Source: Legionella brunensis (lineage in GTDB: Bacteria; Pseudomonadota; Gammaproteobacteria; Legionellales; Legionellaceae). Taken from it: a DNA stretch of 58,217 bases. Made by a program: the position numbers and the translations under genes. The first letter of the stretch is position 1; each line of letters opens with the position of its first letter. The stretch spans positions 1-58,217 of the forward strand of contig NZ_LNXV01000029.1 in assembly GCF_001467025.1 (NCBI RefSeq). The letters run 5' to 3'. The notes beneath the pieces were generated by a model. It was not told the DNA's origin, ran no database searches, and saw only the letters and a list, made by a program, of their open reading frames with translations. Positions 1 to 58,217 of the stretch are shown here, piece after piece.

Positions 1-2727
1 AATCCCCAAGCCATAAAGGAACAAACCGTTAAAAAGCGTTACGCCAATCCTTTACCCTCTTTTGCCGATAGACTGGCTATTGTTGATTTTAATGAACAAG
101 AGCAGGTCTTTTTATTTGCCGATGGTAAAAGTTTAGGTTCGGGGTTTGAATTAGGTGACATTCAAGCAGAAGCCGCTTCACCTGAATATTTACAAGCCGT
201 ATTTAATAAAATTCGGGATACCTTTGCATCGGTAGTTCCACTTCATGCCGTTGATCCTTGGGTCATGCAGATGTTTGTTCAAGACGAATATTGCCTTGAT
301 CCCGTTATCACTCATATTAAAACCCAAATCCCCCAACAATTTAGAGAAAGTCCATTAACGCAAGATTATTTAGAACGCCTGCACGATCTCTACAATAAGA
401 TGACCCGACCCGAAGGCTTATTTATTGATCCCAAAACAGGCGCGCCCTACCGTGGACGAAGACGAAGAATCAGAGTTTTGTTTTATAGACAATTACACCA
501 AACCACTCTACCTCGAGAGCAAATTCTTCTCGAACATCAAGAAGTCATTAGTCAGATTGAAACCAAACTGCGTTCACCAGGGCTGGAAATTAAACGCCTC
601 AAAGGGCAAGATTATTACCAGTGGTGGATACGTTGGTTTAATCCCAAATCAGCTGACGAGATATTAGAACAATACCCTTATCCGAATCCCATACCAGCAG
701 GTTTTAACCTAGCGCAAAATGTATTCTTTGCTCCACCTGAAAGCGATGAACAAGGCTTCATCTTTGAAGGAATGAAACAAAGAATTCTATATGTGGATGG
801 GTTAAAAGAAGCGCCTATCATTGGTTTAGTCTCACGAGAAAGACAGCAAGCCAATCCCAAACATCGATACGCACTTTTAGATACCTTGCCAGAAGGAAGC
901 ATCTACACAATCCAAGTCGTCTTTAGTCATGATGAAAATCTTGATTCCCATTTAACGCGATTGGAAAAAGGAATCGTAGGAACCAGTCTAAAACCTCAGG
1001 AAGTCAAAGATGATATTAGGACAGCCCGTAATGAGTTAAGTATGGGCAATCGATTGTTCTGGGTTAATCAGGCCATTTTCTATCAAGCCGAAGATGAGCA
1101 ACAAGCTCAAATCATAGAAAAAAATCTGCACGCGATTTTCAATGATGCCAAAATGCCCTTGATTCATTCCAACTATGATCTCCATCCTCTAAATTCCTGG
1201 CTCAATGCTCTACCCTTTAATTTTGATCCCTACTATGCCCGTAAATATTTATGTTTTGATCGTCTGATGTATGCCACTGAGCTGGCAGCACTGCTTCCGG
1301 TCTATGGACGCAACCAAGGGGCACGACATTTACCTTGTTTCCCTTTTTTCAATCGTTTGGGTGAACCTGTTTTTTTTGACTTACTGCATCATGATTTTGT
1401 TAGCCAAAATTCTCATTGCGCTATTTTCGCAAACTCTGGTGGTGGCAAGTCGGTTTTAACGGGCTGGATGATTCAATCTTTATTGGCCATGAAAGATGCC
1501 CGAGTAGTGCTTTTTGAAATGGGAAACTCTTTTGACAGGATACTCATTCACGCCAAAGCGCACGGTAAAAAGACCAACCAGTTATTACTGAGCAATAAGA
1601 AAGATGAAGCAGTCCCATTAAATCCATTTTGTGAAGCATATAAAGCCATTCCCGAAATCACAGATAATTTAAGTACAGAGCAGGCTACCTTAATTGCTCA
1701 AAAAATCATGGAATTAAAGAGCAACCTTCAAGAACCTGCTAATTCAGAAGACGTGGTCTGTGGTGATGGTCACCGATCTTATCTGGCCGAGCTTGCTTTA
1801 GCTTTACGTACCATGATTACTGAGGCTAATGCTTTGGAAGAAGAACAATTTACTTTGGCTGATGAAACTCTATTAATCGAAGTGTTAAGTGATGCAATTT
1901 TAACGTCCTTTAACAATGAAATACCGCAAATGCTCACTGAGCATATCGTAAGTGCTTTTAAACGACGACTGGATAGAGAAACAGTTGCTCGCAAGAAAGA
2001 CCGCATCCTTGATATGCACGATCGATTGAACAGTTATGTGATTAACAGTGTCAAATCTCGTTTTTTTAATGTGCCGACAGAGCCTTTAGGTGACTTTGAT
2101 ATTTTTCATGTTGATATTTCAGCCATTAAGGATGATACCGGCAAACTGGCCTTGGTCATGGTGTCGTTGCTACCAAGAATACTAGCCATGGCGGAAGCCA
2201 CCCAGAACGATAACAGACCAACCTTTCTCTTTATTGATGAGTCCCATTTGCAATTTCAAATCCCTTCTGTTGTGACCGTGTGTTTACTGATTGCCAAAGT
2301 AGCAAGAAAGCTCGGTCTTTGGCTAGTTGCTATTACCCAAAACGTCACGGACATGAATTCAGAAAAGGCCACCAAAATTTTATCGTTGATTGAAACCTGG
2401 ATTTTATTGGGACTTGATGAAAAAGAAATTGCTGATGTCAAACGCTTTAAATCATTAACACCGCAGCAGGAAACCTTAATCAGAGATATTGATTCGCAAA
2501 AAGGCTTGTATGCAGAAGCAGTTTTATTAGGGTCACGTTATCAGGGATTGTTTCGTGTCATTCCGCCTCGCTACCTGCTTGCCCTCTTAATGACTGAAAA
2601 ATCAGAAAAAGCACAACGCCACCTCCTGGAGAAAGAACATGATGTCCTTGAAGCTGCTGAAATCATGGCTAAAAAACTCGAACAACCTAACACGGCTACT
2701 CACAATAGGGCTTATTTTTATGACTAA
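1..2727 (+). CDS. traC: TraC-like conjugative transfer ATPase, GI-type T4SS (5' end outside window)
   Basis: This is the energising ATPase of a conjugative type IV secretion system, acting at the inner-membrane base of the channel. The frame is open from base 1, so the ATG at 265 is internal and the true start lies outside the window. Within the 908 visible residues there is a Walker A motif (NSGGGKS, about residues 478-484) and a Walker B motif (FLFIDES, about 742-748). Length and motifs fit the PFL_4706 family of integrative-element ATPases, which belongs to the VirB4/TraC group; the family name is from memory. The next gene starts inside its 3' end (2639), showing a compact operon. A function other than DNA transfer ATPase is unlikely. 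Confidence 0.88.
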   Translation, partial: NPQAIKEQTVKKRYANPLPSFADRLAIVDFNEQEQVFLFADGKSLGSGFELGDIQAEAASPEYLQAVFNKIRDTFASVVPLHAVDPWVMQMFVQDEYCLDPVITHIKTQIPQQFRESPLTQDYLERLHDLYNKMTRPEGLFIDPKTGAPYRGRRRRIRVLFYRQLHQTTLPREQILLEHQEVISQIETKLRSPGLEIKRLKGQDYYQWWIRWFNPKSADEILEQYPYPNPIPAGFNLAQNVFFAPPESDEQGFIFEGMKQRILYVDGLKEAPIIGLVSRERQQANPKHRYALLDTLPEGSIYTIQVVFSHDENLDSHLTRLEKGIVGTSLKPQEVKDDIRTARNELSMGNRLFWVNQAIFYQAEDEQQAQIIEKNLHAIFNDAKMPLIHSNYDLHPLNSWLNALPFNFDPYYARKYLCFDRLMYATELAALLPVYGRNQGARHLPCFPFFNRLGEPVFFDLLHHDFVSQNSHCAIFANSGGGKSVLTGWMIQSLLAMKDARVVLFEMGNSFDRILIHAKAHGKKTNQLLLSNKKDEAVPLNPFCEAYKAIPEITDNLSTEQATLIAQKIMELKSNLQEPANSEDVVCGDGHRSYLAELALALRTMITEANALEEEQFTLADETLLIEVLSDAILTSFNNEIPQMLTEHIVSAFKRRLDRETVARKKDRILDMHDRLNSYVINSVKSRFFNVPTEPLGDFDIFHVDISAIKDDTGKLALVMVSLLPRILAMAEATQNDNRPTFLFIDESHLQFQIPSVVTVCLLIAKVARKLGLWLVAITQNVTDMNSEKATKILSLIETWILLGLDEKEIADVKRFKSLTPQQETLIRDIDSQKGLYAEAVLLGSRYQGLFRVIPPRYLLALLMTEKSEKAQRHLLEKEHDVLEAAEIMAKKLEQPNTATHNRAYFYD

Positions 2728-3694
2728 CTTGTCCTTTGCTTTAGAAAGCACTAGCCCTCCTCACCCAGTGAACACCTTCACCATAGCCACACGGGTCTTG
2801 CAAAAGCTATTTCAAAACAGCCATTATAAAGTGATTGGTTCTTGTACCTGGGCTGTAGGCCGTCTACCGCCCAGGCTTGAAGTCACGCCCGCGGTTGAGC
2901 AATTCTTGCCTGATCTAATCATTACTGTCAGCAATAAGCCAGAAGAAAATCCCTGGCTTGAGGCACGAACGCTTTACGAAAATAAAGCAGCAAGAACACT
3001 GTATCAACAAGCTTATAAAGCTGCGACTGGTTCTGAATTAGGTTTTGGCAATGACAGCGGCCAAACCACCGATCTTCATATTAATGATGAACGCACCCGT
3101 ATCGTTGATGTTATTGGCAGCCCTGCTGCTTTCTATCGTATCCCTTACCTGTCACATAGACCTGAAACAGGTTTTGGTGTTCCTTATTATCTTGCCGAAG
3201 CTGATGCAGTCATGGATAGAACAGAAGCCGCTGAGTTGTTGTATATGGGAACTCATCCATACCTATTAATTAATCATGACATTGGCACATTCACCCAAAA
3301 TTGGGGTTCTGAAATTCCAAGATTAATGCGAGTGACTCAGCCCTATAACTATAGAGCCTCAGTTGTAGCGGCCATGCACGCAGCGGATATCGTCACCAAT
3401 AAAAATCCCTTACATGTCACCAAATCAACTCGTAATTCCTGTGGGAGAAACTGTGTAGTAGCTAATGCCATTTATGACCCCAGAAACACCAAGGTCATCT
3501 GGCAGGAAATCTACCCCATTAACCGAAATATTCACCCAGGGGATGCACAGGACTTTGGTACAGAAGATGACAAAGCGGGTAATGGTAATTATGTATTTGT
3601 CCTCTGGCGTAAATACCGCGGCTGTATCCAGCACGAAGGCAAACTCGTGAACTTTTTAACCTTTCCCAAAGTAGAACAACCTCAAAAACGATAG
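2639..3694 (+). CDS. TraU-like integrative element protein (PFL_4710 family)
   Basis: Exported protein of 351 residues, probably a periplasmic part of the mating-pair apparatus. The N-terminus has basic residues followed by a hydrophobic stretch (LLTIGLIFMTNLSFALES), which reads as a signal peptide. The start at 2639 is supported by GGAG about seven bases upstream and gives the complete signal peptide, at the cost of an 89-base overlap with traC; the ATG at 2720 would remove most of the signal. Cysteines in GSCTWAVGRLPP and SCGRNC could form disulfides. The family call rests on general resemblance to the TraU-like family of GI-type elements and on position directly after traC. Confidence 0.75.
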   Translation: MMSLKLLKSWLKNSNNLTRLLTIGLIFMTNLSFALESTSPPHPVNTFTIATRVLQKLFQNSHYKVIGSCTWAVGRLPPRLEVTPAVEQFLPDLIITVSNKPEENPWLEARTLYENKAARTLYQQAYKAATGSELGFGNDSGQTTDLHINDERTRIVDVIGSPAAFYRIPYLSHRPETGFGVPYYLAEADAVMDRTEAAELLYMGTHPYLLINHDIGTFTQNWGSEIPRLMRVTQPYNYRASVVAAMHAADIVTNKNPLHVTKSTRNSCGRNCVVANAIYDPRNTKVIWQEIYPINRNIHPGDAQDFGTEDDKAGNGNYVFVLWRKYRGCIQHEGKLVNFLTFPKVEQPQKR

Positions 3695-3703
3695 GACGAT
3701 GCC

Positions 3704-5071
3704 ATGAAGAAATCACTACTACTTAGTTTACTAATCCCCTCTCTGATCCAAGCTGGCAGCTTTATGCCTAGCCAATCTGATTACTATTACGAATTAGGAG
3801 GAACATCTAATTTATTTATTCCACCCGTCAATAAAGATCAAACACTGGTTATTGGTGCAGATATAGATGGCCGTATGGGCTTTTCCTGTAGCGGTTTTAA
3901 TCCTGTGGTATCCATTACCAATACTTTTCAGGATTTAAAGAAATCAGCATTAAATATCCCTGGCGGTGTAATTGATAATTTGAAAGGCTCTGTCGCAGGA
4001 TTTCCGCTTTATAAGCTACAACAGTCCATGCCTGCTTTATACAATGTTCTACAAAATGCTGCATCTAGCGCGCAAAATGAATTTACCCTCAAAGTTAAAG
4101 ATTGTCAGGAAGTCAAACAAGCATTGGAACAAAACCAATCTCCTATGGAAGGCATCTTATCAGTATCAGATAGTCAGGGATGGCTCGATGCTGCCAAACG
4201 GGCTAAGAAGGAAAACGTCGATGTGACCGAAACGTCAAAAAGTATTGCCCAAAAACGAGATGAATACGGTCTACCCTGGATAGGCAGCGATAAAGGCAAT
4301 GCTGGCGGTAAATTCCAACGCCCCATTAAGGTGATTAATGATGTAGTCATTGCTGGGTACAACATTCTTTTGGAGAGAAAACCTTTAAATTCCTTGGAGA
4401 AACCAAGTACTAAAATCCCTATGACACTAAGCTGGCCAACACCTACTGATGCTGCCAATTGGGCAGTTAAGGTTCTAGGTGATATTCAAGTCAGCAGCAG
4501 TGAAAACAAACAAAATCACGATGCTAAAGCAGGGATAGGCTTATCAGCCTTATTGCAAAGCTGTGCGAACGCTAATACCTGTAGTCAGAACATTGCCAAA
4601 GCCTTATGGAATTTAGTCAATGGTACATGGACACTGACCGAAGAAAATCTGCATAAAGTCAGCGCCTCCAATTTACTGATTACTGATGAAGTCATTATCA
4701 CAATTCAACATTTACCTCGTGAAGAACAGATGCTCACTGTCTCGAAGTTAGCTGAGGAAATTGCTGTCCAAAACATGTTGGATAAAGCCTTAATGATGCG
4801 TCGTATTTTACAAGCAGGACTGCAAGTACAAGAAGTACAAAACTTAAAACCTGCTATGAACATGGTCCTTTTTGCACTGAAAAAACTGGATGATGACATT
4901 CACTCATTGTCATTTGAAAACGATGTCCGCAAAAAAATGATGAATGAGACTTTGGGAACCATCATGGACATTCGCCACCAAGCACAAAACCAAAATATCC
5001 CAGGCCAGGATCATGAACAGCCAGCAGTAAAAAATGGTGCAATCTACGTCAAAGAAAATAAAGGAGCTTAA
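3704..5071 (+). CDS. Periplasmic integrative element conjugation protein (PFL_4711 family)
   Basis: A 455-residue secreted protein with a clear signal peptide (MKKSLLLSLLIPSLIQAGSF) and few hydrophobic stretches after it, so it is likely periplasmic. Paired cysteines occur around CSGFNP, KDCQE and LQSCANANTCSQN. It lies nine bases after the TraU-like gene and two bases before the TraG-like gene, the arrangement seen in GI-type conjugation modules, where this slot holds the PFL_4711 family. No enzymatic motif is visible. It probably belongs to the transfer channel or mating-pair stabilisation; its exact role is unknown. Confidence 0.7.
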   Translation: MKKSLLLSLLIPSLIQAGSFMPSQSDYYYELGGTSNLFIPPVNKDQTLVIGADIDGRMGFSCSGFNPVVSITNTFQDLKKSALNIPGGVIDNLKGSVAGFPLYKLQQSMPALYNVLQNAASSAQNEFTLKVKDCQEVKQALEQNQSPMEGILSVSDSQGWLDAAKRAKKENVDVTETSKSIAQKRDEYGLPWIGSDKGNAGGKFQRPIKVINDVVIAGYNILLERKPLNSLEKPSTKIPMTLSWPTPTDAANWAVKVLGDIQVSSSENKQNHDAKAGIGLSALLQSCANANTCSQNIAKALWNLVNGTWTLTEENLHKVSASNLLITDEVIITIQHLPREEQMLTVSKLAEEIAVQNMLDKALMMRRILQAGLQVQEVQNLKPAMNMVLFALKKLDDDIHSLSFENDVRKKMMNETLGTIMDIRHQAQNQNIPGQDHEQPAVKNGAIYVKENKGA

Positions 5072-5073
5072 TC

Positions 5074-6627
5074 ATGATCGTCTTTAACCCTTTATCCCTC
5101 TACACCACCTATCTAGGCTGGCAACAGTATGAGGTTCTATTTAACGCCCTGTGGCAAACAGGGCTGTTATATCTTGGCTTTTTGGCCATTGGCTATCGCT
5201 TTCTTAAAAATGTGCTTAATCCAGCTGGCGCTTTTTATGCTGTGGAACATGCTTTAAATAATTTCCTTTATGAATTGGCAGTCACTTTCCTGATATGCAG
5301 TTTATTTGTCTATCCTTGCGTACCATTGGAAACCAAAGCCTTACAATTTAAACCCCTATGTGGACTAAAGAACCCAACGACTGCGGTCATTGGCGACAGC
5401 GGCACAACTTATGATGAAGCCTTTGCAGATCTACTGACTAACCAGGTCAAAATTCCTATAGGCTTTGCCATTATCCAGAATTTCATGTCGAGCTTCACTT
5501 ACAGCCTTATGAAGGTAACGGGTTGCACCGATAGTTTGCAATCTATTCAAGGCGATTTGGTATCAACCTATCTACCCCAAAGCGTTCGCAAACAAGCATT
5601 GGATTTTCATAGGCAATGTTTTATTGAAGCAAGAACTCAATTCAATAGTGAAAAGCATGAAGCCAGTGAGTTAGATCCTATGCTCAAACGCTATGGTGGT
5701 GAAGATGATTTAAACTGGATGGGTTCTAAAATTCTGCAAAAGATGTATTACAGCAAACTTCACGCTCGCCAACCCGTGTCAGGATTTACCTTTCATCAAG
5801 CCCCAAATCGCAATCTTGAAAAAGCAGCTAATCGTGGCGATATTCCACCCGAACGATTGCCAGAAGATGGATATCCAAGCTGTCAGCAATGGTGGAACAA
5901 AATCAAAACTGACCTGGTTGAAGTCTCTAATCAGGCCAGTGTTTTTAACAAGCATCTAAATTACTACGCCATGCTCGATAGAGTTCGCCAATATAAAGTG
6001 AAACACCCAAAAGCCTGGAAAGCAGACATCAGCGCAGAAGATTTTATTGCGAAAATGCTCTTGCAAGAAAGCAAAGACATGCAGACCAGTTCTGTGCAAA
6101 ACCTCATGGATAATAACAATGGAAAGGTCGCATCTGCCATTACCCATAGCCTGGTCAATGTCGGACAATGGACAAAATCATGGACATCCACCCCATTAAA
6201 AAGAGAAGCAATCATGCAAACCCTGCCCGTCATGCAAGCGTTTTTCATGTTCTTTTTAATCATTTTAACGCCAATGGTATTGTCCTTAAGTTGCTATAGT
6301 CCAAGAGCGTTGGGCAGTCTGTGCGCCTTGTTTGTTATGGCTATCTTTCTTCAATACCTCTGGCATCTGGTCGGATTTCTCGAACGCTCTGTGCTTGATC
6401 CATTAGGGGAAAACGATGCTATTTCGGCCATGAAGAATATGGCTGTAATGTTTTACTTTGTAGCACCCGTTTTGTTACTCAGATTATCTAGTCATTTTGG
6501 CGGTGACGCTGGTGCAGGTCTTATGGATTTAGTCAGCGGTACTGAACGCCATAGCGATAACGTAAGTCAATCAGGTATGCAGGTAGCTAAAACAGGTGTT
6601 AAAGTGATATCAGGAGGTCTTCGATGA
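5074..6627 (+). CDS. traG: TraG-like inner-membrane conjugation protein
   Basis: A 517-residue membrane protein of the conjugation apparatus, resembling the N-terminal membrane domain of F-plasmid TraG as found in GI-type elements. Hydrophobic segments lie near residues 25-50 and 65-85 and in a C-terminal cluster (about 385-480, for example MQAFFMFFLIILTPMVLSLS), separated by a long hydrophilic part with conserved-looking cysteines. AAGGAG precedes the ATG by seven bases. Its stop overlaps the ATG of the next small frame by four bases (ATGA). The protein lacks the long periplasmic C-terminus of F TraG, as is usual for this family. Confidence 0.75.
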   Translation: MIVFNPLSLYTTYLGWQQYEVLFNALWQTGLLYLGFLAIGYRFLKNVLNPAGAFYAVEHALNNFLYELAVTFLICSLFVYPCVPLETKALQFKPLCGLKNPTTAVIGDSGTTYDEAFADLLTNQVKIPIGFAIIQNFMSSFTYSLMKVTGCTDSLQSIQGDLVSTYLPQSVRKQALDFHRQCFIEARTQFNSEKHEASELDPMLKRYGGEDDLNWMGSKILQKMYYSKLHARQPVSGFTFHQAPNRNLEKAANRGDIPPERLPEDGYPSCQQWWNKIKTDLVEVSNQASVFNKHLNYYAMLDRVRQYKVKHPKAWKADISAEDFIAKMLLQESKDMQTSSVQNLMDNNNGKVASAITHSLVNVGQWTKSWTSTPLKREAIMQTLPVMQAFFMFFLIILTPMVLSLSCYSPRALGSLCALFVMAIFLQYLWHLVGFLERSVLDPLGENDAISAMKNMAVMFYFVAPVLLLRLSSHFGGDAGAGLMDLVSGTERHSDNVSQSGMQVAKTGVKVISGGLR

Positions 6628-6815
6628 AGACCTTATTTAGACTCAAGGGATTCATTGTATTCACGAATACTAATCAAGCCCTTATCAAATTTTTCTTGAG
6701 CCTCATAAACAGTCAAATAGCGTTTAGCAGGTTTATCCTCGGCTACGCCAACAAGGGCATCAAGAACTACCGCCAACAAGCGAAATACCTTTCTCATTTG
6801 GAGCTATCCCTATGA
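6624..6815 (+). CDS. Small hypothetical protein between traG and the 109-residue membrane gene (uncertain)
   Basis: A 63-residue frame whose start overlaps the traG stop (ATGA) and whose stop overlaps the start of the next gene (ATGA). Two four-base overlaps in a row are what translationally coupled operon genes show, and this is the main argument for it. Against it, the product is very basic and rich in Phe and Ile, with no recognisable domain, and the opposite strand carries a more protein-like frame in exactly the same codon register (6633-6797). Only one of the two may be real. Confidence 0.35.
   Translation: MKTLFRLKGFIVFTNTNQALIKFFLSLINSQIAFSRFILGYANKGIKNYRQQAKYLSHLELSL
6633..6797 (-). 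CDS. Small 54-residue protein antisense to 6624-6815 (candidate)
   Basis: Minus-strand frame starting MRKVFRLLAVVLDALVG and ending in a charged amphipathic part (YLTVYEAQEKFDKGLISIRE followed by YNESLESK). The C-terminal part resembles short SHOCT-like helices. A weak GGGA lies about ten bases before its ATG. It faces the operon direction and is codon-aligned with the plus-strand frame. Its balanced charge and helical pattern make it look more like a real protein than the plus-strand reading, but being reversed within a transfer operon is unusual. I cannot name a family. Confidence 0.45.
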   Translation of the reverse strand: MRKVFRLLAVVLDALVGVAEDKPAKRYLTVYEAQEKFDKGLISIREYNESLESK

Positions 6816-7141
6816 TTAAACATTACATCCGTTCATTCATTATAGTACTGATTCAAGCCATTTTACCAATCATTGGTTTATTGATGATTGCTCCTTGGAT
6901 TATCAATACAAATATTCTTACTCGTTGGCAACATACATTCGCTAATATACAACCGTTGTTTCTAGGCTTACATGGACTACTTTATCTGGCTTTGATTTTG
7001 TTATGGCCAAAGCTGGTCACACGCATACAGATTAATAATCAACTCTCATCCGAACAACTCAAAACAGCCCTCAAAGTCCGCTGGTATCTACTGGCTATTT
7101 TCTTATTTATTGATGCACTGATGATTTGGAGAATGTTATGA
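6812..7141 (+). CDS. Small integral membrane protein of the conjugation operon
   Basis: A 109-residue protein with three predicted membrane helices (about residues 6-30, 44-64 and 88-107). It overlaps the stop of the preceding frame by four bases and the traD start by four bases, so it is very likely co-translated with the coupling protein. No known motif is seen. Its place directly before traD suggests a small partner of the coupling ATPase or of the channel, but that is inference from position only. Confidence 0.6.
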   Translation: MIKHYIRSFIIVLIQAILPIIGLLMIAPWIINTNILTRWQHTFANIQPLFLGLHGLLYLALILLWPKLVTRIQINNQLSSEQLKTALKVRWYLLAIFLFIDALMIWRML

Positions 7142-9135
7142 GCGAATATCCTATTAATAACCTATTTCGGGAACCAACCGAAGCCTGGTCAGCGATTACC
7201 TGTTTGTCTTTGGCTCTACTCGCTTATAGCCAACCACATCTGTTCTTGCTTACGCAAACAATGAGTCTATATGCAGCGATTACACTATCAATCCCTGGTG
7301 TCTTTAGAGCATGGCAAGCAATAAAGGTTAAGCGATATCAGCACAGACTTTTAGCCATGCCAACCTATGCCCTATCCACCACAGAAATTCCTTTATCCAA
7401 AAACTGGCTATTTCTAGGTAAAGGTTTCCGCTGGCGACCAAGCCATACCCAAAAGCTGCATCAAATCAAACAGGTCAAAAATGAAAAGTTCATGCAAAGG
7501 AGCTATAGCTATCAGCTGGCCAGACAATTCTGCCAAAACCATGAACACACTCGATTAGCAAAATGGCTTAACAACCGCTCCAAGTTAAATCCATTCAGAC
7601 CCGATCCTCCCGTCGGAGGAAGTCCTTTCCTTCACGGAGTTGGAGAAGAAGATAAACCAGTTTACATTCCTCAAGATGTACGTGTAGGTCATACTTTTGT
7701 GGTTGGTACTACCAGAGTCGGCAAAACTCGATTAGCCAGTATTCTGATTAACCAGGACATCCGAAACGGTGATGCCGTTATTGTTGTAGACCCTAAAGGC
7801 GACCAGGACTTGGTTAGAGACATGATGGCTGCCTGTAAGGTATCAGGCAGAACAGAAGATTTCAAAATCGTTCACTTAGGCTTTCCAGAGAAATCCGCAC
7901 GATATAATCCTCTCAAAAATTTCGACCAAATCAGTGAAGTGGCTACACGAATCACCGATGCAATATCCGCAGAAGGTGAAGGGAAGCAATTTGCAGCCTT
8001 TGCATGGAAATATGTTAATATCGTTGCCATTTGTCTTGAAGAAATGAAACAACCCATTACCTACCAATCCATAGCCTTTTATATCAGTCGATTAGATCAA
8101 CTATTGATGACATATGCCGACACCATTCTACCCAATCACTATCCCAAATATCATCAAGAGATTGAAGCTATTATAGAGGAACATGACAGCAAGATTGGTA
8201 AAAACAATAAAACCAAATCCCCTATGGAACGCCACCAGGCAGTCATTCAATATGTCAAAGACCACATCAACAAAACCATCAAAAGCAACAATGCCGAAGC
8301 GCTTCACGACCAAATCCTGATAGACCTTTATGATGCAGCTATTATGGATAAACACTACTATGACAAAATCACAGCCAGCGTCGGCCCTGTATTGTCTGAA
8401 ATCAATAAAAGTAATGCTTCAAAAATTCTATCGTCAAAGGCCAAAGCAGGTGACATTGAGCTGATGGATGTGATTAAAAATAAGAAAGTGCTTTATATTG
8501 GTTTAGATAGTTTAACTAATCCTAATATTGCCCAAGCAGTGGGTAAAGCTTTTTTGTCAGATCTGGTTTCTACAGCTGGTAAAATTTACAAGGAACCCAA
8601 TGCTCGTTATATATTGAATCTGCATTGTGATGAGCTGTCAGAGATTATCCAGGATTCTTTTGTGAAGATTCTCAATAAAGCGGGCGGTGCTGGTTTTCAA
8701 GTGACCGCTTACGCTCAAACTATTCAAGATATGGAAGTTGCACTGGGTTCCAGGGCTAAAGCAGAAGTATCCGAGGGAAATTTTAATACCCTAATTATGC
8801 TGCGTGTTAAAAATGAAGAAACAGCCAATTTACTGGTTAAAGTGCTGCCTCAAGTTGGAGTTATTGGACATACCCAAGTTTCTATGGTTAATGATACACC
8901 TCATGGGGAAGATGGGGTTTATTTTAATACAACCAATGAGGACAGAGTACAAACTTCTTCTGTGCCTATGATTGGAGTAGAGGATATTATTTCTTTGCCA
9001 AAGGGGCAGGCTTTTGTTTTAGTAAATGGGGGAGAACTTTATAAAGTAAGAGTTCCTTTACCTTTAAGCCACAAAGATAAGTCATCTGATATCTATTCAA
9101 TGAAATTGAAAATCAATCAACTACCAGAAAATTAA
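7138..9135 (+). CDS. traD: TraD-type conjugative coupling ATPase (SXT/TOL-like)
   Basis: The coupling protein brings the relaxosome to the type IV channel and powers DNA export at the inner membrane. The ATG at 7138 overlaps the previous stop; an in-frame TTG at 7126 is less likely. The 665-residue protein has two N-terminal hydrophobic segments, a Walker A motif GTTRVGKT (residues 190-197), the sequence VVDPKGD shortly after it, and a Walker B-like segment LHCDELSE (about 496-503), all typical of the VirD4/TraD family. In many related elements traD lies away from traG; here it directly follows. Transfer genes end here and cargo begins. Confidence 0.87.
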   Translation: MSEYPINNLFREPTEAWSAITCLSLALLAYSQPHLFLLTQTMSLYAAITLSIPGVFRAWQAIKVKRYQHRLLAMPTYALSTTEIPLSKNWLFLGKGFRWRPSHTQKLHQIKQVKNEKFMQRSYSYQLARQFCQNHEHTRLAKWLNNRSKLNPFRPDPPVGGSPFLHGVGEEDKPVYIPQDVRVGHTFVVGTTRVGKTRLASILINQDIRNGDAVIVVDPKGDQDLVRDMMAACKVSGRTEDFKIVHLGFPEKSARYNPLKNFDQISEVATRITDAISAEGEGKQFAAFAWKYVNIVAICLEEMKQPITYQSIAFYISRLDQLLMTYADTILPNHYPKYHQEIEAIIEEHDSKIGKNNKTKSPMERHQAVIQYVKDHINKTIKSNNAEALHDQILIDLYDAAIMDKHYYDKITASVGPVLSEINKSNASKILSSKAKAGDIELMDVIKNKKVLYIGLDSLTNPNIAQAVGKAFLSDLVSTAGKIYKEPNARYILNLHCDELSEIIQDSFVKILNKAGGAGFQVTAYAQTIQDMEVALGSRAKAEVSEGNFNTLIMLRVKNEETANLLVKVLPQVGVIGHTQVSMVNDTPHGEDGVYFNTTNEDRVQTSSVPMIGVEDIISLPKGQAFVLVNGGELYKVRVPLPLSHKDKSSDIYSMKLKINQLPEN

Positions 9136-9228
9136 CCCACCATGCCAATGGATGGTTTCTCCAGTTTTATTTGTTCAATATGAGATGAATGGATTCGTGA
9201 TTCAAGTGATGTATCCAGTATTGCGGAT

Positions 9229-10098
9229 CTAATATTGCATTGTATTTTTTACTGGGATTCCAAACGGGGCAAAAAGTGTTTTCCCATTAATTTGTACTTG
9301 GGTGAACAATTTAATAAATCCCGCTTTATTGGGCTCAATATGAAATTGTAATTCGGGTCCTCCACGTTCAGCCTTATTTTGGGGTTCTTTCCCCATAGGA
9401 TGAACGTGGGTAACGGTTTTAAAGTCTTCATTAAAACCAACGATGTGAGCATAGGCACCCATAATTGGTTCTAACGTATGAACTGGGTTTCCCTTGGCAT
9501 CAACAATATCTATTTTACCCATGGCTGGTTGCCCCACTTGTAATGGTGTTTTATCAAAAGATAATTTGAACTGATAGCCATCAACAGTGCTTTCAAATAA
9601 AGGCTGGTGATCAATATGACCTCCTAATCCCTTAATGTTTTTAGGAGATGGAAAATCAGCAATAATATATTCCTGAATTTTTGTATTCGCAGGCAATAGA
9701 TCGGCCCATGCACGATAAGAAGCATTTTTGAGGATAGGCTGCCACTCAAATTGGTAAACACCGGGTGTCGTTGTTTCAACTGGATGAACATGGCTGTAGT
9801 CCATGAGATTGTCATCAATAATCAATAAATGAATCTTTTGTGTATGTGCCTCAACAAGATCGTTTAGGGTAACTGGGTTATTATTTGTTGTTTTAGATAA
9901 CTTGAGGAAGACTAGTTTCTTATCCTTTTTTTCAATTATCCTCTGAATTGATAATCGCATGGTAGCACTTTGCTGTGACTTCGATGAATTTTTTGAGGGA
10001 TTTTTCATCGCATGATGATGTGAATTTCCAGCAATAGCAATTCCATAATACGAATTGCTTAATAGCAAACCAATGAGGGCAATGATAAATTTTTTCAC
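9229..10098 (-). CDS. Secreted His-containing protein, probable metal-related (unknown family)
   Basis: A protein of about 289 residues with a signal peptide (KKFIIALIGLLLS region) followed by a His-rich start of the mature chain (GNSHHHAMKN). The chosen start is GTG at 10098, which begins the signal peptide directly; a TTG at 10125 would add nine residues. The body appears all-beta, with two similar segments containing MDYSHVHPVE and VTHVHPMGKE, which suggests two related domains with metal-binding His pairs. It faces the traD gene and sits next to metal-efflux genes. A periplasmic metal-binding role is an inference; I recognise no named family with certainty. Confidence 0.65.
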   Translation of the reverse strand: MKKFIIALIGLLLSNSYYGIAIAGNSHHHAMKNPSKNSSKSQQSATMRLSIQRIIEKKDKKLVFLKLSKTTNNNPVTLNDLVEAHTQKIHLLIIDDNLMDYSHVHPVETTTPGVYQFEWQPILKNASYRAWADLLPANTKIQEYIIADFPSPKNIKGLGGHIDHQPLFESTVDGYQFKLSFDKTPLQVGQPAMGKIDIVDAKGNPVHTLEPIMGAYAHIVGFNEDFKTVTHVHPMGKEPQNKAERGGPELQFHIEPNKAGFIKLFTQVQINGKTLFAPFGIPVKNTMQY

Positions 10099-10137
10099 AA
10101 TAATTTTGGCTCCAAGGACACTCAACCGTTCTGTATC

Positions 10138-10143
10138 ATTATA
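10138..10143 (-). promoter_or_regulatory. Candidate -10 box for the secreted protein gene
   Basis: On the minus strand a perfect TATAAT lies about 40 bases upstream of the GTG at 10098, which would give a leader of roughly 33 bases. I see no good -35 hexamer at the expected distance, so the call rests on the -10 box and its position alone. Confidence 0.35.
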
Positions 10144-10341
10144 TCGTAGATAAACACTAACTACCTAGGTTTCAATTAACCGCTTTATATGATTACTGTT
10201 TTTTTTAGAGTTTATACAACATTTCATTCAATTGCTTAAATCAGTTTAGCGAATTAAAGTATAAGAAAAATTAGATATGCTTAAGATAATTCACTTTATT
10301 TTAAGTTATTATTAGGTAATCTATTTATCGATGGAACTATC

Positions 10342-10506
10342 ATGAGTGATATGGAGATCTTGGAGTATTTTCCTGAAGCAAGAGCCGAAGAGGAAAAAGA
10401 AAAAGCTCTCTGTTTTCACCCAAAAAATAGTAATCATGCACAAAATAATCTAGTCTATCTTTTGGATTGGGAAGAAGAGTTTGATGTTATCCGTTCAATC
10501 AATTAG
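10342..10506 (+). CDS. Small acidic protein with C-terminal LDW-EFD-IRSIN tail, copy 1
   Basis: A 54-residue acidic protein starting MSDMEILEYFPEARAEEEKE and ending LLDWEEEFDVIRSIN. It is easily missed because of its size. The same window encodes a second copy at 29020-29181 (53 residues) that shares EEEKE-x-AL in the first half and LDW-x-x-EFD-x-IRSIN at the very end, while the middles differ. Conservation confined to protein-level motifs in two unlinked copies is good evidence that both are translated. There is no signal peptide or membrane segment, so it is probably cytosolic. Function unknown; a short C-terminal recognition tail or an adaptor is possible. It stands alone between the secreted protein gene and the efflux operon. 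Confidence 0.75.
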   Translation: MSDMEILEYFPEARAEEEKEKALCFHPKNSNHAQNNLVYLLDWEEEFDVIRSIN

Positions 10507-10582
10507 AGCTATTTATTTTGACTGGTGATTGAATGACAGTCTATATTTTAATTATTTCCTTTTAAAATCATGGATAAAAATC

Positions 10583-10729
10583 ATCATAAAACAAAGTCAT
10601 TGGTTTATTTTAGCCTGCTGTTTATTACTTGCTGTTTGTACAAACAGTGGAGCTGCCAACGATAGTACAAAGAATTAAAATATTCATGTCGCGCAAGGCC
10701 ATGGAGGTGGCAGTGGTCGTTAACATCAG
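10583..10729 (+). pseudogene. Degenerate remnant of a tiny Gly/His-tailed lipoprotein gene
   Basis: One frame reads a hydrophobic stretch with a lipobox-like end (FILACCLLLAVC), a short linker, an in-frame TAA at about 10677, then VAQGHGGGSGR and a stop. The layout matches the intact small lipoprotein at 22879-23046, with a GHGGG tail. There is no ATG, GTG or TTG at a sensible place in this frame and the internal stop breaks it, so it looks like a decayed copy. It could also be chance. Confidence 0.35.
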
Positions 10730-10754
10730 GGGCTTTAGACTGAATTGTAAGGGT

Positions 10755-10782
10755 TTGTCATGAGTATTGATTCTCTTATAAT
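10755..10782 (+). promoter_or_regulatory. Sigma-70 type promoter for the P-type ATPase/efflux operon
   Basis: TTGTCA at 10755-10760 and a perfect TATAAT at 10777-10782, separated by 16 bases, lie 76 bases before the ATPase start at 10859. The leader is long enough to hold regulation, but I see no riboswitch or clear operator in it. Because the following genes overlap, this promoter could drive everything to 22840. Confidence 0.6.
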
Positions 10783-10858
10783 ACCAACTTAGGCGTTTGA
10801 ATTTTTAGGGAAATTAAACTCACATGAATAATAGGTGAGCAGATTCAAAGGATGGACA

Positions 10859-13555
10859 ATGACGCAGATTTGGCATGACAAGAAGCCCCAAGAAGTGGCC
10901 AAAGTACTTAAAACTGATTTATCAGTTGGTTTAACTGAGGAAGAAGCACAACGACGCTTAGAAGAGTCTGGCGCTAATGTATTGGTCAAACAGAAAAAAA
11001 CTTCATTTTTGAAAATTCTTTTCCAACAAGTAAACAGTTTAGTCACCTGGGTTCTTTTAGGCGCTGTAGTCATTTCATTTTTACTGGGTGAAACAGTAGA
11101 TGCCATTGCCATTTTTGCCATTGTGGTTTTGAATGCCATTATCGGCTTTATTATCGAATTTCGTGCTGATCGCGCTATTTTAGCGTTGCAAAAATTGGCT
11201 TCCCCTAAAGCCAGGGTAATTCGAGATGGTCATGCCAAGATGATCACTACTTCCGATATCGTGCCAGGCGATATTCTTCTTTTTGAAGGAGGAGATTTAG
11301 TTGCAGCTGATGCTCGTCTTTTTGAGCTGTCTTCCTTAAAGACGGAGGAAGCCCCTTTAACTGGTGAATCATTGCCTATTGAAAAAAATCTCAATCTTTG
11401 TAGTATTGAAACACCACTCGCTGAGCGCAAAAACATGGTCTTTATGGGAACATCCGTGGCGAATGGTACAGGTCGAGCCATGGTAGTCGCAACTGGTATG
11501 AGTACCGAAATGGGACGTATTGCGACCATGTTGAATGAGGCTTCTCGTGATGAATCCCCATTACAAAAAAGGCTTAATCAAGTGGGCTCCCGGCTATTAT
11601 GGCTTTGTTTTTCCATTGTTCTACTGATTTTTATTCTCGGTTGGTTACGTCGTATTCCATTTTTTGAATTGTTTATGAGCTCAGTGAGTTTGGCTGTTGC
11701 AGCTATTCCTGAGGGTTTACCTGCGGTAGTCACTGTTGCTTTAGCCTTAGGTGTTCAACGCATGGTACGACGTGCTGTCTTGGTAAGGCGTATGTCAGCT
11801 GTGGAAACTCTGGGTTGTCTCCAAGTCATTTGTACGGATAAAACCGGGACATTAACAGTGGGTGAGATGACAGCCCGTAAACTCATTACCGCAGAGGAAG
11901 TGTACAGTATCATAGGTGAAGGATATCACTTGGATGGTCATTTTATTTCCCAAGGTCAAGAAGTTGATGTCGCCAAAGATAACTTGTTACAGACGGTTTT
12001 GAGCACCGCTTCGGCGTGTAACAATGCAGAAATTCGTTTGCAACAAGAACAACTATCCACTGTTGGGGACCCAACAGAAATTGCACTATTAGTAGCGGCT
12101 GCCAAAGGAGATATTTGGCGTGATAATCTGGAGTCTACTTTTCCTCGCATACGAGAATTGCCTTTCGATTCAGAACGAAAACGTATGACGATAATCCGTA
12201 GGCAAGCAGAGCAACTGACTGCGTTTGTCAAAGGGGCACCTGAAGTGATTTTCGAACGCTGTACCCATATTTTGACTCGAGAGGGCATCAAAAAATTAAC
12301 CCCTAAAGAACGTGCCCGTATGCAACAATCCTGTCAATTGATGGCCAGTGAAGCATTGCGAATCTTGGCCTTTGCACAACGGCAATGCGATTCTTCATTA
12401 TTGGAGGCTGCTGATGAAGACATTGAAAATAATCTTGTTTTACTAGGACTCATAGGACTCCAGGATCCGCCGCATGCTGATGCAAAAGCATCGGTTAAGC
12501 GTTGTAAAATGGCAGGCATTAAACCAGTCATGATCACAGGCGATCACCCCGATACCGCCAAAGCAATTGCTCGTGAATTAGAGATACTGAATCCAGGCGA
12601 TCGCCTGATGACAGGTAATGAACTGGATAAGATGTCTGATGATGACTTTATGGCGTGTGTGAAACAGATTGCTGTTTATGCTCGCGTTACTGCTGAACAT
12701 AAATTAAAAATCGTTCGTGCCTGGAAAAAACATCACATGGTGGTTGCAATGACTGGTGATGGTGTAAACGATGCACCGGCACTAAAAGAAGCTTCGGTTG
12801 GTATCGCAATGGGGATCACAGGCACTGAAGTGACTAAAGAATCTGCCGATATTATTCTCATGGATAATAACTTTACCTCCATTGTCGATGGGATTGAAGA
12901 AGGGCGGACAATTTATGACAATATTGCCAAAACGCTTGCTTATTTATTAGCGGGAAATATGGGTGAACTGCTGGTTGTTTTTAGTGTTCTTTTAATCGGC
13001 TGGCCCTTACCACTATTGCCAATCCAATTGTTATGGATAAATTTAGTGACGGATGGTTTGCCGGCATTGGCTTTGGCAACCGATCCGGCTGAGCCTGGAA
13101 TTCTTAAACGTCCGCCAAGATCATCACAACAATCTCTGATGAATTTTTCATTTTTCAAGCAGGTATCTTTTATAGGCTGTTTAACGGCACTGGTCACCTT
13201 TGGTGTATTTGCTTACGAATATTTAGTCAATGCGGATTTGATACAGGCTCAGGACGCTGCTTTTTCTGTTTTAGTGACTGCTGAACTATTGAGAGCCTTT
13301 GGGGCTCGTAGTCAAACCAAGACCATATGGCAAGTAGGACTGTTTTCAAACATGCGCTTGTTTTTTATTGTCAGCATTAGTTTTGCGTTGCAGATCTTCA
13401 TTCATCATGTCCCTTTTTTGCAACGTCTTTTTGGAATTAGTCCAGTGACTTTATCTGAATGCTTGCTTTGGATAGTCTTAGGAACCATCCCTTTACTGAT
13501 TTTGGAATTGAAGAAAATGATTACATTAAGGAATTCACCTCATGAGGCGTTTTAA
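10859..13555 (+). CDS. P2A-type cation-transporting ATPase (Ca2+-ATPase-like)
   Basis: An 898-residue P-type ATPase pumping a cation across the inner membrane. An in-frame GTG lies at 10835, but AAAGGA six bases before the ATG at 10859 favours the latter. It has the N-terminal cation ATPase domain, the actuator motif TGES, the M4 motif AAIPEGLPAVV, the phosphorylation motif DKTGTLT (Asp near 327), the hinge [10 protein letters not shown] and the M6 sequence LLWINLVTDGLPALALA. The PEGL and N-x-x-x-D residues are those of type IIA Ca2+ pumps; there is no CPC motif, so it is not a heavy-metal P1B pump. Ca2+ or Mn2+ are the likely ions. It overlaps the next gene by 14 bases. Confidence 0.85.
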   Translation: MTQIWHDKKPQEVAKVLKTDLSVGLTEEEAQRRLEESGANVLVKQKKTSFLKILFQQVNSLVTWVLLGAVVISFLLGETVDAIAIFAIVVLNAIIGFIIEFRADRAILALQKLASPKARVIRDGHAKMITTSDIVPGDILLFEGGDLVAADARLFELSSLKTEEAPLTGESLPIEKNLNLCSIETPLAERKNMVFMGTSVANGTGRAMVVATGMSTEMGRIATMLNEASRDESPLQKRLNQVGSRLLWLCFSIVLLIFILGWLRRIPFFELFMSSVSLAVAAIPEGLPAVVTVALALGVQRMVRRAVLVRRMSAVETLGCLQVICTDKTGTLTVGEMTARKLITAEEVYSIIGEGYHLDGHFISQGQEVDVAKDNLLQTVLSTASACNNAEIRLQQEQLSTVGDPTEIALLVAAAKGDIWRDNLESTFPRIRELPFDSERKRMTIIRRQAEQLTAFVKGAPEVIFERCTHILTREGIKKLTPKERARMQQSCQLMASEALRILAFAQRQCDSSLLEAADEDIENNLVLLGLIGLQDPPHADAKASVKRCKMAGIKPVMITGDHPDTAKAIARELEILNPGDRLMTGNELDKMSDDDFMACVKQIAVYARVTAEHKLKIVRAWKKHHMVVAMTGDGVNDAPALKEASVGIAMGITGTEVTKESADIILMDNNFTSIVDGIEEGRTIYDNIAKTLAYLLAGNMGELLVVFSVLLIGWPLPLLPIQLLWINLVTDGLPALALATDPAEPGILKRPPRSSQQSLMNFSFFKQVSFIGCLTALVTFGVFAYEYLVNADLIQAQDAAFSVLVTAELLRAFGARSQTKTIWQVGLFSNMRLFFIVSISFALQIFIHHVPFLQRLFGISPVTLSECLLWIVLGTIPLLILELKKMITLRNSPHEAF

Positions 13556-14786
13556 TTTTAAAAAAGGCTTCTGGGTCATCCTGATTACCAGCTTGATCAA
13601 TTACCCTGTTTTCTCTTTAAGCCATGCTGCGCCAATACTGGCTTTAGAGAAGCTGATTGAAGAGGCTAAGGGAAATAACCCACAAATTAAGGCGGCTCAT
13701 GCGCGCTGGATCGCTGCCAATCGTGTTGCACCCCAAGCCCGTTCACTCCCTGATCCTAAAGTCAGTGTTGGTTCCCCGATGAATATTGATCCCATGCGGC
13801 TACAAATGATTGGTGCAAGTCAGGAAATTCCATTTCCAGGGAAGCTGGCAGTTCGTGGGAAAATAGCAGTCGAGAAGGCAAAACGGGCTGCCGCGGACTT
13901 CCAGGCCACGTGCCTGGTTGTTATTGCCCAATTAAAGCGTATCTATTACAACCTTTATTCGGTTAATAAATCGATTGAAATCCTGCAAAAAACCCTACTG
14001 CTTCTGCAAGAGCTTGAAAAAAGTGCTCAAGTGAATTACAGCGTGGGAAAAGTACCGCAACAAGATATTTTTCGGGCGCAAACCGAAATCGCTCGCCTGG
14101 ATATGCGTTTGGTTATTTTAAAGCAAGAGCGGGAATCGCTTGAGGCTGATATTAACCGTCTTTTAAATCGACCTTTGGATATTGCAATTCATACCCCACC
14201 GCAGTTATCTGTAACCCATCATCGTCATAATTTGGCATTTCTCAATAACCTCATCAAACAGCGCTCTCCACAATTAAAAGCACGCGAACGAAGCGTTGAG
14301 CAACGACGCCAAACGGTCAAATTAAGTAAAATGAATTATTTTCCTGATGTTGAAATTGAAGGAGGAAAATTACATAACACAGTAACGAATAATGACGGAT
14401 ATATGGTCAACTTGAAAGCCACTATTCCTTTGTATTTTATGGAGAAGCAAAATAATGGCTTGCGAGAATCCCTTTCTCGTTACAATGCTGAAGTAGAAGA
14501 TTTGCACACCACTTATCAAGCACTTCTTTTCCAGGTCAAAAACGCTTTTTTAGTGGAACAGCGTTCTGCAAAGTTAATTGAATTGATCCAAGGCTCCATC
14601 ATTCCTTTGGCCACACTAACGTTTAATTCATCACAAGCCAATTATGGAGTTGGTAAAGTGGATTTTTTAACCTTGCTTAATAACCTGCTGACGTTACAAG
14701 AAAATGAAATTGAATTGCATAATGAGTTGGCAAATCACGAAAAAGCCATCACGCAGATAGAAGAAATTACAGGGAAGCTCACATGA
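13542..14786 (+). CDS. TolC-family outer-membrane efflux protein (CusC-like)
   Basis: The outer-membrane channel of the tripartite metal efflux pump encoded by this gene and the next two. It has 414 residues with an N-terminal signal peptide (FWVILITSLINYPVFSLSHA) and two halves of long alpha-helical heptad sequence typical of the outer membrane efflux repeat. The start has AAGGA nine bases upstream and lies inside the end of the ATPase gene, and its stop overlaps the adaptor start by four bases. There is no lipobox cysteine, unlike Escherichia coli CusC. Its order before adaptor and RND pump matches the CBA order of metal efflux systems, including Legionella helCBA. Confidence 0.82.
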   Translation: MRRFNFKKGFWVILITSLINYPVFSLSHAAPILALEKLIEEAKGNNPQIKAAHARWIAANRVAPQARSLPDPKVSVGSPMNIDPMRLQMIGASQEIPFPGKLAVRGKIAVEKAKRAAADFQATCLVVIAQLKRIYYNLYSVNKSIEILQKTLLLLQELEKSAQVNYSVGKVPQQDIFRAQTEIARLDMRLVILKQERESLEADINRLLNRPLDIAIHTPPQLSVTHHRHNLAFLNNLIKQRSPQLKARERSVEQRRQTVKLSKMNYFPDVEIEGGKLHNTVTNNDGYMVNLKATIPLYFMEKQNNGLRESLSRYNAEVEDLHTTYQALLFQVKNAFLVEQRSAKLIELIQGSIIPLATLTFNSSQANYGVGKVDFLTLLNNLLTLQENEIELHNELANHEKAITQIEEITGKLT

Positions 14787-15907
14787 AGTCTAGAAAGCCA
14801 ATCGTCTTATTTATTGTGTTATTGATCGCCGTTCAAATAGGTATTGCGCAATCAACAACAAGTACTCATGACAAGATGGATATGAAAAAATCCACCTCGG
14901 ACAATTTAATCATGATAGACCCAGTTCGCTTACAAGCCATAGGCATTACATCGGAGCCGGTAAAAAGCCAATTGATTGAAAAAACGATTCGTACGGTGGG
15001 TTATGTTGAAGTAGATGAACGGTTGGTTGCCCATATTCATGTGCGTTTTGATGGTTGGATAGAAAAATTATTCGTCAATTTTACCGGAGAGAAAGTCAAA
15101 AAAAATCAAGCTTTATTTACTGTTTATAGTCCTGATCTGGTTTCTACTCAACAAGAATATTTATTGGCTTTACAAGCCAAAAAAATTCTTGGTAAAAACA
15201 AAAACACTTCAATTATATCAGGCTCACAGGCGTCTTTTGAGGCAGCCAAACAAAGACTTTTGCTGTGGGGAATTTCTGAGAAGGAAATCGAGCATTTGAC
15301 AAAAAGCGGTAAAATTACCAATACGATGACCATTAATTCTCCAATTAATGGAACGGTTACTCATAAAATGGCATTAGTCGGCATGCGAATCAAACCAGAA
15401 GATGAACTGTATACCATAGCCGATTTATCTCGTTTGTGGATTTTAGGCGACATTTATGAGTATGAATTACCTTATATTAAACTCGATCAAACAGCAGATG
15501 TCACCTTGTCGTATTTGCCTAATCAATTGTTTAAAGCCAAACTTGATTTTATTTATCCAACGGTCGATATGAAAACTCGTACCGCCAAGGTTCGTTTTGT
15601 GGTGGATAATGCCAAGGATCAATTAAAACCGGGGATGTACGCCAATATTGACTTAAAAATTCCTTTAGGCAAGCGACTTGTAGTGTCCAAAAATGCTGTT
15701 TTGATAACGGGTGAGCGTGCCGTGGTGTTTATTTATCATGGTGATGGAAAAATTGAGTGGCGCAATGTGACATTGGGTGTGCGTGCTGGTGATTTGATCG
15801 AGGTGGTACAAGGCATCAAAGAGGGAGATAACATTATTACCTCTGCTAACTTCCTCATTGATTCTGAAAGTCAGTTAAAGGCTGCGATGGGTGGTATGCA
15901 GCATTAA
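14783..15907 (+). CDS. RND efflux periplasmic adaptor (CusB-like)
   Basis: Membrane-fusion protein of 374 residues linking the RND pump to the outer-membrane channel. There is a signal peptide (about residues 1-22), then a short Met/His-containing stretch (STHDKMDMKKS) that could pick up Cu+ or Ag+, a split lipoyl/barrel-sandwich domain (FDGWIEKLFVNFTGEKVKK and INSPINGTVTHKMALVGMRI) and beta-barrel and membrane-proximal domains. The chain ends GGMQH. It lacks the C-terminal or N-terminal YHS-like metal domain of some CusB proteins. The ATG overlaps the TolC stop and the RND gene starts 18 bases after its stop. Confidence 0.83.
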   Translation: MKSRKPIVLFIVLLIAVQIGIAQSTTSTHDKMDMKKSTSDNLIMIDPVRLQAIGITSEPVKSQLIEKTIRTVGYVEVDERLVAHIHVRFDGWIEKLFVNFTGEKVKKNQALFTVYSPDLVSTQQEYLLALQAKKILGKNKNTSIISGSQASFEAAKQRLLLWGISEKEIEHLTKSGKITNTMTINSPINGTVTHKMALVGMRIKPEDELYTIADLSRLWILGDIYEYELPYIKLDQTADVTLSYLPNQLFKAKLDFIYPTVDMKTRTAKVRFVVDNAKDQLKPGMYANIDLKIPLGKRLVVSKNAVLITGERAVVFIYHGDGKIEWRNVTLGVRAGDLIEVVQGIKEGDNIITSANFLIDSESQLKAAMGGMQH

Positions 15908-15925
15908 TACGATAAAGGGATTTAC

Positions 15926-18900
15926 ATGGTTGAGAAAATAATTGAATTCTGCGCAAACAATCGATTTATCGTGTTGCTATTTGTCGTGGGGTTCTCCTTG
16001 GGCGGTTGGTGGGGTTTAAAAAATACTCGCATGGATGCTTTGCCTGATATTTCAGATACGCAAGTGATTGTGTATACCACATGGATGGGCAGAGCACCGG
16101 ATCTGGTGGAAGATCAAGTCACTTACCCCATTGTAACGGCATTGTTATCCGCACCGAACGTTGTAGCAGTTCGCGGTTTTTCTGATTTTGGTTTTTCTTA
16201 CGTTTATATCATTTTTAAGGACGGAACCGATATTTATTGGGCGCGCTCACGTGTCTTAGAATACATGAGCCAATTGAGTGGAAAACTGCCTGAAGGCGTG
16301 ACCCCTCAATTAGGCCCTGATGCCACACCAGTCGGTTGGATTTATCAATACGCCTTAGTGGATGAAAGCGGGAAGCATAATCTGGCCGATTTACGCACTT
16401 TTCAAGATTGGTATTTAAGTTATTGGTTAAGAGCTATACCTGGTGTATCAGAGGTCGCCACCGTGGGTGGTTTTGTTAAGCAGTATCAAATTAATTTAGA
16501 TCCCGTCAAAGTACTTTCCTATAAACTTTCTGTACCCCAAATTATTGAAAAAATTCGTATGAGCAATAATGATACTGGTGGGCGTGTCATTGAATTTTCA
16601 GGGACAGAGTACATGGTTCGTGGACGAGGCTATATCACGTCGACAGATGATATTGAAAAAATAGCCATTGGTACGAATGCCAATGGGACGCCGATTTTAT
16701 TACGAGATGTGGCAACCGTGCAGCTAGGCTCAGACATGCGTCGTGGTGTGGTCGATTTAAATGGTCAAGGCGAAACCGTTGGTGGCATCGTCATCATGCG
16801 TTTTGGGGAAGACGTTTTGGAAGTGATTGGTCGAATCAAGGATAAGCTCAAAGAATTGGCTACTGCCATTCCAGAAGGAATAAAAATGGTCAATGTGTAT
16901 GACCGCAGTAATCTGATTCGAGAAGCCATTTCAACGGCCAACTGGAATTTGATTGAAGAACTTGTGGTGGTTGGGTTATTAATCATTGTTTTCTTGGGGC
17001 ATTTTCGTTCCGCTTTGATTCCAATTATTACTTTGCCGCTTGCTATTTTGATTTCGTTTATTCCCATTTATTTTTTCAATATCGGCCTTAATATCATGTC
17101 CATTGGCGGCATCATTGTGGCGGTTGGGGATATGGTGGATGCGGCCATTATCATGGTCGATAACGCACACAAACGGTTAGCCGATTGGGAAGCAAAAGGA
17201 AGTCCCGGCGATCGCAACAAAGTGTTGATTGATTCAGCGAAAGAAGTAGGCCCTGCCATTTTTGCATCATTAGTGGTTATTGCCATATCGTTTATGCCGG
17301 TTTTTACCCTGGAGGCCCAAGAAGGACGGTTATTCTCACCCTTGGCCTATACAAAAAATTTAGCCATTTTTATGAGTGCTTTGCTGGCCATTACTTTAAT
17401 CCCCATGTTATTACCTATTTTGGTGCGTGGGCGTATCATCCCCGAGCAAAAACATCCCATTACCCGCGTGATGCAAAAAATGTACGCACCAGTTTTGAAA
17501 TTAGCACTGCATTACCGTGGTGTTGTAGTAGCGATTGCTGTGGTAGCAGCATTAGCCACGGTTCCCCTCTATAAACTCATTGGCTCAGAATTCATGCCGC
17601 CTCTGTATGAAGGTACGATTTTATATATGCCTGTTACTTTACCTGGCATATCGGTCACACAAGCCACAGAACTGCTCCAGGAAATGGATAAGAAATTAAA
17701 ATCATTCCCGGAAGTGGCTTATGTGTTTGGAAAAACGGGACGGGCTAATACGTCAACCGATCCTTCTCCTTTTAGCATGATGGAAGTGATTGTTGAACTT
17801 AAGCCTAAGAAATTTTGGCGCAAAAGCGTGACCTATGAAAGCCTGGTCGCTGAGATGGACAAAGCCTTGCAATTTCCCGGTGTGAGCAATGCCTGGACTA
17901 TGCCCATTAAAGCGCGTAATGACATGCTCACCACAGGAATTCGAACCGCTGTAGGGATTAAAGTTTTTGGTCCTGACATTAAAAAAATTGAAGCCATTGG
18001 CAAAGAAATCGAAATGGTAGCCAAAGAAGTACCGGGGACAAGTACGGTGTATGCGGAACGGGTGGCTGGAGGGTATTTTCTTGATTTTGACATCCATCGA
18101 GACGAGCTTGCGCGCTATGGTTTAACCATTATGGATGTCAATCGTATCATCGAATCAGCCGTGGGTGGTGAAAACATAGCGACCACAATTGAAGGCCGTG
18201 AACGTTATCCTGTTAATGTGCGTTATTTGCGAGAATTACGCGATGATCCGGATAAGATCAATCGTATTTTAGTGAAAACACCCAGTGGTGCTGAAATACC
18301 TATTGCTCAATTGGTGACTTTAACCTTTCGTTCAGGTCCTGCCATGGTTCGCGATGAGAATGCGATGTTAGCAGGTTATGTGTTCATTGATATTAGCGGA
18401 CGAGACATTGGAAGCTACGTGGAAGAGTTAAAGCAAGTGGTCAAGGCAAAAGTCACATTACCCCCGGGCTACACGCTTGCCTGGTCAGGTCAATACGAAT
18501 TCATGCAACGCGTGTATGAACGACTTAAAATTTTTGTACCACTCACCTTAGCCATTATTTTTATTTTGTTTTACTTTACCTTCCGCACCATCACTGAGAC
18601 ATTGATGGTGATGCTAGGTGTACCCTTTGCTCTACTTGGCGGATTTTTGCTGCTCCTTCTATTAGGGTACAACATGAGTATCGCGGTCTGGGTTGGGATG
18701 ATTGCACTTGCTGGAGTGGCTGCTGAAACGAGTGCGGTGATGCTCGCTTACCTTGATTCTGATTACAACGAGCAAAAAGAAAAAGGATTACTCAAAACCT
18801 TGCCGGACTTGATTCAAACGGTGCAGCAATGCGCCGTATCGCGTATTCGCCCTATGGCGATGGCAGGGCTTGCGAATATACTGGGTTTGTTACCGGTGAT

Positions 18901-19069
18901 GTGGGCGACAGGTATTGGTGCTGATGTGATGAAACGCCTCGCGGCTCCCATGGTGGGTGGGATTTTTTCAGCACTATTGCTGACTTTAATTGTGATTCCC
19001 GTGGTTTATGTGATGTGGCGCTGGCAAGTGGATTTGAAAAAACAAGGAAGTCTAATGGAGGCAAGATGA
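15926..19069 (+). CDS. cusA: CusA-type heavy-metal RND efflux pump (Cu+/Ag+ type)
   Basis: Proton-driven inner-membrane pump of 1047 residues, preceded by AAAGGG. Its TM4 relay reads VGDMVDAAIIMVDNAHKRL, close to the Cu/Ag class (HME4), with Asp where Glu is usual before Asn. The three methionines that bind Cu+/Ag+ in E. coli CusA all have counterparts: ILYMPVTLPG, PFSMMEV and DMLTTGI, so monovalent copper or silver is the expected substrate. Twelve membrane segments and two large periplasmic loops fit the family. Its TGA overlaps the ATG of the following hydrolase gene. Legionella HelA is the likely closest named relative. The residue comparison is from memory. Confidence 0.87.
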   Translation: MVEKIIEFCANNRFIVLLFVVGFSLGGWWGLKNTRMDALPDISDTQVIVYTTWMGRAPDLVEDQVTYPIVTALLSAPNVVAVRGFSDFGFSYVYIIFKDGTDIYWARSRVLEYMSQLSGKLPEGVTPQLGPDATPVGWIYQYALVDESGKHNLADLRTFQDWYLSYWLRAIPGVSEVATVGGFVKQYQINLDPVKVLSYKLSVPQIIEKIRMSNNDTGGRVIEFSGTEYMVRGRGYITSTDDIEKIAIGTNANGTPILLRDVATVQLGSDMRRGVVDLNGQGETVGGIVIMRFGEDVLEVIGRIKDKLKELATAIPEGIKMVNVYDRSNLIREAISTANWNLIEELVVVGLLIIVFLGHFRSALIPIITLPLAILISFIPIYFFNIGLNIMSIGGIIVAVGDMVDAAIIMVDNAHKRLADWEAKGSPGDRNKVLIDSAKEVGPAIFASLVVIAISFMPVFTLEAQEGRLFSPLAYTKNLAIFMSALLAITLIPMLLPILVRGRIIPEQKHPITRVMQKMYAPVLKLALHYRGVVVAIAVVAALATVPLYKLIGSEFMPPLYEGTILYMPVTLPGISVTQATELLQEMDKKLKSFPEVAYVFGKTGRANTSTDPSPFSMMEVIVELKPKKFWRKSVTYESLVAEMDKALQFPGVSNAWTMPIKARNDMLTTGIRTAVGIKVFGPDIKKIEAIGKEIEMVAKEVPGTSTVYAERVAGGYFLDFDIHRDELARYGLTIMDVNRIIESAVGGENIATTIEGRERYPVNVRYLRELRDDPDKINRILVKTPSGAEIPIAQLVTLTFRSGPAMVRDENAMLAGYVFIDISGRDIGSYVEELKQVVKAKVTLPPGYTLAWSGQYEFMQRVYERLKIFVPLTLAIIFILFYFTFRTITETLMVMLGVPFALLGGFLLLLLLGYNMSIAVWVGMIALAGVAAETSAVMLAYLDSDYNEQKEKGLLKTLPDLIQTVQQCAVSRIRPMAMAGLANILGLLPVMWATGIGADVMKRLAAPMVGGIFSALLLTLIVIPVVYVMWRWQVDLKKQGSLMEAR

Positions 19070-20427
19070 AATTAACGTTCTTAGGGGCAACCCAAACCGT
19101 TACTGGTTCAAAATACCTTTTGACCATCGATTCTAAAAAAATTCTCATCGATTGTGGTCTTTTTCAAGGGTATAAAGAATTACGATTACGTAACTGGGCT
19201 TCATTGCCTATTGACCCGCGCGATATTGATGCTGTGATTATCACTCATGCGCATATTGACCACACCGGTTATTTGCCCCTATTAGTAAAAAATGGATTTC
19301 AAGGAAAAATCTATGCAACACCCGGCACAAAAGCATTGTGTGCTATTTTATTACCGGATAGTGGTCATCTTCAGGAAGAAGAAGCACGATTAGCCAATAA
19401 ATATGGTTTCTCGAAACATAAGCCAGCGCTTCCTCTTTATACTGAAAAAGACGCGAGAACGGCATTAAAACATTTTGAAACCGTTGATTTTAATGCGCCG
19501 CACCAATTATTTAATGGATTTAGCTTCGAATTTCATCGTGCAGGACACATCGTGGGTGCCGCGATGATCAAAATAAAAACAAGCAAGTGTTCCCTTTTGT
19601 TTAGCGGGGATGTTGGTCGACCTTATGATCCGGTCATGAAGGCACCAACCCCCATTCAAGACACGGATTATCTGATCATGGAATCCACTTATGGCGACCG
19701 ATTGCATGATGCAACTGATCCGTTGCCGCAAATGGGGCAAGTGATTAATACAACCATCAAACGAGGGGGTTCTGTCGTCATTCCAGCCTTTGCCGTAGGG
19801 CGTGCGCAAAGTCTTCTTTATTTTATTTATCAACTGAAACAAAAAGGAGAGGTTCACAAAGACGTTCCAGTGTTTTTAGACAGCCCAATGGCCATCAATG
19901 CGACCCATTTGCTCTGCACTTATAAAGAGGATCATCGTTTAAATGAGGAACAATGCCATGGCTTATGTAACGCAGCTACTTATATCAATACCCCTGAGGA
20001 GTCAAAAGAACTCGATCGTCATAAAATGCCTCAAATCATTATAGCCGCCAGTGGGATGGCCCAGGGTGGTCGTATTGTGCATCATTTGAAAGCCTTTGCC
20101 CCTGATCCTAAGAGCACCCTTCTTTTTACCGGCTTTCAAGCAGGAGGCACTCGTGGTGCTAGGATTGTCAATGGGGAACGTGAGGTCAAAATTCATGGTA
20201 GTATGATTCCTATACGCGCCAAGGTCGTTGTCATGAGCAGTACTTCTGCGCATGCCGATTATCAGGAACTGTTAGGTTGGCTAAAGCACTTTATTCGGCC
20301 ACCCAAAAAAGTCTTTATCACTCATGGTGAACCTCACAGTGCACAATCGCTCAAAGACAAGATTGAACAGCAATTTGGTTTCACCTGCATGATTCCTTCT
20401 TACCAGCATGTGGAGGATTTGTCGTGA
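19066..20427 (+). CDS. Beta-CASP metallo-beta-lactamase RNA exonuclease-like protein
   Basis: A 453-residue cytosolic hydrolase. It shows the metallo-beta-lactamase zinc motif HAHIDHTGY, then GDVGRPYDP and ESTYGDRLH, and the beta-CASP motifs VIPAFAVGRAQ, LDSPMA and ASGMAQGGRIVHHL, ending with THGEPHS. These are the motifs of bacterial and archaeal RNA-processing nucleases related to CPSF-73. The start at 19066 (GGAGG seven to eight bases upstream) overlaps the pump stop; an upstream ATG at 19015 would lie deep in the pump gene. The gene is fused by overlaps to the nucleotide genes that follow, which suggests it yields nucleotides from RNA. That link is inference. Confidence 0.83.
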   Translation: MKLTFLGATQTVTGSKYLLTIDSKKILIDCGLFQGYKELRLRNWASLPIDPRDIDAVIITHAHIDHTGYLPLLVKNGFQGKIYATPGTKALCAILLPDSGHLQEEEARLANKYGFSKHKPALPLYTEKDARTALKHFETVDFNAPHQLFNGFSFEFHRAGHIVGAAMIKIKTSKCSLLFSGDVGRPYDPVMKAPTPIQDTDYLIMESTYGDRLHDATDPLPQMGQVINTTIKRGGSVVIPAFAVGRAQSLLYFIYQLKQKGEVHKDVPVFLDSPMAINATHLLCTYKEDHRLNEEQCHGLCNAATYINTPEESKELDRHKMPQIIIAASGMAQGGRIVHHLKAFAPDPKSTLLFTGFQAGGTRGARIVNGEREVKIHGSMIPIRAKVVVMSSTSAHADYQELLGWLKHFIRPPKKVFITHGEPHSAQSLKDKIEQQFGFTCMIPSYQHVEDLS

Positions 20428-21938
20428 CAAAAGAAGTGGGTCATGCCTTGCGTTTAAAATATTTAGGCATCAAGACGTATCATGAAGCCATTATTTACAT
20501 GCGAGAGGATTGTCATGTGTGTCATGCAGAAGGCTTTGAAGTGCAGACACGTATTCAAGTGACCCTTGGCAAACGCTCCATTATCGCAACGCTTAATGTC
20601 GTTACCTCAGAGCTGCTTAAGCCCGGGGAAGCCAGCTTGTCACACTATGCCTGGGATTCTTTAAATGCTAAAGAAGGGGATGAAATCCAATTATCCCATC
20701 CTAAACCTCTGGAATCATTAAGTTATGTGCATACGAAGATTTATGGTAATGAACTCTCTTTTAAACAAATCAAAGCCATCGTTGATGACGTTTTAAATGG
20801 TCGTCTTTCTGATTTGCAAATTTCTGCTTTTTTAGCGGCCAGTGCCGCAGAACGTTTAAGCAATACTGAAATCATGAAACTTACAAAAGCCATGATTGAC
20901 AGTGGCGATCGCTTATCCTGGTCATCTCCTTTGATTGTAGACAAGCATTGTGTTGGTGGTTTGCCAGGAAATCGCACCACCCTTGTTGTGGTTCCCATTG
21001 TAGCTGCTTTTGGCTTGATTATCCCAAAAACTTCCTCTCGGGCAATTACTTCTCCAGCAGGTACTGCAGATACAATGGAAACTTTAGCACCGGTGTCACT
21101 GAGCCCAAAGGCTATGTGTCACGTGGTTGAAAAGGAAAACGGTTGTATCGTTTGGGGAGGTGCTGTGAGCTTAAGCCCTGCCGATGATGTGCTTATTCGG
21201 GTGGAGCGTGCTCTTGAGTTAGATAGTGAAGGTCAATTGGTCGCCTCAATCCTTTCTAAAAAAATTGCCACAGGAGCAACCCATGCCGTTATTGATATTC
21301 CAGTGGGACCTACCGCAAAAGTCAGAAATAAGTCCAGGGCTTTACTTCTTAAGCAATCCCTTGAAGAAGTAGGAAAACAGTTAGGCCTTGTGGTCCATAC
21401 CCTAATTACTGATGGCGCACAACCGATAGGAAATGGTATTGGCCCTTCCCTGGAAGCACGCGATGTGTTGGCGGTATTACAAGGATTGCCTCATGCCCCA
21501 AAGGATTTGCGCGAAAAATCATTAACTCTTGCAGGAGCAGTACTGGAATTTTCATCAACAGTACAACCTGGCTTAGGTCAATCGATAGCCAAACAATTAT
21601 TAGATAGCGGAGAGGCGTTTAAAAAATTTCAGGCGATTTGTGAGGCACAAGGAGGCATGCGGGAATTGACGGCGGCACGTTTTACTCACCCTATTGGTGC
21701 TGAGAAAGCAGGTAAAGTATCTCTCATTGACAATCGAATTCTCGCAAAAATTGCCAAGCTTGCAGGGGCCCCTAAGTCTAAATCAGCAGGGGTTGATTTG
21801 CATGTTCATATTGGCGACCAAGTTGAAAAAGGACAGCCTTTGTTCACCATCCATTCAGAGTCTTCAGGAGAGATGACTTATGCTCGCGATTTTATTCGCG
21901 ATAAACAAAATACCATTGTTCTGGGAGAGAAGCCTTGA
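20424..21938 (+). CDS. Thymidine phosphorylase / AMP phosphorylase family protein
   Basis: A 504-residue phosphorylase splitting a nucleoside, or a nucleoside monophosphate, with phosphate. It starts with GTG overlapping the previous stop, with GGAGG seven bases upstream. The first 80-90 residues form the extra N-terminal domain of the archaeal-type AMP phosphorylase subgroup; then follow DKHCVGGLPGNRTTL, the phosphate-binding region of the family, and SSRAITSPAGTADTME. Legionella proteins of this subgroup are annotated as putative thymidine phosphorylase. The archaeal members act on AMP and other NMPs and give ribose 1,5-bisphosphate, so the true substrate here is open. Confidence 0.83.
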   Translation: MTKEVGHALRLKYLGIKTYHEAIIYMREDCHVCHAEGFEVQTRIQVTLGKRSIIATLNVVTSELLKPGEASLSHYAWDSLNAKEGDEIQLSHPKPLESLSYVHTKIYGNELSFKQIKAIVDDVLNGRLSDLQISAFLAASAAERLSNTEIMKLTKAMIDSGDRLSWSSPLIVDKHCVGGLPGNRTTLVVVPIVAAFGLIIPKTSSRAITSPAGTADTMETLAPVSLSPKAMCHVVEKENGCIVWGGAVSLSPADDVLIRVERALELDSEGQLVASILSKKIATGATHAVIDIPVGPTAKVRNKSRALLLKQSLEEVGKQLGLVVHTLITDGAQPIGNGIGPSLEARDVLAVLQGLPHAPKDLREKSLTLAGAVLEFSSTVQPGLGQSIAKQLLDSGEAFKKFQAICEAQGGMRELTAARFTHPIGAEKAGKVSLIDNRILAKIAKLAGAPKSKSAGVDLHVHIGDQVEKGQPLFTIHSESSGEMTYARDFIRDKQNTIVLGEKP

Positions 21939-22840
21939 AGCCCATTTTATTTTCATTATTTGATGCTTCAGAAATCAGTAGACGTTTAAAAGAAGCGCTT
22001 CAAGTGGAGGTGGGTGATGTCACGTTGCATCGTTTTCCAGATACAGAGTGGTACGTAAAAATTAATTCGGAAGTTAAAAATCGCAGCCTCATTGTAGTGG
22101 ATAGCTTAAACCGACCCGATGGAAAAATACTGCCTTTGCTGTTTTTTGCTAAAACAGCTAAAGAATTAGGAGCTAAAAAAATCGGCTTGATTGCCCCTTA
22201 TCTTCCGTATTTACGTCAAGATATACGTTTTCATCAGGGTGAAGGGATTACGTCGCGTTATTTTGCTGAATTACTCTCCACTTCATTTGATTGGCTCATG
22301 ACCATCGACCCCCATTTGCATCGTTATAACTCTTTAGATGAAGTCTACTCCATTCCTACTTTTGTCTTACATGCTACTTCAAATATATCGAGATGGATTA
22401 CAAGCCACATTAATAAGCCAGTGCTTATTGGGCCCGATATGGAAAGTCAGCAATGGGTTGCCGACATTGCAGAAAAGGGAGATTTTCCCTATGTGATTTT
22501 GGAAAAAAAGAGACGGGGTGATAAAGAGGTGGTGATTTCCGTGCCTACTGTCCCCACGCTTCAATCCTCTACGCCGGTACTCGTCGATGACATTATTTCC
22601 ACAGCCAGAACCATGATAGTAACGGTGAAGCATTTGCAAGATTTAGGAGTTAAGTCAGTGACTTGCATTGGTGTGCATGCGCTTTTTGCAGAAGATGCCT
22701 ATTCCCTATTATCAGAAATGGAAGGCACGCAAATCATTACTTGTAATACGGTAAGTCATATAACCAATACCATTGATGTGAGTGATTTGATTGTGGAGGA
22801 GTTAGTAAAAAACAAACTAGCAAAGGCTTTAAAAGGATAA
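21935..22840 (+). CDS. Ribose-phosphate pyrophosphokinase (PRPP synthetase) family protein
   Basis: A 301-residue protein of the PRPP synthetase fold. It begins with TTG, overlapping the phosphorylase stop by four bases, with GGGAGA about six bases upstream. Visible motifs are YLPYLRQDIRFHQGE, the DPH metal site (TIDPHLHRY), the flexible catalytic loop KKRRGDKEV and the PRPP loop VLVDDIISTARTM. It lies at the short end of the family (about 310). It would make PRPP from ribose 5-phosphate, or might act on a product of the phosphorylase encoded just before it. A housekeeping prs gene is presumably elsewhere in the genome. Confidence 0.83.
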   Translation: MKPILFSLFDASEISRRLKEALQVEVGDVTLHRFPDTEWYVKINSEVKNRSLIVVDSLNRPDGKILPLLFFAKTAKELGAKKIGLIAPYLPYLRQDIRFHQGEGITSRYFAELLSTSFDWLMTIDPHLHRYNSLDEVYSIPTFVLHATSNISRWITSHINKPVLIGPDMESQQWVADIAEKGDFPYVILEKKRRGDKEVVISVPTVPTLQSSTPVLVDDIISTARTMIVTVKHLQDLGVKSVTCIGVHALFAEDAYSLLSEMEGTQIITCNTVSHITNTIDVSDLIVEELVKNKLAKALKG

Positions 22841-22878
22841 GTAAGACGATTACATTTATTATTTACAAGGAGTGTTAC

Positions 22879-23046
22879 ATGTCAATTTTTAAAACAATGA
22901 GGGTGTTTATTGTTTTTGTTGGACTAATCGGGGCAGCGTTCTTTTTAAGTGCCTGTGATGGTGCCATGAAGCATGGCTCGCAAGAGACTGAGGTCGATGG
23001 AGGCTATGGTGGACACAGTGCGGGTGGCCATGGCGGTGGGCATTGA
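22879..23046 (+). CDS. Tiny lipoprotein with Gly/His-rich tail
   Basis: A 55-residue lipoprotein precursor. AAGGAG lies seven bases before the ATG. The signal peptide ends in a lipobox LSAC (Cys26), so the mature protein is about 30 residues and ends GGYGGHSAGGHGGGH, a probable metal-binding tail. It stands immediately before the copper ATPase gene, which suggests a role in copper binding at the cell envelope. Similar tiny lipoproteins occur at 56288-56473 and 56546-56707, with a degenerate one near 10583-10729. No family name is known to me. Confidence 0.75.
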   Translation: MSIFKTMRVFIVFVGLIGAAFFLSACDGAMKHGSQETEVDGGYGGHSAGGHGGGH

Positions 23047-23093
23047 AACATGTTCTCTGCTTAAGTGAAACTACTAATACGAATAGGTGATCA

Positions 23094-25313
23094 ATGAAAC
23101 ACGACCATCATCAACAAAAGCATACAAACACTGGAAAAAAGGACGCTTGTTGTCATCAGGAACATAGGGTACAGAAGTCACGCGATGCTTCCTCCAAAAC
23201 AGAGGGTGCAATCATCTATACTTGCCCCATGCATCCTGAAGTACGTCAGACTAATCCCGGGATTTGCCCTCTTTGTGGTATGGCCTTAGAGCCGGAAACA
23301 GTGACCGCCGAAAGTGAAATAAATCCTGAATACCTTGATATGAGGCGCCGATTTTGGATGGCAGTGATTCTTACTTTACCTGTTGTGGTATTGGAGATGG
23401 GCGGACATTTGTTGAAAAACATTATATCTGCCGGTGTTTCAAACTGGATTCAACTGCTATTTGCTACACCTGTTGTGTTATGGTGTGGCTGGCCATTTTT
23501 TCAGCGTGGCTGGCAAACTCTTAAAACACGTCAATTGAATATGTTTACTCTAATAGCTATGGGTATTGGGGTAGCATGGGTTTATAGTGTGGTGGCAGTA
23601 CTGCTGCCTGGGGTATTCCCTATAGCTTTTCGAAGTCAAGAAGGGGTGGTCGCTGTGTATTTTGAAGCGGCAGCTGTCATTACTACCCTTGTCTTATTAG
23701 GACAAGTGCTGGAATTAAAAGCAAGAGAGCAGACAGGCAGTGCTATCCGTGCTTTATTGAAATTAGCACCTGACAGTGCACATCGTATTAAGAATGATGG
23801 AAGTGAGGAGGAAGTATCACTGGATAGGATTAATATCGGTGATTTATTGCGCGTTCGCCCTGGTGAAAAAATACCGGTAGATGGTGAAGTACAAGAAGGA
23901 CGAAGCTTTGTAGATGAATCCATGGTGACTGGGGAGCCTATTCCGGTTACTAAAGAAGCAGGTGCTAAAGTTATTGGTGCGACGATTAACCAAACGGGTA
24001 GTTTTGTTATGAAAGCACTTCACGTTGGTAGTGATACCATGCTTTCACGTATTGTTCAGATGGTGAGCGATGCTCAACGAAGCCGCGCATCTATTCAACG
24101 TTTAGCAGATACTGTATCTGGATGGTTTGTGCCTGCTGTGATTTTAATTGCAATGCTATCTTTTATTTTGTGGGCATTGTTGGGGCCACAACCATCACTT
24201 AGCTATGGCTTAATTGCTGCTGTATCTGTATTAATCATCGCTTGTCCCTGTGCCTTAGGCTTGGCAACTCCGATGTCTATTATGGTAGGAGTAGGGAAAG
24301 GTGCTCAGAGTGGTGTATTGATTAAAAACGCTGAGGCGCTTGAACGAATGGAAAAGGTGAACACGCTTGTTGTAGATAAAACAGGAACCCTCACTGAAGG
24401 GCACCCCAAATTGACGCAGATTGTAACTGATCAAGGCTTAAATGAGGAAGAGGCATTAGTGCTAGCAGCATCGCTTGAACATCAAAGCGAACATCCGCTT
24501 GCCCAAGCCATCGTGAGTGCTGCAAAGGAAAAACAGTTGGCTCTTGAACCAGTTCAAGATTTTGACGCCCCAACTGGGAAAGGAGTAGTGGGTAAAGTAA
24601 ATGGTCATCGTGTTGCCATTGGTAATATCAAATTAATGCAAGAGCATGGGAACGATAATGCTTCTCTTTTTGAAAAGGCAGATGAATTTCGTGGCAAAGG
24701 TGCCTCTGTGATGTTTATGGCAATCAATGATAAAACGGTAGCTCTTTTGGTGGTAGAGGATCCAATTAAATCAACTACTCCTGAAACTATCCGATCTCTT
24801 CAACAAAGCGGCATTGAAATTTATATGCTGACAGGGGATAGTAAAAAAACAGCAGAAGCTGTGGCAGGTACACTTGGCATAAAAAAGGTAGTGGCTGAAA
24901 TCATGCCCGAGGATAAAAGCCGTATTATAAGTGAATTAAAAGAGAAAGGACTCACCGTGGCAATGGCAGGAGATGGGGTAAATGACGCACCGGCACTGGC
25001 ACGAGCTGATATTGGTATTGCCATGGGAACAGGGACTGATGTGGCTATTGAGAGTGCTGGTATTACCTTATTGCATGGTGATTTGCGTGGTATCGCCAAG
25101 GCTCGCCGTTTGTCAGAAGAGACTATGAGTAATATACGCCAAAATCTTTTCTTCGCTTTTATTTATAACATATTGGGTGTCCCTTTGGCTGCGGGAATCT
25201 TGTATCCATTCACAGGATTACTATTAAGTCCAATCATCGCCGCACTGGCTATGGCGCTTTCTTCTGTTTCAGTTATTATCAATGCGCTGAGGCTGCGGCG
25301 GATAACACTGTGA
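23094..25313 (+). CDS. copA: Copper-exporting P1B-type ATPase CopA
   Basis: Exports Cu+ from cytosol to periplasm. The 739-residue protein has a His-rich N-terminus, a short heavy-metal-binding motif ([20 protein letters not shown]), eight predicted membrane segments, the CPC motif (Cys384 and Cys386), the actuator TGEP, the phosphorylated Asp in DKTGTLT (Asp428), SEHPLAQA and [10 protein letters not shown]. As far as I recall, the L. pneumophila CopA of known structure is almost identical throughout, with these residues two positions earlier. It lacks a classic MXCXXC ferredoxin-like N-terminal domain, as does that protein. It follows the tiny lipoprotein gene by 47 bases; an AGGTGA lies before the ATG. 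Confidence 0.95.
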
Positions 25314-25446
25314 AGAATGTAATTTCGAGTGATAGGTCATCTTTGATTCGAGGCAATAGTATCCTTTCTATTATTGCGGCCGAAGTGTTTCATGACATAG
25401 TGGTAGAAATAGCTTATTTCCCAAATCAGCAAGGAGGACACAGGCA

Positions 25447-25938
25447 ATGATCGAAATCATCCCTAATTGGCATCCTATTTTTGTCCATTTTACAGTGGCC
25501 TTATTCACTATTTCGACTCTATTGTATGCCTTAGTCTATTTGGCGTCTTATACCCGCTGGAAAACACATCTTTTTGTTGTCGAATTTGAAATAGTGGCTC
25601 GTTGGTGTTTGTGGCTAGGGGCACTGAGTACTCTAACTACTGTAGCAGCCGGGTTTTATGCCTATTATACGGTGAAGCATGATGAGGTCATGCATGCAGC
25701 GAAAGTGATTCATCGAAACTGGGCTCTCGTCACAGCAAGCACTATCCTATTAATGGCTTGCTGGTCTGTTTTGCGTTATAGTAAAACCCAAAAACCAACC
25801 CTGGCTTTCTTGATTGCTTTGTTCATTGTCCAAGCACTGTTGTTAACAACGGCCTGGCATGGAGGAGAGTTAGTCTATCGCTATGGTTATGGTGTTCTTG
25901 TACCTACCCAAGCACAAAAAGCAGTACTTCAACATTAA
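25447..25938 (+). CDS. DUF2231-type small membrane protein
   Basis: A 163-residue integral membrane protein with four predicted helices. It begins IEIIPNWHPIFVHFTVALF; the HP-x-x-VHF pattern is the hallmark of the DUF2231 family, whose conserved histidines may bind heme or metal. AAGGAGG lies ten bases before the ATG. It is 22 bases before the multicopper oxidase gene and probably shares its transcript. DUF2231 proteins often accompany copper-resistance oxidases; the function is not established. Confidence 0.72.
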   Translation: MIEIIPNWHPIFVHFTVALFTISTLLYALVYLASYTRWKTHLFVVEFEIVARWCLWLGALSTLTTVAAGFYAYYTVKHDEVMHAAKVIHRNWALVTASTILLMACWSVLRYSKTQKPTLAFLIALFIVQALLLTTAWHGGELVYRYGYGVLVPTQAQKAVLQH

Positions 25939-25960
25939 ATTTTTATAGAAGGATAGTAAC

Positions 25961-28921
25961 ATGTTAAAAAAGGACTTCCATCATGTACTAAGGAACTATT
26001 TTCTTATTTTTTTCCTTTTGGTGTTCAGTCCTTTTGCTTTGTTTGCCCAACATGAACAGCATGGTGCGGCGACCCCAACAGAGACTTCTTCCAAGACGAC
26101 ACTATCTCAATCCAAACCTACGGGGAAAAAAACGGAACAACAACCGGCTAAAAAGAAACCTGCCAGGGCAATAAAACCCCTGTCCCTTCCACGTGGCCCA
26201 GCGCGTACGATTAATTTGGTAGTGGCTTATAAAACCGTATACTTTGCTGGTAAACCTCGACGTGCCATTGCCGTCAATGGTCGAATCCCTGCCCCTACCC
26301 TACATTTCAAGGAAGGTGAGCAGGTCACCATTAATGTGTACAACCATTTGGATAAGGAAACCTCCATTCATTGGCATGGTTTACTTGTCCCCTGGCAAAT
26401 GGATGGTGTCGAGGACGTCAGTCAGAAAGCCATTCCACCAGGAGGTGTGTTCCATTATCGATTTACTCTTTATCAAAGAGGAACCTATTGGTACCATGCC
26501 CATGCCAAGGCTCAAGAGCAAGAGGGTTTGTACGGCGCCTTTCTTATTGACCCACCGAGCCCCCCAGCCTACAAATACAGCAAAGATCATGTGGTGGTAT
26601 TATCCGATTGGAGCAACACCCCTGCCGATAACGTGTTTGCTAATTTAAAAAAAGATGGGGATTACTATAGCCCTCGATTCCCATTGCAGCCCTCGCTCAT
26701 GAAATTTCTGCATGACTATCGCAAAGCACCAGCTAAAGAACGTAAAGAATTAATCGCTGATTACAAAATGATGCAGCAAATGCGCATGAGTATTTATGAT
26801 TTAAGCGACATTGCTTATGATGCGTATTTACTCAATGGTCAGCCTAAATCATCCCCCTGGACGGCACCTGTTCGAGTTGGGGACACCGTAAGGTTACGGT
26901 TCATTGGTGCTGGTGCCAGTACTATCTATCGCGTTAAAATTCCTGATGCCAAAATGGAAATGGTGCACAGCCAAGGAAATGATGTGCGCCCTTATCTCAT
27001 CGATGATTTTTGGATTGCACCTGGGGAAACCTATGATGTCTTGGTTAAAATTCAAAAAAACAGGCCTTACATTATTTATGCTGAATCCATTGATACGCTG
27101 GGCAAAGTCTATGGCGCCTTAGTGACTAAGCCCAGACAACCCGTTGATTATCAGCACATTGTACCCTTTCCAGAGCCTCTTCCTGTCACAAGAGAGATGA
27201 TGGCCAACATGATGAAGTCAGGGATGAATCATGGCTCGATGGCAAAAAACAATCATTCCATGAGTAATAAGCGGGGTATGGCAATGAAACAACCTATGGC
27301 CATGCCTTCCCATTCCAAAACGATGAGTTCGCAAGGTAATCAACACAACATGCCAGCAATGACTTCTCAAAATAGTCCGGGTAATACCAAGCACTCTAAT
27401 CACTCCATGTCCTCTATGAAACAAGACCAAGGGATGTCGGGGATGAATCATGCTTCCATACTTAAAAATAAAATGTCGACAGCCCCCTCTTCTTCAATGA
27501 ACGAGTCCACTTCAGCCTCCAGACCAATGAAACCAAAAGGCATGCCTCCCATGAGTTCTATGTCAACGGGTTCGATGGGGAGCCAGTCTACCACGCAGAC
27601 GAAACACGCTACGATGTCGGGTGATGGAGGCATGCAAGACGATACGATGAACAATGGGATGTCCATGGATAATGGCATGACCATGCCCATCGAACCAACC
27701 ATTATAGGGGATACGATTTCAGCGCCCAATTCCATAAGCGCTAAAACCCTAGGAACAAAATACCAACAATTAACCGCAGCGGTTCCTACCAACAATCCGG
27801 ATATACCCGTCGATGGGATCATCCGCATGGAATTGTTTGGTTATATGGACAGGTATATTTGGATGATTAATGGCTTGCCGGAATACAAAGCAAAACCGAT
27901 TGTCATTGAACCTGGAAAACGCTATCGTATTATCTTTACCAACAACTCCATGATGCGCCATCCCATGCACATTCATGGCCATTGGTTTATTTTACGCAAT
28001 GGTCATGGCGTTTATGATCCCTTGTTGCATACCATTGAAGTCGATCCCGGTGCTACTGCGGTGGCTGATTTTGATACGGAGGCCAGCGGCCAATGGTTTT
28101 TCCATTGTCATCATCTGTTTCACATGACATCGGGTATGGCGCGGGTATTCCAATATGAAACCATTATCGACGTGGTGAACGGAAAAGCCAAGCCTGAAAC
28201 GGAAATTGCGCCAACACCCTATATCAATCGACCGATTGTCCGAGTCGATGAGGTGATGCCTATTGATAAGGCCCTTATTACTCACCCCGCAGGACATCAT
28301 CAAGGGTTCTATCGGGCCAATTTTCTTGAGGTGAATGCCGATCCTTTTCATAACGCTCAAGAAATGACGTTTCGAGGGTATTATGGGACTGATTACCAAA
28401 AACTCCAGCTGTATACTGAGGATGCTGAAATTTATCAAGGAATTGTTGAAAATGCGGACATCGATGTTTTTTATTGGCATTTGATTAGTCAATTCTGGGC
28501 CATTAAAGGCGGGGTCAATTATTTTTATCGCCCTGGAGGACCTTATTGGCAACCCGGTATTGGCATCGAAGGGTTGATGCCTTATTACATTGACACCAAC
28601 ATTAGAACTTATTATCGTGATGGCAGTGTTAAGTTTGACATTCAGTTATCGCGGGCTACCCAGCTTACCAATAACTTCTTCTTCCTAACGGGGATCCGCA
28701 GTATTCTCGCCACTCATACCGTGGTCGAAAATGAGATTGGTTCTGGCTTAAATCAAATGCGTTATATCATTAGACCTTATTATCGCGTTATGCCTGGTTT
28801 AAATGTCTTTACTGAATTTGAGTATGACAAAGATTATGGTGTCTACAAGAGGATTCTTACTGATTTAGGAGAATCGACCACTCAGACGACGGTGTCTTTC
28901 GGTGTTGCCGTGATATTTTAA
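25961..28921 (+). CDS. CopA-type multicopper oxidase fused to CopB outer-membrane domain
   Basis: A 986-residue periplasmic and outer-membrane copper-resistance protein. After a signal peptide (to about residue 29), a multicopper oxidase part carries all copper sites: SIHWHGLLVP (near 137), YWYHAHAKAQEQEG (near 176), HPMHIHGHW (near 667) and FHCHHLFHM (near 713). Between the second and third cupredoxin domains lies an insert of about 160 residues (413-577) extremely rich in Met, His and Ser. From about 760 to the end the chain reads as CopB, a beta-barrel (ITHPAGHHQGFYRANFLEVN onward). In most bacteria copA and copB are separate genes, so this is a fusion. No frameshift is needed. Confidence 0.87.
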   Translation: MLKKDFHHVLRNYFLIFFLLVFSPFALFAQHEQHGAATPTETSSKTTLSQSKPTGKKTEQQPAKKKPARAIKPLSLPRGPARTINLVVAYKTVYFAGKPRRAIAVNGRIPAPTLHFKEGEQVTINVYNHLDKETSIHWHGLLVPWQMDGVEDVSQKAIPPGGVFHYRFTLYQRGTYWYHAHAKAQEQEGLYGAFLIDPPSPPAYKYSKDHVVVLSDWSNTPADNVFANLKKDGDYYSPRFPLQPSLMKFLHDYRKAPAKERKELIADYKMMQQMRMSIYDLSDIAYDAYLLNGQPKSSPWTAPVRVGDTVRLRFIGAGASTIYRVKIPDAKMEMVHSQGNDVRPYLIDDFWIAPGETYDVLVKIQKNRPYIIYAESIDTLGKVYGALVTKPRQPVDYQHIVPFPEPLPVTREMMANMMKSGMNHGSMAKNNHSMSNKRGMAMKQPMAMPSHSKTMSSQGNQHNMPAMTSQNSPGNTKHSNHSMSSMKQDQGMSGMNHASILKNKMSTAPSSSMNESTSASRPMKPKGMPPMSSMSTGSMGSQSTTQTKHATMSGDGGMQDDTMNNGMSMDNGMTMPIEPTIIGDTISAPNSISAKTLGTKYQQLTAAVPTNNPDIPVDGIIRMELFGYMDRYIWMINGLPEYKAKPIVIEPGKRYRIIFTNNSMMRHPMHIHGHWFILRNGHGVYDPLLHTIEVDPGATAVADFDTEASGQWFFHCHHLFHMTSGMARVFQYETIIDVVNGKAKPETEIAPTPYINRPIVRVDEVMPIDKALITHPAGHHQGFYRANFLEVNADPFHNAQEMTFRGYYGTDYQKLQLYTEDAEIYQGIVENADIDVFYWHLISQFWAIKGGVNYFYRPGGPYWQPGIGIEGLMPYYIDTNIRTYYRDGSVKFDIQLSRATQLTNNFFFLTGIRSILATHTVVENEIGSGLNQMRYIIRPYYRVMPGLNVFTEFEYDKDYGVYKRILTDLGESTTQTTVSFGVAVIF

Positions 28922-28926
28922 ATAGA

Positions 28927-28961
28927 AAGCCTTTCAACAGAATGAAAGGCTTAATTTTTTT
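28927..28961 (+). terminator. Rho-independent terminator after the oxidase-CopB gene
   Basis: Perfect 10-base-pair stem (AAGCCTTTCA with TGAAAGGCTT), six-base loop, then a run of seven T after two A. It lies just after the stop at 28921 and closes the copper block. Confidence 0.85.
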
Positions 28962-29019
28962 CATGCTCCAATCATGTTGAGGTTCTTGATAATAACTCTC
29001 ATAACAAGGAATGATTAGG

Positions 29020-29181
29020 ATGGATACGGAGGTCTTAAAACCCTTAGTCGAAGAATGTGTAGAAGAAGAAAAAGAAACCGCATTATGGCGGCCACAAAAG
29101 AAAGAGTTTCATGAAAAGAACGAACCAAACCGTGTCTTGGACTGGGATGATGAGTTCGATGCGATCCGTTCCATCAATTAG
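29020..29181 (+). CDS. Small acidic protein with C-terminal LDW-EFD-IRSIN tail, copy 2
   Basis: A 53-residue acidic protein starting MDTEVLKPLVEECVEEEKET and ending VLDWDDEFDAIRSIN. It is a paralogue of the protein at 10342-10506; EEEKE/T-x-AL and the final LDW-x-x-EFD-x-IRSIN agree. AAGGA lies nine bases before the ATG at 29020; an in-frame ATG at 29011 is too close to it. It sits alone between the copper block terminator and the N-type ATPase operon. There is no signal peptide or membrane helix. Function unknown. Confidence 0.77.
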   Translation: MDTEVLKPLVEECVEEEKETALWRPQKKEFHEKNEPNRVLDWDDEFDAIRSIN

Positions 29182-29310
29182 TGTAGTCATTAATAAAGCG
29201 AGTCCATATCTTTGATAAACGCGTTCTAATCGTATGATTCATAGGTTATAAAAAGGCCCGTGGTGGTGGGGTTATTTAATTTGACCTAAGTGAGTCGGAT
29301 TGGTTCATAA

Positions 29311-30798
<1,488 letters not shown>

Positions 30799-30806
30799 AA
30801 CTAAAA

Positions 30807-31217
30807 ATGGCGTGTTTCGATTTATACTTACAGAGTTCGACACAATGTGAAAAAATGTCTCATGTCGTTAGTTTTGTTGGTGAAGATGCTTCAGGCCTGT
30901 TTGGTATTTTAGCCCAGCATACCCAAATGATGACGTGCTTACATTTCGGTTTGGCATGGTTTCGTTACGATAATAATGAGACGGAATATTTGGCTTTGCC
31001 AGGAGCAATCCTCTATTTTAAAGACAATCAATTGTTTCTCGCTACGCGACATTATGTTCGCCACAAAGAGTATCAAGCCATACAGCATATCTTAGAGAAC
31101 GAATTAAAGAGTGAAGCAGACCATCTTATCAGTATCAACGACAGTTTACATCGTTTGGATGAAGAGATGTTACAGCGTCTATGGAATTTAAAACGGCAGA
31201 ATGCTTATGAAATTTAA
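30807..31217 (+). CDS. atpC: N-type ATPase subunit epsilon
   Basis: A 136-residue epsilon subunit, part of the central stalk. It starts ACFDLYLQSSTQCEKMSHV and has the N-terminal beta-sandwich of epsilon (GILAQHTQMMTCLHFGLAWF, corresponding to the usual GILPGHAP region) followed by a C-terminal helical hairpin. ATG 30807 has AAAGGAG about 13 bases upstream; an upstream in-frame ATG at 30765 would overlap atpD more deeply. Its stop overlaps the next gene by 17 bases. Confidence 0.78.
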   Translation: MACFDLYLQSSTQCEKMSHVVSFVGEDASGLFGILAQHTQMMTCLHFGLAWFRYDNNETEYLALPGAILYFKDNQLFLATRHYVRHKEYQAIQHILENELKSEADHLISINDSLHRLDEEMLQRLWNLKRQNAYEI

Positions 31218-31485
31218 AGATCCAAAAAAAGATCTGGCACAACACGTTAAATTGGACGTGAGCAAAATCAACAAAGCAAAAAGGGAAAAATCCACTGTGC
31301 TAGCACAAACGATTTATTTAGGCACCTTGGGATTTGTATTTATTTTGCCTATTATTGCAGGGGCCTACCTAGGGGTTTGGTTAGACAGCAAACTGAAGGG
31401 TTTTTCTATTAGCTGGACAATCAACTTAATTATTATTGGGGTTATCGTTGGTGCGGTGAATGTGTACCTCCTGATTAAGGAATAG
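31201..31485 (+). CDS. atpQ: N-type ATPase accessory membrane protein (AtpQ/AtpI-like)
   Basis: A 94-residue protein with two membrane helices (about residues 35-57 and 70-92) after a charged N-terminus. The AYLGVWLDSKL motif between the helices is that of the AtpZ/AtpI-type assembly factors, which in N-type operons is called AtpQ. N-type operons usually also carry atpR, a three-helix protein, between atpQ and atpB. Here the next gene is already subunit a, two bases downstream, so atpR is missing. Starts at 31201 and 31207 are both possible. Confidence 0.7.
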   Translation: MLMKFKDPKKDLAQHVKLDVSKINKAKREKSTVLAQTIYLGTLGFVFILPIIAGAYLGVWLDSKLKGFSISWTINLIIIGVIVGAVNVYLLIKE

Positions 31486-31487
31486 CC

Positions 31488-32180
31488 ATGGGGGAAGAAG
31501 GGATTTTAAACGCACTATCCTTTTCGCTAGGCTCAGTGGTCATCACACAAAGTGTGTTAACCACCTGGCTCATTATGATGGCTTTGCTCCTTTTTTTATG
31601 GCTTTCATCGCGACACTTATCGCTTCTTCCGGGGAATTGCCAAGTTGTTTTAGAGGGTATTGTGGTCGCAATGCAGGATACGATGAACGAAGTGCTGCCT
31701 TTGACCTATGTTGCTTTGGTCTTTCCTTTTATTGCCACGTTATGGATTTTTATCCTTATTTCCAATTTAATTGGCATTATTCCAGGATTCTATTCGCCTA
31801 CAGCCGATCTATCAGTCACAGCGTCTCTAGCGATAGTGACTTTTTTTTCCGTGCATTGGTTTGGAGTTCGCGCCGAGGGGTGGAAAGCCTACTTAAAGCA
31901 TTACTTGAAGCCCACGCCCTTTTTATTACCGTTTCACTTAATTAGCGAATTATCGAGAACATTGGCTTTGGCTATCCGCTTGTTTGGTAACGTCATGAGT
32001 CTTCAGTTAACGGCACTTATTGTTCTGATGATTGCTGGATTCTTAGCACCGATACCCATTCTCATGCTTCATATTATTGAAGCAGTGATACAAGCTTATA
32101 TCTTTGGTATGCTGGCTTTAATCTATATTGCCGGGGGTATTCAATCCCACGAGTTGAAGAAACAAGGAGAGTGGTCATGA
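31488..32180 (+). CDS. atpB: N-type ATPase subunit a
   Basis: Fo stator subunit a of 230 residues, forming the half-channels for the coupling ion. Five or so membrane helices are visible. The essential arginine lies in LALAIRLFGNVMS, and the final helix carries HIIEAVIQAYIFGMLALIYI, both strongly conserved. AAGGA lies six bases before the ATG. It overlaps the atpE start by four bases. Confidence 0.9.
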   Translation: MGEEGILNALSFSLGSVVITQSVLTTWLIMMALLLFLWLSSRHLSLLPGNCQVVLEGIVVAMQDTMNEVLPLTYVALVFPFIATLWIFILISNLIGIIPGFYSPTADLSVTASLAIVTFFSVHWFGVRAEGWKAYLKHYLKPTPFLLPFHLISELSRTLALAIRLFGNVMSLQLTALIVLMIAGFLAPIPILMLHIIEAVIQAYIFGMLALIYIAGGIQSHELKKQGEWS

Positions 32181-32446
32181 ACAGTATCAGCTGGTTTAGT
32201 TTAGCATCAACAGTGATTGCCGCATTGGTGATTGCTATTGGGACTATAGGTCCTGCGATCGCCATGGGGCGTGCCATAAGTCATGCTCTTGATGCGTTAG
32301 CAAGGCAGCCAGAGGCTGAAAAATCAATTACCAGAACCTTATTTATCGGCTTAGCCATGATTGAATCATTGGCTATTTATTGCTTGGTGATTGTTTTGAT
32401 TATTTTATTTAGAAATCCATTATTGTCTTATCTCGTTTCTCAATAA
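32177..32446 (+). CDS. atpE: N-type ATPase subunit c (rotor ring)
   Basis: An 89-residue rotor subunit with two helices joined by the ARQPEA loop (residues 42-47). AAGGAGA six bases upstream supports ATG 32177 over an in-frame GTG at 32171. The ion-binding carboxylate is Glu63 in MIESLAIYCLV. In Na+-type rings the partners are Gln in helix 1 and Ser, Thr, Tyr in helix 2; here these positions are Met30, Ser64, Leu65 and Tyr68. Many N-type c subunits have a second carboxylate at the Met30 position; this one does not. This suggests proton rather than sodium coupling, an inference from alignment by eye. Confidence 0.9.
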   Translation: MNSISWFSLASTVIAALVIAIGTIGPAIAMGRAISHALDALARQPEAEKSITRTLFIGLAMIESLAIYCLVIVLIILFRNPLLSYLVSQ

Positions 32447-32455
32447 GGACTAAAA

Positions 32456-33217
32456 ATGGAGCTATCGTGGTCAACCTTTTTATTGGAACTCATTAATTTT
32501 CTTGTTTTGATTTGGATTTTAAACTATTTTTTTTATGCCCCAATCCAGCAAACCATTGCAAAGCGCAGGCACATGGTCCAAGAACAATTAGAAAACGCGG
32601 AACAACGTCACAATGAAGCCCAGCAGTTACAAATAAAATATGAACATCGTCTCGCGGATTGGCAACAAGAGAAAAATACGTTGCAAAAGGAATTCCAACA
32701 AGCGATGGAACGATGGAAGTCGGAGGAAACGCTCCATTTTGAAAAAAAGTTAAATAAAGAACAAGAACAATTAAATGCACGTGAAATGAAAAAGGCCAAA
32801 GAATATATTGAAAAAAATGCCAAAGAAGCGCTGTTACTGGCCGGAAAATTTACAGAAAAATTGTTAATCCAGTTTGCTGATGAGCACCTTGAACAGAAAA
32901 TCATTGAAAAAACAATCGAAGACCTTAATCGTTATCCAGAAAAACCATGGCAATTAATGGAGGATGTTTCTGAACAGGATACTCTTGTTGTCCAAAGTGC
33001 TTATGCAATCAATAAAAGTCAACAACGCCGCCTAGGTCAGGCCATTGAAAAAATAATGTGTAAAAAACCAACTATAGAATGGGTTGAAAACCCAGCGCTT
33101 CTGGCCGGGTTAACACTTCAAATGGGCTCAATCCTTCTACAAGCGAATCTTCGCGATGAATTAAAATTCTTTACCGAGACGAACAATGAACTTACCCGAC
33201 AACCACTCCATTCTTGA
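32456..33217 (+). CDS. atpF: N-type ATPase fused b-delta subunit
   Basis: A 253-residue stator protein. The N-terminus is a membrane helix ([20 protein letters not shown]), then about 100 residues of charged coiled coil as in subunit b. The C-terminal third resembles the end of delta ([20 protein letters not shown]), so it is the b-delta fusion typical of N-type ATPases and explains why no separate atpH is present. GGAC-A5 leads to the ATG 32456. It overlaps atpA by 32 bases. Confidence 0.85.
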
Positions 33218-34658
33218 GCATCAACGGCAACGAATTGAGAACTATCACTTTGAAGTAAGGCGTTCTGAAGTGGGGCATGTTGTCTCAGTGGGCGATGGAA
33301 TTATCTGGATCGCAGGGCTGCCAACAGCAGCTATTGATGAAATTCTTATTTCAGTCGATGGCTGTTGTATCGCTATGGTTTTTCATCTCACCGAACGCCT
33401 TGTAGGCGCCATCATGTTGTTGCAAACTAAAAAATTAAAATCCGGGATGCCTATGTTTCATCTGAAGCGTTCATTAAGTATTCCTGTAGGGGATTCGCTT
33501 TTGGGGCGAGTGGTTGATCCTTTAGGGCATCCATTAGATGAAGAGGAACCACCACCCTGTGATGAACAAGGATTACTTGACATTTTATCGATCCCTATTA
33601 TTCACCGTGATTTTGTGACGCGCCCTTTTTATACCGGTAATAAAATGATTGATAATGTCATTCCTCTTGGAAAAGGACAGCGGGAACTCATTATAGGTGA
33701 TAATGGGTTGGGCAAAAGCGCCTTGGCTATTGATATTGTGATCAATCAAAAAGATAAAAACGTGCGTTGTGTCTATGTGTTAATTGGCCAAAAACGTTCT
33801 ACGGTTGCCAATACCATCCAATTGCTAAAAGAAACTCAGGCGTTGGAATACACCACGGTGGTTGTGGCACTGGCCACCTCATTACCCGGATTGCTTTATC
33901 TCGCCCCTTTCGCAGGATGTGCTGTTGCGGAGCATTGGATGAAGCAAGGCTTTGATACGTTGGTCGTGTACGATGATTTGAGTGCTCATGCCAACTGTTA
34001 CCGTGAACTGTCGCTTTTACTGCGCAGGCCTCCTGGGCGTGAAGCTTTTCCTGCGGATATCTTCTATTTACATGCTCGCTTATTAGAGCGCTCAACGTGC
34101 CTGTCTCCTGAAATGGGAGGGGGCAGTATGACCGCACTTCCTATTATAGAAACAAAACAAGGGGAAATTGCGACCTATATCCCCACAAATCTGATTTCAA
34201 TCACCGATGGGCAACTCTTTTTTGATGAACATTTATTCTCAGCAGGATTTCTACCGGCAATTGATATCACCAAATCCGTTTCTCGCGTAGGCGGTAAAGC
34301 CCAACACCCCAACATAAAAAAAGAGGCGGGTCGAATGAAGTTGGATTACATGCAATTTCTTGACTTGGAACTGTTTACGCGTTTTGGGGCTAAGCTCGAT
34401 ATTAAAATGCAACAACACATTCAAAATGGACGACTGTTAAGAGAAGTATTTAAACAAGAGCGTCTTTCGCCCTTGCCAATTGAATTCCAACTCGCCTGGT
34501 TGATTGCCTACAATGAGGGACTCTTTGCCCACTTAAGTTTAGATGACATCCCCAAGGTTCTAAAAAAAATAGAGCAAGAAGTCAAAAAAAGCAGCTTGTC
34601 ACTGGCCAGTTCTCGCGAGGAATGGAGCAATGCAGTCAAAGGCTGGTTAAATGGGTAG
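33186..34658 (+). CDS. atpA: N-type ATPase subunit alpha
   Basis: A 490-residue alpha subunit of the F1 head. The P-loop is GDNGLGKS (residues 171-178); housekeeping alphas have GDRQTGKT, so this is a divergent alternative type. Later motifs include [20 protein letters not shown] and [16 protein letters not shown], including the conserved Arg-finger region [10 protein letters not shown]. Its start lies within the end of atpF. It is followed 46 bases later by gamma. Confidence 0.9.
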
Positions 34659-34703
34659 TACCATGCCTGTTTCTCAGGCGCATTGAATTTTAGGAAGAAA
34701 TTT

Positions 34704-35594
34704 ATGACCAAGCGTAGTCAACTAAACGATCATTTTACGGCCTTAGACGACATTGGTAATATCATGACCGCCATGAAAACTCTTTGTTCTATTGAGCTCA
34801 ATAAAATCACCAAATTTCTTCCTATGCAGGAACAAGTCATGCAAACCATTAGAGACGCAGGGCGTGATTTTTTTAGTGCTTACCCCATTTCCCCCATGAA
34901 TACACCAAATGGTAATTCTTCCCTTTATATTCTTATTGGTTCTGAACGAGGTTTTTGTGGTGGTTTTAATGATAGCGTGCTTCACTGGATAGCGGAGAGG
35001 GAACAACAAGACCCTGAATTTTTGCCAGTATTCCTTGTCGTAGGGCGTAAATTGGCTTTGAAAATGGCAAACGATTCGCGTGTCATCAAAGCATTAGATG
35101 GCGCTAATGCTCTCCAAGAAATTCCTGCGGTGATTTTACATCTGTTGCAGTCTCTTGAGGAAGTAGTATCACAACAGCGTATGGAATGGCACTCTTGGCA
35201 GTGGGAGATCCTGTTCAATGAGGAGGAAAAAAATCAAATTGAGGTAAAAACAGTGCGTCCATTCCAAGAGTTTTTTTTAACCAATGACAAGCCATGTTCC
35301 GTTCCACCGATTCTCAATTTATCCCATGAGCAATTTTTATCTGAGTTTGCTGAACAGTATTTATTTTCAATGTGTTATTCCATTTTTTATAAATCATTTT
35401 ATGGTGAAAACCACCAAAGGCTGTTTCATTTGAATCATGCCTTGGATAGCTTAGAGAATAAACGAAGCGCATTAAAAAAATATCTTAATATACTGCGTCA
35501 AGAAGAAATTACTGAAGAAATTCAGAACATCATCCGATGTGCGGAAGCGATTATTGGCAATGACATGAAGGAACACCACTTGGACATTGAGTGA
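34704..35594 (+). CDS. atpG: N-type ATPase subunit gamma
   Basis: A 296-residue central stalk subunit, less conserved than the others. TAGGAAG seven bases upstream supports ATG 34704; an in-frame TTG at 34683 is less likely. The signature parts are the N-terminal helix with MTAMKTLCSIELNKI, the sequence SERGFCGGFND and a long C-terminal helix ending RCAEAIIGND, corresponding to the usual EIVSGAAA helix. It closes the ATPase operon. Confidence 0.83.
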   Translation: MTKRSQLNDHFTALDDIGNIMTAMKTLCSIELNKITKFLPMQEQVMQTIRDAGRDFFSAYPISPMNTPNGNSSLYILIGSERGFCGGFNDSVLHWIAEREQQDPEFLPVFLVVGRKLALKMANDSRVIKALDGANALQEIPAVILHLLQSLEEVVSQQRMEWHSWQWEILFNEEEKNQIEVKTVRPFQEFFLTNDKPCSVPPILNLSHEQFLSEFAEQYLFSMCYSIFYKSFYGENHQRLFHLNHALDSLENKRSALKKYLNILRQEEITEEIQNIIRCAEAIIGNDMKEHHLDIE

Positions 35595-35725
35595 GGACCT
35601 ATCTCTTGCGCCCTCTTTGGTTTCGAAAGGGGGATGATTGGCGAGGACACCCCTTGTAAAATAGTACTAATATCAATAGCATAATATAGGCATAGCTCGG
35701 AAATATTACTTTATCGTGGAAAAGA

Positions 35726-37627
35726 ATGATTCGATATCACAACACCAATAAGACAATTCGCCAATGGCAGCCCCTATTGAAAGTGCTGTTGGTTTTGATT
35801 TTAATGGGCGCCACCGCATCATCCTATGCCCAGGCATCCGATGAGCATGCCAGTCATCATCAAAGCAGCCAGGGTAATCTCAGTGTCATTCCGAGTGTAA
35901 CTGGACAAACTCCTGGTAAAGACATGATGGGTGCTATGGGTGAGATGATGAAGCAAATGGGCATGCCGAAACGAAAAGCGCTGTATCCCTCGTTGATGAG
36001 TCTGCCCGATATCCCACTGGAAAGGCGCAGTGAAATACAACAATTGGCACAAGAACGGATGCAATCGGGCCTGTCTTTGATGGCGAAAGGGATTGATACG
36101 CTTCTTAAAGCATCGGCTAAGACGAATTTTTCTCAGATGCAGGATGCAGTCGCTTCGATACGTGAAGGTCTTTCACAGTATGATAGTGGATTGGCTGCAT
36201 CTCGTGCGCTTGCCGAGGGAAAGGTGCCACGCCAAGTGGCCTTATTATGGTTCAAACAGGAAATGAATTTACTCCCCACGGCACCTGCCACCCATACACT
36301 TTTAGGTGGCCCGCTGTTTCATTTGACGATTATCACGCTGTTTCTTGTCTTCTTTATCCTAATGATTTGGATGTATTTTTTTAAAATGCGAAGGGCATCG
36401 GCATTACTTGAGAGTTTGACCAGCAAAGGAGATGTCCTTTCTCCAAGTATTTCAGCCACGAGCTCAATGAGTCCTCCTCCTGCAGCCGCTTCGGAAGTCA
36501 TTAAAGAGACTCATCAGTCCTCTGGGGAATTAGCAACACCTGCGAAACCACCAAAGTTCCCGGTCATGCGCACGCTAACAATCCCCCTTGATCAGTGGGA
36601 GGGGCAATTGCGTGTGTGCCGTATCTTTGATGAAACACCGGGGGTAAAAACCTTTTTGCTCGCATCATTAAAAGAAGTGGCATTGCCTTTTACCTATTTC
36701 CCTGGTCAATTCATCACCATCACAGCTACCATTAATGGCACACGGGTGAAGCGAAGCTATACTATCGCCTCAACGCCTACCCAACTTCACTATTGTGCCA
36801 TCACAGTGAAACGCGAAGAACAAGGTTTGTTCTCACGTTATTTGCATGATGAGGTTAAAGAAGGCGATGTGCTTGAGGTGATGGGGCCCAATGGAAAATT
36901 TACTTTTACCGGAGAAGAAGCATCGAGCATTGTCCTTATTTGTGGCGGGGTGGGAATTACCCCAATGATGGGCATTATTCGTTATTTAACGGATATAGGA
37001 TGGCACGGTGATATTTATTTACTGTACTGCTGCAGAACAACCAGCGATTTTATCTTTCGTGACGAATTAGAGCGGCTGCAAAAAAGGTACCCTAACCTCA
37101 ATGTCTTTGCCACCATGTTACGCGCATCAGGAACGGTGTGGATGGGTTTAAAGGGCGAGTTCACAACCAGCATCATTTCCTATCTGGTGCCGGATGTCGC
37201 CAAGCGTCGCATCCATGTATGTGGTCCTCCGGGCATGATGAATGCGGTGCTGAATAGTTTAAAGGAGCTTAGTGTATCTGAAAAACAGATATATACCGAA
37301 GCGTTTGGTACGGCCATGAAGCCACCATTGACCCCGCAACAAATGGAGGCTATTGCACCAGAAAATAAGGCAGTTGTTTTATTTACGCGTTCTCATAAAA
37401 CAGCCCCAATCTTACCCAACTACACGCTTCTTGAAATCGCCGAGGCCAATGGTGTTTCTATTGATAACTCGTGTCGCACAGGCCAGTGTGGGCTGTGTAA
37501 AGTGAAATTACTCACAGGCAAGGTATCCATGGATTGTGATGATGCGCTTTCAGAGGAAGAAAAGCAGCACGGTTTTATCCTGGCATGCCAGGCCAAAACC
37601 GATGAGAATATTGAGGTTGATGTGTGA
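35726..37627 (+). CDS. Membrane-anchored flavin/2Fe-2S NAD(P)H oxidoreductase with periplasmic domain
   Basis: A 633-residue electron-input protein. A signal-like segment (about residues 19-36) is followed by a His/Met-containing helical domain without known family (to about 195), a membrane helix (about 199-220) and a linker. Then comes a ferredoxin-reductase unit: FAD site RVKRSYTIAST, NAD(P) site CGGVGITPMMG and CGPPGMM. The C-terminal plant-type [2Fe-2S] domain has ligands Cys583, Cys588, Cys591 and Cys621 (CRTGQCGLC and LACQA). The enzyme part should face the cytosol and the N-terminal domain the periplasm. It is followed directly by a cytochrome b-like gene (TGATG overlap) and a heptaheme cytochrome gene. 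Confidence 0.8.
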   Translation: MIRYHNTNKTIRQWQPLLKVLLVLILMGATASSYAQASDEHASHHQSSQGNLSVIPSVTGQTPGKDMMGAMGEMMKQMGMPKRKALYPSLMSLPDIPLERRSEIQQLAQERMQSGLSLMAKGIDTLLKASAKTNFSQMQDAVASIREGLSQYDSGLAASRALAEGKVPRQVALLWFKQEMNLLPTAPATHTLLGGPLFHLTIITLFLVFFILMIWMYFFKMRRASALLESLTSKGDVLSPSISATSSMSPPPAAASEVIKETHQSSGELATPAKPPKFPVMRTLTIPLDQWEGQLRVCRIFDETPGVKTFLLASLKEVALPFTYFPGQFITITATINGTRVKRSYTIASTPTQLHYCAITVKREEQGLFSRYLHDEVKEGDVLEVMGPNGKFTFTGEEASSIVLICGGVGITPMMGIIRYLTDIGWHGDIYLLYCCRTTSDFIFRDELERLQKRYPNLNVFATMLRASGTVWMGLKGEFTTSIISYLVPDVAKRRIHVCGPPGMMNAVLNSLKELSVSEKQIYTEAFGTAMKPPLTPQQMEAIAPENKAVVLFTRSHKTAPILPNYTLLEIAEANGVSIDNSCRTGQCGLCKVKLLTGKVSMDCDDALSEEEKQHGFILACQAKTDENIEVDV

Positions 37628-38388
37628 TGAATGCACCAGGACGCATGATGGCACTCGGATTGATTCTGCTCATGATGATGACATGGCTGGGATTTACGGT
37701 GCATGTGTCTCCTCGTTTTGCAGGAAGCTTGTGGGGTGGCGTCATTGGCATTAGTGGTTCCGTGTTAATGCTCGTGCCCTTATTTTACCTTTTTATTAAA
37801 CGTATCCCTATTTTAAAACATTGGGTCACCCAGTATGTTTCCATGAACACCTTACTTTCCTGGCATATCTATGCAGGCATTATTGGCCCCATTTTAGTAC
37901 TGATTCATACCGGACATAAATTTCAAAGTGTGCTGGGTATTGCCCTGACCGGGATGACCTTAATTGTCACGATAAGTGGTTTTGTGGGGCGCTACCTCTT
38001 GAGTTTTATAGCCGATGAAGTTCGTGAGAAAAAAGAACTCCTTTCAGGCCTTCAGAATCAGTATCAAAGGGTAGCTCAGGAAATGCAAACGAACCCTGAT
38101 TTAAAGAAAACCCTAACACGCTTTCATTATATGAGAGCGCGTTTCGCATCTTGGCTATTTAATGAGAACGTATTAACTGGCGAAAACACAGCCCCAGCAA
38201 GTCTACGTGCCTTACGTTTGGTTGAAGCCATTGCGGAGCTGGAATACGCCATTCAATTTCATGAACAATTCAAACGCGCCTTTCGGACATGGTTGAAGCT
38301 GCATATTGTGATTGCCCTTGTGTTGTATGGTTTGCTTGCCTTGCATGTCTGGTCTGGAATTTACTTTGGGCTAAGGTGGTTTCAATGA
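37627..38388 (+). CDS. Two-heme cytochrome b-like membrane protein
   Basis: A 253-residue protein with about five membrane helices. Two helices each carry a pair of histidines 14 residues apart: His80 and His94 (SWHIYAG and LIHTGH), and His226 and His240 (KLHIVIA and ALHVWSG). This is the geometry for two b hemes stacked across a membrane, as in ferric reductases and related cytochromes. A charged, coiled part between them (about 128-215) is probably cytosolic. The start overlaps the flavoprotein stop by one base and its stop overlaps the next start by four. I infer that it carries electrons from the flavoprotein to the periplasmic cytochrome. Confidence 0.75.
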   Translation: MNAPGRMMALGLILLMMMTWLGFTVHVSPRFAGSLWGGVIGISGSVLMLVPLFYLFIKRIPILKHWVTQYVSMNTLLSWHIYAGIIGPILVLIHTGHKFQSVLGIALTGMTLIVTISGFVGRYLLSFIADEVREKKELLSGLQNQYQRVAQEMQTNPDLKKTLTRFHYMRARFASWLFNENVLTGENTAPASLRALRLVEAIAELEYAIQFHEQFKRAFRTWLKLHIVIALVLYGLLALHVWSGIYFGLRWFQ

Positions 38389-39206
38389 AATTGAGTGGAG
38401 CCCTATTTGCTGCCCTTGCTGTTTTAATTTCACTGTTTGTTGCAGCCTATTATGCGCCCAGCCATGAACAAGGAGGGCCTACGAATTGGTTTAATCCTGT
38501 TGAATGGCAAAGAATGGCAAGTCCCGGAACATTATCTAAAGCGCATTCCTTTCTCAGTCACAATTGCAATGCCTGCCATACGCCTGTCAGAGGAGTGGAA
38601 GCCGTAAACTGCATCACCTGCCATGCGAATGATGTTGCTCTTTTACAAAGACAACCCACCTCATTTCATGCCGACATTGGAAGTTGCGTTGAATGTCATT
38701 CGGAACATCAAGGCCAAAATAGACGTCCCACCCAAATGGATCATAATGCGTTTGTTGCAATTGAGCTAAAGCAACTTAAAAAAAATGCAGTCAAAAATGA
38801 AGAGCAACGATTGATTTTTGAGCAAGTTCAGCACTACTTGGAAATGAATGAATCTCCAAAACAATCACCGCTCATCAATCCGCACGTATCCCCTGCCGAG
38901 CGCACCCTGCAATGTACCACGTGTCATCAAAATGAAGACAAACACTTTACTTTATTTGGCAACAATTGTTCTGCCTGCCATGAAACGTCAGATTGGAACA
39001 TCCCAGAATTCATTCATCCATCCCCTAGGTCAAAGGATTGCTCCCAATGTCATCAAGCGCCACCCAGTCATTACATGGAGCATTTTCGCATGATATCAAG
39101 GAAGGTAGCGAGAAAGGAACATGCACAGGTGGATCAATGTTTTATGTGCCATCAAACGACTGCCTGGACGGACATAAAAGGGATTGGATTTTATAAGCAC
39201 CACTAA
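38385..39206 (+). CDS. Heptaheme c-type cytochrome, membrane-anchored periplasmic
   Basis: A 273-residue protein with an N-terminal hydrophobic anchor or signal (residues 4-22). Seven CxxCH heme sites are present at residues 61-65, 76-80, 101-105, 177-181, 195-199, 219-223 and 252-256, three before and four after a heme-free helical insert (about 125-165). Several extra histidines could be distal ligands. The ATG at 38385 overlaps the cytochrome b stop; upstream in-frame starts lie inside that gene. It is the last gene of a three-gene redox set and should hand electrons to a periplasmic or outer acceptor. Multiheme cytochromes of this size are unusual for Legionella. Confidence 0.88.
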   Translation: MKLSGALFAALAVLISLFVAAYYAPSHEQGGPTNWFNPVEWQRMASPGTLSKAHSFLSHNCNACHTPVRGVEAVNCITCHANDVALLQRQPTSFHADIGSCVECHSEHQGQNRRPTQMDHNAFVAIELKQLKKNAVKNEEQRLIFEQVQHYLEMNESPKQSPLINPHVSPAERTLQCTTCHQNEDKHFTLFGNNCSACHETSDWNIPEFIHPSPRSKDCSQCHQAPPSHYMEHFRMISRKVARKEHAQVDQCFMCHQTTAWTDIKGIGFYKHH

Positions 39207-39372
39207 ATAGGGATACATGATATCTTGAAAGTGAAGAGAAAAATGAATTAAAGAGTCGATGTGACTCAAGAAAGTCAGGAAGTTTTGGGGGATTACCAGC
39301 CCAATTACCCTTTTGATATATATCTATTTCAATATGGATATCACAGCCCATGATTACTCCCTTATTATTCAT
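39142..39372 (-). pseudogene. Possible remnant of a MGCDIH-type gene
   Basis: A minus-strand frame beginning at 39351 reads MGCDIHIEIDIYQKGNW, which matches the start of a small protein family common in phages and mobile elements. What follows loses resemblance, and the frame ends inside the cytochrome gene on the other strand after about 70 residues. It is most likely a truncated leftover, but chance resemblance is possible. Confidence 0.3.
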
Positions 39373-39419
39373 TTAGCATTTAATATTCTGTTTGCAACTT
39401 TCTAGACAGCTTCTAAGTT

Positions 39420-40509
39420 CTAATCTTCCTTATATTTTACCCAATCTGAAAAAGTCTCATCCTCAAATTGATACGTGCCATAATCAATTTTGGTAATTAA
39501 ATTTTTTTTCTCTAATCTCCTTAATGAATTCTGAATGGTATTTTTATTTACATTCCCCCCTACTCCAAGAGATTCACCAAGTCTTTTTATAGCATATTGG
39601 CCATATAAGTCTTTTATTCCATCTGCAATCATTGATAAAACAACCATATCGGTAGGTAATAATGCACTCCACTGTTTATGGAAGTTTTTATCACTAAATA
39701 CTTTATTTTTGGTATGTTCAATAGCTGATTGTGGCCCTTGCTCTGGATTACTCAAATAATATTCTATAAATCTGCGAAAAAATTCAGGGGTATTTTTAAG
39801 TTGTTCAAATGCATTAATACCATCATTTATAGCCAAGGGAAATTTAGAAATGGTATTTACCTTCTCTACCATAGCTTTTACAAAATCTTCACCCAATAAT
39901 TCAAACGACTCTAATGGTGCCCAATTGTAAAATGGCTCAGATGCAACCCCAAACATACGTCTAAGCGTCGTTTCAGAACTTCCTGCAAATATTACTTTGA
40001 TACCCTCTTTTCTAACATCTAAAGCAGCTCTTAAAGCATGGGCAAAATGTGAGTTTTCTTCATAAGCTAAAACTTGTGCTTCATCTATAATTAACACCAT
40101 TTTTATTTTTTTGCGATCATAAGAGTTCATTGCTTCCATTAATAATGTACCTGTGACTCTCTTAGGATCTAATAAATCTGCTTCTACGGATCCTTCACCA
40201 ATGCCAGGTATTTTTCCAGAAGCTTTAAATTTTTTGAAATTTATTGATTGATTCAATTTATCCCAGATTTTTGTAAATCCTTTAGGCTCTACCATTTTAT
40301 AAAATTCTGATACTAATGCTGTTGCAGGATCTATCTCTAACTCCCATAAGTTTGTATATACAACAACATAACCAGCTTTTTCTGCTGCGGGGATAAAATC
40401 TTTTTTCAAAAACTCGGTTTTTCCCATTCTTCTTCTAGCAAATAATCCTCGAGCAGAAGTTAATCCTAACGCAAATAAATCGAGATATTTTTTTGCCAAT
40501 GAAGGCCTA
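39420..40509 (-). pseudogene. AAA-type ATPase gene, 5' end cut off by IS insertion
   Basis: P-loop ATPase of unknown partner. Walker A is FARRRMGKTEF near the N-terminus, Walker B is MVLIIDEAQVL, a sensor-like FAGSSETTLRR follows and a winged-helix-like region ends the chain. The first usable start in the remaining frame is TTG at 40499; no ATG precedes the Walker A motif. If the element at 40511-41374 and one copy of its CTAG repeat are removed, the frame joins to an ATG at 41401-41403 and gives a protein of about 371 residues starting MIQNNCHYARPSLAKKYLDL. The IS therefore split the gene after roughly the tenth codon. Residual expression from TTG cannot be excluded. Confidence 0.75.
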
Positions 40510-40510
40510 G

Positions 40511-41374
40511 GTTCCGTGAACCAATTTTTTTAATTACTTGAAAAGTAGGCAGTTTTTATAGTGAAATTCGATTGCGATCGTTAACAACACTAATGGAACT
40601 GCCTACATGTATAATAATATATCAGAACGAGTCTGGGATACAATTTATTCTTTTCTGCAAGGAGTAAAAGGATTGCACATTAAGAATAATGAGAAGACAA
40701 GATGCTTTGTGGAAGGAGTCTGGTATGTATTACGTACAGGCTGTCAATGGCGCCTGCTCCCGCCCTATTACGGACATTGGCGTAAAATTCACAAGCGATA
40801 TAAAATGTGGTCAGATCGCGGCATTTGGACTGGCTTAATGTCTTCAGTTAGCGATGTTGATGATCAAGCCGTCATGATTGATGCCACCATAGTGCGCGCG
40901 CATGCGTGTGCATCTGGTTACGACAAGGAAGGGAATGATGCTCAGGCATTGGGGCGCAGTAAAGGAGGTTTTACCACTAAAATTCACGCTTTGGTGGATG
41001 GACTGGGGAATCCGATTAAGTTTATCCTGACCGGGGGACATCGAAACGATATTACTCAAGCAGCAGAGCTATTGAAGGAGCAGCGTGACACGATAGTTCT
41101 TGCAGATAAAGGATATGATTCACAGGCACTTGTTGACACACTGGAGAGTCAAGGCTGTATTGCAACCATTCCGTCAAAAAAGAATGCGAAGAACCCAAGA
41201 AAAATCGATAAAGAGCAGTACAAAGAGCGGTTTTTAGTTGAAGCTTTTTTCTCCAAAATCAAACACTTTCGGCGTGTTTTTTCTCGTTTTGATAAAACAA
41301 CGACCGCTTTTTCCGGGTTCTTACATTTGGCCGGAGCGCTTATATGGATGCGCTAGAAAATTGGTTCACGGAAC
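40511..41374 (+). mobile_element. IS5-family insertion sequence with CTAG target duplication
   Basis: An 864-base element bounded by 18-base perfect terminal inverted repeats, GTTCCGTGAACCAATTTT at the left and its complement at the right. CTAG flanks it on both sides (40507-40510 and 41375-41378), the usual target duplication of the IS427 subgroup. It carries one intact transposase gene and looks recent. Confidence 0.88.
40607..41356 (+). CDS. IS5-family transposase, intact
   Basis: A 249-residue DDE transposase. The N-terminus has the helix-turn-helix part with RTGCQWRLLPPYYGHWRKIH, typical of IS5 relatives. The catalytic residues lie in MIDATIVRAHACASG, VLADKGYDS and YKERFLVEAFFSKIKHFRR. 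Relatives are often split into two frames needing a frameshift; here it is a single uninterrupted frame. It fills nearly the whole element. Confidence 0.88.
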   Translation: MYNNISERVWDTIYSFLQGVKGLHIKNNEKTRCFVEGVWYVLRTGCQWRLLPPYYGHWRKIHKRYKMWSDRGIWTGLMSSVSDVDDQAVMIDATIVRAHACASGYDKEGNDAQALGRSKGGFTTKIHALVDGLGNPIKFILTGGHRNDITQAAELLKEQRDTIVLADKGYDSQALVDTLESQGCIATIPSKKNAKNPRKIDKEQYKERFLVEAFFSKIKHFRRVFSRFDKTTTAFSGFLHLAGALIWMR

Positions 41375-41375
41375 C

Positions 41376-41961
41376 TAGCATAATGGCAATTATTTTGTAT
41401 CATAATTATTTTATTAAATAGTAGTAATTTATTTACTACCTATTATATAGGTTACTAACTTATTTACAAGAATAAACTTAGTAAAAGATACTAAATACAA
41501 TACTACCTTTTACTAAGTTTATTCTTGTAAATAAAACGGAGGGTTATTTCCAACTCAATTATTTCAAGGAGAGCCTAATATTTGTGTATTATGTAAATAA
41601 TCAACTATTGAGTTAGACCATAAATAATTTTATTTTATATTGCTCATCAACTTTAATGGCAGCAACACTAATTAGTTAATTAATAGCAAAATAATTTCGT
41701 ACCGTTGATAAATTCCTTATTTTGAAATATAACTTATGTTATTTGGGTGATTTGTGTTTTTATTAATCGTGTAAATACAGGTTTTAGGCAGCTTAAGATA
41801 CTGTACGATCTTTATAAAACATAAAAAGTGAAAGAAAGCGAAAGCTATAACGGCTATAACTTCTTCTTTCACTATACTAAACACCCATAAGAAGATAAGA
41901 CACAAGAATTGCTGGAACAGTCCGACCGGACTCTTCTCAAAACCCATATAAGGAATATTGA
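41376..41961. other. AT-rich intergenic region with inverted repeats
   Basis: About 590 bases. The left edge holds the displaced start of the AAA ATPase gene (ATG as complement of 41401-41403). Short TAGTA/TACTA motifs recur between 41419 and 41520, and a perfect 26-base inverted repeat follows (separate entry). Nearer the dehydrogenase gene, a small hairpin AGTCCG-AC-CGGACT occurs at about 41916-41929. I see no coding frame with support in the rest. Confidence 0.5.
41462..41532. repeat. Perfect 26-base inverted repeat with 19-base spacer
   Basis: Left arm 41462-41487 (starting ATTTACAAGAATAAAC) is the exact reverse complement of right arm 41507-41532. No T-run follows on either strand, so it does not look like a terminator. 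It lies between the original start of the split AAA ATPase gene and the dehydrogenase gene and could be a protein-binding or recombination site or a very small mobile repeat. Confidence 0.8.
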
Positions 41962-43254
41962 ATGGATAACATTTTTACGGATGCATTAGCACGATTAGAT
42001 GTTGCCTATCAGTATGCAGAAATTGATCCAGAAGCTATCGAGAGATTGAAGCATCCTCAAGCAATCATTCAAATGTCTTTACCTCTTCGAAAAGATGATG
42101 GCAGTTTAGCTATGTATTCCGCCTATCGAGTTCATCATAACAATACTCGTGGCCCAACTAAAGGGGGTATTCGTTTTCATCCTCTCGTTACTCTCGAAGA
42201 AATAAAGGCTCTGTCGTTTTGGATGACAATTAAATGCGCAGTAATTGGTATTCCTTTTGGAGGTGCGAAAGGTGGAATTGTAGTTGATCCAAAACAACTT
42301 TCCAGATTGGAATTGGAGCGTTTAAGCCGGACTTACTTGGAGCATTTTTCCAGTTTTATTGGACCTAACAAAGACATTATGGCACCCGATGTTTATACAA
42401 ATGCCATGATTATGGGCTGGATGATGGATGAATATTCTAAACTTAAACAAGAATACAGTCCTGCTGTTATCACCGGGAAACCCATTGCTTTAAGTGGCAG
42501 TTATGGACGGGAGGATGCGACTGGTCGTGGTGCTTTTTATTGCATTAATGAATTAGCTAAGAAAAAAAATTGGAAACCCCAAAACATTCGTGTAGCAATT
42601 CAAGGATTTGGAAATGCAGGACAGCACATCGCACTCTGTCTATATGAGTCAGGTTATAAAATAGTAGCAGTAAGTGATTCTCAAGGAGGTATCTATCGAG
42701 CAAAAGGACTTGATATTCCTACGTTGATTCATAAAAAAAACAGTAGTAAGAATATTCAAGCAGTTTACTGCACTAGATCAGTATGCGAATGTGAACTAGT
42801 TGAAGCGAACAAAATTTCAAATGAAGAACTTCTGGAATTGGATGTTGATTTACTTATCCCTGCCGCATTAGAAAACCAAATTACCAAAGATAATGCAGCA
42901 AAAATAAAATCACCTGTGATTGTAGAAATTGCCAACGGCCCAACAATGCTAGATGCTGAACCTATTTTAAAAAATAAAAATATTTTAGTAGTACCCGATG
43001 TGTTAGCTAATGCGGGAGGGGTTGCTGTCAGTTATTTTGAATGGGTACAGAATAAAACTGGATATTACTGGAGTGGTGAACAAGTACAACAACGGTTACA
43101 TGATATTATGGTACCTGAGTTTTTAAAAGTGTATCAAATAATGGAAAAGAATAAAATTGATATGCGTACAGCAGCTTATATACACGCCCTAAATCGTTAC
43201 GGCGAAGCCGTCGTGGCCCAAGGGACACAACAACATTATTTTAGTACGACATGA
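41962..43254 (+). CDS. Glu/Leu/Phe/Val dehydrogenase family protein, probable glutamate dehydrogenase
   Basis: A 430-residue dehydrogenase interconverting glutamate and 2-oxoglutarate. The substrate region shows YSAYRVHHNNTRGPTKGGIR, then the catalytic lysine segment PFGGAKGGIVVDP, and MAPDVYTNAMIMGWMMDEY. The Rossmann fold is VAIQGFGNAGQHIA, followed by SDSQGGI, and the sequence DVLANAGGVAVSYFEWVQN near the C-terminus is characteristic. Length is typical for hexameric NAD-type GDH. AAGGAAT precedes the ATG. It stands alone, after the AT-rich region and before decayed sequence. Leucine or phenylalanine dehydrogenase is less likely by length. Confidence 0.87.
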   Translation: MDNIFTDALARLDVAYQYAEIDPEAIERLKHPQAIIQMSLPLRKDDGSLAMYSAYRVHHNNTRGPTKGGIRFHPLVTLEEIKALSFWMTIKCAVIGIPFGGAKGGIVVDPKQLSRLELERLSRTYLEHFSSFIGPNKDIMAPDVYTNAMIMGWMMDEYSKLKQEYSPAVITGKPIALSGSYGREDATGRGAFYCINELAKKKNWKPQNIRVAIQGFGNAGQHIALCLYESGYKIVAVSDSQGGIYRAKGLDIPTLIHKKNSSKNIQAVYCTRSVCECELVEANKISNEELLELDVDLLIPAALENQITKDNAAKIKSPVIVEIANGPTMLDAEPILKNKNILVVPDVLANAGGVAVSYFEWVQNKTGYYWSGEQVQQRLHDIMVPEFLKVYQIMEKNKIDMRTAAYIHALNRYGEAVVAQGTQQHYFSTT

Positions 43255-43330
43255 ATCATGCTCAATTGAGGTTCTAAACACAGCAATAATAGGTACTGTT
43301 TTTAAACAATATGCTTAACAGCCAATTCAT

Positions 43331-43570
43331 TATGATGGCGAGAGAGTATTTTCATGGATGAAGCCAAGAAAAGTGTTGAGAGCCTTGATATTTGTAGCAA
43401 GCCATCGTCTTAAAGACGAAATACTATCAACTCTTGATTTAAGATACTTCATTGGTGTCACTCAGACAAACCACCATTCTGCATCAATTAATACCGTGAT
43501 TAAGATGCTAATTTAGCCTATTTAGCAGCAAAGCAAAATAAATGGTTCGGTTTGTGTCTATAACCCTAAG
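43331..43570 (+). pseudogene. Decayed C-terminal fragment of a GGDEF diguanylate cyclase
   Basis: This stretch aligns by eye with 44888-45155, the end of the intact GGDEF gene. Shared stretches include ATGGATGA(A/G)GC, AATACCGTGATTAA and ATGGTTCGGTTTGTGTCTAT. The fragment has stops and small deletions in every frame (for example GCTAATTTAG) and has lost the GGDEF site itself. It is a dead copy. Confidence 0.75.
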
Positions 43571-43581
43571 CTTTCAATAGA

Positions 43582-43645
43582 AATAAGGAGGGCAGCAAGA
43601 GATAAAACATACACAGACATATCAATGTCTTATGTGCCATCTTTA
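43582..43645 (+). pseudogene. Decayed fragment of the multiheme cytochrome gene end
   Basis: This stretch resembles 39092-39153, the last heme segment of the heptaheme cytochrome gene. ATCAATGT-x-TTATGTGCCATC is shared and encodes a CxxCH (bases 43626-43640), and the preceding 40 bases match with scattered substitutions. Only this piece remains, directly after the GGDEF fragment. Confidence 0.65.
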
Positions 43646-43726
43646 TTTAAGTTTGCAGGTCCAAATTAATTTTTCCCTGCAAACTCCATGCCCAAACAAA
43701 CCGCACGCCATACCTCTATCCTCAAA

Positions 43727-44146
43727 TTACTGATGGTTTCCCTCCATGCCACTTCCTTCCATGTTCTGCATACCCATACCCATCATTTCCATCTTTTCGC
43801 CTGCCTTCATTTCCTTACCGACCTCTGGGGTCACCAAACACTCTATCGTCTTTCCATCCTGTGTTTTAAACATCGCCTTCATGGGGCATCCTTTCATCTG
43901 GTTTCCCTGCATGTGGCATCCTTTCATGTGGCTTCCCTGCATGCTATGCATGCTCATCATTTCCATCATGTCACCCGTCTTCATGTCCTTACTGCCCTCT
44001 GGAGCCATCAAACACTGTATCGTCTTTCCATCCTGTGTTTTAAACGTCGCCGTCATTTGTTTATTTTCTGTGTCGGCTGCCTGCGCCAATGAACTGATAA
44101 GGCCAAATGATAATATGGCCGGAATTAAAAATAATCTAATCTTCAT
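43727..44146 (-). CDS. Secreted Met/Cys/His-rich protein with two internal repeats
   Basis: A 139-residue exported protein; the signal peptide ends at about ISSLAQA (residue 23). Two 36-residue repeats follow, residues 31-66 and 89-124, each with FKTQDGKTI-(Q/E)-CL and a Met-rich end such as MEMMSM or MEMMGM. The linker between them is a chain of small motifs (SHMKGCHMQGNQMKGC). The mature chain has about 27 methionines plus four cysteines, fitting a periplasmic binder of Cu+ or Ag+. GGGAG lies before the ATG. It is divergent from the diguanylate cyclase gene. I know no established family name. Confidence 0.78.
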   Translation of the reverse strand: MKIRLFLIPAILSFGLISSLAQAADTENKQMTATFKTQDGKTIQCLMAPEGSKDMKTGDMMEMMSMHSMQGSHMKGCHMQGNQMKGCPMKAMFKTQDGKTIECLVTPEVGKEMKAGEKMEMMGMGMQNMEGSGMEGNHQ

Positions 44147-44263
44147 GGTTTTCTCCCTTAAACGATGAATAGTGTCACGATGGCCGATAATGACAGGCCG
44201 CTATTCAATTTTAGACAATTTTATTAATTTTTGCTGTTTTTTTATTTGCGCCCTTAAATGTTT

Positions 44264-44292
44264 CTGACAAATCAAGAGACAGAATCTATACT
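44264..44292 (+). promoter_or_regulatory. Sigma-70 type promoter for the diguanylate cyclase gene
   Basis: CTGACA at 44264-44269 and TATACT at 44287-44292 with an ideal 17-base spacer, 37 bases before the ATG at 44329. Confidence 0.6.
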
Positions 44293-44328
44293 AAAAGGAA
44301 TCAATCAGGCTGTTTTTAAGGCAAAATT

Positions 44329-45210
44329 ATGGTGTTCCCAGTCGTAATGATCGTGTTAGGTATTGTCCTTCTTATCAGTGGAGCCTATTTAATCAATAAG
44401 TTACTTCAAAAAACAAATCATTATCGCAGGCAGTGGTTCAGTTATCTTGCTTTTATTGCGGTTTTTATTCTCAGTTATTCAGCCAGCATTTTTTACGGTC
44501 TATTAGTCGATCCCCACTGTCTTAATAATTTTTATGCCAGCGTGCTTTTATTAGGTGCTACCTATATCTATTCATCTTGTCGTCTTATGACCAATACCAT
44601 TCAAAAAATGGAGTTGATGGATGATTTTAAAAATCGCTATGAAGTATTACGGCATCACGCAACCTATGATTCGCTGACAGGCTGCAATAATCGAGAGTAT
44701 CTTTTTGAGATGATGAACACACGATTTCAACAAGTCAAGATGAATGAAGGCTCTGTTATTGTTCTTTTTATTGATATGGACCGATTTAAGACGGTCAACG
44801 ATCGCTATGGTCATGAGGTAGGTGACACCACGTTACACATGTTTGGTGGACTCCTAAGGCAGCGCTTGCGAAGGGATGATGTAGTGGCTCGTTATGGTGG
44901 GGACGAATTTATTGTCTTGATGGAGAACACCTCCATGGATGAGGCAAAAAAGATTGCTGAGAATCTTATTACGGTGACGAAAAAATCTCTAAAAGAAGGT
45001 ACTCTATCTGAGCTTAATCTGGGTTGCTCCATTGGCATTACCCAGATGAATCACCACTCGGCTTCAGTGAATACCGTGATTAAAGAAGCTGACTTGGCCT
45101 GTTATGCAGCAAAACAAAGAAAAATCAATGGTTCGGTTTGTGTCTATAATTCCATGATTACGACAAAAAATAATGCAATCAATTTTAGTGGAAATCAGAT
45201 TACCCCATAA
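44329..45210 (+). CDS. Membrane-bound GGDEF diguanylate cyclase
   Basis: Makes cyclic di-GMP from two GTP. The 293-residue protein has three predicted membrane helices in the first 90 residues and no recognised sensor domain, then a GGDEF domain: YDSLTGCNNR at its start, FIDMDRFKTVND, and the active site RYGGDEF. An RxxD inhibitory site (RRDD) lies five residues before the GG motif. All catalytic residues are present, so it should be active. A decayed copy of its end lies at 43331-43570. Confidence 0.88.
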   Translation: MVFPVVMIVLGIVLLISGAYLINKLLQKTNHYRRQWFSYLAFIAVFILSYSASIFYGLLVDPHCLNNFYASVLLLGATYIYSSCRLMTNTIQKMELMDDFKNRYEVLRHHATYDSLTGCNNREYLFEMMNTRFQQVKMNEGSVIVLFIDMDRFKTVNDRYGHEVGDTTLHMFGGLLRQRLRRDDVVARYGGDEFIVLMENTSMDEAKKIAENLITVTKKSLKEGTLSELNLGCSIGITQMNHHSASVNTVIKEADLACYAAKQRKINGSVCVYNSMITTKNNAINFSGNQITP

Positions 45211-45357
45211 GGAGTAAAAGCCAACAAAAACCAGTCTCTCAATAACAGTTCATTGACTCTAATGAGTCCCCTTTTTCTTCTTGATGTCATGCCTTGTTTA
45301 ATCACATTGGATAAGAGATACTGAAAGGATAGAATAACAAAAAAAAGGTATTGATTA

Positions 45358-45729
45358 ATGACACATTTTCTAAAGAAACGCACTCTCCTATTAATGGTTC
45401 CGGCAGTCCTTGTTGGTTGTTCTTATAATGCCAAGTTAACTCCTGAAGGCGAAAAAGTAACCATTGTACAGTCAGGAAAGCCTACAAAGAATTGCACTTT
45501 TTTAGGTGAGGTCAGAGCCTACGATCGCAATGGGATGAGCCAATCTTATCAATCCCATGAGCATTTGATTAAGGATGAACTCAATATCTTAAGAAACAAG
45601 GCAGCGCTTTTAGGAGCAAATACACTTCGGGTAACCGAACATCAGCAAACTTATGAAGGCAATCCCAAAAATGATTTTGTGGCGGATCATGGGATGGCGG
45701 GTAAAGCCTACCGCTGTAAGACAAATTAA
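45358..45729 (+). CDS. DUF4156-type lipoprotein
   Basis: A 123-residue lipoprotein; lipobox LVGC (Cys21). The mature part contains CTFLGEV and ALLGANTLRV, patterns typical of the DUF4156 family of small envelope lipoproteins of unknown function. A paired Cys near the end (YRCKTN) could form a disulfide with Cys in KNCTFL. It lies 24 bases before the second efflux operon and may be co-transcribed with it. Confidence 0.7.
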   Translation: MTHFLKKRTLLLMVPAVLVGCSYNAKLTPEGEKVTIVQSGKPTKNCTFLGEVRAYDRNGMSQSYQSHEHLIKDELNILRNKAALLGANTLRVTEHQQTYEGNPKNDFVADHGMAGKAYRCKTN

Positions 45730-45753
45730 TAATCATTTTGAGTCTTCCCGTTT

Positions 45754-47082
45754 ATGAAACATTATCGTGCTTGGCAGTTTTCCTGTTGGATAGTGCTCCT
45801 GTTGTGCTCCTATTCGGCAATAGCAGGGAATGCATTGATCCTTCAGGAAATAACCCAAATTGCTCTAGCAAATAACAAGGATTTAAAAGCGGCTCGTTAT
45901 AATGTAGCTATTGCAAAGGCCCGATTGATCCAAGCCGGTCTTTGGCCTAATCCAAACCTTAATCTCTCAAACAATGATGATCGCTTGTTTAATGATGAAG
46001 GAGAGTATTCGCGCAGTGCTGGTTTTAGTCAAGCATTCCCTATTTCTGGACGTATTGCAAAACAAAAGACTGTCGCACGCCTCGATGTCATGAAAGCCAT
46101 CGCCGAAATTAGGGAGGCCGAGCGTCAACTCAGTGCCAAAGTGGCGAATGCATTTTATGCCGCGGTGATTACGGAGCGTCGCCTGCAACAATTGAATTAT
46201 TTATTAAGAATCAACAAAGAATTAGTGAACGTCATCCATAATCGTTATCATGCCGCTGAAATTTCAAAGTTGGATGAGAATGCAGCTCGCATTGAGTATC
46301 TGCGCATTGTTCAAGAAAAGCATTTATTACATAGCCTTCGCATCAGTCAAATGGCCACACTGAACCAATTGATGGGCCGAGATGCGAATTCTCCTTTATC
46401 TCTTAAGGCTGACCTAAATACAGGGCAAAATTTTCCTGAATTACCTGCGCTAAAAACGTTAGCACTTAATAATCGTCCTGACCGCCAATCCATTGCTCTA
46501 TCAATTAACCGCGCCATTGCCGATCGCCGCTTGGCAAAAGCGGAGCGCTTTGCTGATTGGACAGTAGGGCTTGGTGTCCAACAAGATAAAATTGTGGTGG
46601 AAGAGGGACCACCCCAACCAGCCGATCGCACTTTGGGCATGACGCTTTCTGTTCCACTTCCTCTTTTAAATCAGAATCAGGGACGAATTTTAGAGGCAAG
46701 TCGCACGGGAACTCAGGCGATGATGGCGTTACGCGCCTTGAATTTAAGCATTGAAACAGAAATAGCGAGTAACTATGCCCAATTGAAAGCACTTAGGATG
46801 AGCCTTAGAGAAACGCAAAGCGTATCTCTTAAAATAGGCGTTGAAAGCGTGAAACTGGCGCGTGACTCTTATGAAAACGGACAAATTTCGCTTTTGAATG
46901 TGTTGCAAGTGCAAAAACAACAAAATGATTTGCAAATGACTTATCTCACGACTTTAGAAAAGTATTTACAAGTGTATGTGGCTTTATGTACGGCCATTGG
47001 CCCTGGCCACACACAAGGATTTTGTCCTTACTTAGCTTATCAAAGGAATGGTTATGATGATGGCATTACAACAGCGAATTAG
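45754..47082 (+). CDS. TolC-family outer-membrane protein of second RND operon
   Basis: Outer-membrane channel, 442 residues with signal peptide (FSCWIVLLLCSYSAIAG). It shows the two helical outer membrane efflux repeats, including LIQAGLWPNPNLNLSNNDD and the second-half GQISLLNVLQVQKQQNDLQ. Sequence and length differ clearly from the first TolC protein at 13542, so this operon is not a recent duplicate. It overlaps the adaptor gene. Confidence 0.82.
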   Translation: MKHYRAWQFSCWIVLLLCSYSAIAGNALILQEITQIALANNKDLKAARYNVAIAKARLIQAGLWPNPNLNLSNNDDRLFNDEGEYSRSAGFSQAFPISGRIAKQKTVARLDVMKAIAEIREAERQLSAKVANAFYAAVITERRLQQLNYLLRINKELVNVIHNRYHAAEISKLDENAARIEYLRIVQEKHLLHSLRISQMATLNQLMGRDANSPLSLKADLNTGQNFPELPALKTLALNNRPDRQSIALSINRAIADRRLAKAERFADWTVGLGVQQDKIVVEEGPPQPADRTLGMTLSVPLPLLNQNQGRILEASRTGTQAMMALRALNLSIETEIASNYAQLKALRMSLRETQSVSLKIGVESVKLARDSYENGQISLLNVLQVQKQQNDLQMTYLTTLEKYLQVYVALCTAIGPGHTQGFCPYLAYQRNGYDDGITTAN

Positions 47083-48028
47083 AGCAATTTTACTCACCAG
47101 TGTTTTTCTTGGTCTCCTCATCCATGCTCAGGGAGTGTTTGCCCATGGAGAAGAAATCGAAGTGAGTGAAGGAGGAGCCAAAGGTCCTGTGCATTTGACA
47201 CCCCAACAAACCAAAATGCTCGAAATCAAAGTCGCAAAAGCAACCAATCGTCCCATGGCGCAAATGCTTGGTTTGAATGGCCAAATTCAACTCTTACCCG
47301 ATGCGCAGGCGGATGTCAGTATTCGGATTAGTGGGAGCGTGACGGCCATTGATGTGAATTTAGGCGATGGTGTCAAGACAGGACAACGCTTAGCTACTGT
47401 GCAATCAAGACTAGTGGGTAATCCCCCACCCAGTGTGGCGGTCACAGCCCCCATTGCCGGCATCATTGATGCGAGAAACATCAATTTAGGTCAAGCCGTT
47501 GAACCGAATACGGTTCTTTTTCACATCAGCAACCGCGATAAACTGTTAGTCATTGCCCAGGTTTATGAAGAAGATTTAGGCAAGGTTAAGGTAGGACAGG
47601 AAGTCAATATTCATGCGTTGAGTTACCCAAAGCTGGTTTTTCCAGGCAAAGTCACTTTAATTGAACCCAATCTTGACCCGTTAACTCGCACAGTGAACCT
47701 GCGAATTACTTTGAATAATGAGAAAGAACTACTCAAACCGGGCATGTTTGTTCGTGCCAATGTCATTTTAGCTCATAATGAAGCGGCACTTGCGGTGCCT
47801 AATACCGCCCTTTTACAGGCGGATAATGAGCAATTCGTTTTTGTGCAAAATGGGGATGAGTATGAACGAGTGGACGTTAAAGTAGGTGCAGTAGACGATG
47901 ACTACTCAGAGATTACAGACGGCTTAGTGCCTGGCGACCTCGTTGTGACTCAAGGCAATCGCGAACTTTATACACTATGGCTCACTGGGGGCAGTAAACC
48001 GCAGTCAGGCCAAGAGGAGCATCATTAA
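47054..48028 (+). CDS. RND efflux periplasmic adaptor of second operon
   Basis: Membrane-fusion protein of about 324 residues. AAAGGA six bases upstream supports ATG 47054; an in-frame ATG at 47048 abuts that site. A signal peptide (to about GVFA) is followed by HGEEIEVSEGG, the lipoyl and barrel-sandwich halves (SVAVTAPIAGIIDARNINLG) and beta-barrel. The His-Gly-Glu start of the mature chain is common in metal-efflux adaptors. It lacks Met-rich segments, unlike the first operon's adaptor. The pump gene starts immediately after its stop. Confidence 0.82.
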   Translation: MMMALQQRIRAILLTSVFLGLLIHAQGVFAHGEEIEVSEGGAKGPVHLTPQQTKMLEIKVAKATNRPMAQMLGLNGQIQLLPDAQADVSIRISGSVTAIDVNLGDGVKTGQRLATVQSRLVGNPPPSVAVTAPIAGIIDARNINLGQAVEPNTVLFHISNRDKLLVIAQVYEEDLGKVKVGQEVNIHALSYPKLVFPGKVTLIEPNLDPLTRTVNLRITLNNEKELLKPGMFVRANVILAHNEAALAVPNTALLQADNEQFVFVQNGDEYERVDVKVGAVDDDYSEITDGLVPGDLVVTQGNRELYTLWLTGGSKPQSGQEEHH

Positions 48029-51000
48029 ATGTTTACGCGATTAATTGCCTGGTCTTTACATAATCGCCCTTTGATTTTGGCGTTAACGATTATCCTTTGC
48101 TTACTGGGTGGCTATACCTTAAAACAAATGCCCGTGGATGTTTTTCCTGAATTTGCTCCACCACAAGTGGTGGTACAAACCCAAGCGCCTGGTATGGCCA
48201 CCCAAGATGTGGAAACTTTGGTGACCTATCCCTTAGAAAGTGCCATCAATGGAACGCCAGGAGTAGCCAGTGTTCGCTCAAAAACCTCCGTCGGACTATC
48301 GACGATTACTGTGGTATTTGATGATAAAACGGATATCTATCGCAATCGCCAATTGGTTAATGAACGGATTCAACAAGTAATAAACCGTCTTCCTCCAGGT
48401 GTCTCGTCACCAGTGATATTGCCCGTCACCTCGGCAGTGGGGTGGCTACTTAAATATGCGCTTATTAGTCGAACTGCAAGCCCTGAAACATTACGTACAC
48501 TTTCAGACTGGACCATCCGTCCGCGCCTTTTGGCTCTTGGTGGCGTCGCTTCCGTGGTGTCTCTAGGTGGGGAAGTGAAGCAATATCAGGTACGACTTGA
48601 CCCTAAGCGCATGCTGGCCTATGGCATCACGGTTGAAGAAGTGCGCCAAGCGTTAGCGACAGGAAATCAAAACGTGCCTGGTGCTTTTGTTCATCAGGCA
48701 GGTACTGAATTCGTTGTGAGCACCATTGGGCGTATTAAGACGCTGGAAGACATTAAAAAAACACTCATTGTGGTTCGTAATGGAGTACCCATCACCATTA
48801 ACAACGTAGCCACTGTCGCTTTTGGTGGTGAAATCAAACGAGGGGATGGGGCTTATAATGCAGAAAACGCGGTCATTGGTACCGTTTCTAAAATCTTCGG
48901 TGCCGATACGGTAACCACGACTCAGAAAGTGGAACACGCTTTAGCCGATATCAAAAAATCTTTGCCAGCGGGTGTTGAGTTAATCACCGATGTGTTTCGT
49001 CAAGCCAATTTCATTGAATCAGCCATTCACAATTTGACCAAAGCCCTTATTGAAGGGGGCATCATTGTGATTGCTATATTGTTTCTCTTTTTAATGAACT
49101 GGCGAGCTTCCTTCATTACCTTTCTCTCCATGCCGGTTTCTTTTATTGTGGGTATTCTAGTACTTCACTATTTTGGTTTTGGCATTAACTCTATGACGTT
49201 AGGAGGGATGGCAATTGCTATTGGTGAGGTAGTGGACGATGGTATTATCACAGTTGAAAATGTAGTACATCGACTAAGACTTAATCGATTGGCCAAAAAA
49301 CCTCTACCCGCCATTGAAATTGTTTTTGATGCGGTTTTGGAAATTAGAAGTTCAGTGGTCTATGCGACCATTATTATTAGCTTGGTGTTTTTGCCTATTT
49401 TCTTTTTGTCAGGTATTCCTGAGCGAATTTTTAGCCCTTTAGCGATTGCTTATATCGCCTCAGTATTAGGTTCTCTTGTGGTCTCTATTACTATGGTGCC
49501 AGCTCTTTGTTATCTTCTTTTAGTACGAAAAACGGAAAAACAGCAGGATACTAAAGTAGTGATGCATGCTTTATCGCAAGAAGAACGTTATCATTTGACG
49601 GAAGAAGAAGCGGCCCAACACGCTCAAGCGGAAACTCGTTTTGTGATTTGGTTAAAAAAACATTTTTTAACTGGGTTAAATTGGTCTCTGGCCCATTGTA
49701 AAACAGTCGTGGCCATGGCAATCGGTGCCTTTCTTTTCGCCTTGGCCTTGCTTCCTTTTTTTGGGACTTCGTTCTTACCTGAATTTCATGAGGGTAATTT
49801 TATTATTGTGATGAGCACGTTGCCTGGAACTTCTTTGGATGAGTCCATGCGATTAGGTAAACAGGTCAGTAAAACTTTGCTGAAGTATCCGCAAGTTATC
49901 TCCATTGCCCAACGGGCAGGACGCAGTGAATTGGATGAAGACGCACTACCACCTAATGTTAGTGAGTTTGATGTGCGCTTAAATTTTGACAAAGACAAAA
50001 CCATGTCTCCGGATGAGTTGTTGCAACGCATTCGCGCAGATCTAGCGAACATCCCAGGAGCACTGTTTAACGTAGGGCAATTTATTGCCCATCGCATGGA
50101 TGAGGTGCTATCAGGCGTCAGAGCACAAGTGGCGGTGAAGCTCTTTGGTGATAATCTTGCGACCCTTAACGAACTAGGCCAGTCCGTCGAAGCCATTTTG
50201 AAAACCATTCCAGGAATAGTGGATATTAACAAAGAGCAGCAAATCAATGTACCACAGTTGATCATCAACATTGACCGAGAGAAAGCGGCTCGTTATGGGG
50301 TTAATGTCGGGCAAATTTCTGAGGATGTGCAAGTTCTTCTCAATGGTGTAACAGTATCAAGTATTCTCGAAGGCCAGCGAACGTTCGATTTGTATTTGCG
50401 CATGAATGAAACAGGGCGAGACAGCATTAAAGCCATTCAAAACATGCTCATTGATGCCCATGGAGTGACAAATCAGGAAACCAAAATTCCTTTGCGTGCT
50501 GTGGCTGATATTCGCTTAGAGCCTCAGCCTTTTGCGATTAACCGCGAAAACGTCCAGCGCGTCTTAGTGATTGCCTTTAATGTGCAAGAGAGGGATTTAG
50601 GTAGTGTGATTCAAGAAGTGCAACAACGAGTTAAGGAAAAGGTCACCCTACCGAGCGGTTATTTTATTCAATATGGTGGTCAATTTGAAAGTCAACAACA
50701 AGCCTCACGCGTAATTATTGTGTTTGGTGGGCTTGCTATTTTCATTATGTTGATTCTGCTTCATAAGGCCTTTGGCACGTTCCGTGAAGCACTGCTCGTG
50801 ATGTTCAACTTACCACTGGCTTTGATTGGTGGAGTGGTTTCTTTGTATCTTGCCAGTGGTGACATGAGTGTCGCGGCCATGATTGGTTTTATCACCTTAT
50901 TTGGAATTGCGGCACGTAATGGGATTATTTTAGTGAGTCACTACAATCAATTGCGCATCCAAGGACAAAGCCGTGAACAAGTGGTCATTCAGGGCACCCT

Positions 51001-51244
51001 TGACCGCTTGGTGCCCGTGTTAATGACAGCAGCAACGGCCGCTCTTGGCTTAATCCCTCTGTTGTGGGGTTCTCCTGCTGGGAAGGAGCTTGAGCGTCCT
51101 TTGGCCCAAGTATTGCTAGGAGGATTATTTACCTCAACGTTTTTAAATATGTTTGTAGTACCAACAGTTTATAATGCCATCGAAGCATGGCGTGAGCAGC
51201 ATTTGTATTTAAAGGAAAACCAAAACCCTCAAGGAGAGTCATGA
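48029..51244 (+). CDS. Heavy-metal RND efflux pump, second type
   Basis: A 1071-residue inner-membrane proton-driven pump of the CusA/CzcA family. The TM4 relay reads IGEVVDDGIITVENVVHRL, different from the first pump. The CusA methionine triad is not kept: the positions read IVMSTLPGTS, PNVSEFDVRL and HRMDEVLSGV, so at most one Met is in place. Copper or silver export is therefore less likely than a divalent or other metal, but substrate cannot be fixed from sequence. A charged insert (about residues 495-545) lies between TM6 and TM7. It overlaps the next gene by four bases. Confidence 0.84.
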   Translation: MFTRLIAWSLHNRPLILALTIILCLLGGYTLKQMPVDVFPEFAPPQVVVQTQAPGMATQDVETLVTYPLESAINGTPGVASVRSKTSVGLSTITVVFDDKTDIYRNRQLVNERIQQVINRLPPGVSSPVILPVTSAVGWLLKYALISRTASPETLRTLSDWTIRPRLLALGGVASVVSLGGEVKQYQVRLDPKRMLAYGITVEEVRQALATGNQNVPGAFVHQAGTEFVVSTIGRIKTLEDIKKTLIVVRNGVPITINNVATVAFGGEIKRGDGAYNAENAVIGTVSKIFGADTVTTTQKVEHALADIKKSLPAGVELITDVFRQANFIESAIHNLTKALIEGGIIVIAILFLFLMNWRASFITFLSMPVSFIVGILVLHYFGFGINSMTLGGMAIAIGEVVDDGIITVENVVHRLRLNRLAKKPLPAIEIVFDAVLEIRSSVVYATIIISLVFLPIFFLSGIPERIFSPLAIAYIASVLGSLVVSITMVPALCYLLLVRKTEKQQDTKVVMHALSQEERYHLTEEEAAQHAQAETRFVIWLKKHFLTGLNWSLAHCKTVVAMAIGAFLFALALLPFFGTSFLPEFHEGNFIIVMSTLPGTSLDESMRLGKQVSKTLLKYPQVISIAQRAGRSELDEDALPPNVSEFDVRLNFDKDKTMSPDELLQRIRADLANIPGALFNVGQFIAHRMDEVLSGVRAQVAVKLFGDNLATLNELGQSVEAILKTIPGIVDINKEQQINVPQLIINIDREKAARYGVNVGQISEDVQVLLNGVTVSSILEGQRTFDLYLRMNETGRDSIKAIQNMLIDAHGVTNQETKIPLRAVADIRLEPQPFAINRENVQRVLVIAFNVQERDLGSVIQEVQQRVKEKVTLPSGYFIQYGGQFESQQQASRVIIVFGGLAIFIMLILLHKAFGTFREALLVMFNLPLALIGGVVSLYLASGDMSVAAMIGFITLFGIAARNGIILVSHYNQLRIQGQSREQVVIQGTLDRLVPVLMTAATAALGLIPLLWGSPAGKELERPLAQVLLGGLFTSTFLNMFVVPTVYNAIEAWREQHLYLKENQNPQGES

Positions 51245-51708
51245 TGAGTCGAATAATGGAATGTATTAATAAGAAAGCAGTGGATTTATTTTCTTTGCTG
51301 GTGGTTTTATTGGCTTTATTATCCCCTTTGCATGCCGCAACCAACCCTGATGAGCAGGCTCAATCCATCCCAACCACCATTCCGGCCATTTGGGAGGCAA
51401 TAGATGAACGCACGACAGCAATTAATAAAGCACTTGCCAACAATCAGTTGGATACCATTCATCAGCATGCGTTTGCGATTCGGGACTTAGTCAAAGCACT
51501 ACCTGGTTTAAGTAAAAACTTGTCCGAAGAACAATTAAAAAATCTTCAGCAAAACGTGGGATACACTGAGCAATTGGCAAAGCGTCTTGATAAAACCGGT
51601 GACGCTAACGATAAAGAAGGCACGAAGGTAAACTGGCAAAAATTGCAAAAGGTGCTTGAACAAATTCGCGCCACTTATTCCCTTTCAGGTGCTTCGACTA
51701 CTCCTTGA
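51241..51708 (+). CDS. Small secreted helical protein coupled to the second RND pump
   Basis: A 155-residue exported protein; hydrophobic signal LFSLLVVLLALLSPLHA, then an almost wholly helical chain (AIWEAIDERTTAINKALANN, HQHAFAIRDLVKALPGL). The start overlaps the pump stop (ATGA), so it is translated with the pump. Such proteins are found at the end of some metal RND operons and may be periplasmic metal carriers or chaperones. I do not recognise a named family. Confidence 0.65.
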   Translation: MMSRIMECINKKAVDLFSLLVVLLALLSPLHAATNPDEQAQSIPTTIPAIWEAIDERTTAINKALANNQLDTIHQHAFAIRDLVKALPGLSKNLSEEQLKNLQQNVGYTEQLAKRLDKTGDANDKEGTKVNWQKLQKVLEQIRATYSLSGASTTP

Positions 51709-51920
51709 TTCAGTAGTCAGGCTGTATGATGATGAGATGTGTCTTTTGGCTTTCAGTTGGCATGCTAGGCTATTTGCTTAGACACTGATTCGTTAGAAAT
51801 CAAAAAAGAAGAGTTCAGCTGGAATGATCTAGCCGTTCTACTCATCCCAAACCTCAAGATCGGCTACTTAATAGCTGCCTTGAGGTCCTCTGCCATGGGA
51901 CTCACCATTGCCTAAATGGA

Positions 51921-51976
51921 CATAAAAAATATAATTAGTCGAGTAGCCTCTCGACTAATTACCTCACACTTTTTTA
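51921..51976. terminator. Bidirectional terminator-like hairpin
   Basis: Perfect 11-base-pair stem (AATTAGTCGAG at 51933-51943 with CTCGACTAATT at 51950-51960). On the minus strand a T6 run begins a few bases after the stem; on the plus strand a T-run begins about ten bases after. It would mainly stop minus-strand transcripts and possibly the RND operon. Confidence 0.55.
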
Positions 51977-52160
51977 TGCGCTCCATGAGCATGTACTTTT
52001 AGGTTACTTGCATCAATCATAAGTCATTCATAATCAGACTCGTTAACTAAAATCTCAAGCAAGCGTTCCCATAGCCCTTTACCATGCCAACGACAGAAAC
52101 GTCTTTGAGAGCTTTTCCAATCACCATAATCAGGTGGCAGATCGCTACATCCATGCTATT
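51972..52160 (-). pseudogene. Remnant of an IS5-type transposase
   Basis: Read on the minus strand it gives LPPDYGDWKSSQRRFCRWHG, GLWERLLEILVNESDYE, an in-frame stop, then LMIDASNLKVHAHGA. This is the middle of an IS5-type transposase around the first catalytic Asp. Both ends are gone and there is no terminal repeat. It differs from the transposase at 40607. Confidence 0.8.
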
Positions 52161-52312
52161 AAAATGCACACAAGGTTAACACGTAATCATCGTGTAACGA
52201 ACCATCCAGTTAAAACGAAGAATAGATTTAATCAATGTGACTGAATTTGTTCGGTGGGTTAATAACGTTTTTAAATAAGAACTAAAATAATTAAATTCAA
52301 TTGAACCTATGC

Positions 52313-52594
52313 CTATTTAAACAAATCAGAATGAGAGCCAGTTCTCGATAATCTTAGCAACTGCATACACTCATCCTTAATGACTTTATAAATTAATAGC
52401 CAATCAGGGGTGATGTGACATTCACGATAGCCATGCCAATTTCCAGAAAGGTTATGATCTTGATGCTTTGGGTGCAATGGTTCTTCCCTTTGCAATTGCC
52501 CCACAATCGAATCGATTAGCTTTCTATCCTTCCCCTGCTTCACTATCTTTTTTAAATCGCGCTTAAATTGAGTGGCTAATTCTAATTCAAGCAT
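52313..52594 (-). CDS. yafQ: YafQ-type toxin (mRNA interferase)
   Basis: A 93-residue ribosome-dependent endoribonuclease toxin of the RelE superfamily. All residues known to matter in E. coli YafQ have counterparts: His47, His60, Asp64, Trp65 (CHITPDWLLIY), His88 and Phe92 (GSHSDLF). It should thus be active. It overlaps the end of the antitoxin gene by eight bases, the usual order for such pairs. Confidence 0.87.
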   Translation of the reverse strand: MLELELATQFKRDLKKIVKQGKDRKLIDSIVGQLQREEPLHPKHQDHNLSGNWHGYRECHITPDWLLIYKVIKDECMQLLRLSRTGSHSDLFK

Positions 52595-52847
52595 TATCTA
52601 TAGAATCCCAAACATCCTTCATGGTTTTAAATCGCTCTCCTTTACCTGATTCAAGCTCTTTAATTGCATCAAGTGTCTTCTTGTTCGGTATTTTTACCTC
52701 AAACGGGAGACCATTTTGAAGACAAACTTGACTATAGAACAGTCGAATTGCCTCGGCTGTAGATAAACCTACTTTATGCAATATCGCTTCCGCCTGCATT
52801 TTAAGAGCAGGCTCAATACGAGCATTAATTGTCGCTGCCTTACTCAT
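52587..52847 (-). CDS. dinJ: DinJ/RelB-type antitoxin
   Basis: An 86-residue antitoxin, binding YafQ and repressing its own promoter. It starts MSKAATINARIEPALKMQAE, a ribbon-helix-helix DNA-binding segment, and continues IRLFYSQVCLQNGLPFEVK, the RelB/DinJ signature. GGAGT eight bases before ATG 52847 decides the start over an upstream one at 52895. The upstream region has a short TTGT-TAT-ACAA palindrome (about 52881-52891) that may be the operator. Confidence 0.85.
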   Translation of the reverse strand: MSKAATINARIEPALKMQAEAILHKVGLSTAEAIRLFYSQVCLQNGLPFEVKIPNKKTLDAIKELESGKGERFKTMKDVWDSIDNA

Positions 52848-53149
52848 GTTATTTACTCCAAAATATCTTATAATTAAATTGTATAACAAATGCATTACAT
52901 TTTCAATTCTCTTTGTTTTTTTTCTCTTTGTTTTTTACCTATCACTAGAGTACAGCCTTGTGATAGCAATGACCTCAATGTTCTGCAAAAAATAATTTCT
53001 TATATCACAGCATTTGGCAGATCGTGCTATTTCCATCTCATTAATCATCTTGATCAAATCAGGATTGATGTGAATAAGCGTTCCATTTTTATCGGCAATA
53101 CAGGAACGTCAAGATAATATGTTTCGTATTCGACTTCATTTATAGGTTT

Positions 53150-53389
53150 TTATCCCCGATCTTTCACTATAGCAGCAGGTGATTCAAAGTAACCCTCATG
53201 CCAATATTTAATGACATAATAACTACTGCATAGCATGCTAATCACAGCAATAATAGCGACTAAAGATCCCAGTACTCTTGCCAATTGTACGCCAGCTCCT
53301 TGATTGCGTAGCCCCCAGATAATGAGACTTACACCTAATGAAAAAGCAATTAAGCCCAGCGTCATAGCTGTGTGAAATAGAAACATCAT
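53150..53389 (-). CDS. Small membrane protein at the end of the minus-strand operon
   Basis: A 79-residue protein with two predicted membrane helices (about residues 4-25 and 37-60) and a short charged tail. Its ATG overlaps the methyltransferase-like gene's stop by four bases. No family is recognised; it probably works with the neighbouring membrane proteins. Confidence 0.65.
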   Translation of the reverse strand: MMFLFHTAMTLGLIAFSLGVSLIIWGLRNQGAGVQLARVLGSLVAIIAVISMLCSSYYVIKYWHEGYFESPAAIVKDRG

Positions 53390-54048
53390 GGCAGATCTCC
53401 TTTTCTTTGGCGTTTGTGAAAAAGATGGGGGATAAATGCGGGTGTTTTTGCCGCATAACGTTGATAGGCTTCCCCAAACAACGCTTGCGTTTCTTGTTCT
53501 TCTCGGTGAGCAAGACGTACGTAGACGTAAACAAGGATGGGAAACATGATTAAGGTAATAAGCGTTGGCCATTGCAATAAAAATCCAATCATCACTAGAA
53601 TGAACCCATCGTATTGCGGATGCCGAACGTAGGCATAAAGTCCTGTGGTGGCGAGTTGATTGGTTTTTTGCGCCGCATAAAGGGTACTCCACCCCGAATA
53701 AATGAGGTAAAGACCGCCAAAGATGAATACGTTACTCAAGATATGGAATAAGTCAAAATGCGGATCACCTTTCAGCCCTAATAGCGTATGCAGTAGATGA
53801 CCCGAATCGTGGCCATAGAGGTTAATGCCAGGGTAATGGTTAGAAAGCCATCCGGATAATAAGTAGATGGTTAAAGGAAATCCATACATTTCCGTAAAAT
53901 AAGCGATGACAAAGGCAGAAAAGGCGCCAAGGCTCTTCAAATCGCGTTTGGATTTGAGTTGAGTAAAACTGAGGGCAAAGAGAATAAAAATGGCTGAGTT
54001 AACCATCACTAAAAGCCAAAGACCATAAGCATTAGAATGTTCCATCAT
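53386..54048 (-). CDS. Isoprenylcysteine carboxyl methyltransferase-like membrane protein
   Basis: A 220-residue membrane protein with about five helices. The C-terminal part has TTGLYAYVRHPQYDGFILV and a later REEQETQALFGEAYQRYAAK, the pattern of the ICMT/phospholipid methyltransferase superfamily (RHP-x-Y and the E-x-x-L-x-x-x-F-G-x-x-Y motif). Substrate is unknown in bacteria; lipid or cysteine methylation is possible. It is overlapped by four bases at both ends. Related genes often lie in copper-resistance clusters together with DUF2933 genes. Confidence 0.78.
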   Translation of the reverse strand: MMEHSNAYGLWLLVMVNSAIFILFALSFTQLKSKRDLKSLGAFSAFVIAYFTEMYGFPLTIYLLSGWLSNHYPGINLYGHDSGHLLHTLLGLKGDPHFDLFHILSNVFIFGGLYLIYSGWSTLYAAQKTNQLATTGLYAYVRHPQYDGFILVMIGFLLQWPTLITLIMFPILVYVYVRLAHREEQETQALFGEAYQRYAAKTPAFIPHLFHKRQRKGDLP

Positions 54049-54332
54049 CTATCCTTTTCATTCGAATCCAGGTTGTTATCTTTTTTATCATGTTGCGTTT
54101 TGTGATTGCTATGTCCCCCATGCCCACCATGAAAAAGATGCATTAAAGGGCATAATAAAAACAACAGTATCCACCAGGGAAAAGCCGCCAAAAAACCGAT
54201 CACATGGGCTTTGTGTTCTGTGAAAAGGTAATAACCGATAATCACGAAAATGAGAATTAGGATAAATCCACGCGCAGAAGGAAACCCGGATTTTTTGGTC
54301 TGTTGGTGTTGGTCATGTTCTGTGTTCATCAT
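54045..54332 (-). CDS. DUF2933-type membrane protein with His-rich tail
   Basis: A 95-residue protein. The N-terminus is polar and His-containing (NTEHDQHQQTKK), two membrane helices follow (about 24-42 and 48-65), then LCPLMHLFHGGHGGHSNHKT, a His-rich segment typical of DUF2933 proteins and likely to bind metal. Both ends overlap neighbours by four bases, so it is part of the four-gene operon. Confidence 0.75.
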   Translation of the reverse strand: MMNTEHDQHQQTKKSGFPSARGFILILIFVIIGYYLFTEHKAHVIGFLAAFPWWILLFLLCPLMHLFHGGHGGHSNHKTQHDKKDNNLDSNEKDR

Positions 54333-56077
54333 CCTTTATCCTTGTTATCTCCACCAAAAAGGGATTCAAATAAGTGTTCCATGAGGTTATTTCGCACATT
54401 CCTCACTGCCTCCAATGACGAGCGAACCATCTCACAAAACAGCTGTTCGTTGTTTTTAAATAAATTAGTACCTTCTAGCCTCTGACGATTCGCTTCGACT
54501 GCTTTTGCTACCAATAAAATGAGCCGCATGGTTGGATTTATTTTTTCAGAAAAGACATAGCGGCTCAGACGCATGGGATGCGTTTTCTCTAGCCAGAATG
54601 TCAGGAGAGGATTACTGATTGCCTGAATCCAAGGTTGACAAAGAGCGCGATAATATGTGTCGTTTGCCTCAGACAGTTTGCGCACCCTCTCGAAGGGTTC
54701 GATGGGATTGCTGGAACACAGTTCTGCGAGATCACGTTCTTTAAAGTAAACCTCATATTGCTCCTTGCTACAATCTGGATTGCCTGTTGGGTTGGTGATT
54801 ATCATTTCATATAAACCGGGTGGTAACTTCTCAATGGCCGCGCAATGTTCCAAAATGGCGCGGTGTTCAAAGCGAACTACTTTGGCTGAAACGAAAATGC
54901 CTAAATGACCGATGGTAGGATGCAAAAGATAAATAATGCGTTGCTTGGCTTTTTTTAAATCATTTGTCGTTGGATAGATTCTTCTTAACCAATGCAGGGC
55001 TTGATAAGGTGGTGTAATTTCATCCCCTTGCGAAGCAAAAATCACAATAGGGTTATGGATGCGCTTTAAATCATAAACACAATCATGATGAATAGCAATT
55101 TCACCTCGCTCTAGTTTATTACCAATAAAAAGATTCTCAACCGTTGCTGTTATTTCCTCTGTGCTGAAGTGATAAAATCCATTCCACCAATGTTCAAAAT
55201 CTAAAAAGCGCTCGCGCTCCGTGTCAACTGCATCAAAGAGATGGTGGTATTTATCCCAAATGGCGGTAGTGGGGTTTAACAGTTCAAAATTTTGTACAAG
55301 CCATGCCCCATCAAGGATTCCATCGTTCAAATCAGTAATGAAACGAGTAAGCCACACACCGCCTAAAAGCCCGCCGAGCAATTGCATGGGATTTACTTCT
55401 TCTTCGCCACTGGACCAATAAGAAATGGGAGAGCCATTCATCACGAGTGGGCCCACCAAGCCTGCGCAATCAGAAGCCAGTAACGCCAACATCCAACCCG
55501 CCTGGCAATTGCCATAAAGAATGGGTGGTTGGTCTTGATGCCAGGTTTTCACTTGTGCAACAAATTGCTTCATTGTTGCCAATACATCAGCCAATGTTTG
55601 ATGCGGGATGGGTTGAGGGTAGAACATGACAAAATAAACGGCATGACCCCGATGTAGCGCAATTCCTATTTCAGAATCCCGTTTCATTCCACCAATCCCT
55701 GGCCCATGACCTGCCCTTGGGTCAACAATAATGACTGGCGGCTTATTGGGGTCGAAACACTGTTCAAAACACACATCATCAATTTCAAGAATTTTAAGTA
55801 GCGCATAATTCGTTTTGGGTTCCAAGGTTCTGCCATCCAGCACCAGCTCATACCTAAAGCACAGAGGTGGTGGCATCCCTTGTTGTTCATGTTCCATCAT
55901 GTCATTGGCCCGCTGACGAAGTGTGTCGAAAAATAGGACACTTCGCTGCCAATAATCAATGTGATAATGAAACAAATCATTCCAAAGTGGGTAAGATTGA
56001 GAAAATACCTCGGTCAATGAGGACTTTTGTTCTTTGGGGATAGCGTCTTTCGCTCGCTTTAAATTATGTTCGTCCAT
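54329..56077 (-). CDS. DUF3141 protein (PHA synthase-like alpha/beta hydrolase)
   Basis: A 582-residue protein related to polyhydroxyalkanoate synthases. After a helical N-terminus (DEHNLKRAKDAIPKEQKSSL) come VIIVDPRAGHGPGIGGMK, HAVYFVMFYPQP and the nucleophile-elbow-like LYGNCQAGWM, whose Cys occupies the place of the synthase cysteine, and later VIFASQGDEITPP and LHPTIGHLGIFV holding candidate Asp and His. The ATG at 56077 follows a weak ribosome site; upstream frame to 56236 lacks protein character. It heads the minus-strand operon and faces phaC across two tiny lipoprotein genes. Confidence 0.82.
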   Translation of the reverse strand: MDEHNLKRAKDAIPKEQKSSLTEVFSQSYPLWNDLFHYHIDYWQRSVLFFDTLRQRANDMMEHEQQGMPPPLCFRYELVLDGRTLEPKTNYALLKILEIDDVCFEQCFDPNKPPVIIVDPRAGHGPGIGGMKRDSEIGIALHRGHAVYFVMFYPQPIPHQTLADVLATMKQFVAQVKTWHQDQPPILYGNCQAGWMLALLASDCAGLVGPLVMNGSPISYWSSGEEEVNPMQLLGGLLGGVWLTRFITDLNDGILDGAWLVQNFELLNPTTAIWDKYHHLFDAVDTERERFLDFEHWWNGFYHFSTEEITATVENLFIGNKLERGEIAIHHDCVYDLKRIHNPIVIFASQGDEITPPYQALHWLRRIYPTTNDLKKAKQRIIYLLHPTIGHLGIFVSAKVVRFEHRAILEHCAAIEKLPPGLYEMIITNPTGNPDCSKEQYEVYFKERDLAELCSSNPIEPFERVRKLSEANDTYYRALCQPWIQAISNPLLTFWLEKTHPMRLSRYVFSEKINPTMRLILLVAKAVEANRQRLEGTNLFKNNEQLFCEMVRSSLEAVRNVRNNLMEHLFESLFGGDNKDKG

Positions 56078-56287
56078 GAAAATACCGTCTCGTTTGCCGC
56101 AACAATTAATATATAGCTTAGCACAAAGAACACTTAAACGACTTAGAAAACAATGAGGAGTGGTTACTCGACACCATTGGACTTCAATGCCCTTATCGCA
56201 CAAAATTGCTAAAAAGAAATAAAGGACATTCATCACTAATAGAAATTCTTGTTTAAAATAAATAACCTTAATTTTAGGGAGGCAAAA

Positions 56288-56473
56288 ATGGCTAGGTTAA
56301 CCAGGTTAGAAAAAATTACTTTTTTAGTGATAATTTTTACCTTTTTTGTTTGCGCGTGTACTTCTGCGACAACGACAACCAATGAGTCTAAAAGTAATGA
56401 TAATAAGAATAGCGACAAACACAGTAAAGCATCTGTTGGGCGCGTTTGGGTTGCTCATCCTAGAAGGCACTAA
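56288..56473 (+). CDS. Tiny lipoprotein, Asn/Lys-rich
   Basis: A 61-residue lipoprotein precursor with AGGGAGG six bases before its ATG. The signal TFLVIIFTFFVCAC ends in a lipobox, the mature chain is about 35 residues (SATTTTNESKSNDNKNSDKH and onward) and ends VWVAHPRRH. It belongs by layout to the group of tiny lipoproteins in this window, although its tail is basic rather than Gly-rich. Confidence 0.7.
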   Translation: MARLTRLEKITFLVIIFTFFVCACTSATTTTNESKSNDNKNSDKHSKASVGRVWVAHPRRH

Positions 56474-56545
56474 TATTTTTTCACCTCCTGAGCAACTCAA
56501 TTTGCAGAAGAATAGGCTTTGAAAGGCATCGAAAAGCCATTAAGC

Positions 56546-56707
56546 TTAATGCCAACCAATCCCTCCAGTATTGTGCCCTTCATAGGTATGAGAAACAGTA
56601 TGTGAATTAGTGGCTTTTGTTGATGAAGCACACGAGGTAAACAGAAGGGTTGAGCTTAATAATATCACTACCCCAATAACTACTTTAAATAGTCTGATAG
56701 GTTGCAT
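56546..56707 (-). CDS. Tiny lipoprotein with EGHNTGGIGWH tail
   Basis: A 53-residue lipoprotein precursor; AAGGAG seven bases before the ATG. The signal VVIGVVILLSSTLLFTSC ends in a lipobox (Cys26), and the mature chain of 28 residues has several His and ends YEGHNTGGIGWH. It converges with the gene at 56288. It is similar in length and tail style to the lipoprotein before copA. Confidence 0.72.
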   Translation of the reverse strand: MQPIRLFKVVIGVVILLSSTLLFTSCASSTKATNSHTVSHTYEGHNTGGIGWH

Positions 56708-57177
56708 AGCAATGCTCCTTGCAATGAAATAAGGCGATTATTGAATCAATATAAAAACAACCTGTATCATTAGATAACTTATTATTATAATAGCACTATT
56801 AAAAACACGCGCTGCCAATCATTGTCACTTTTTGAAAAAGAGATGAGCGTACTCTAGGTATTGAGTCAATGCTCCTGAAATGAAAAATGACTAATATAAC
56901 GTGTTGTACAGCATGTTATGCCACACCCCTAGAATCATCGAATAATTAATAAAAGGAGCATTTATCTTTATGTGTACGCCCGAAAGGTTTTGTCACAATA
57001 AATTAGATTTAATATAATTTTGAATTAATCAGTTCAACAGATATTGAACACCATAAACCACCTTTTTGGTAATAAAATGGCGTTAGAACTCTTTGAAAAT
57101 GGAATGACAGGTTAAATTTTATGCTATGATTTACTATATTTTATTGATTCTATAGCTTAATACCAGGGATATCGGTG
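56708..57177. other. Intergenic region upstream of phaC
   Basis: About 470 AT-rich bases without a supported gene. The only structure seen is an imperfect 24-base palindrome (56896-56919). Confidence 0.5.
56896..56919. promoter_or_regulatory. Imperfect 24-base palindrome, possible operator
   Basis: ATAACGTGTTGT and ACAGCATGTTAT are reverse complements at 10 of 12 positions around a central GTAC. It lies about 260 bases before phaC and 190 bases upstream of the lipoprotein gene on the other strand, so it could serve either. No binding protein is known to me. Confidence 0.3.
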
Positions 57178-58217
57178 ATGAACGGACTAGAAAAGGAATG
57201 CTGCCCCAAGAACATTATATTAACTAAGCAGGAAGAATCTTCAGAACATATAGACTCTTGCTGTGTACCCGATGATGCAGATACTACAGATAATGCCTTT
57301 GCTTTTTTCGGTCAGTTATTTCAAGCAAACCTTGCTAAATGGACTGCGGGGATAAGTCCTGCAGCGATAGGCTCTTCCTACTCCACTTGGCTTTGGCAAT
57401 TAGCACAATCCCCAGAAGTATTATGGGAACTGGCCTTTTATCCTGTTTTTCATGCTAATGATTGCATTAATAACATCATTTGTGTTGAGCGTGCTGCCGG
57501 TGGCAAAGACGTACGTTTCAAAAAAGACAGTTGGCAGCCTATGCCTTGGCGTTTATATGCAGAAGGATTTTTGCAGGTGGAGGATTGGTGGCGACACGCC
57601 ACAACCCATGTGCCAGGATTACCCGACCAGGTGGAGCATACCGTTTCGTTCTGGGCACGACAATTCCTCGATGCCCTATCGCCTTCCAATTGTGTTTGGT
57701 CTAACCCTGATTTATTCCATGAAGCCATTCGCACTGGGGGACTTAATCTCATTCAAGGCAGCCAAATCGCTATGGAAGACTGGTTCGAAAAGCTAACAGG
57801 CGCACCTCCTACAGGCTCTGAACATTTTATCCCTGGCAAACAAGTGGCGATTACCCCAGGACGGGTAATATTTCAAAATCATTTAATCGAATTGATTCAA
57901 TACGAAGCTCAGACTAAAACCGTGTATAAAGAGCCCATACTGGTTCTCCCTGCCTGGATTATGAAATACTATATTCTCGATTTATCCCCCCATAACTCCT
58001 TGGTAAAGTGGCTTGTTAGACAAGGGCATACCGTGTTCATCATCTCCTGGCGCAATCCAGATAAAGAGGATCGTAATTTAGGAATGGATGATTATTATCG
58101 CCAAGGCGCCATGGCTGCGATTGATGCGGTATCAGCCATTCTGCCTCAAACAAAAATTAATCTGATGGGCTATTGTTTAGGTGGCACACTAGCCATGATT
58201 ACGGCGGCCGCGATGAG
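57178..58217 (+). CDS. phaC: Class I-type polyhydroxyalkanoate synthase, 3' end outside window
   Basis: Polymerises 3-hydroxyacyl-CoA into PHA granules. The first 346 residues are present. A Cys-rich start (ECCPKN, DSCCVPDD) is followed by the N-terminal synthase domain (FKKDSWQPMPWRLYAEGF is close to the usual F-x-D-x-x-W), then PILVLPAWIMKYYILDL, VFIISWRNPD and the nucleophile box MGYCLGGTLAM with the catalytic Cys. The Asp and His lie beyond the edge. AGGGA about nine bases before ATG 57178 supports the start. Confidence 0.88.
   Translation, partial: MNGLEKECCPKNIILTKQEESSEHIDSCCVPDDADTTDNAFAFFGQLFQANLAKWTAGISPAAIGSSYSTWLWQLAQSPEVLWELAFYPVFHANDCINNIICVERAAGGKDVRFKKDSWQPMPWRLYAEGFLQVEDWWRHATTHVPGLPDQVEHTVSFWARQFLDALSPSNCVWSNPDLFHEAIRTGGLNLIQGSQIAMEDWFEKLTGAPPTGSEHFIPGKQVAITPGRVIFQNHLIELIQYEAQTKTVYKEPILVLPAWIMKYYILDLSPHNSLVKWLVRQGHTVFIISWRNPDKEDRNLGMDDYYRQGAMAAIDAVSAILPQTKINLMGYCLGGTLAMITAAAM

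What the first reader, a model, noticed from the sequence alone, without database searches (positions are those of the whole stretch)
35726..39206. Predicted transmembrane electron conduit: NAD(P)H flavoprotein, two-heme cytochrome b, heptaheme cytochrome c
Seen: three overlapping genes encode an FAD/NAD and 2Fe-2S reductase, a membrane protein with two His pairs 14 residues apart (His80/His94, His226/His240) and a protein with seven CxxCH sites. In order, these could move electrons from NAD(P)H across the inner membrane to the periplasm. The flavoprotein also has an unrecognised His/Met-containing periplasmic domain. Multiheme cytochromes are rare in Legionella. Possible acceptors are metal ions (Fe, Cu) or the neighbouring multicopper oxidase. 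This could be an undescribed redox system.
Basis: partly seen in the sequence, partly recalled or inferred. Interest (0 to 1): 0.75.

Follow-up and report, generated by a model that had tools for sequence, protein, structure and literature searches.

The report
NAD(P)H-to-periplasm electron bridge in copper islands
Three neighbouring bacterial genes look like a wire that carries electrons from the cell's fuel carrier NAD(P)H through the inner membrane to a seven-haem protein outside it; the same trio occurs in at least ten bacterial phyla, often beside copper-defence genes, and what it reduces is unknown.

Summary
Three overlapping genes at 35726-39206 encode (A) a signal peptide, a His/Met-rich periplasmic domain, one membrane helix and a cytoplasmic FAD/NAD(P)/2Fe-2S reductase; (B) a five-helix protein with two HX13H pairs; (C) a secreted heptahaem cytochrome. 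B's four His are invariant in 67 sequences. C keeps exactly seven other invariant His in 82 sequences, one distal ligand per haem. B is a distant homologue of PCC3-type inner-membrane proteins, which lie beside NAD(P)H/Fe-S oxidoreductase genes in 5 of 12 genomes. Best reading: NAD(P)H -> FAD -> 2Fe-2S -> two haems b -> seven haems c, an outward conduit used under copper or related metal stress. The acceptor is unknown; a Fre/STEAP-like Cu(II) reductase and a NOX-like O2-reducing device are the leading options. No listing of the seven text searches pointed to a description of this trio.

The parts
35726..37627 (+). Gene A: signal peptide, periplasmic His/Met-rich helical domain, one TM helix, cytoplasmic FAD + NAD(P) + 2Fe-2S reductase (633 aa)
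35840..36300 (+). A, periplasmic domain (about residues 39-192): HxxHH-type motif, Met-rich stretch, helical region; Pfam-blank
   Evidence: HxxHH-type motif in 67 of the 70 A proteins (of 79) in which the YPSLM anchor was found
36320..36322 (+). A, invariant His199 at the predicted periplasmic edge of the TM helix
   Evidence: 48 of 48 sequences aligned (chosen by a motif search)
36608..37315 (+). A, FAD- and NAD(P)-binding domains (about residues 295-530)
37418..37597 (+). A, C-terminal [2Fe-2S] ferredoxin domain
   Evidence: Fer2; C[RK]xGxCGxC in 82 of 83 A proteins
37627..38388 (+). Gene B: five-TM putative dihaem cytochrome b, homologue of PCC3-type inner-membrane proteins (alternative GTG start 37624)
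37864..37908 (+). B, TM3 His80 and His94 (HX13H), putative haem b ligands
   Evidence: invariant in the 67-sequence alignment
38302..38346 (+). B, TM5 His226 and His240 (HX13H), putative haem b ligands; preceded by Trp222 (WX3H)
   Evidence: both His invariant in the 67-sequence alignment
37702..37704 (+). B, His26, invariant, predicted periplasmic loop; not seen in the five PCC3-type proteins aligned
37915..37917 (+). B, His97, invariant, three residues after the outer haem ligand His94; absent from four of the five B-like proteins aligned (L118 has a His four residues after)
38385..39206 (+). Gene C: secreted or membrane-anchored heptahaem cytochrome c (273 aa)
38565..39152 (+). C, the seven CxxCH motifs (first bases 38565, 38610, 38685, 38913, 38967, 39039, 39138)
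41962..43254 (+). Glutamate dehydrogenase; abuts the A-B-C operon in some relatives, here separated by a reverse-strand ORF and a transposase-like ORF
23094..25313 (+). Cu(I)-exporting P-type ATPase (context)
25961..28921 (+). Multicopper oxidase of CopA type, below the family cut-off (context)

Best explanation
A, B and C form one inner-membrane complex that moves electrons outward. NAD(P)H reduces the FAD of A; electrons go singly to A's 2Fe-2S domain, then to the inner b haem of B (His80/His226), the outer b haem (His94/His240), and the seven-haem protein C in the periplasm, which passes them to a periplasmic acceptor under copper or related metal stress. A's single TM helix ties its reductase to B and puts a His/Met-rich, probably Cu-binding, domain beside the outer haem and C. 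Shown: gene order, motifs, conservation, homology, neighbourhood. Inferred: haem b binding and pairing, direction, complex formation, metal role. Unknown: the terminal acceptor; I favour periplasmic Cu(II) or another soft or redox-active metal ion.
For: A upstream and C downstream of B in 79 of 80 loci each, seven haem sites in 77 of 79 C proteins, at least ten phyla. B His80/94/226/240 invariant in 67 sequences; seven invariant non-CxxCH His in C in 82 distinct sequences, L051 and L086 left out. B homologous to PCC3-type inner-membrane proteins, hhalign probability 99.3, E 8e-21. In 4 of the 12 genomes with distant B homologues a 4Fe-4S/pyridine-nucleotide oxidoreductase gene lies by the B-like gene; in a fifth (L118) an A-like FAD/NAD/Fer2 gene precedes the B-like gene and an eight-haem C-like gene. 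Glutamate dehydrogenase directly upstream of A in 8 loci, and starting 11 bases after C in L014: an NAD(P)H source. Metal link: a Met/His-rich secreted protein in 39 of 66 non-Legionella loci; CopA, multicopper oxidase or RND in 30 of 66 and in 13 of 14 Legionella loci; in 8 of 9 whole genomes a Cu-ATPase or CopA-type oxidase lies within 36 kb of B, 0.74 expected. A: HxxHH-type motif in 67 of 70, Met 14.5% against 3.2%. A CcmF/NrfE-family cytochrome c maturation gene is in the genome.
Against: No haem, redox potential or electron flow was measured. Direction is inferred. The Alteromonas copy lies upstream of NiFe hydrogenase genes, and 2 of 80 loci have a multihaem c/cytochrome b561 fusion gene upstream of A, so inward flow from H2 or exchange with quinones is not excluded. 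The metal link is by neighbourhood; 20 of 80 loci show none of the metal-type clusters counted, 4 of them with the full 20 kb held. Metal genes cluster on mobile islands anyway. Of the nine genomes in the copper count three are Legionellaceae, so they are not independent, and the 36-kb limit was chosen afterwards. B and C have no close solved relative, and the fold look for B was uninformative.
Confidence: 0.62

Rival explanations
1. A bacterial counterpart of NADPH oxidase: the outer haem of B, with the extra His97 near it, or C itself, reduces O2 or H2O2 in the periplasm, as a sink for reducing power or to remove peroxide under metal stress.
For: B has an invariant extra His three residues after the outer haem ligand; NOX enzymes carry an extra His (His-119), four residues after His-115, proposed to help bind O2 (PMC3591440: section 14 read in full; passages). 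The metal-island setting brings oxidative stress (inference).
Against: Spacing differs by one residue; a heptahaem c partner would be superfluous for a NOX; bis-His haems rarely bind O2 (recalled). No Ferric_reduct match in the window protein.
Confidence: 0.15
2. The conduit runs inward: periplasmic donors (H2 through a hydrogenase, or a quinol-linked multihaem protein) reduce C, and A makes NAD(P)H.
For: NiFe hydrogenase genes downstream of the Alteromonas copy; b561/multihaem fusion genes upstream of A in L059 and L076; PCC3 was modelled as inward for Fe(II) oxidisers (PMC5566968 sections 15 and 17, read in full).
Against: Membrane potential opposes inward electron flow and metal ions are too oxidising to reduce NAD(P)+ (textbook knowledge); A's nearest curated families are PaaE/GbcB-like reductases, below cut-off, which normally give electrons (recalled); glutamate dehydrogenase beside the operon makes NAD(P)H rather than needing it, though the enzyme is reversible.
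Confidence: 0.13
3. Three ordinary redox genes sit together by hitch-hiking on metal islands, without forming one pathway.
For: Copies are on plasmids (53 of 72,556 records, 26 of them conjugative) and islands.
Against: Overlapping or near-overlapping genes (median A-B gap 2 bases), fixed order and seven haems kept over at least ten phyla.
Confidence: 0.03

Closest known systems
PCC3 porin-cytochrome cluster (He et al. 2017, PMC5566968; sections 15 and 17 read in full)
   Same: Inner-membrane protein with five TM helices, HX13H on TM3 and TM5, SGXXG on TM4; B is homologous to such proteins; adjacent multihaem cytochrome; a 4Fe-4S/FAD/NAD(P) gene beside it in 4 of 12 genomes looked at here.
   Different: PCC3 has a porin, an extracellular multihaem protein and medians of 34 and 21 haems; the trio has seven haems, no second multihaem gene in the held flanks of 76 of 80 loci, the FNR/Fer2 protein A, and the extra His26 and His97 in B.
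Ferric reductase domain superfamily: Fre, STEAP, NOX (Zhang et al. 2013, PMC3591440; section 14 in full and passages)
   Same: His pairs on TM3 and TM5, FAD/NAD(P)H reductase inside, one-electron delivery outside.
   Different: Window B gives no Pfam Ferric_reduct match; the reductase is a separate protein with a 2Fe-2S domain; electrons end on a heptahaem c.
CbcL-type multihaem c / dihaem b proteins (recalled)
   Same: Dihaem b feeding a periplasmic multihaem c.
   Different: CbcL takes electrons from menaquinol (recalled); here a NAD(P)H flavoprotein is the partner.
CcoG, bacterial cupric reductase (PMC7558416, passages seen)
   Same: Membrane-bound reduction of Cu(II) in bacteria.
   Different: CcoG uses two 4Fe-4S clusters and an unknown donor; no haem or FAD module is named in the passages seen.

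Membership tests
PCC3 inner-membrane protein (for B) | Sequence homology to PCC3-type inner-membrane proteins | tested here: met
   hhalign probability 99.3, E 8.2e-21 over 229 columns, 67 against 5 sequences. The five are my assignment: three from loci with 19-23-haem genes (L116, L117, L119), one beside a gene with at least 12 CxxCH in the part held (L099), and L118 (eight haems)
PCC3 inner-membrane protein (for B) | HX13H on TM3 and TM5, SGXXG on TM4, five TM helices | tested here: met
   (S117 and G121 at least 90%, G118 invariant)
PCC3 inner-membrane protein (for B) | WX3H before the TM3 pair as well as the TM5 pair | tested here: not met
   TM5 has Trp222-X3-His226; in TM3 Trp79 adjoins His80
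PCC3 system (whole cluster) | A second, extracellular multihaem cytochrome with many haems | tested here: not met
   another ORF with 3 or more CxxCH in the held flanks of only 4 of 80 loci; C has 7
PCC3 system (whole cluster) | Outer-membrane porin gene in the cluster | not tested
   no beta-barrel search was run, neither for the trio nor for the loci called PCC3-type here; one 621-aa gene after the multihaem genes in L117 matched only TPR
Ferric reductase domain superfamily (FRE/NOX) | Match to Pfam PF01794 | tested here: not met
   no match for window B at E up to 1; relative L037 E 0.088, below cut-off
Ferric reductase domain superfamily (FRE/NOX) | Four haem-ligand His on TM3 and TM5 | tested here: met
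NOX (ROS-forming oxidase) | Extra His in TM3 four residues after the outer haem ligand | tested here: inconclusive
   invariant His97, but three residues after His94
Multihaem cytochrome c (c7/c3 type) for C | Cytochrome_C7 / Cytochrom_c3_2 Pfam match above cut-off and CxxCH motifs | tested here: met
FNR-like reductase with C-terminal Fer2 for A | FAD_binding_6 + NAD_binding_1 + Fer2 in that order | tested here: met
PaaE or GbcB themselves (for A) | NCBIfam equivalog score above cut-off | tested here: not met
   233 against 500 bits (GbcB) and 188 against 421 bits (PaaE)

The most novel reading that the evidence does not exclude
The trio is a widespread bacterial NAD(P)H-driven transmembrane metal reductase, the bacterial answer to Fre/STEAP, in which invariant His199 of A and His26 and His97 of B, all predicted at the periplasmic face, form an extra metal (copper) or haem site beside the outer b haem and the heptahaem C, so that Cu(II) is reduced for Met-rich Cu(I) binders and efflux pumps. 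His26 is absent from the five PCC3-type relatives aligned and His97 from four of them; none of those was seen beside a protein with A's periplasmic domain.
Probability: 0.25. Interest if true: 0.86.

Novelty: new variant of a known kind. Interest (0 to 1): 0.68.

Why it matters
[quoted passage not shown] A conserved haem conduit with a His/Met-rich periplasmic arm, in at least ten phyla and on conjugative plasmids, makes a direct test of periplasmic metal reduction possible. It also suggests a cytoplasmic partner for the PCC3 inner-membrane family, whose function a 2025 paper calls unverified (PMC12442390, passages): NAD(P)H oxidoreductases rather than only quinones.

Tried and rejected
Structure: AlphaFold2 model of B, mean pLDDT 80.9, pTM 0.69, helices 3-22, 35-59, 73-94, 102-155 and 191-252 among others. 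The second look at solved structures returned helical-bundle and coiled-coil matches, mostly over residues 100-253; none of the 50 rows shown is a cytochrome. Uninformative: a long helical hairpin filled the list. The Foldseek search was not accepted, machine busy.

A's periplasmic domain is not shown to be homologous to the Met-rich neighbour protein: hhalign aligned only 12 columns, probability 69.6. One Met-rich representative matches Pfam Metal_resist just below its cut-off (27.3 against 29.2 bits).

N-ATPase as a functional partner: its genes flank the trio in 14 of 14 Legionella loci but in 0 of 66 others, within the flanks held, so I treat it as local linkage.

DUF547 domain fused to B in several Planctomycetota, Hydrogenedentota and other loci: no function gained from it.

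In Pseudomonadota 7 of 398 sampled genomes have B at E up to 1e-20. The 36-kb limit in the copper-gene count was chosen after seeing the distances; uniform gene placement and independence were assumed, though three of the nine genomes are Legionellaceae; one of the nine (G247) has none. Labels CopA, RND and TolC in the 80-locus count are mine from sequence likeness; one multicopper oxidase, one Met-rich and one glutamate dehydrogenase representative were checked with Pfam. Four of the 26 glutamate dehydrogenase loci are only 28-32% identical and over 5 kb away. Rows dropped before counts: 9 of 79 A proteins without the motif anchor; A proteins not caught by a motif search (15 of 79) from the alignment; C of L051 and L086. 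Of the 12 genomes with distant B homologues, the weakest (G065, G025) may be chance. Of the 1645 plasmid records with a match to A (30 listed), nine were opened.

I saw titles and abstract starts there; no title pointed to this trio. Subscription journals are mostly not held.
Full report
What is there. The window belongs to a Legionella genome close to L. santicrucis: B is 100% identical there and in Legionella sp. PC1000. Three overlapping genes lie on the + strand. A (35726-37627) starts with a signal peptide, then a His- and Met-rich periplasmic stretch, a helical region, one membrane helix followed by KMRR, and FAD, NAD(P) and 2Fe-2S domains. B (37627-38388) has five predicted membrane helices, His80/94 and His226/240, and a charged loop of about 97 residues between TM4 and TM5 with 14 Lys/Arg, hence probably cytoplasmic. 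C (38385-39206) has an N-terminal anchor or signal and seven CxxCH.

Is it a unit? A tblastn with A against plasmids matched 1645 records; of the 30 listed I opened nine. The trio is in all nine: Alteromonas, Pontibacter, Spirosoma, Bradyrhizobium, Sphingobium, Methylocystis (C present but unannotated) and three Legionella plasmids (B short, 205 aa, in L. anisa). A scan of 84,980 species genomes with B's alignment gave 335 confirmed relatives, of which the best 80 were kept. In these an A homologue precedes B in 79 and a C homologue follows in 79, with a median A-B gap of 2 bases. A tree of 67 B proteins mixes phyla: 18 label changes where 9 is the minimum for ten groups, 13 rows being in no group. 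That fits horizontal transfer, though the tool warns it is no proof. B is found in 53 of 72,556 plasmid records.

Conserved residues. B: H26, H80, H94, H97, H226 and H240 are invariant in a 67-sequence alignment. C: besides the seven CxxCH His, exactly seven His (54, 95, 108, 120, 187, 211, 229) are 100% conserved in 82 distinct sequences, with three more at 88-89% and Met118 at 100%; L051 (cut) and L086 (six CxxCH) were left out. Seven haems with seven distal His is what an all-bis-His cytochrome would need; the pairing itself is inferred. A: the 2Fe-2S motif is in 82 of 83, R[SC]Y[ST] in 78, GGVGxTP in 73, CGP in 66 and LACQ in 80 of 83, some A proteins being incomplete; His199 is invariant in 48 of 48 aligned.

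Relatives. One search found distant B homologues in 12 further gammaproteobacterial or Legionellaceae genomes. Of four such loci opened, three carry two genes with 19-23 CxxCH each next to the B-like gene, which is the layout of PCC3; I did not confirm a porin. The alignment of B with five such B-like proteins has probability 99.3 and E 8e-21. He et al. 2017 describe the same signatures (five helices, HX13H on TM3 and TM5, SGXXG on TM4) and propose two b haems and quinone contact (PMC5566968 section 17). Beside the B-like gene I find a 4Fe-4S plus pyridine-nucleotide oxidoreductase gene in 4 of the 12 genomes; for most genomes only 1.5 kb on each side was held. The fourth opened locus, L118, is a divergent A-B-C: FAD/NAD/Fer2 protein, 209-aa B-like protein, eight-haem C-like protein. 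So different arrangements put a cytoplasmic NAD(P)H/Fe-S enzyme next to this membrane family. His26 is missing in the five aligned proteins and His97 in four; L118 has a His one residue further on.

Surroundings. Among 66 non-Legionella loci, 39 have a secreted Met/His-rich protein near the trio, in all but two upstream of A. CopA, multicopper oxidase or RND efflux genes occur in 30 of 66 and in 13 of 14 Legionella loci. In whole genomes, 8 of 9 with B have a Cu-ATPase or CopA-type oxidase within 36 kb, against 0.74 expected (P about 6e-9; limit chosen afterwards, three genomes are Legionellaceae). Counter-evidence: 20 of 80 loci show none of the metal-type clusters; 16 of these are held at under 20 kb, 4 at full length. 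Glutamate dehydrogenase is clustered in 26 of 80 loci, 22 of them at least 46% identical to the window's copy. It directly precedes A, on the same strand, in L025, L026, L027, L031, L032, L033, L034 and L065, and starts 11 bases after the end of C in L014. In the window it lies 2.7 kb downstream behind a reverse-strand ORF and a transposase-like ORF. An enzyme that makes NAD(P)H on either side of the operon supports the proposed donor.

Mechanism. NAD(P)H -> FAD (A) -> 2Fe-2S (A) -> inner haem b (His80/His226) -> outer haem b (His94/His240) -> seven haems of C -> periplasmic acceptor. Outward electron flow is favoured by the membrane potential (textbook). A's periplasmic arm carries an HxxHH-type motif in 67 of 70 proteins and a Met-rich stretch (14.5% Met against 3.2% in the rest), both typical of copper binding (recalled). 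This makes Cu(II) reduction the leading acceptor hypothesis. The extra His97 resembles, with one residue's difference, the His-119 that marks NOX enzymes (PMC3591440 section 14), so O2 reduction is the main rival. Alteromonas keeps the trio upstream of NiFe hydrogenase genes, which keeps inward flow alive.

Novelty. The parts are known kinds; no title or abstract start in the listings of the seven completed searches (two of them capped) pointed to the combination. Two Alteromonas plasmid papers were searched for terms: one mentions the metal genes and hydrogenase but has no 'cytochrome' (PMC4781885), the other has none of 'cytochrome', 'ferredoxin', '2Fe-2S' or 'oxidoreductase' (PMC8478169). 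I call it a new variant of a known kind: a NAD(P)H-fed, heptahaem branch, often on metal islands, of the PCC3 inner-membrane family.

Limits. No haem-containing or complex model could be made; the fold look for B was uninformative; direction and acceptor are unmeasured.

Noticed in passing
29383-35594: N-ATPase (alternate F1F0 ATPase) gene set directly upstream of A; kept next to the trio in 14 of 14 Legionella loci but in 0 of 66 other loci, within the flanks held.
   Followed up: partly
L116, L117, L119: PCC3-type clusters have a 4Fe-4S + pyridine-nucleotide oxidoreductase gene on the opposite strand beside the inner-membrane protein; sections 15 and 17 of the 2017 paper do not mention it. 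In L116 it is listed in two pieces.
   Followed up: partly
L118:7102-9835: Divergent A-B-C in another gammaproteobacterium: FAD/NAD/Fer2 protein, 209-aa B-like protein lacking the long loop, eight-haem C-like protein.
   Followed up: partly
L025, L029, L030, L037, L042, L065 and others: B fused to a C-terminal DUF547 domain in Planctomycetota, Hydrogenedentota and others.
   Followed up: no
L059:2178-4223 and L076:6318-8066: Gene just upstream of A encodes a 10- or 6-CxxCH protein fused to a cytochrome b561-type membrane domain, CbcL-like.
   Followed up: partly
G021:C1:1909284-1910041: A same-genus genome has B in two pieces with a stop, while C is intact; described only.
   Followed up: no
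L001:11929-25860: On an Alteromonas macleodii plasmid the trio lies upstream of a NiFe hydrogenase operon, with a 407-aa protein without Pfam match between.
   Followed up: no
39420-40499 and 40607-41356: A reverse-strand ATPase-like ORF and a transposase-like ORF (both named from sequence likeness) lie between C and glutamate dehydrogenase; in L014 the two genes are 10 bases apart.
   Followed up: partly
19015-22840: Beta-CASP metallo-hydrolase, thymidine/AMP phosphorylase-like and PRPP synthase genes; the last two also near the trio in L. adelaidensis.
   Followed up: no
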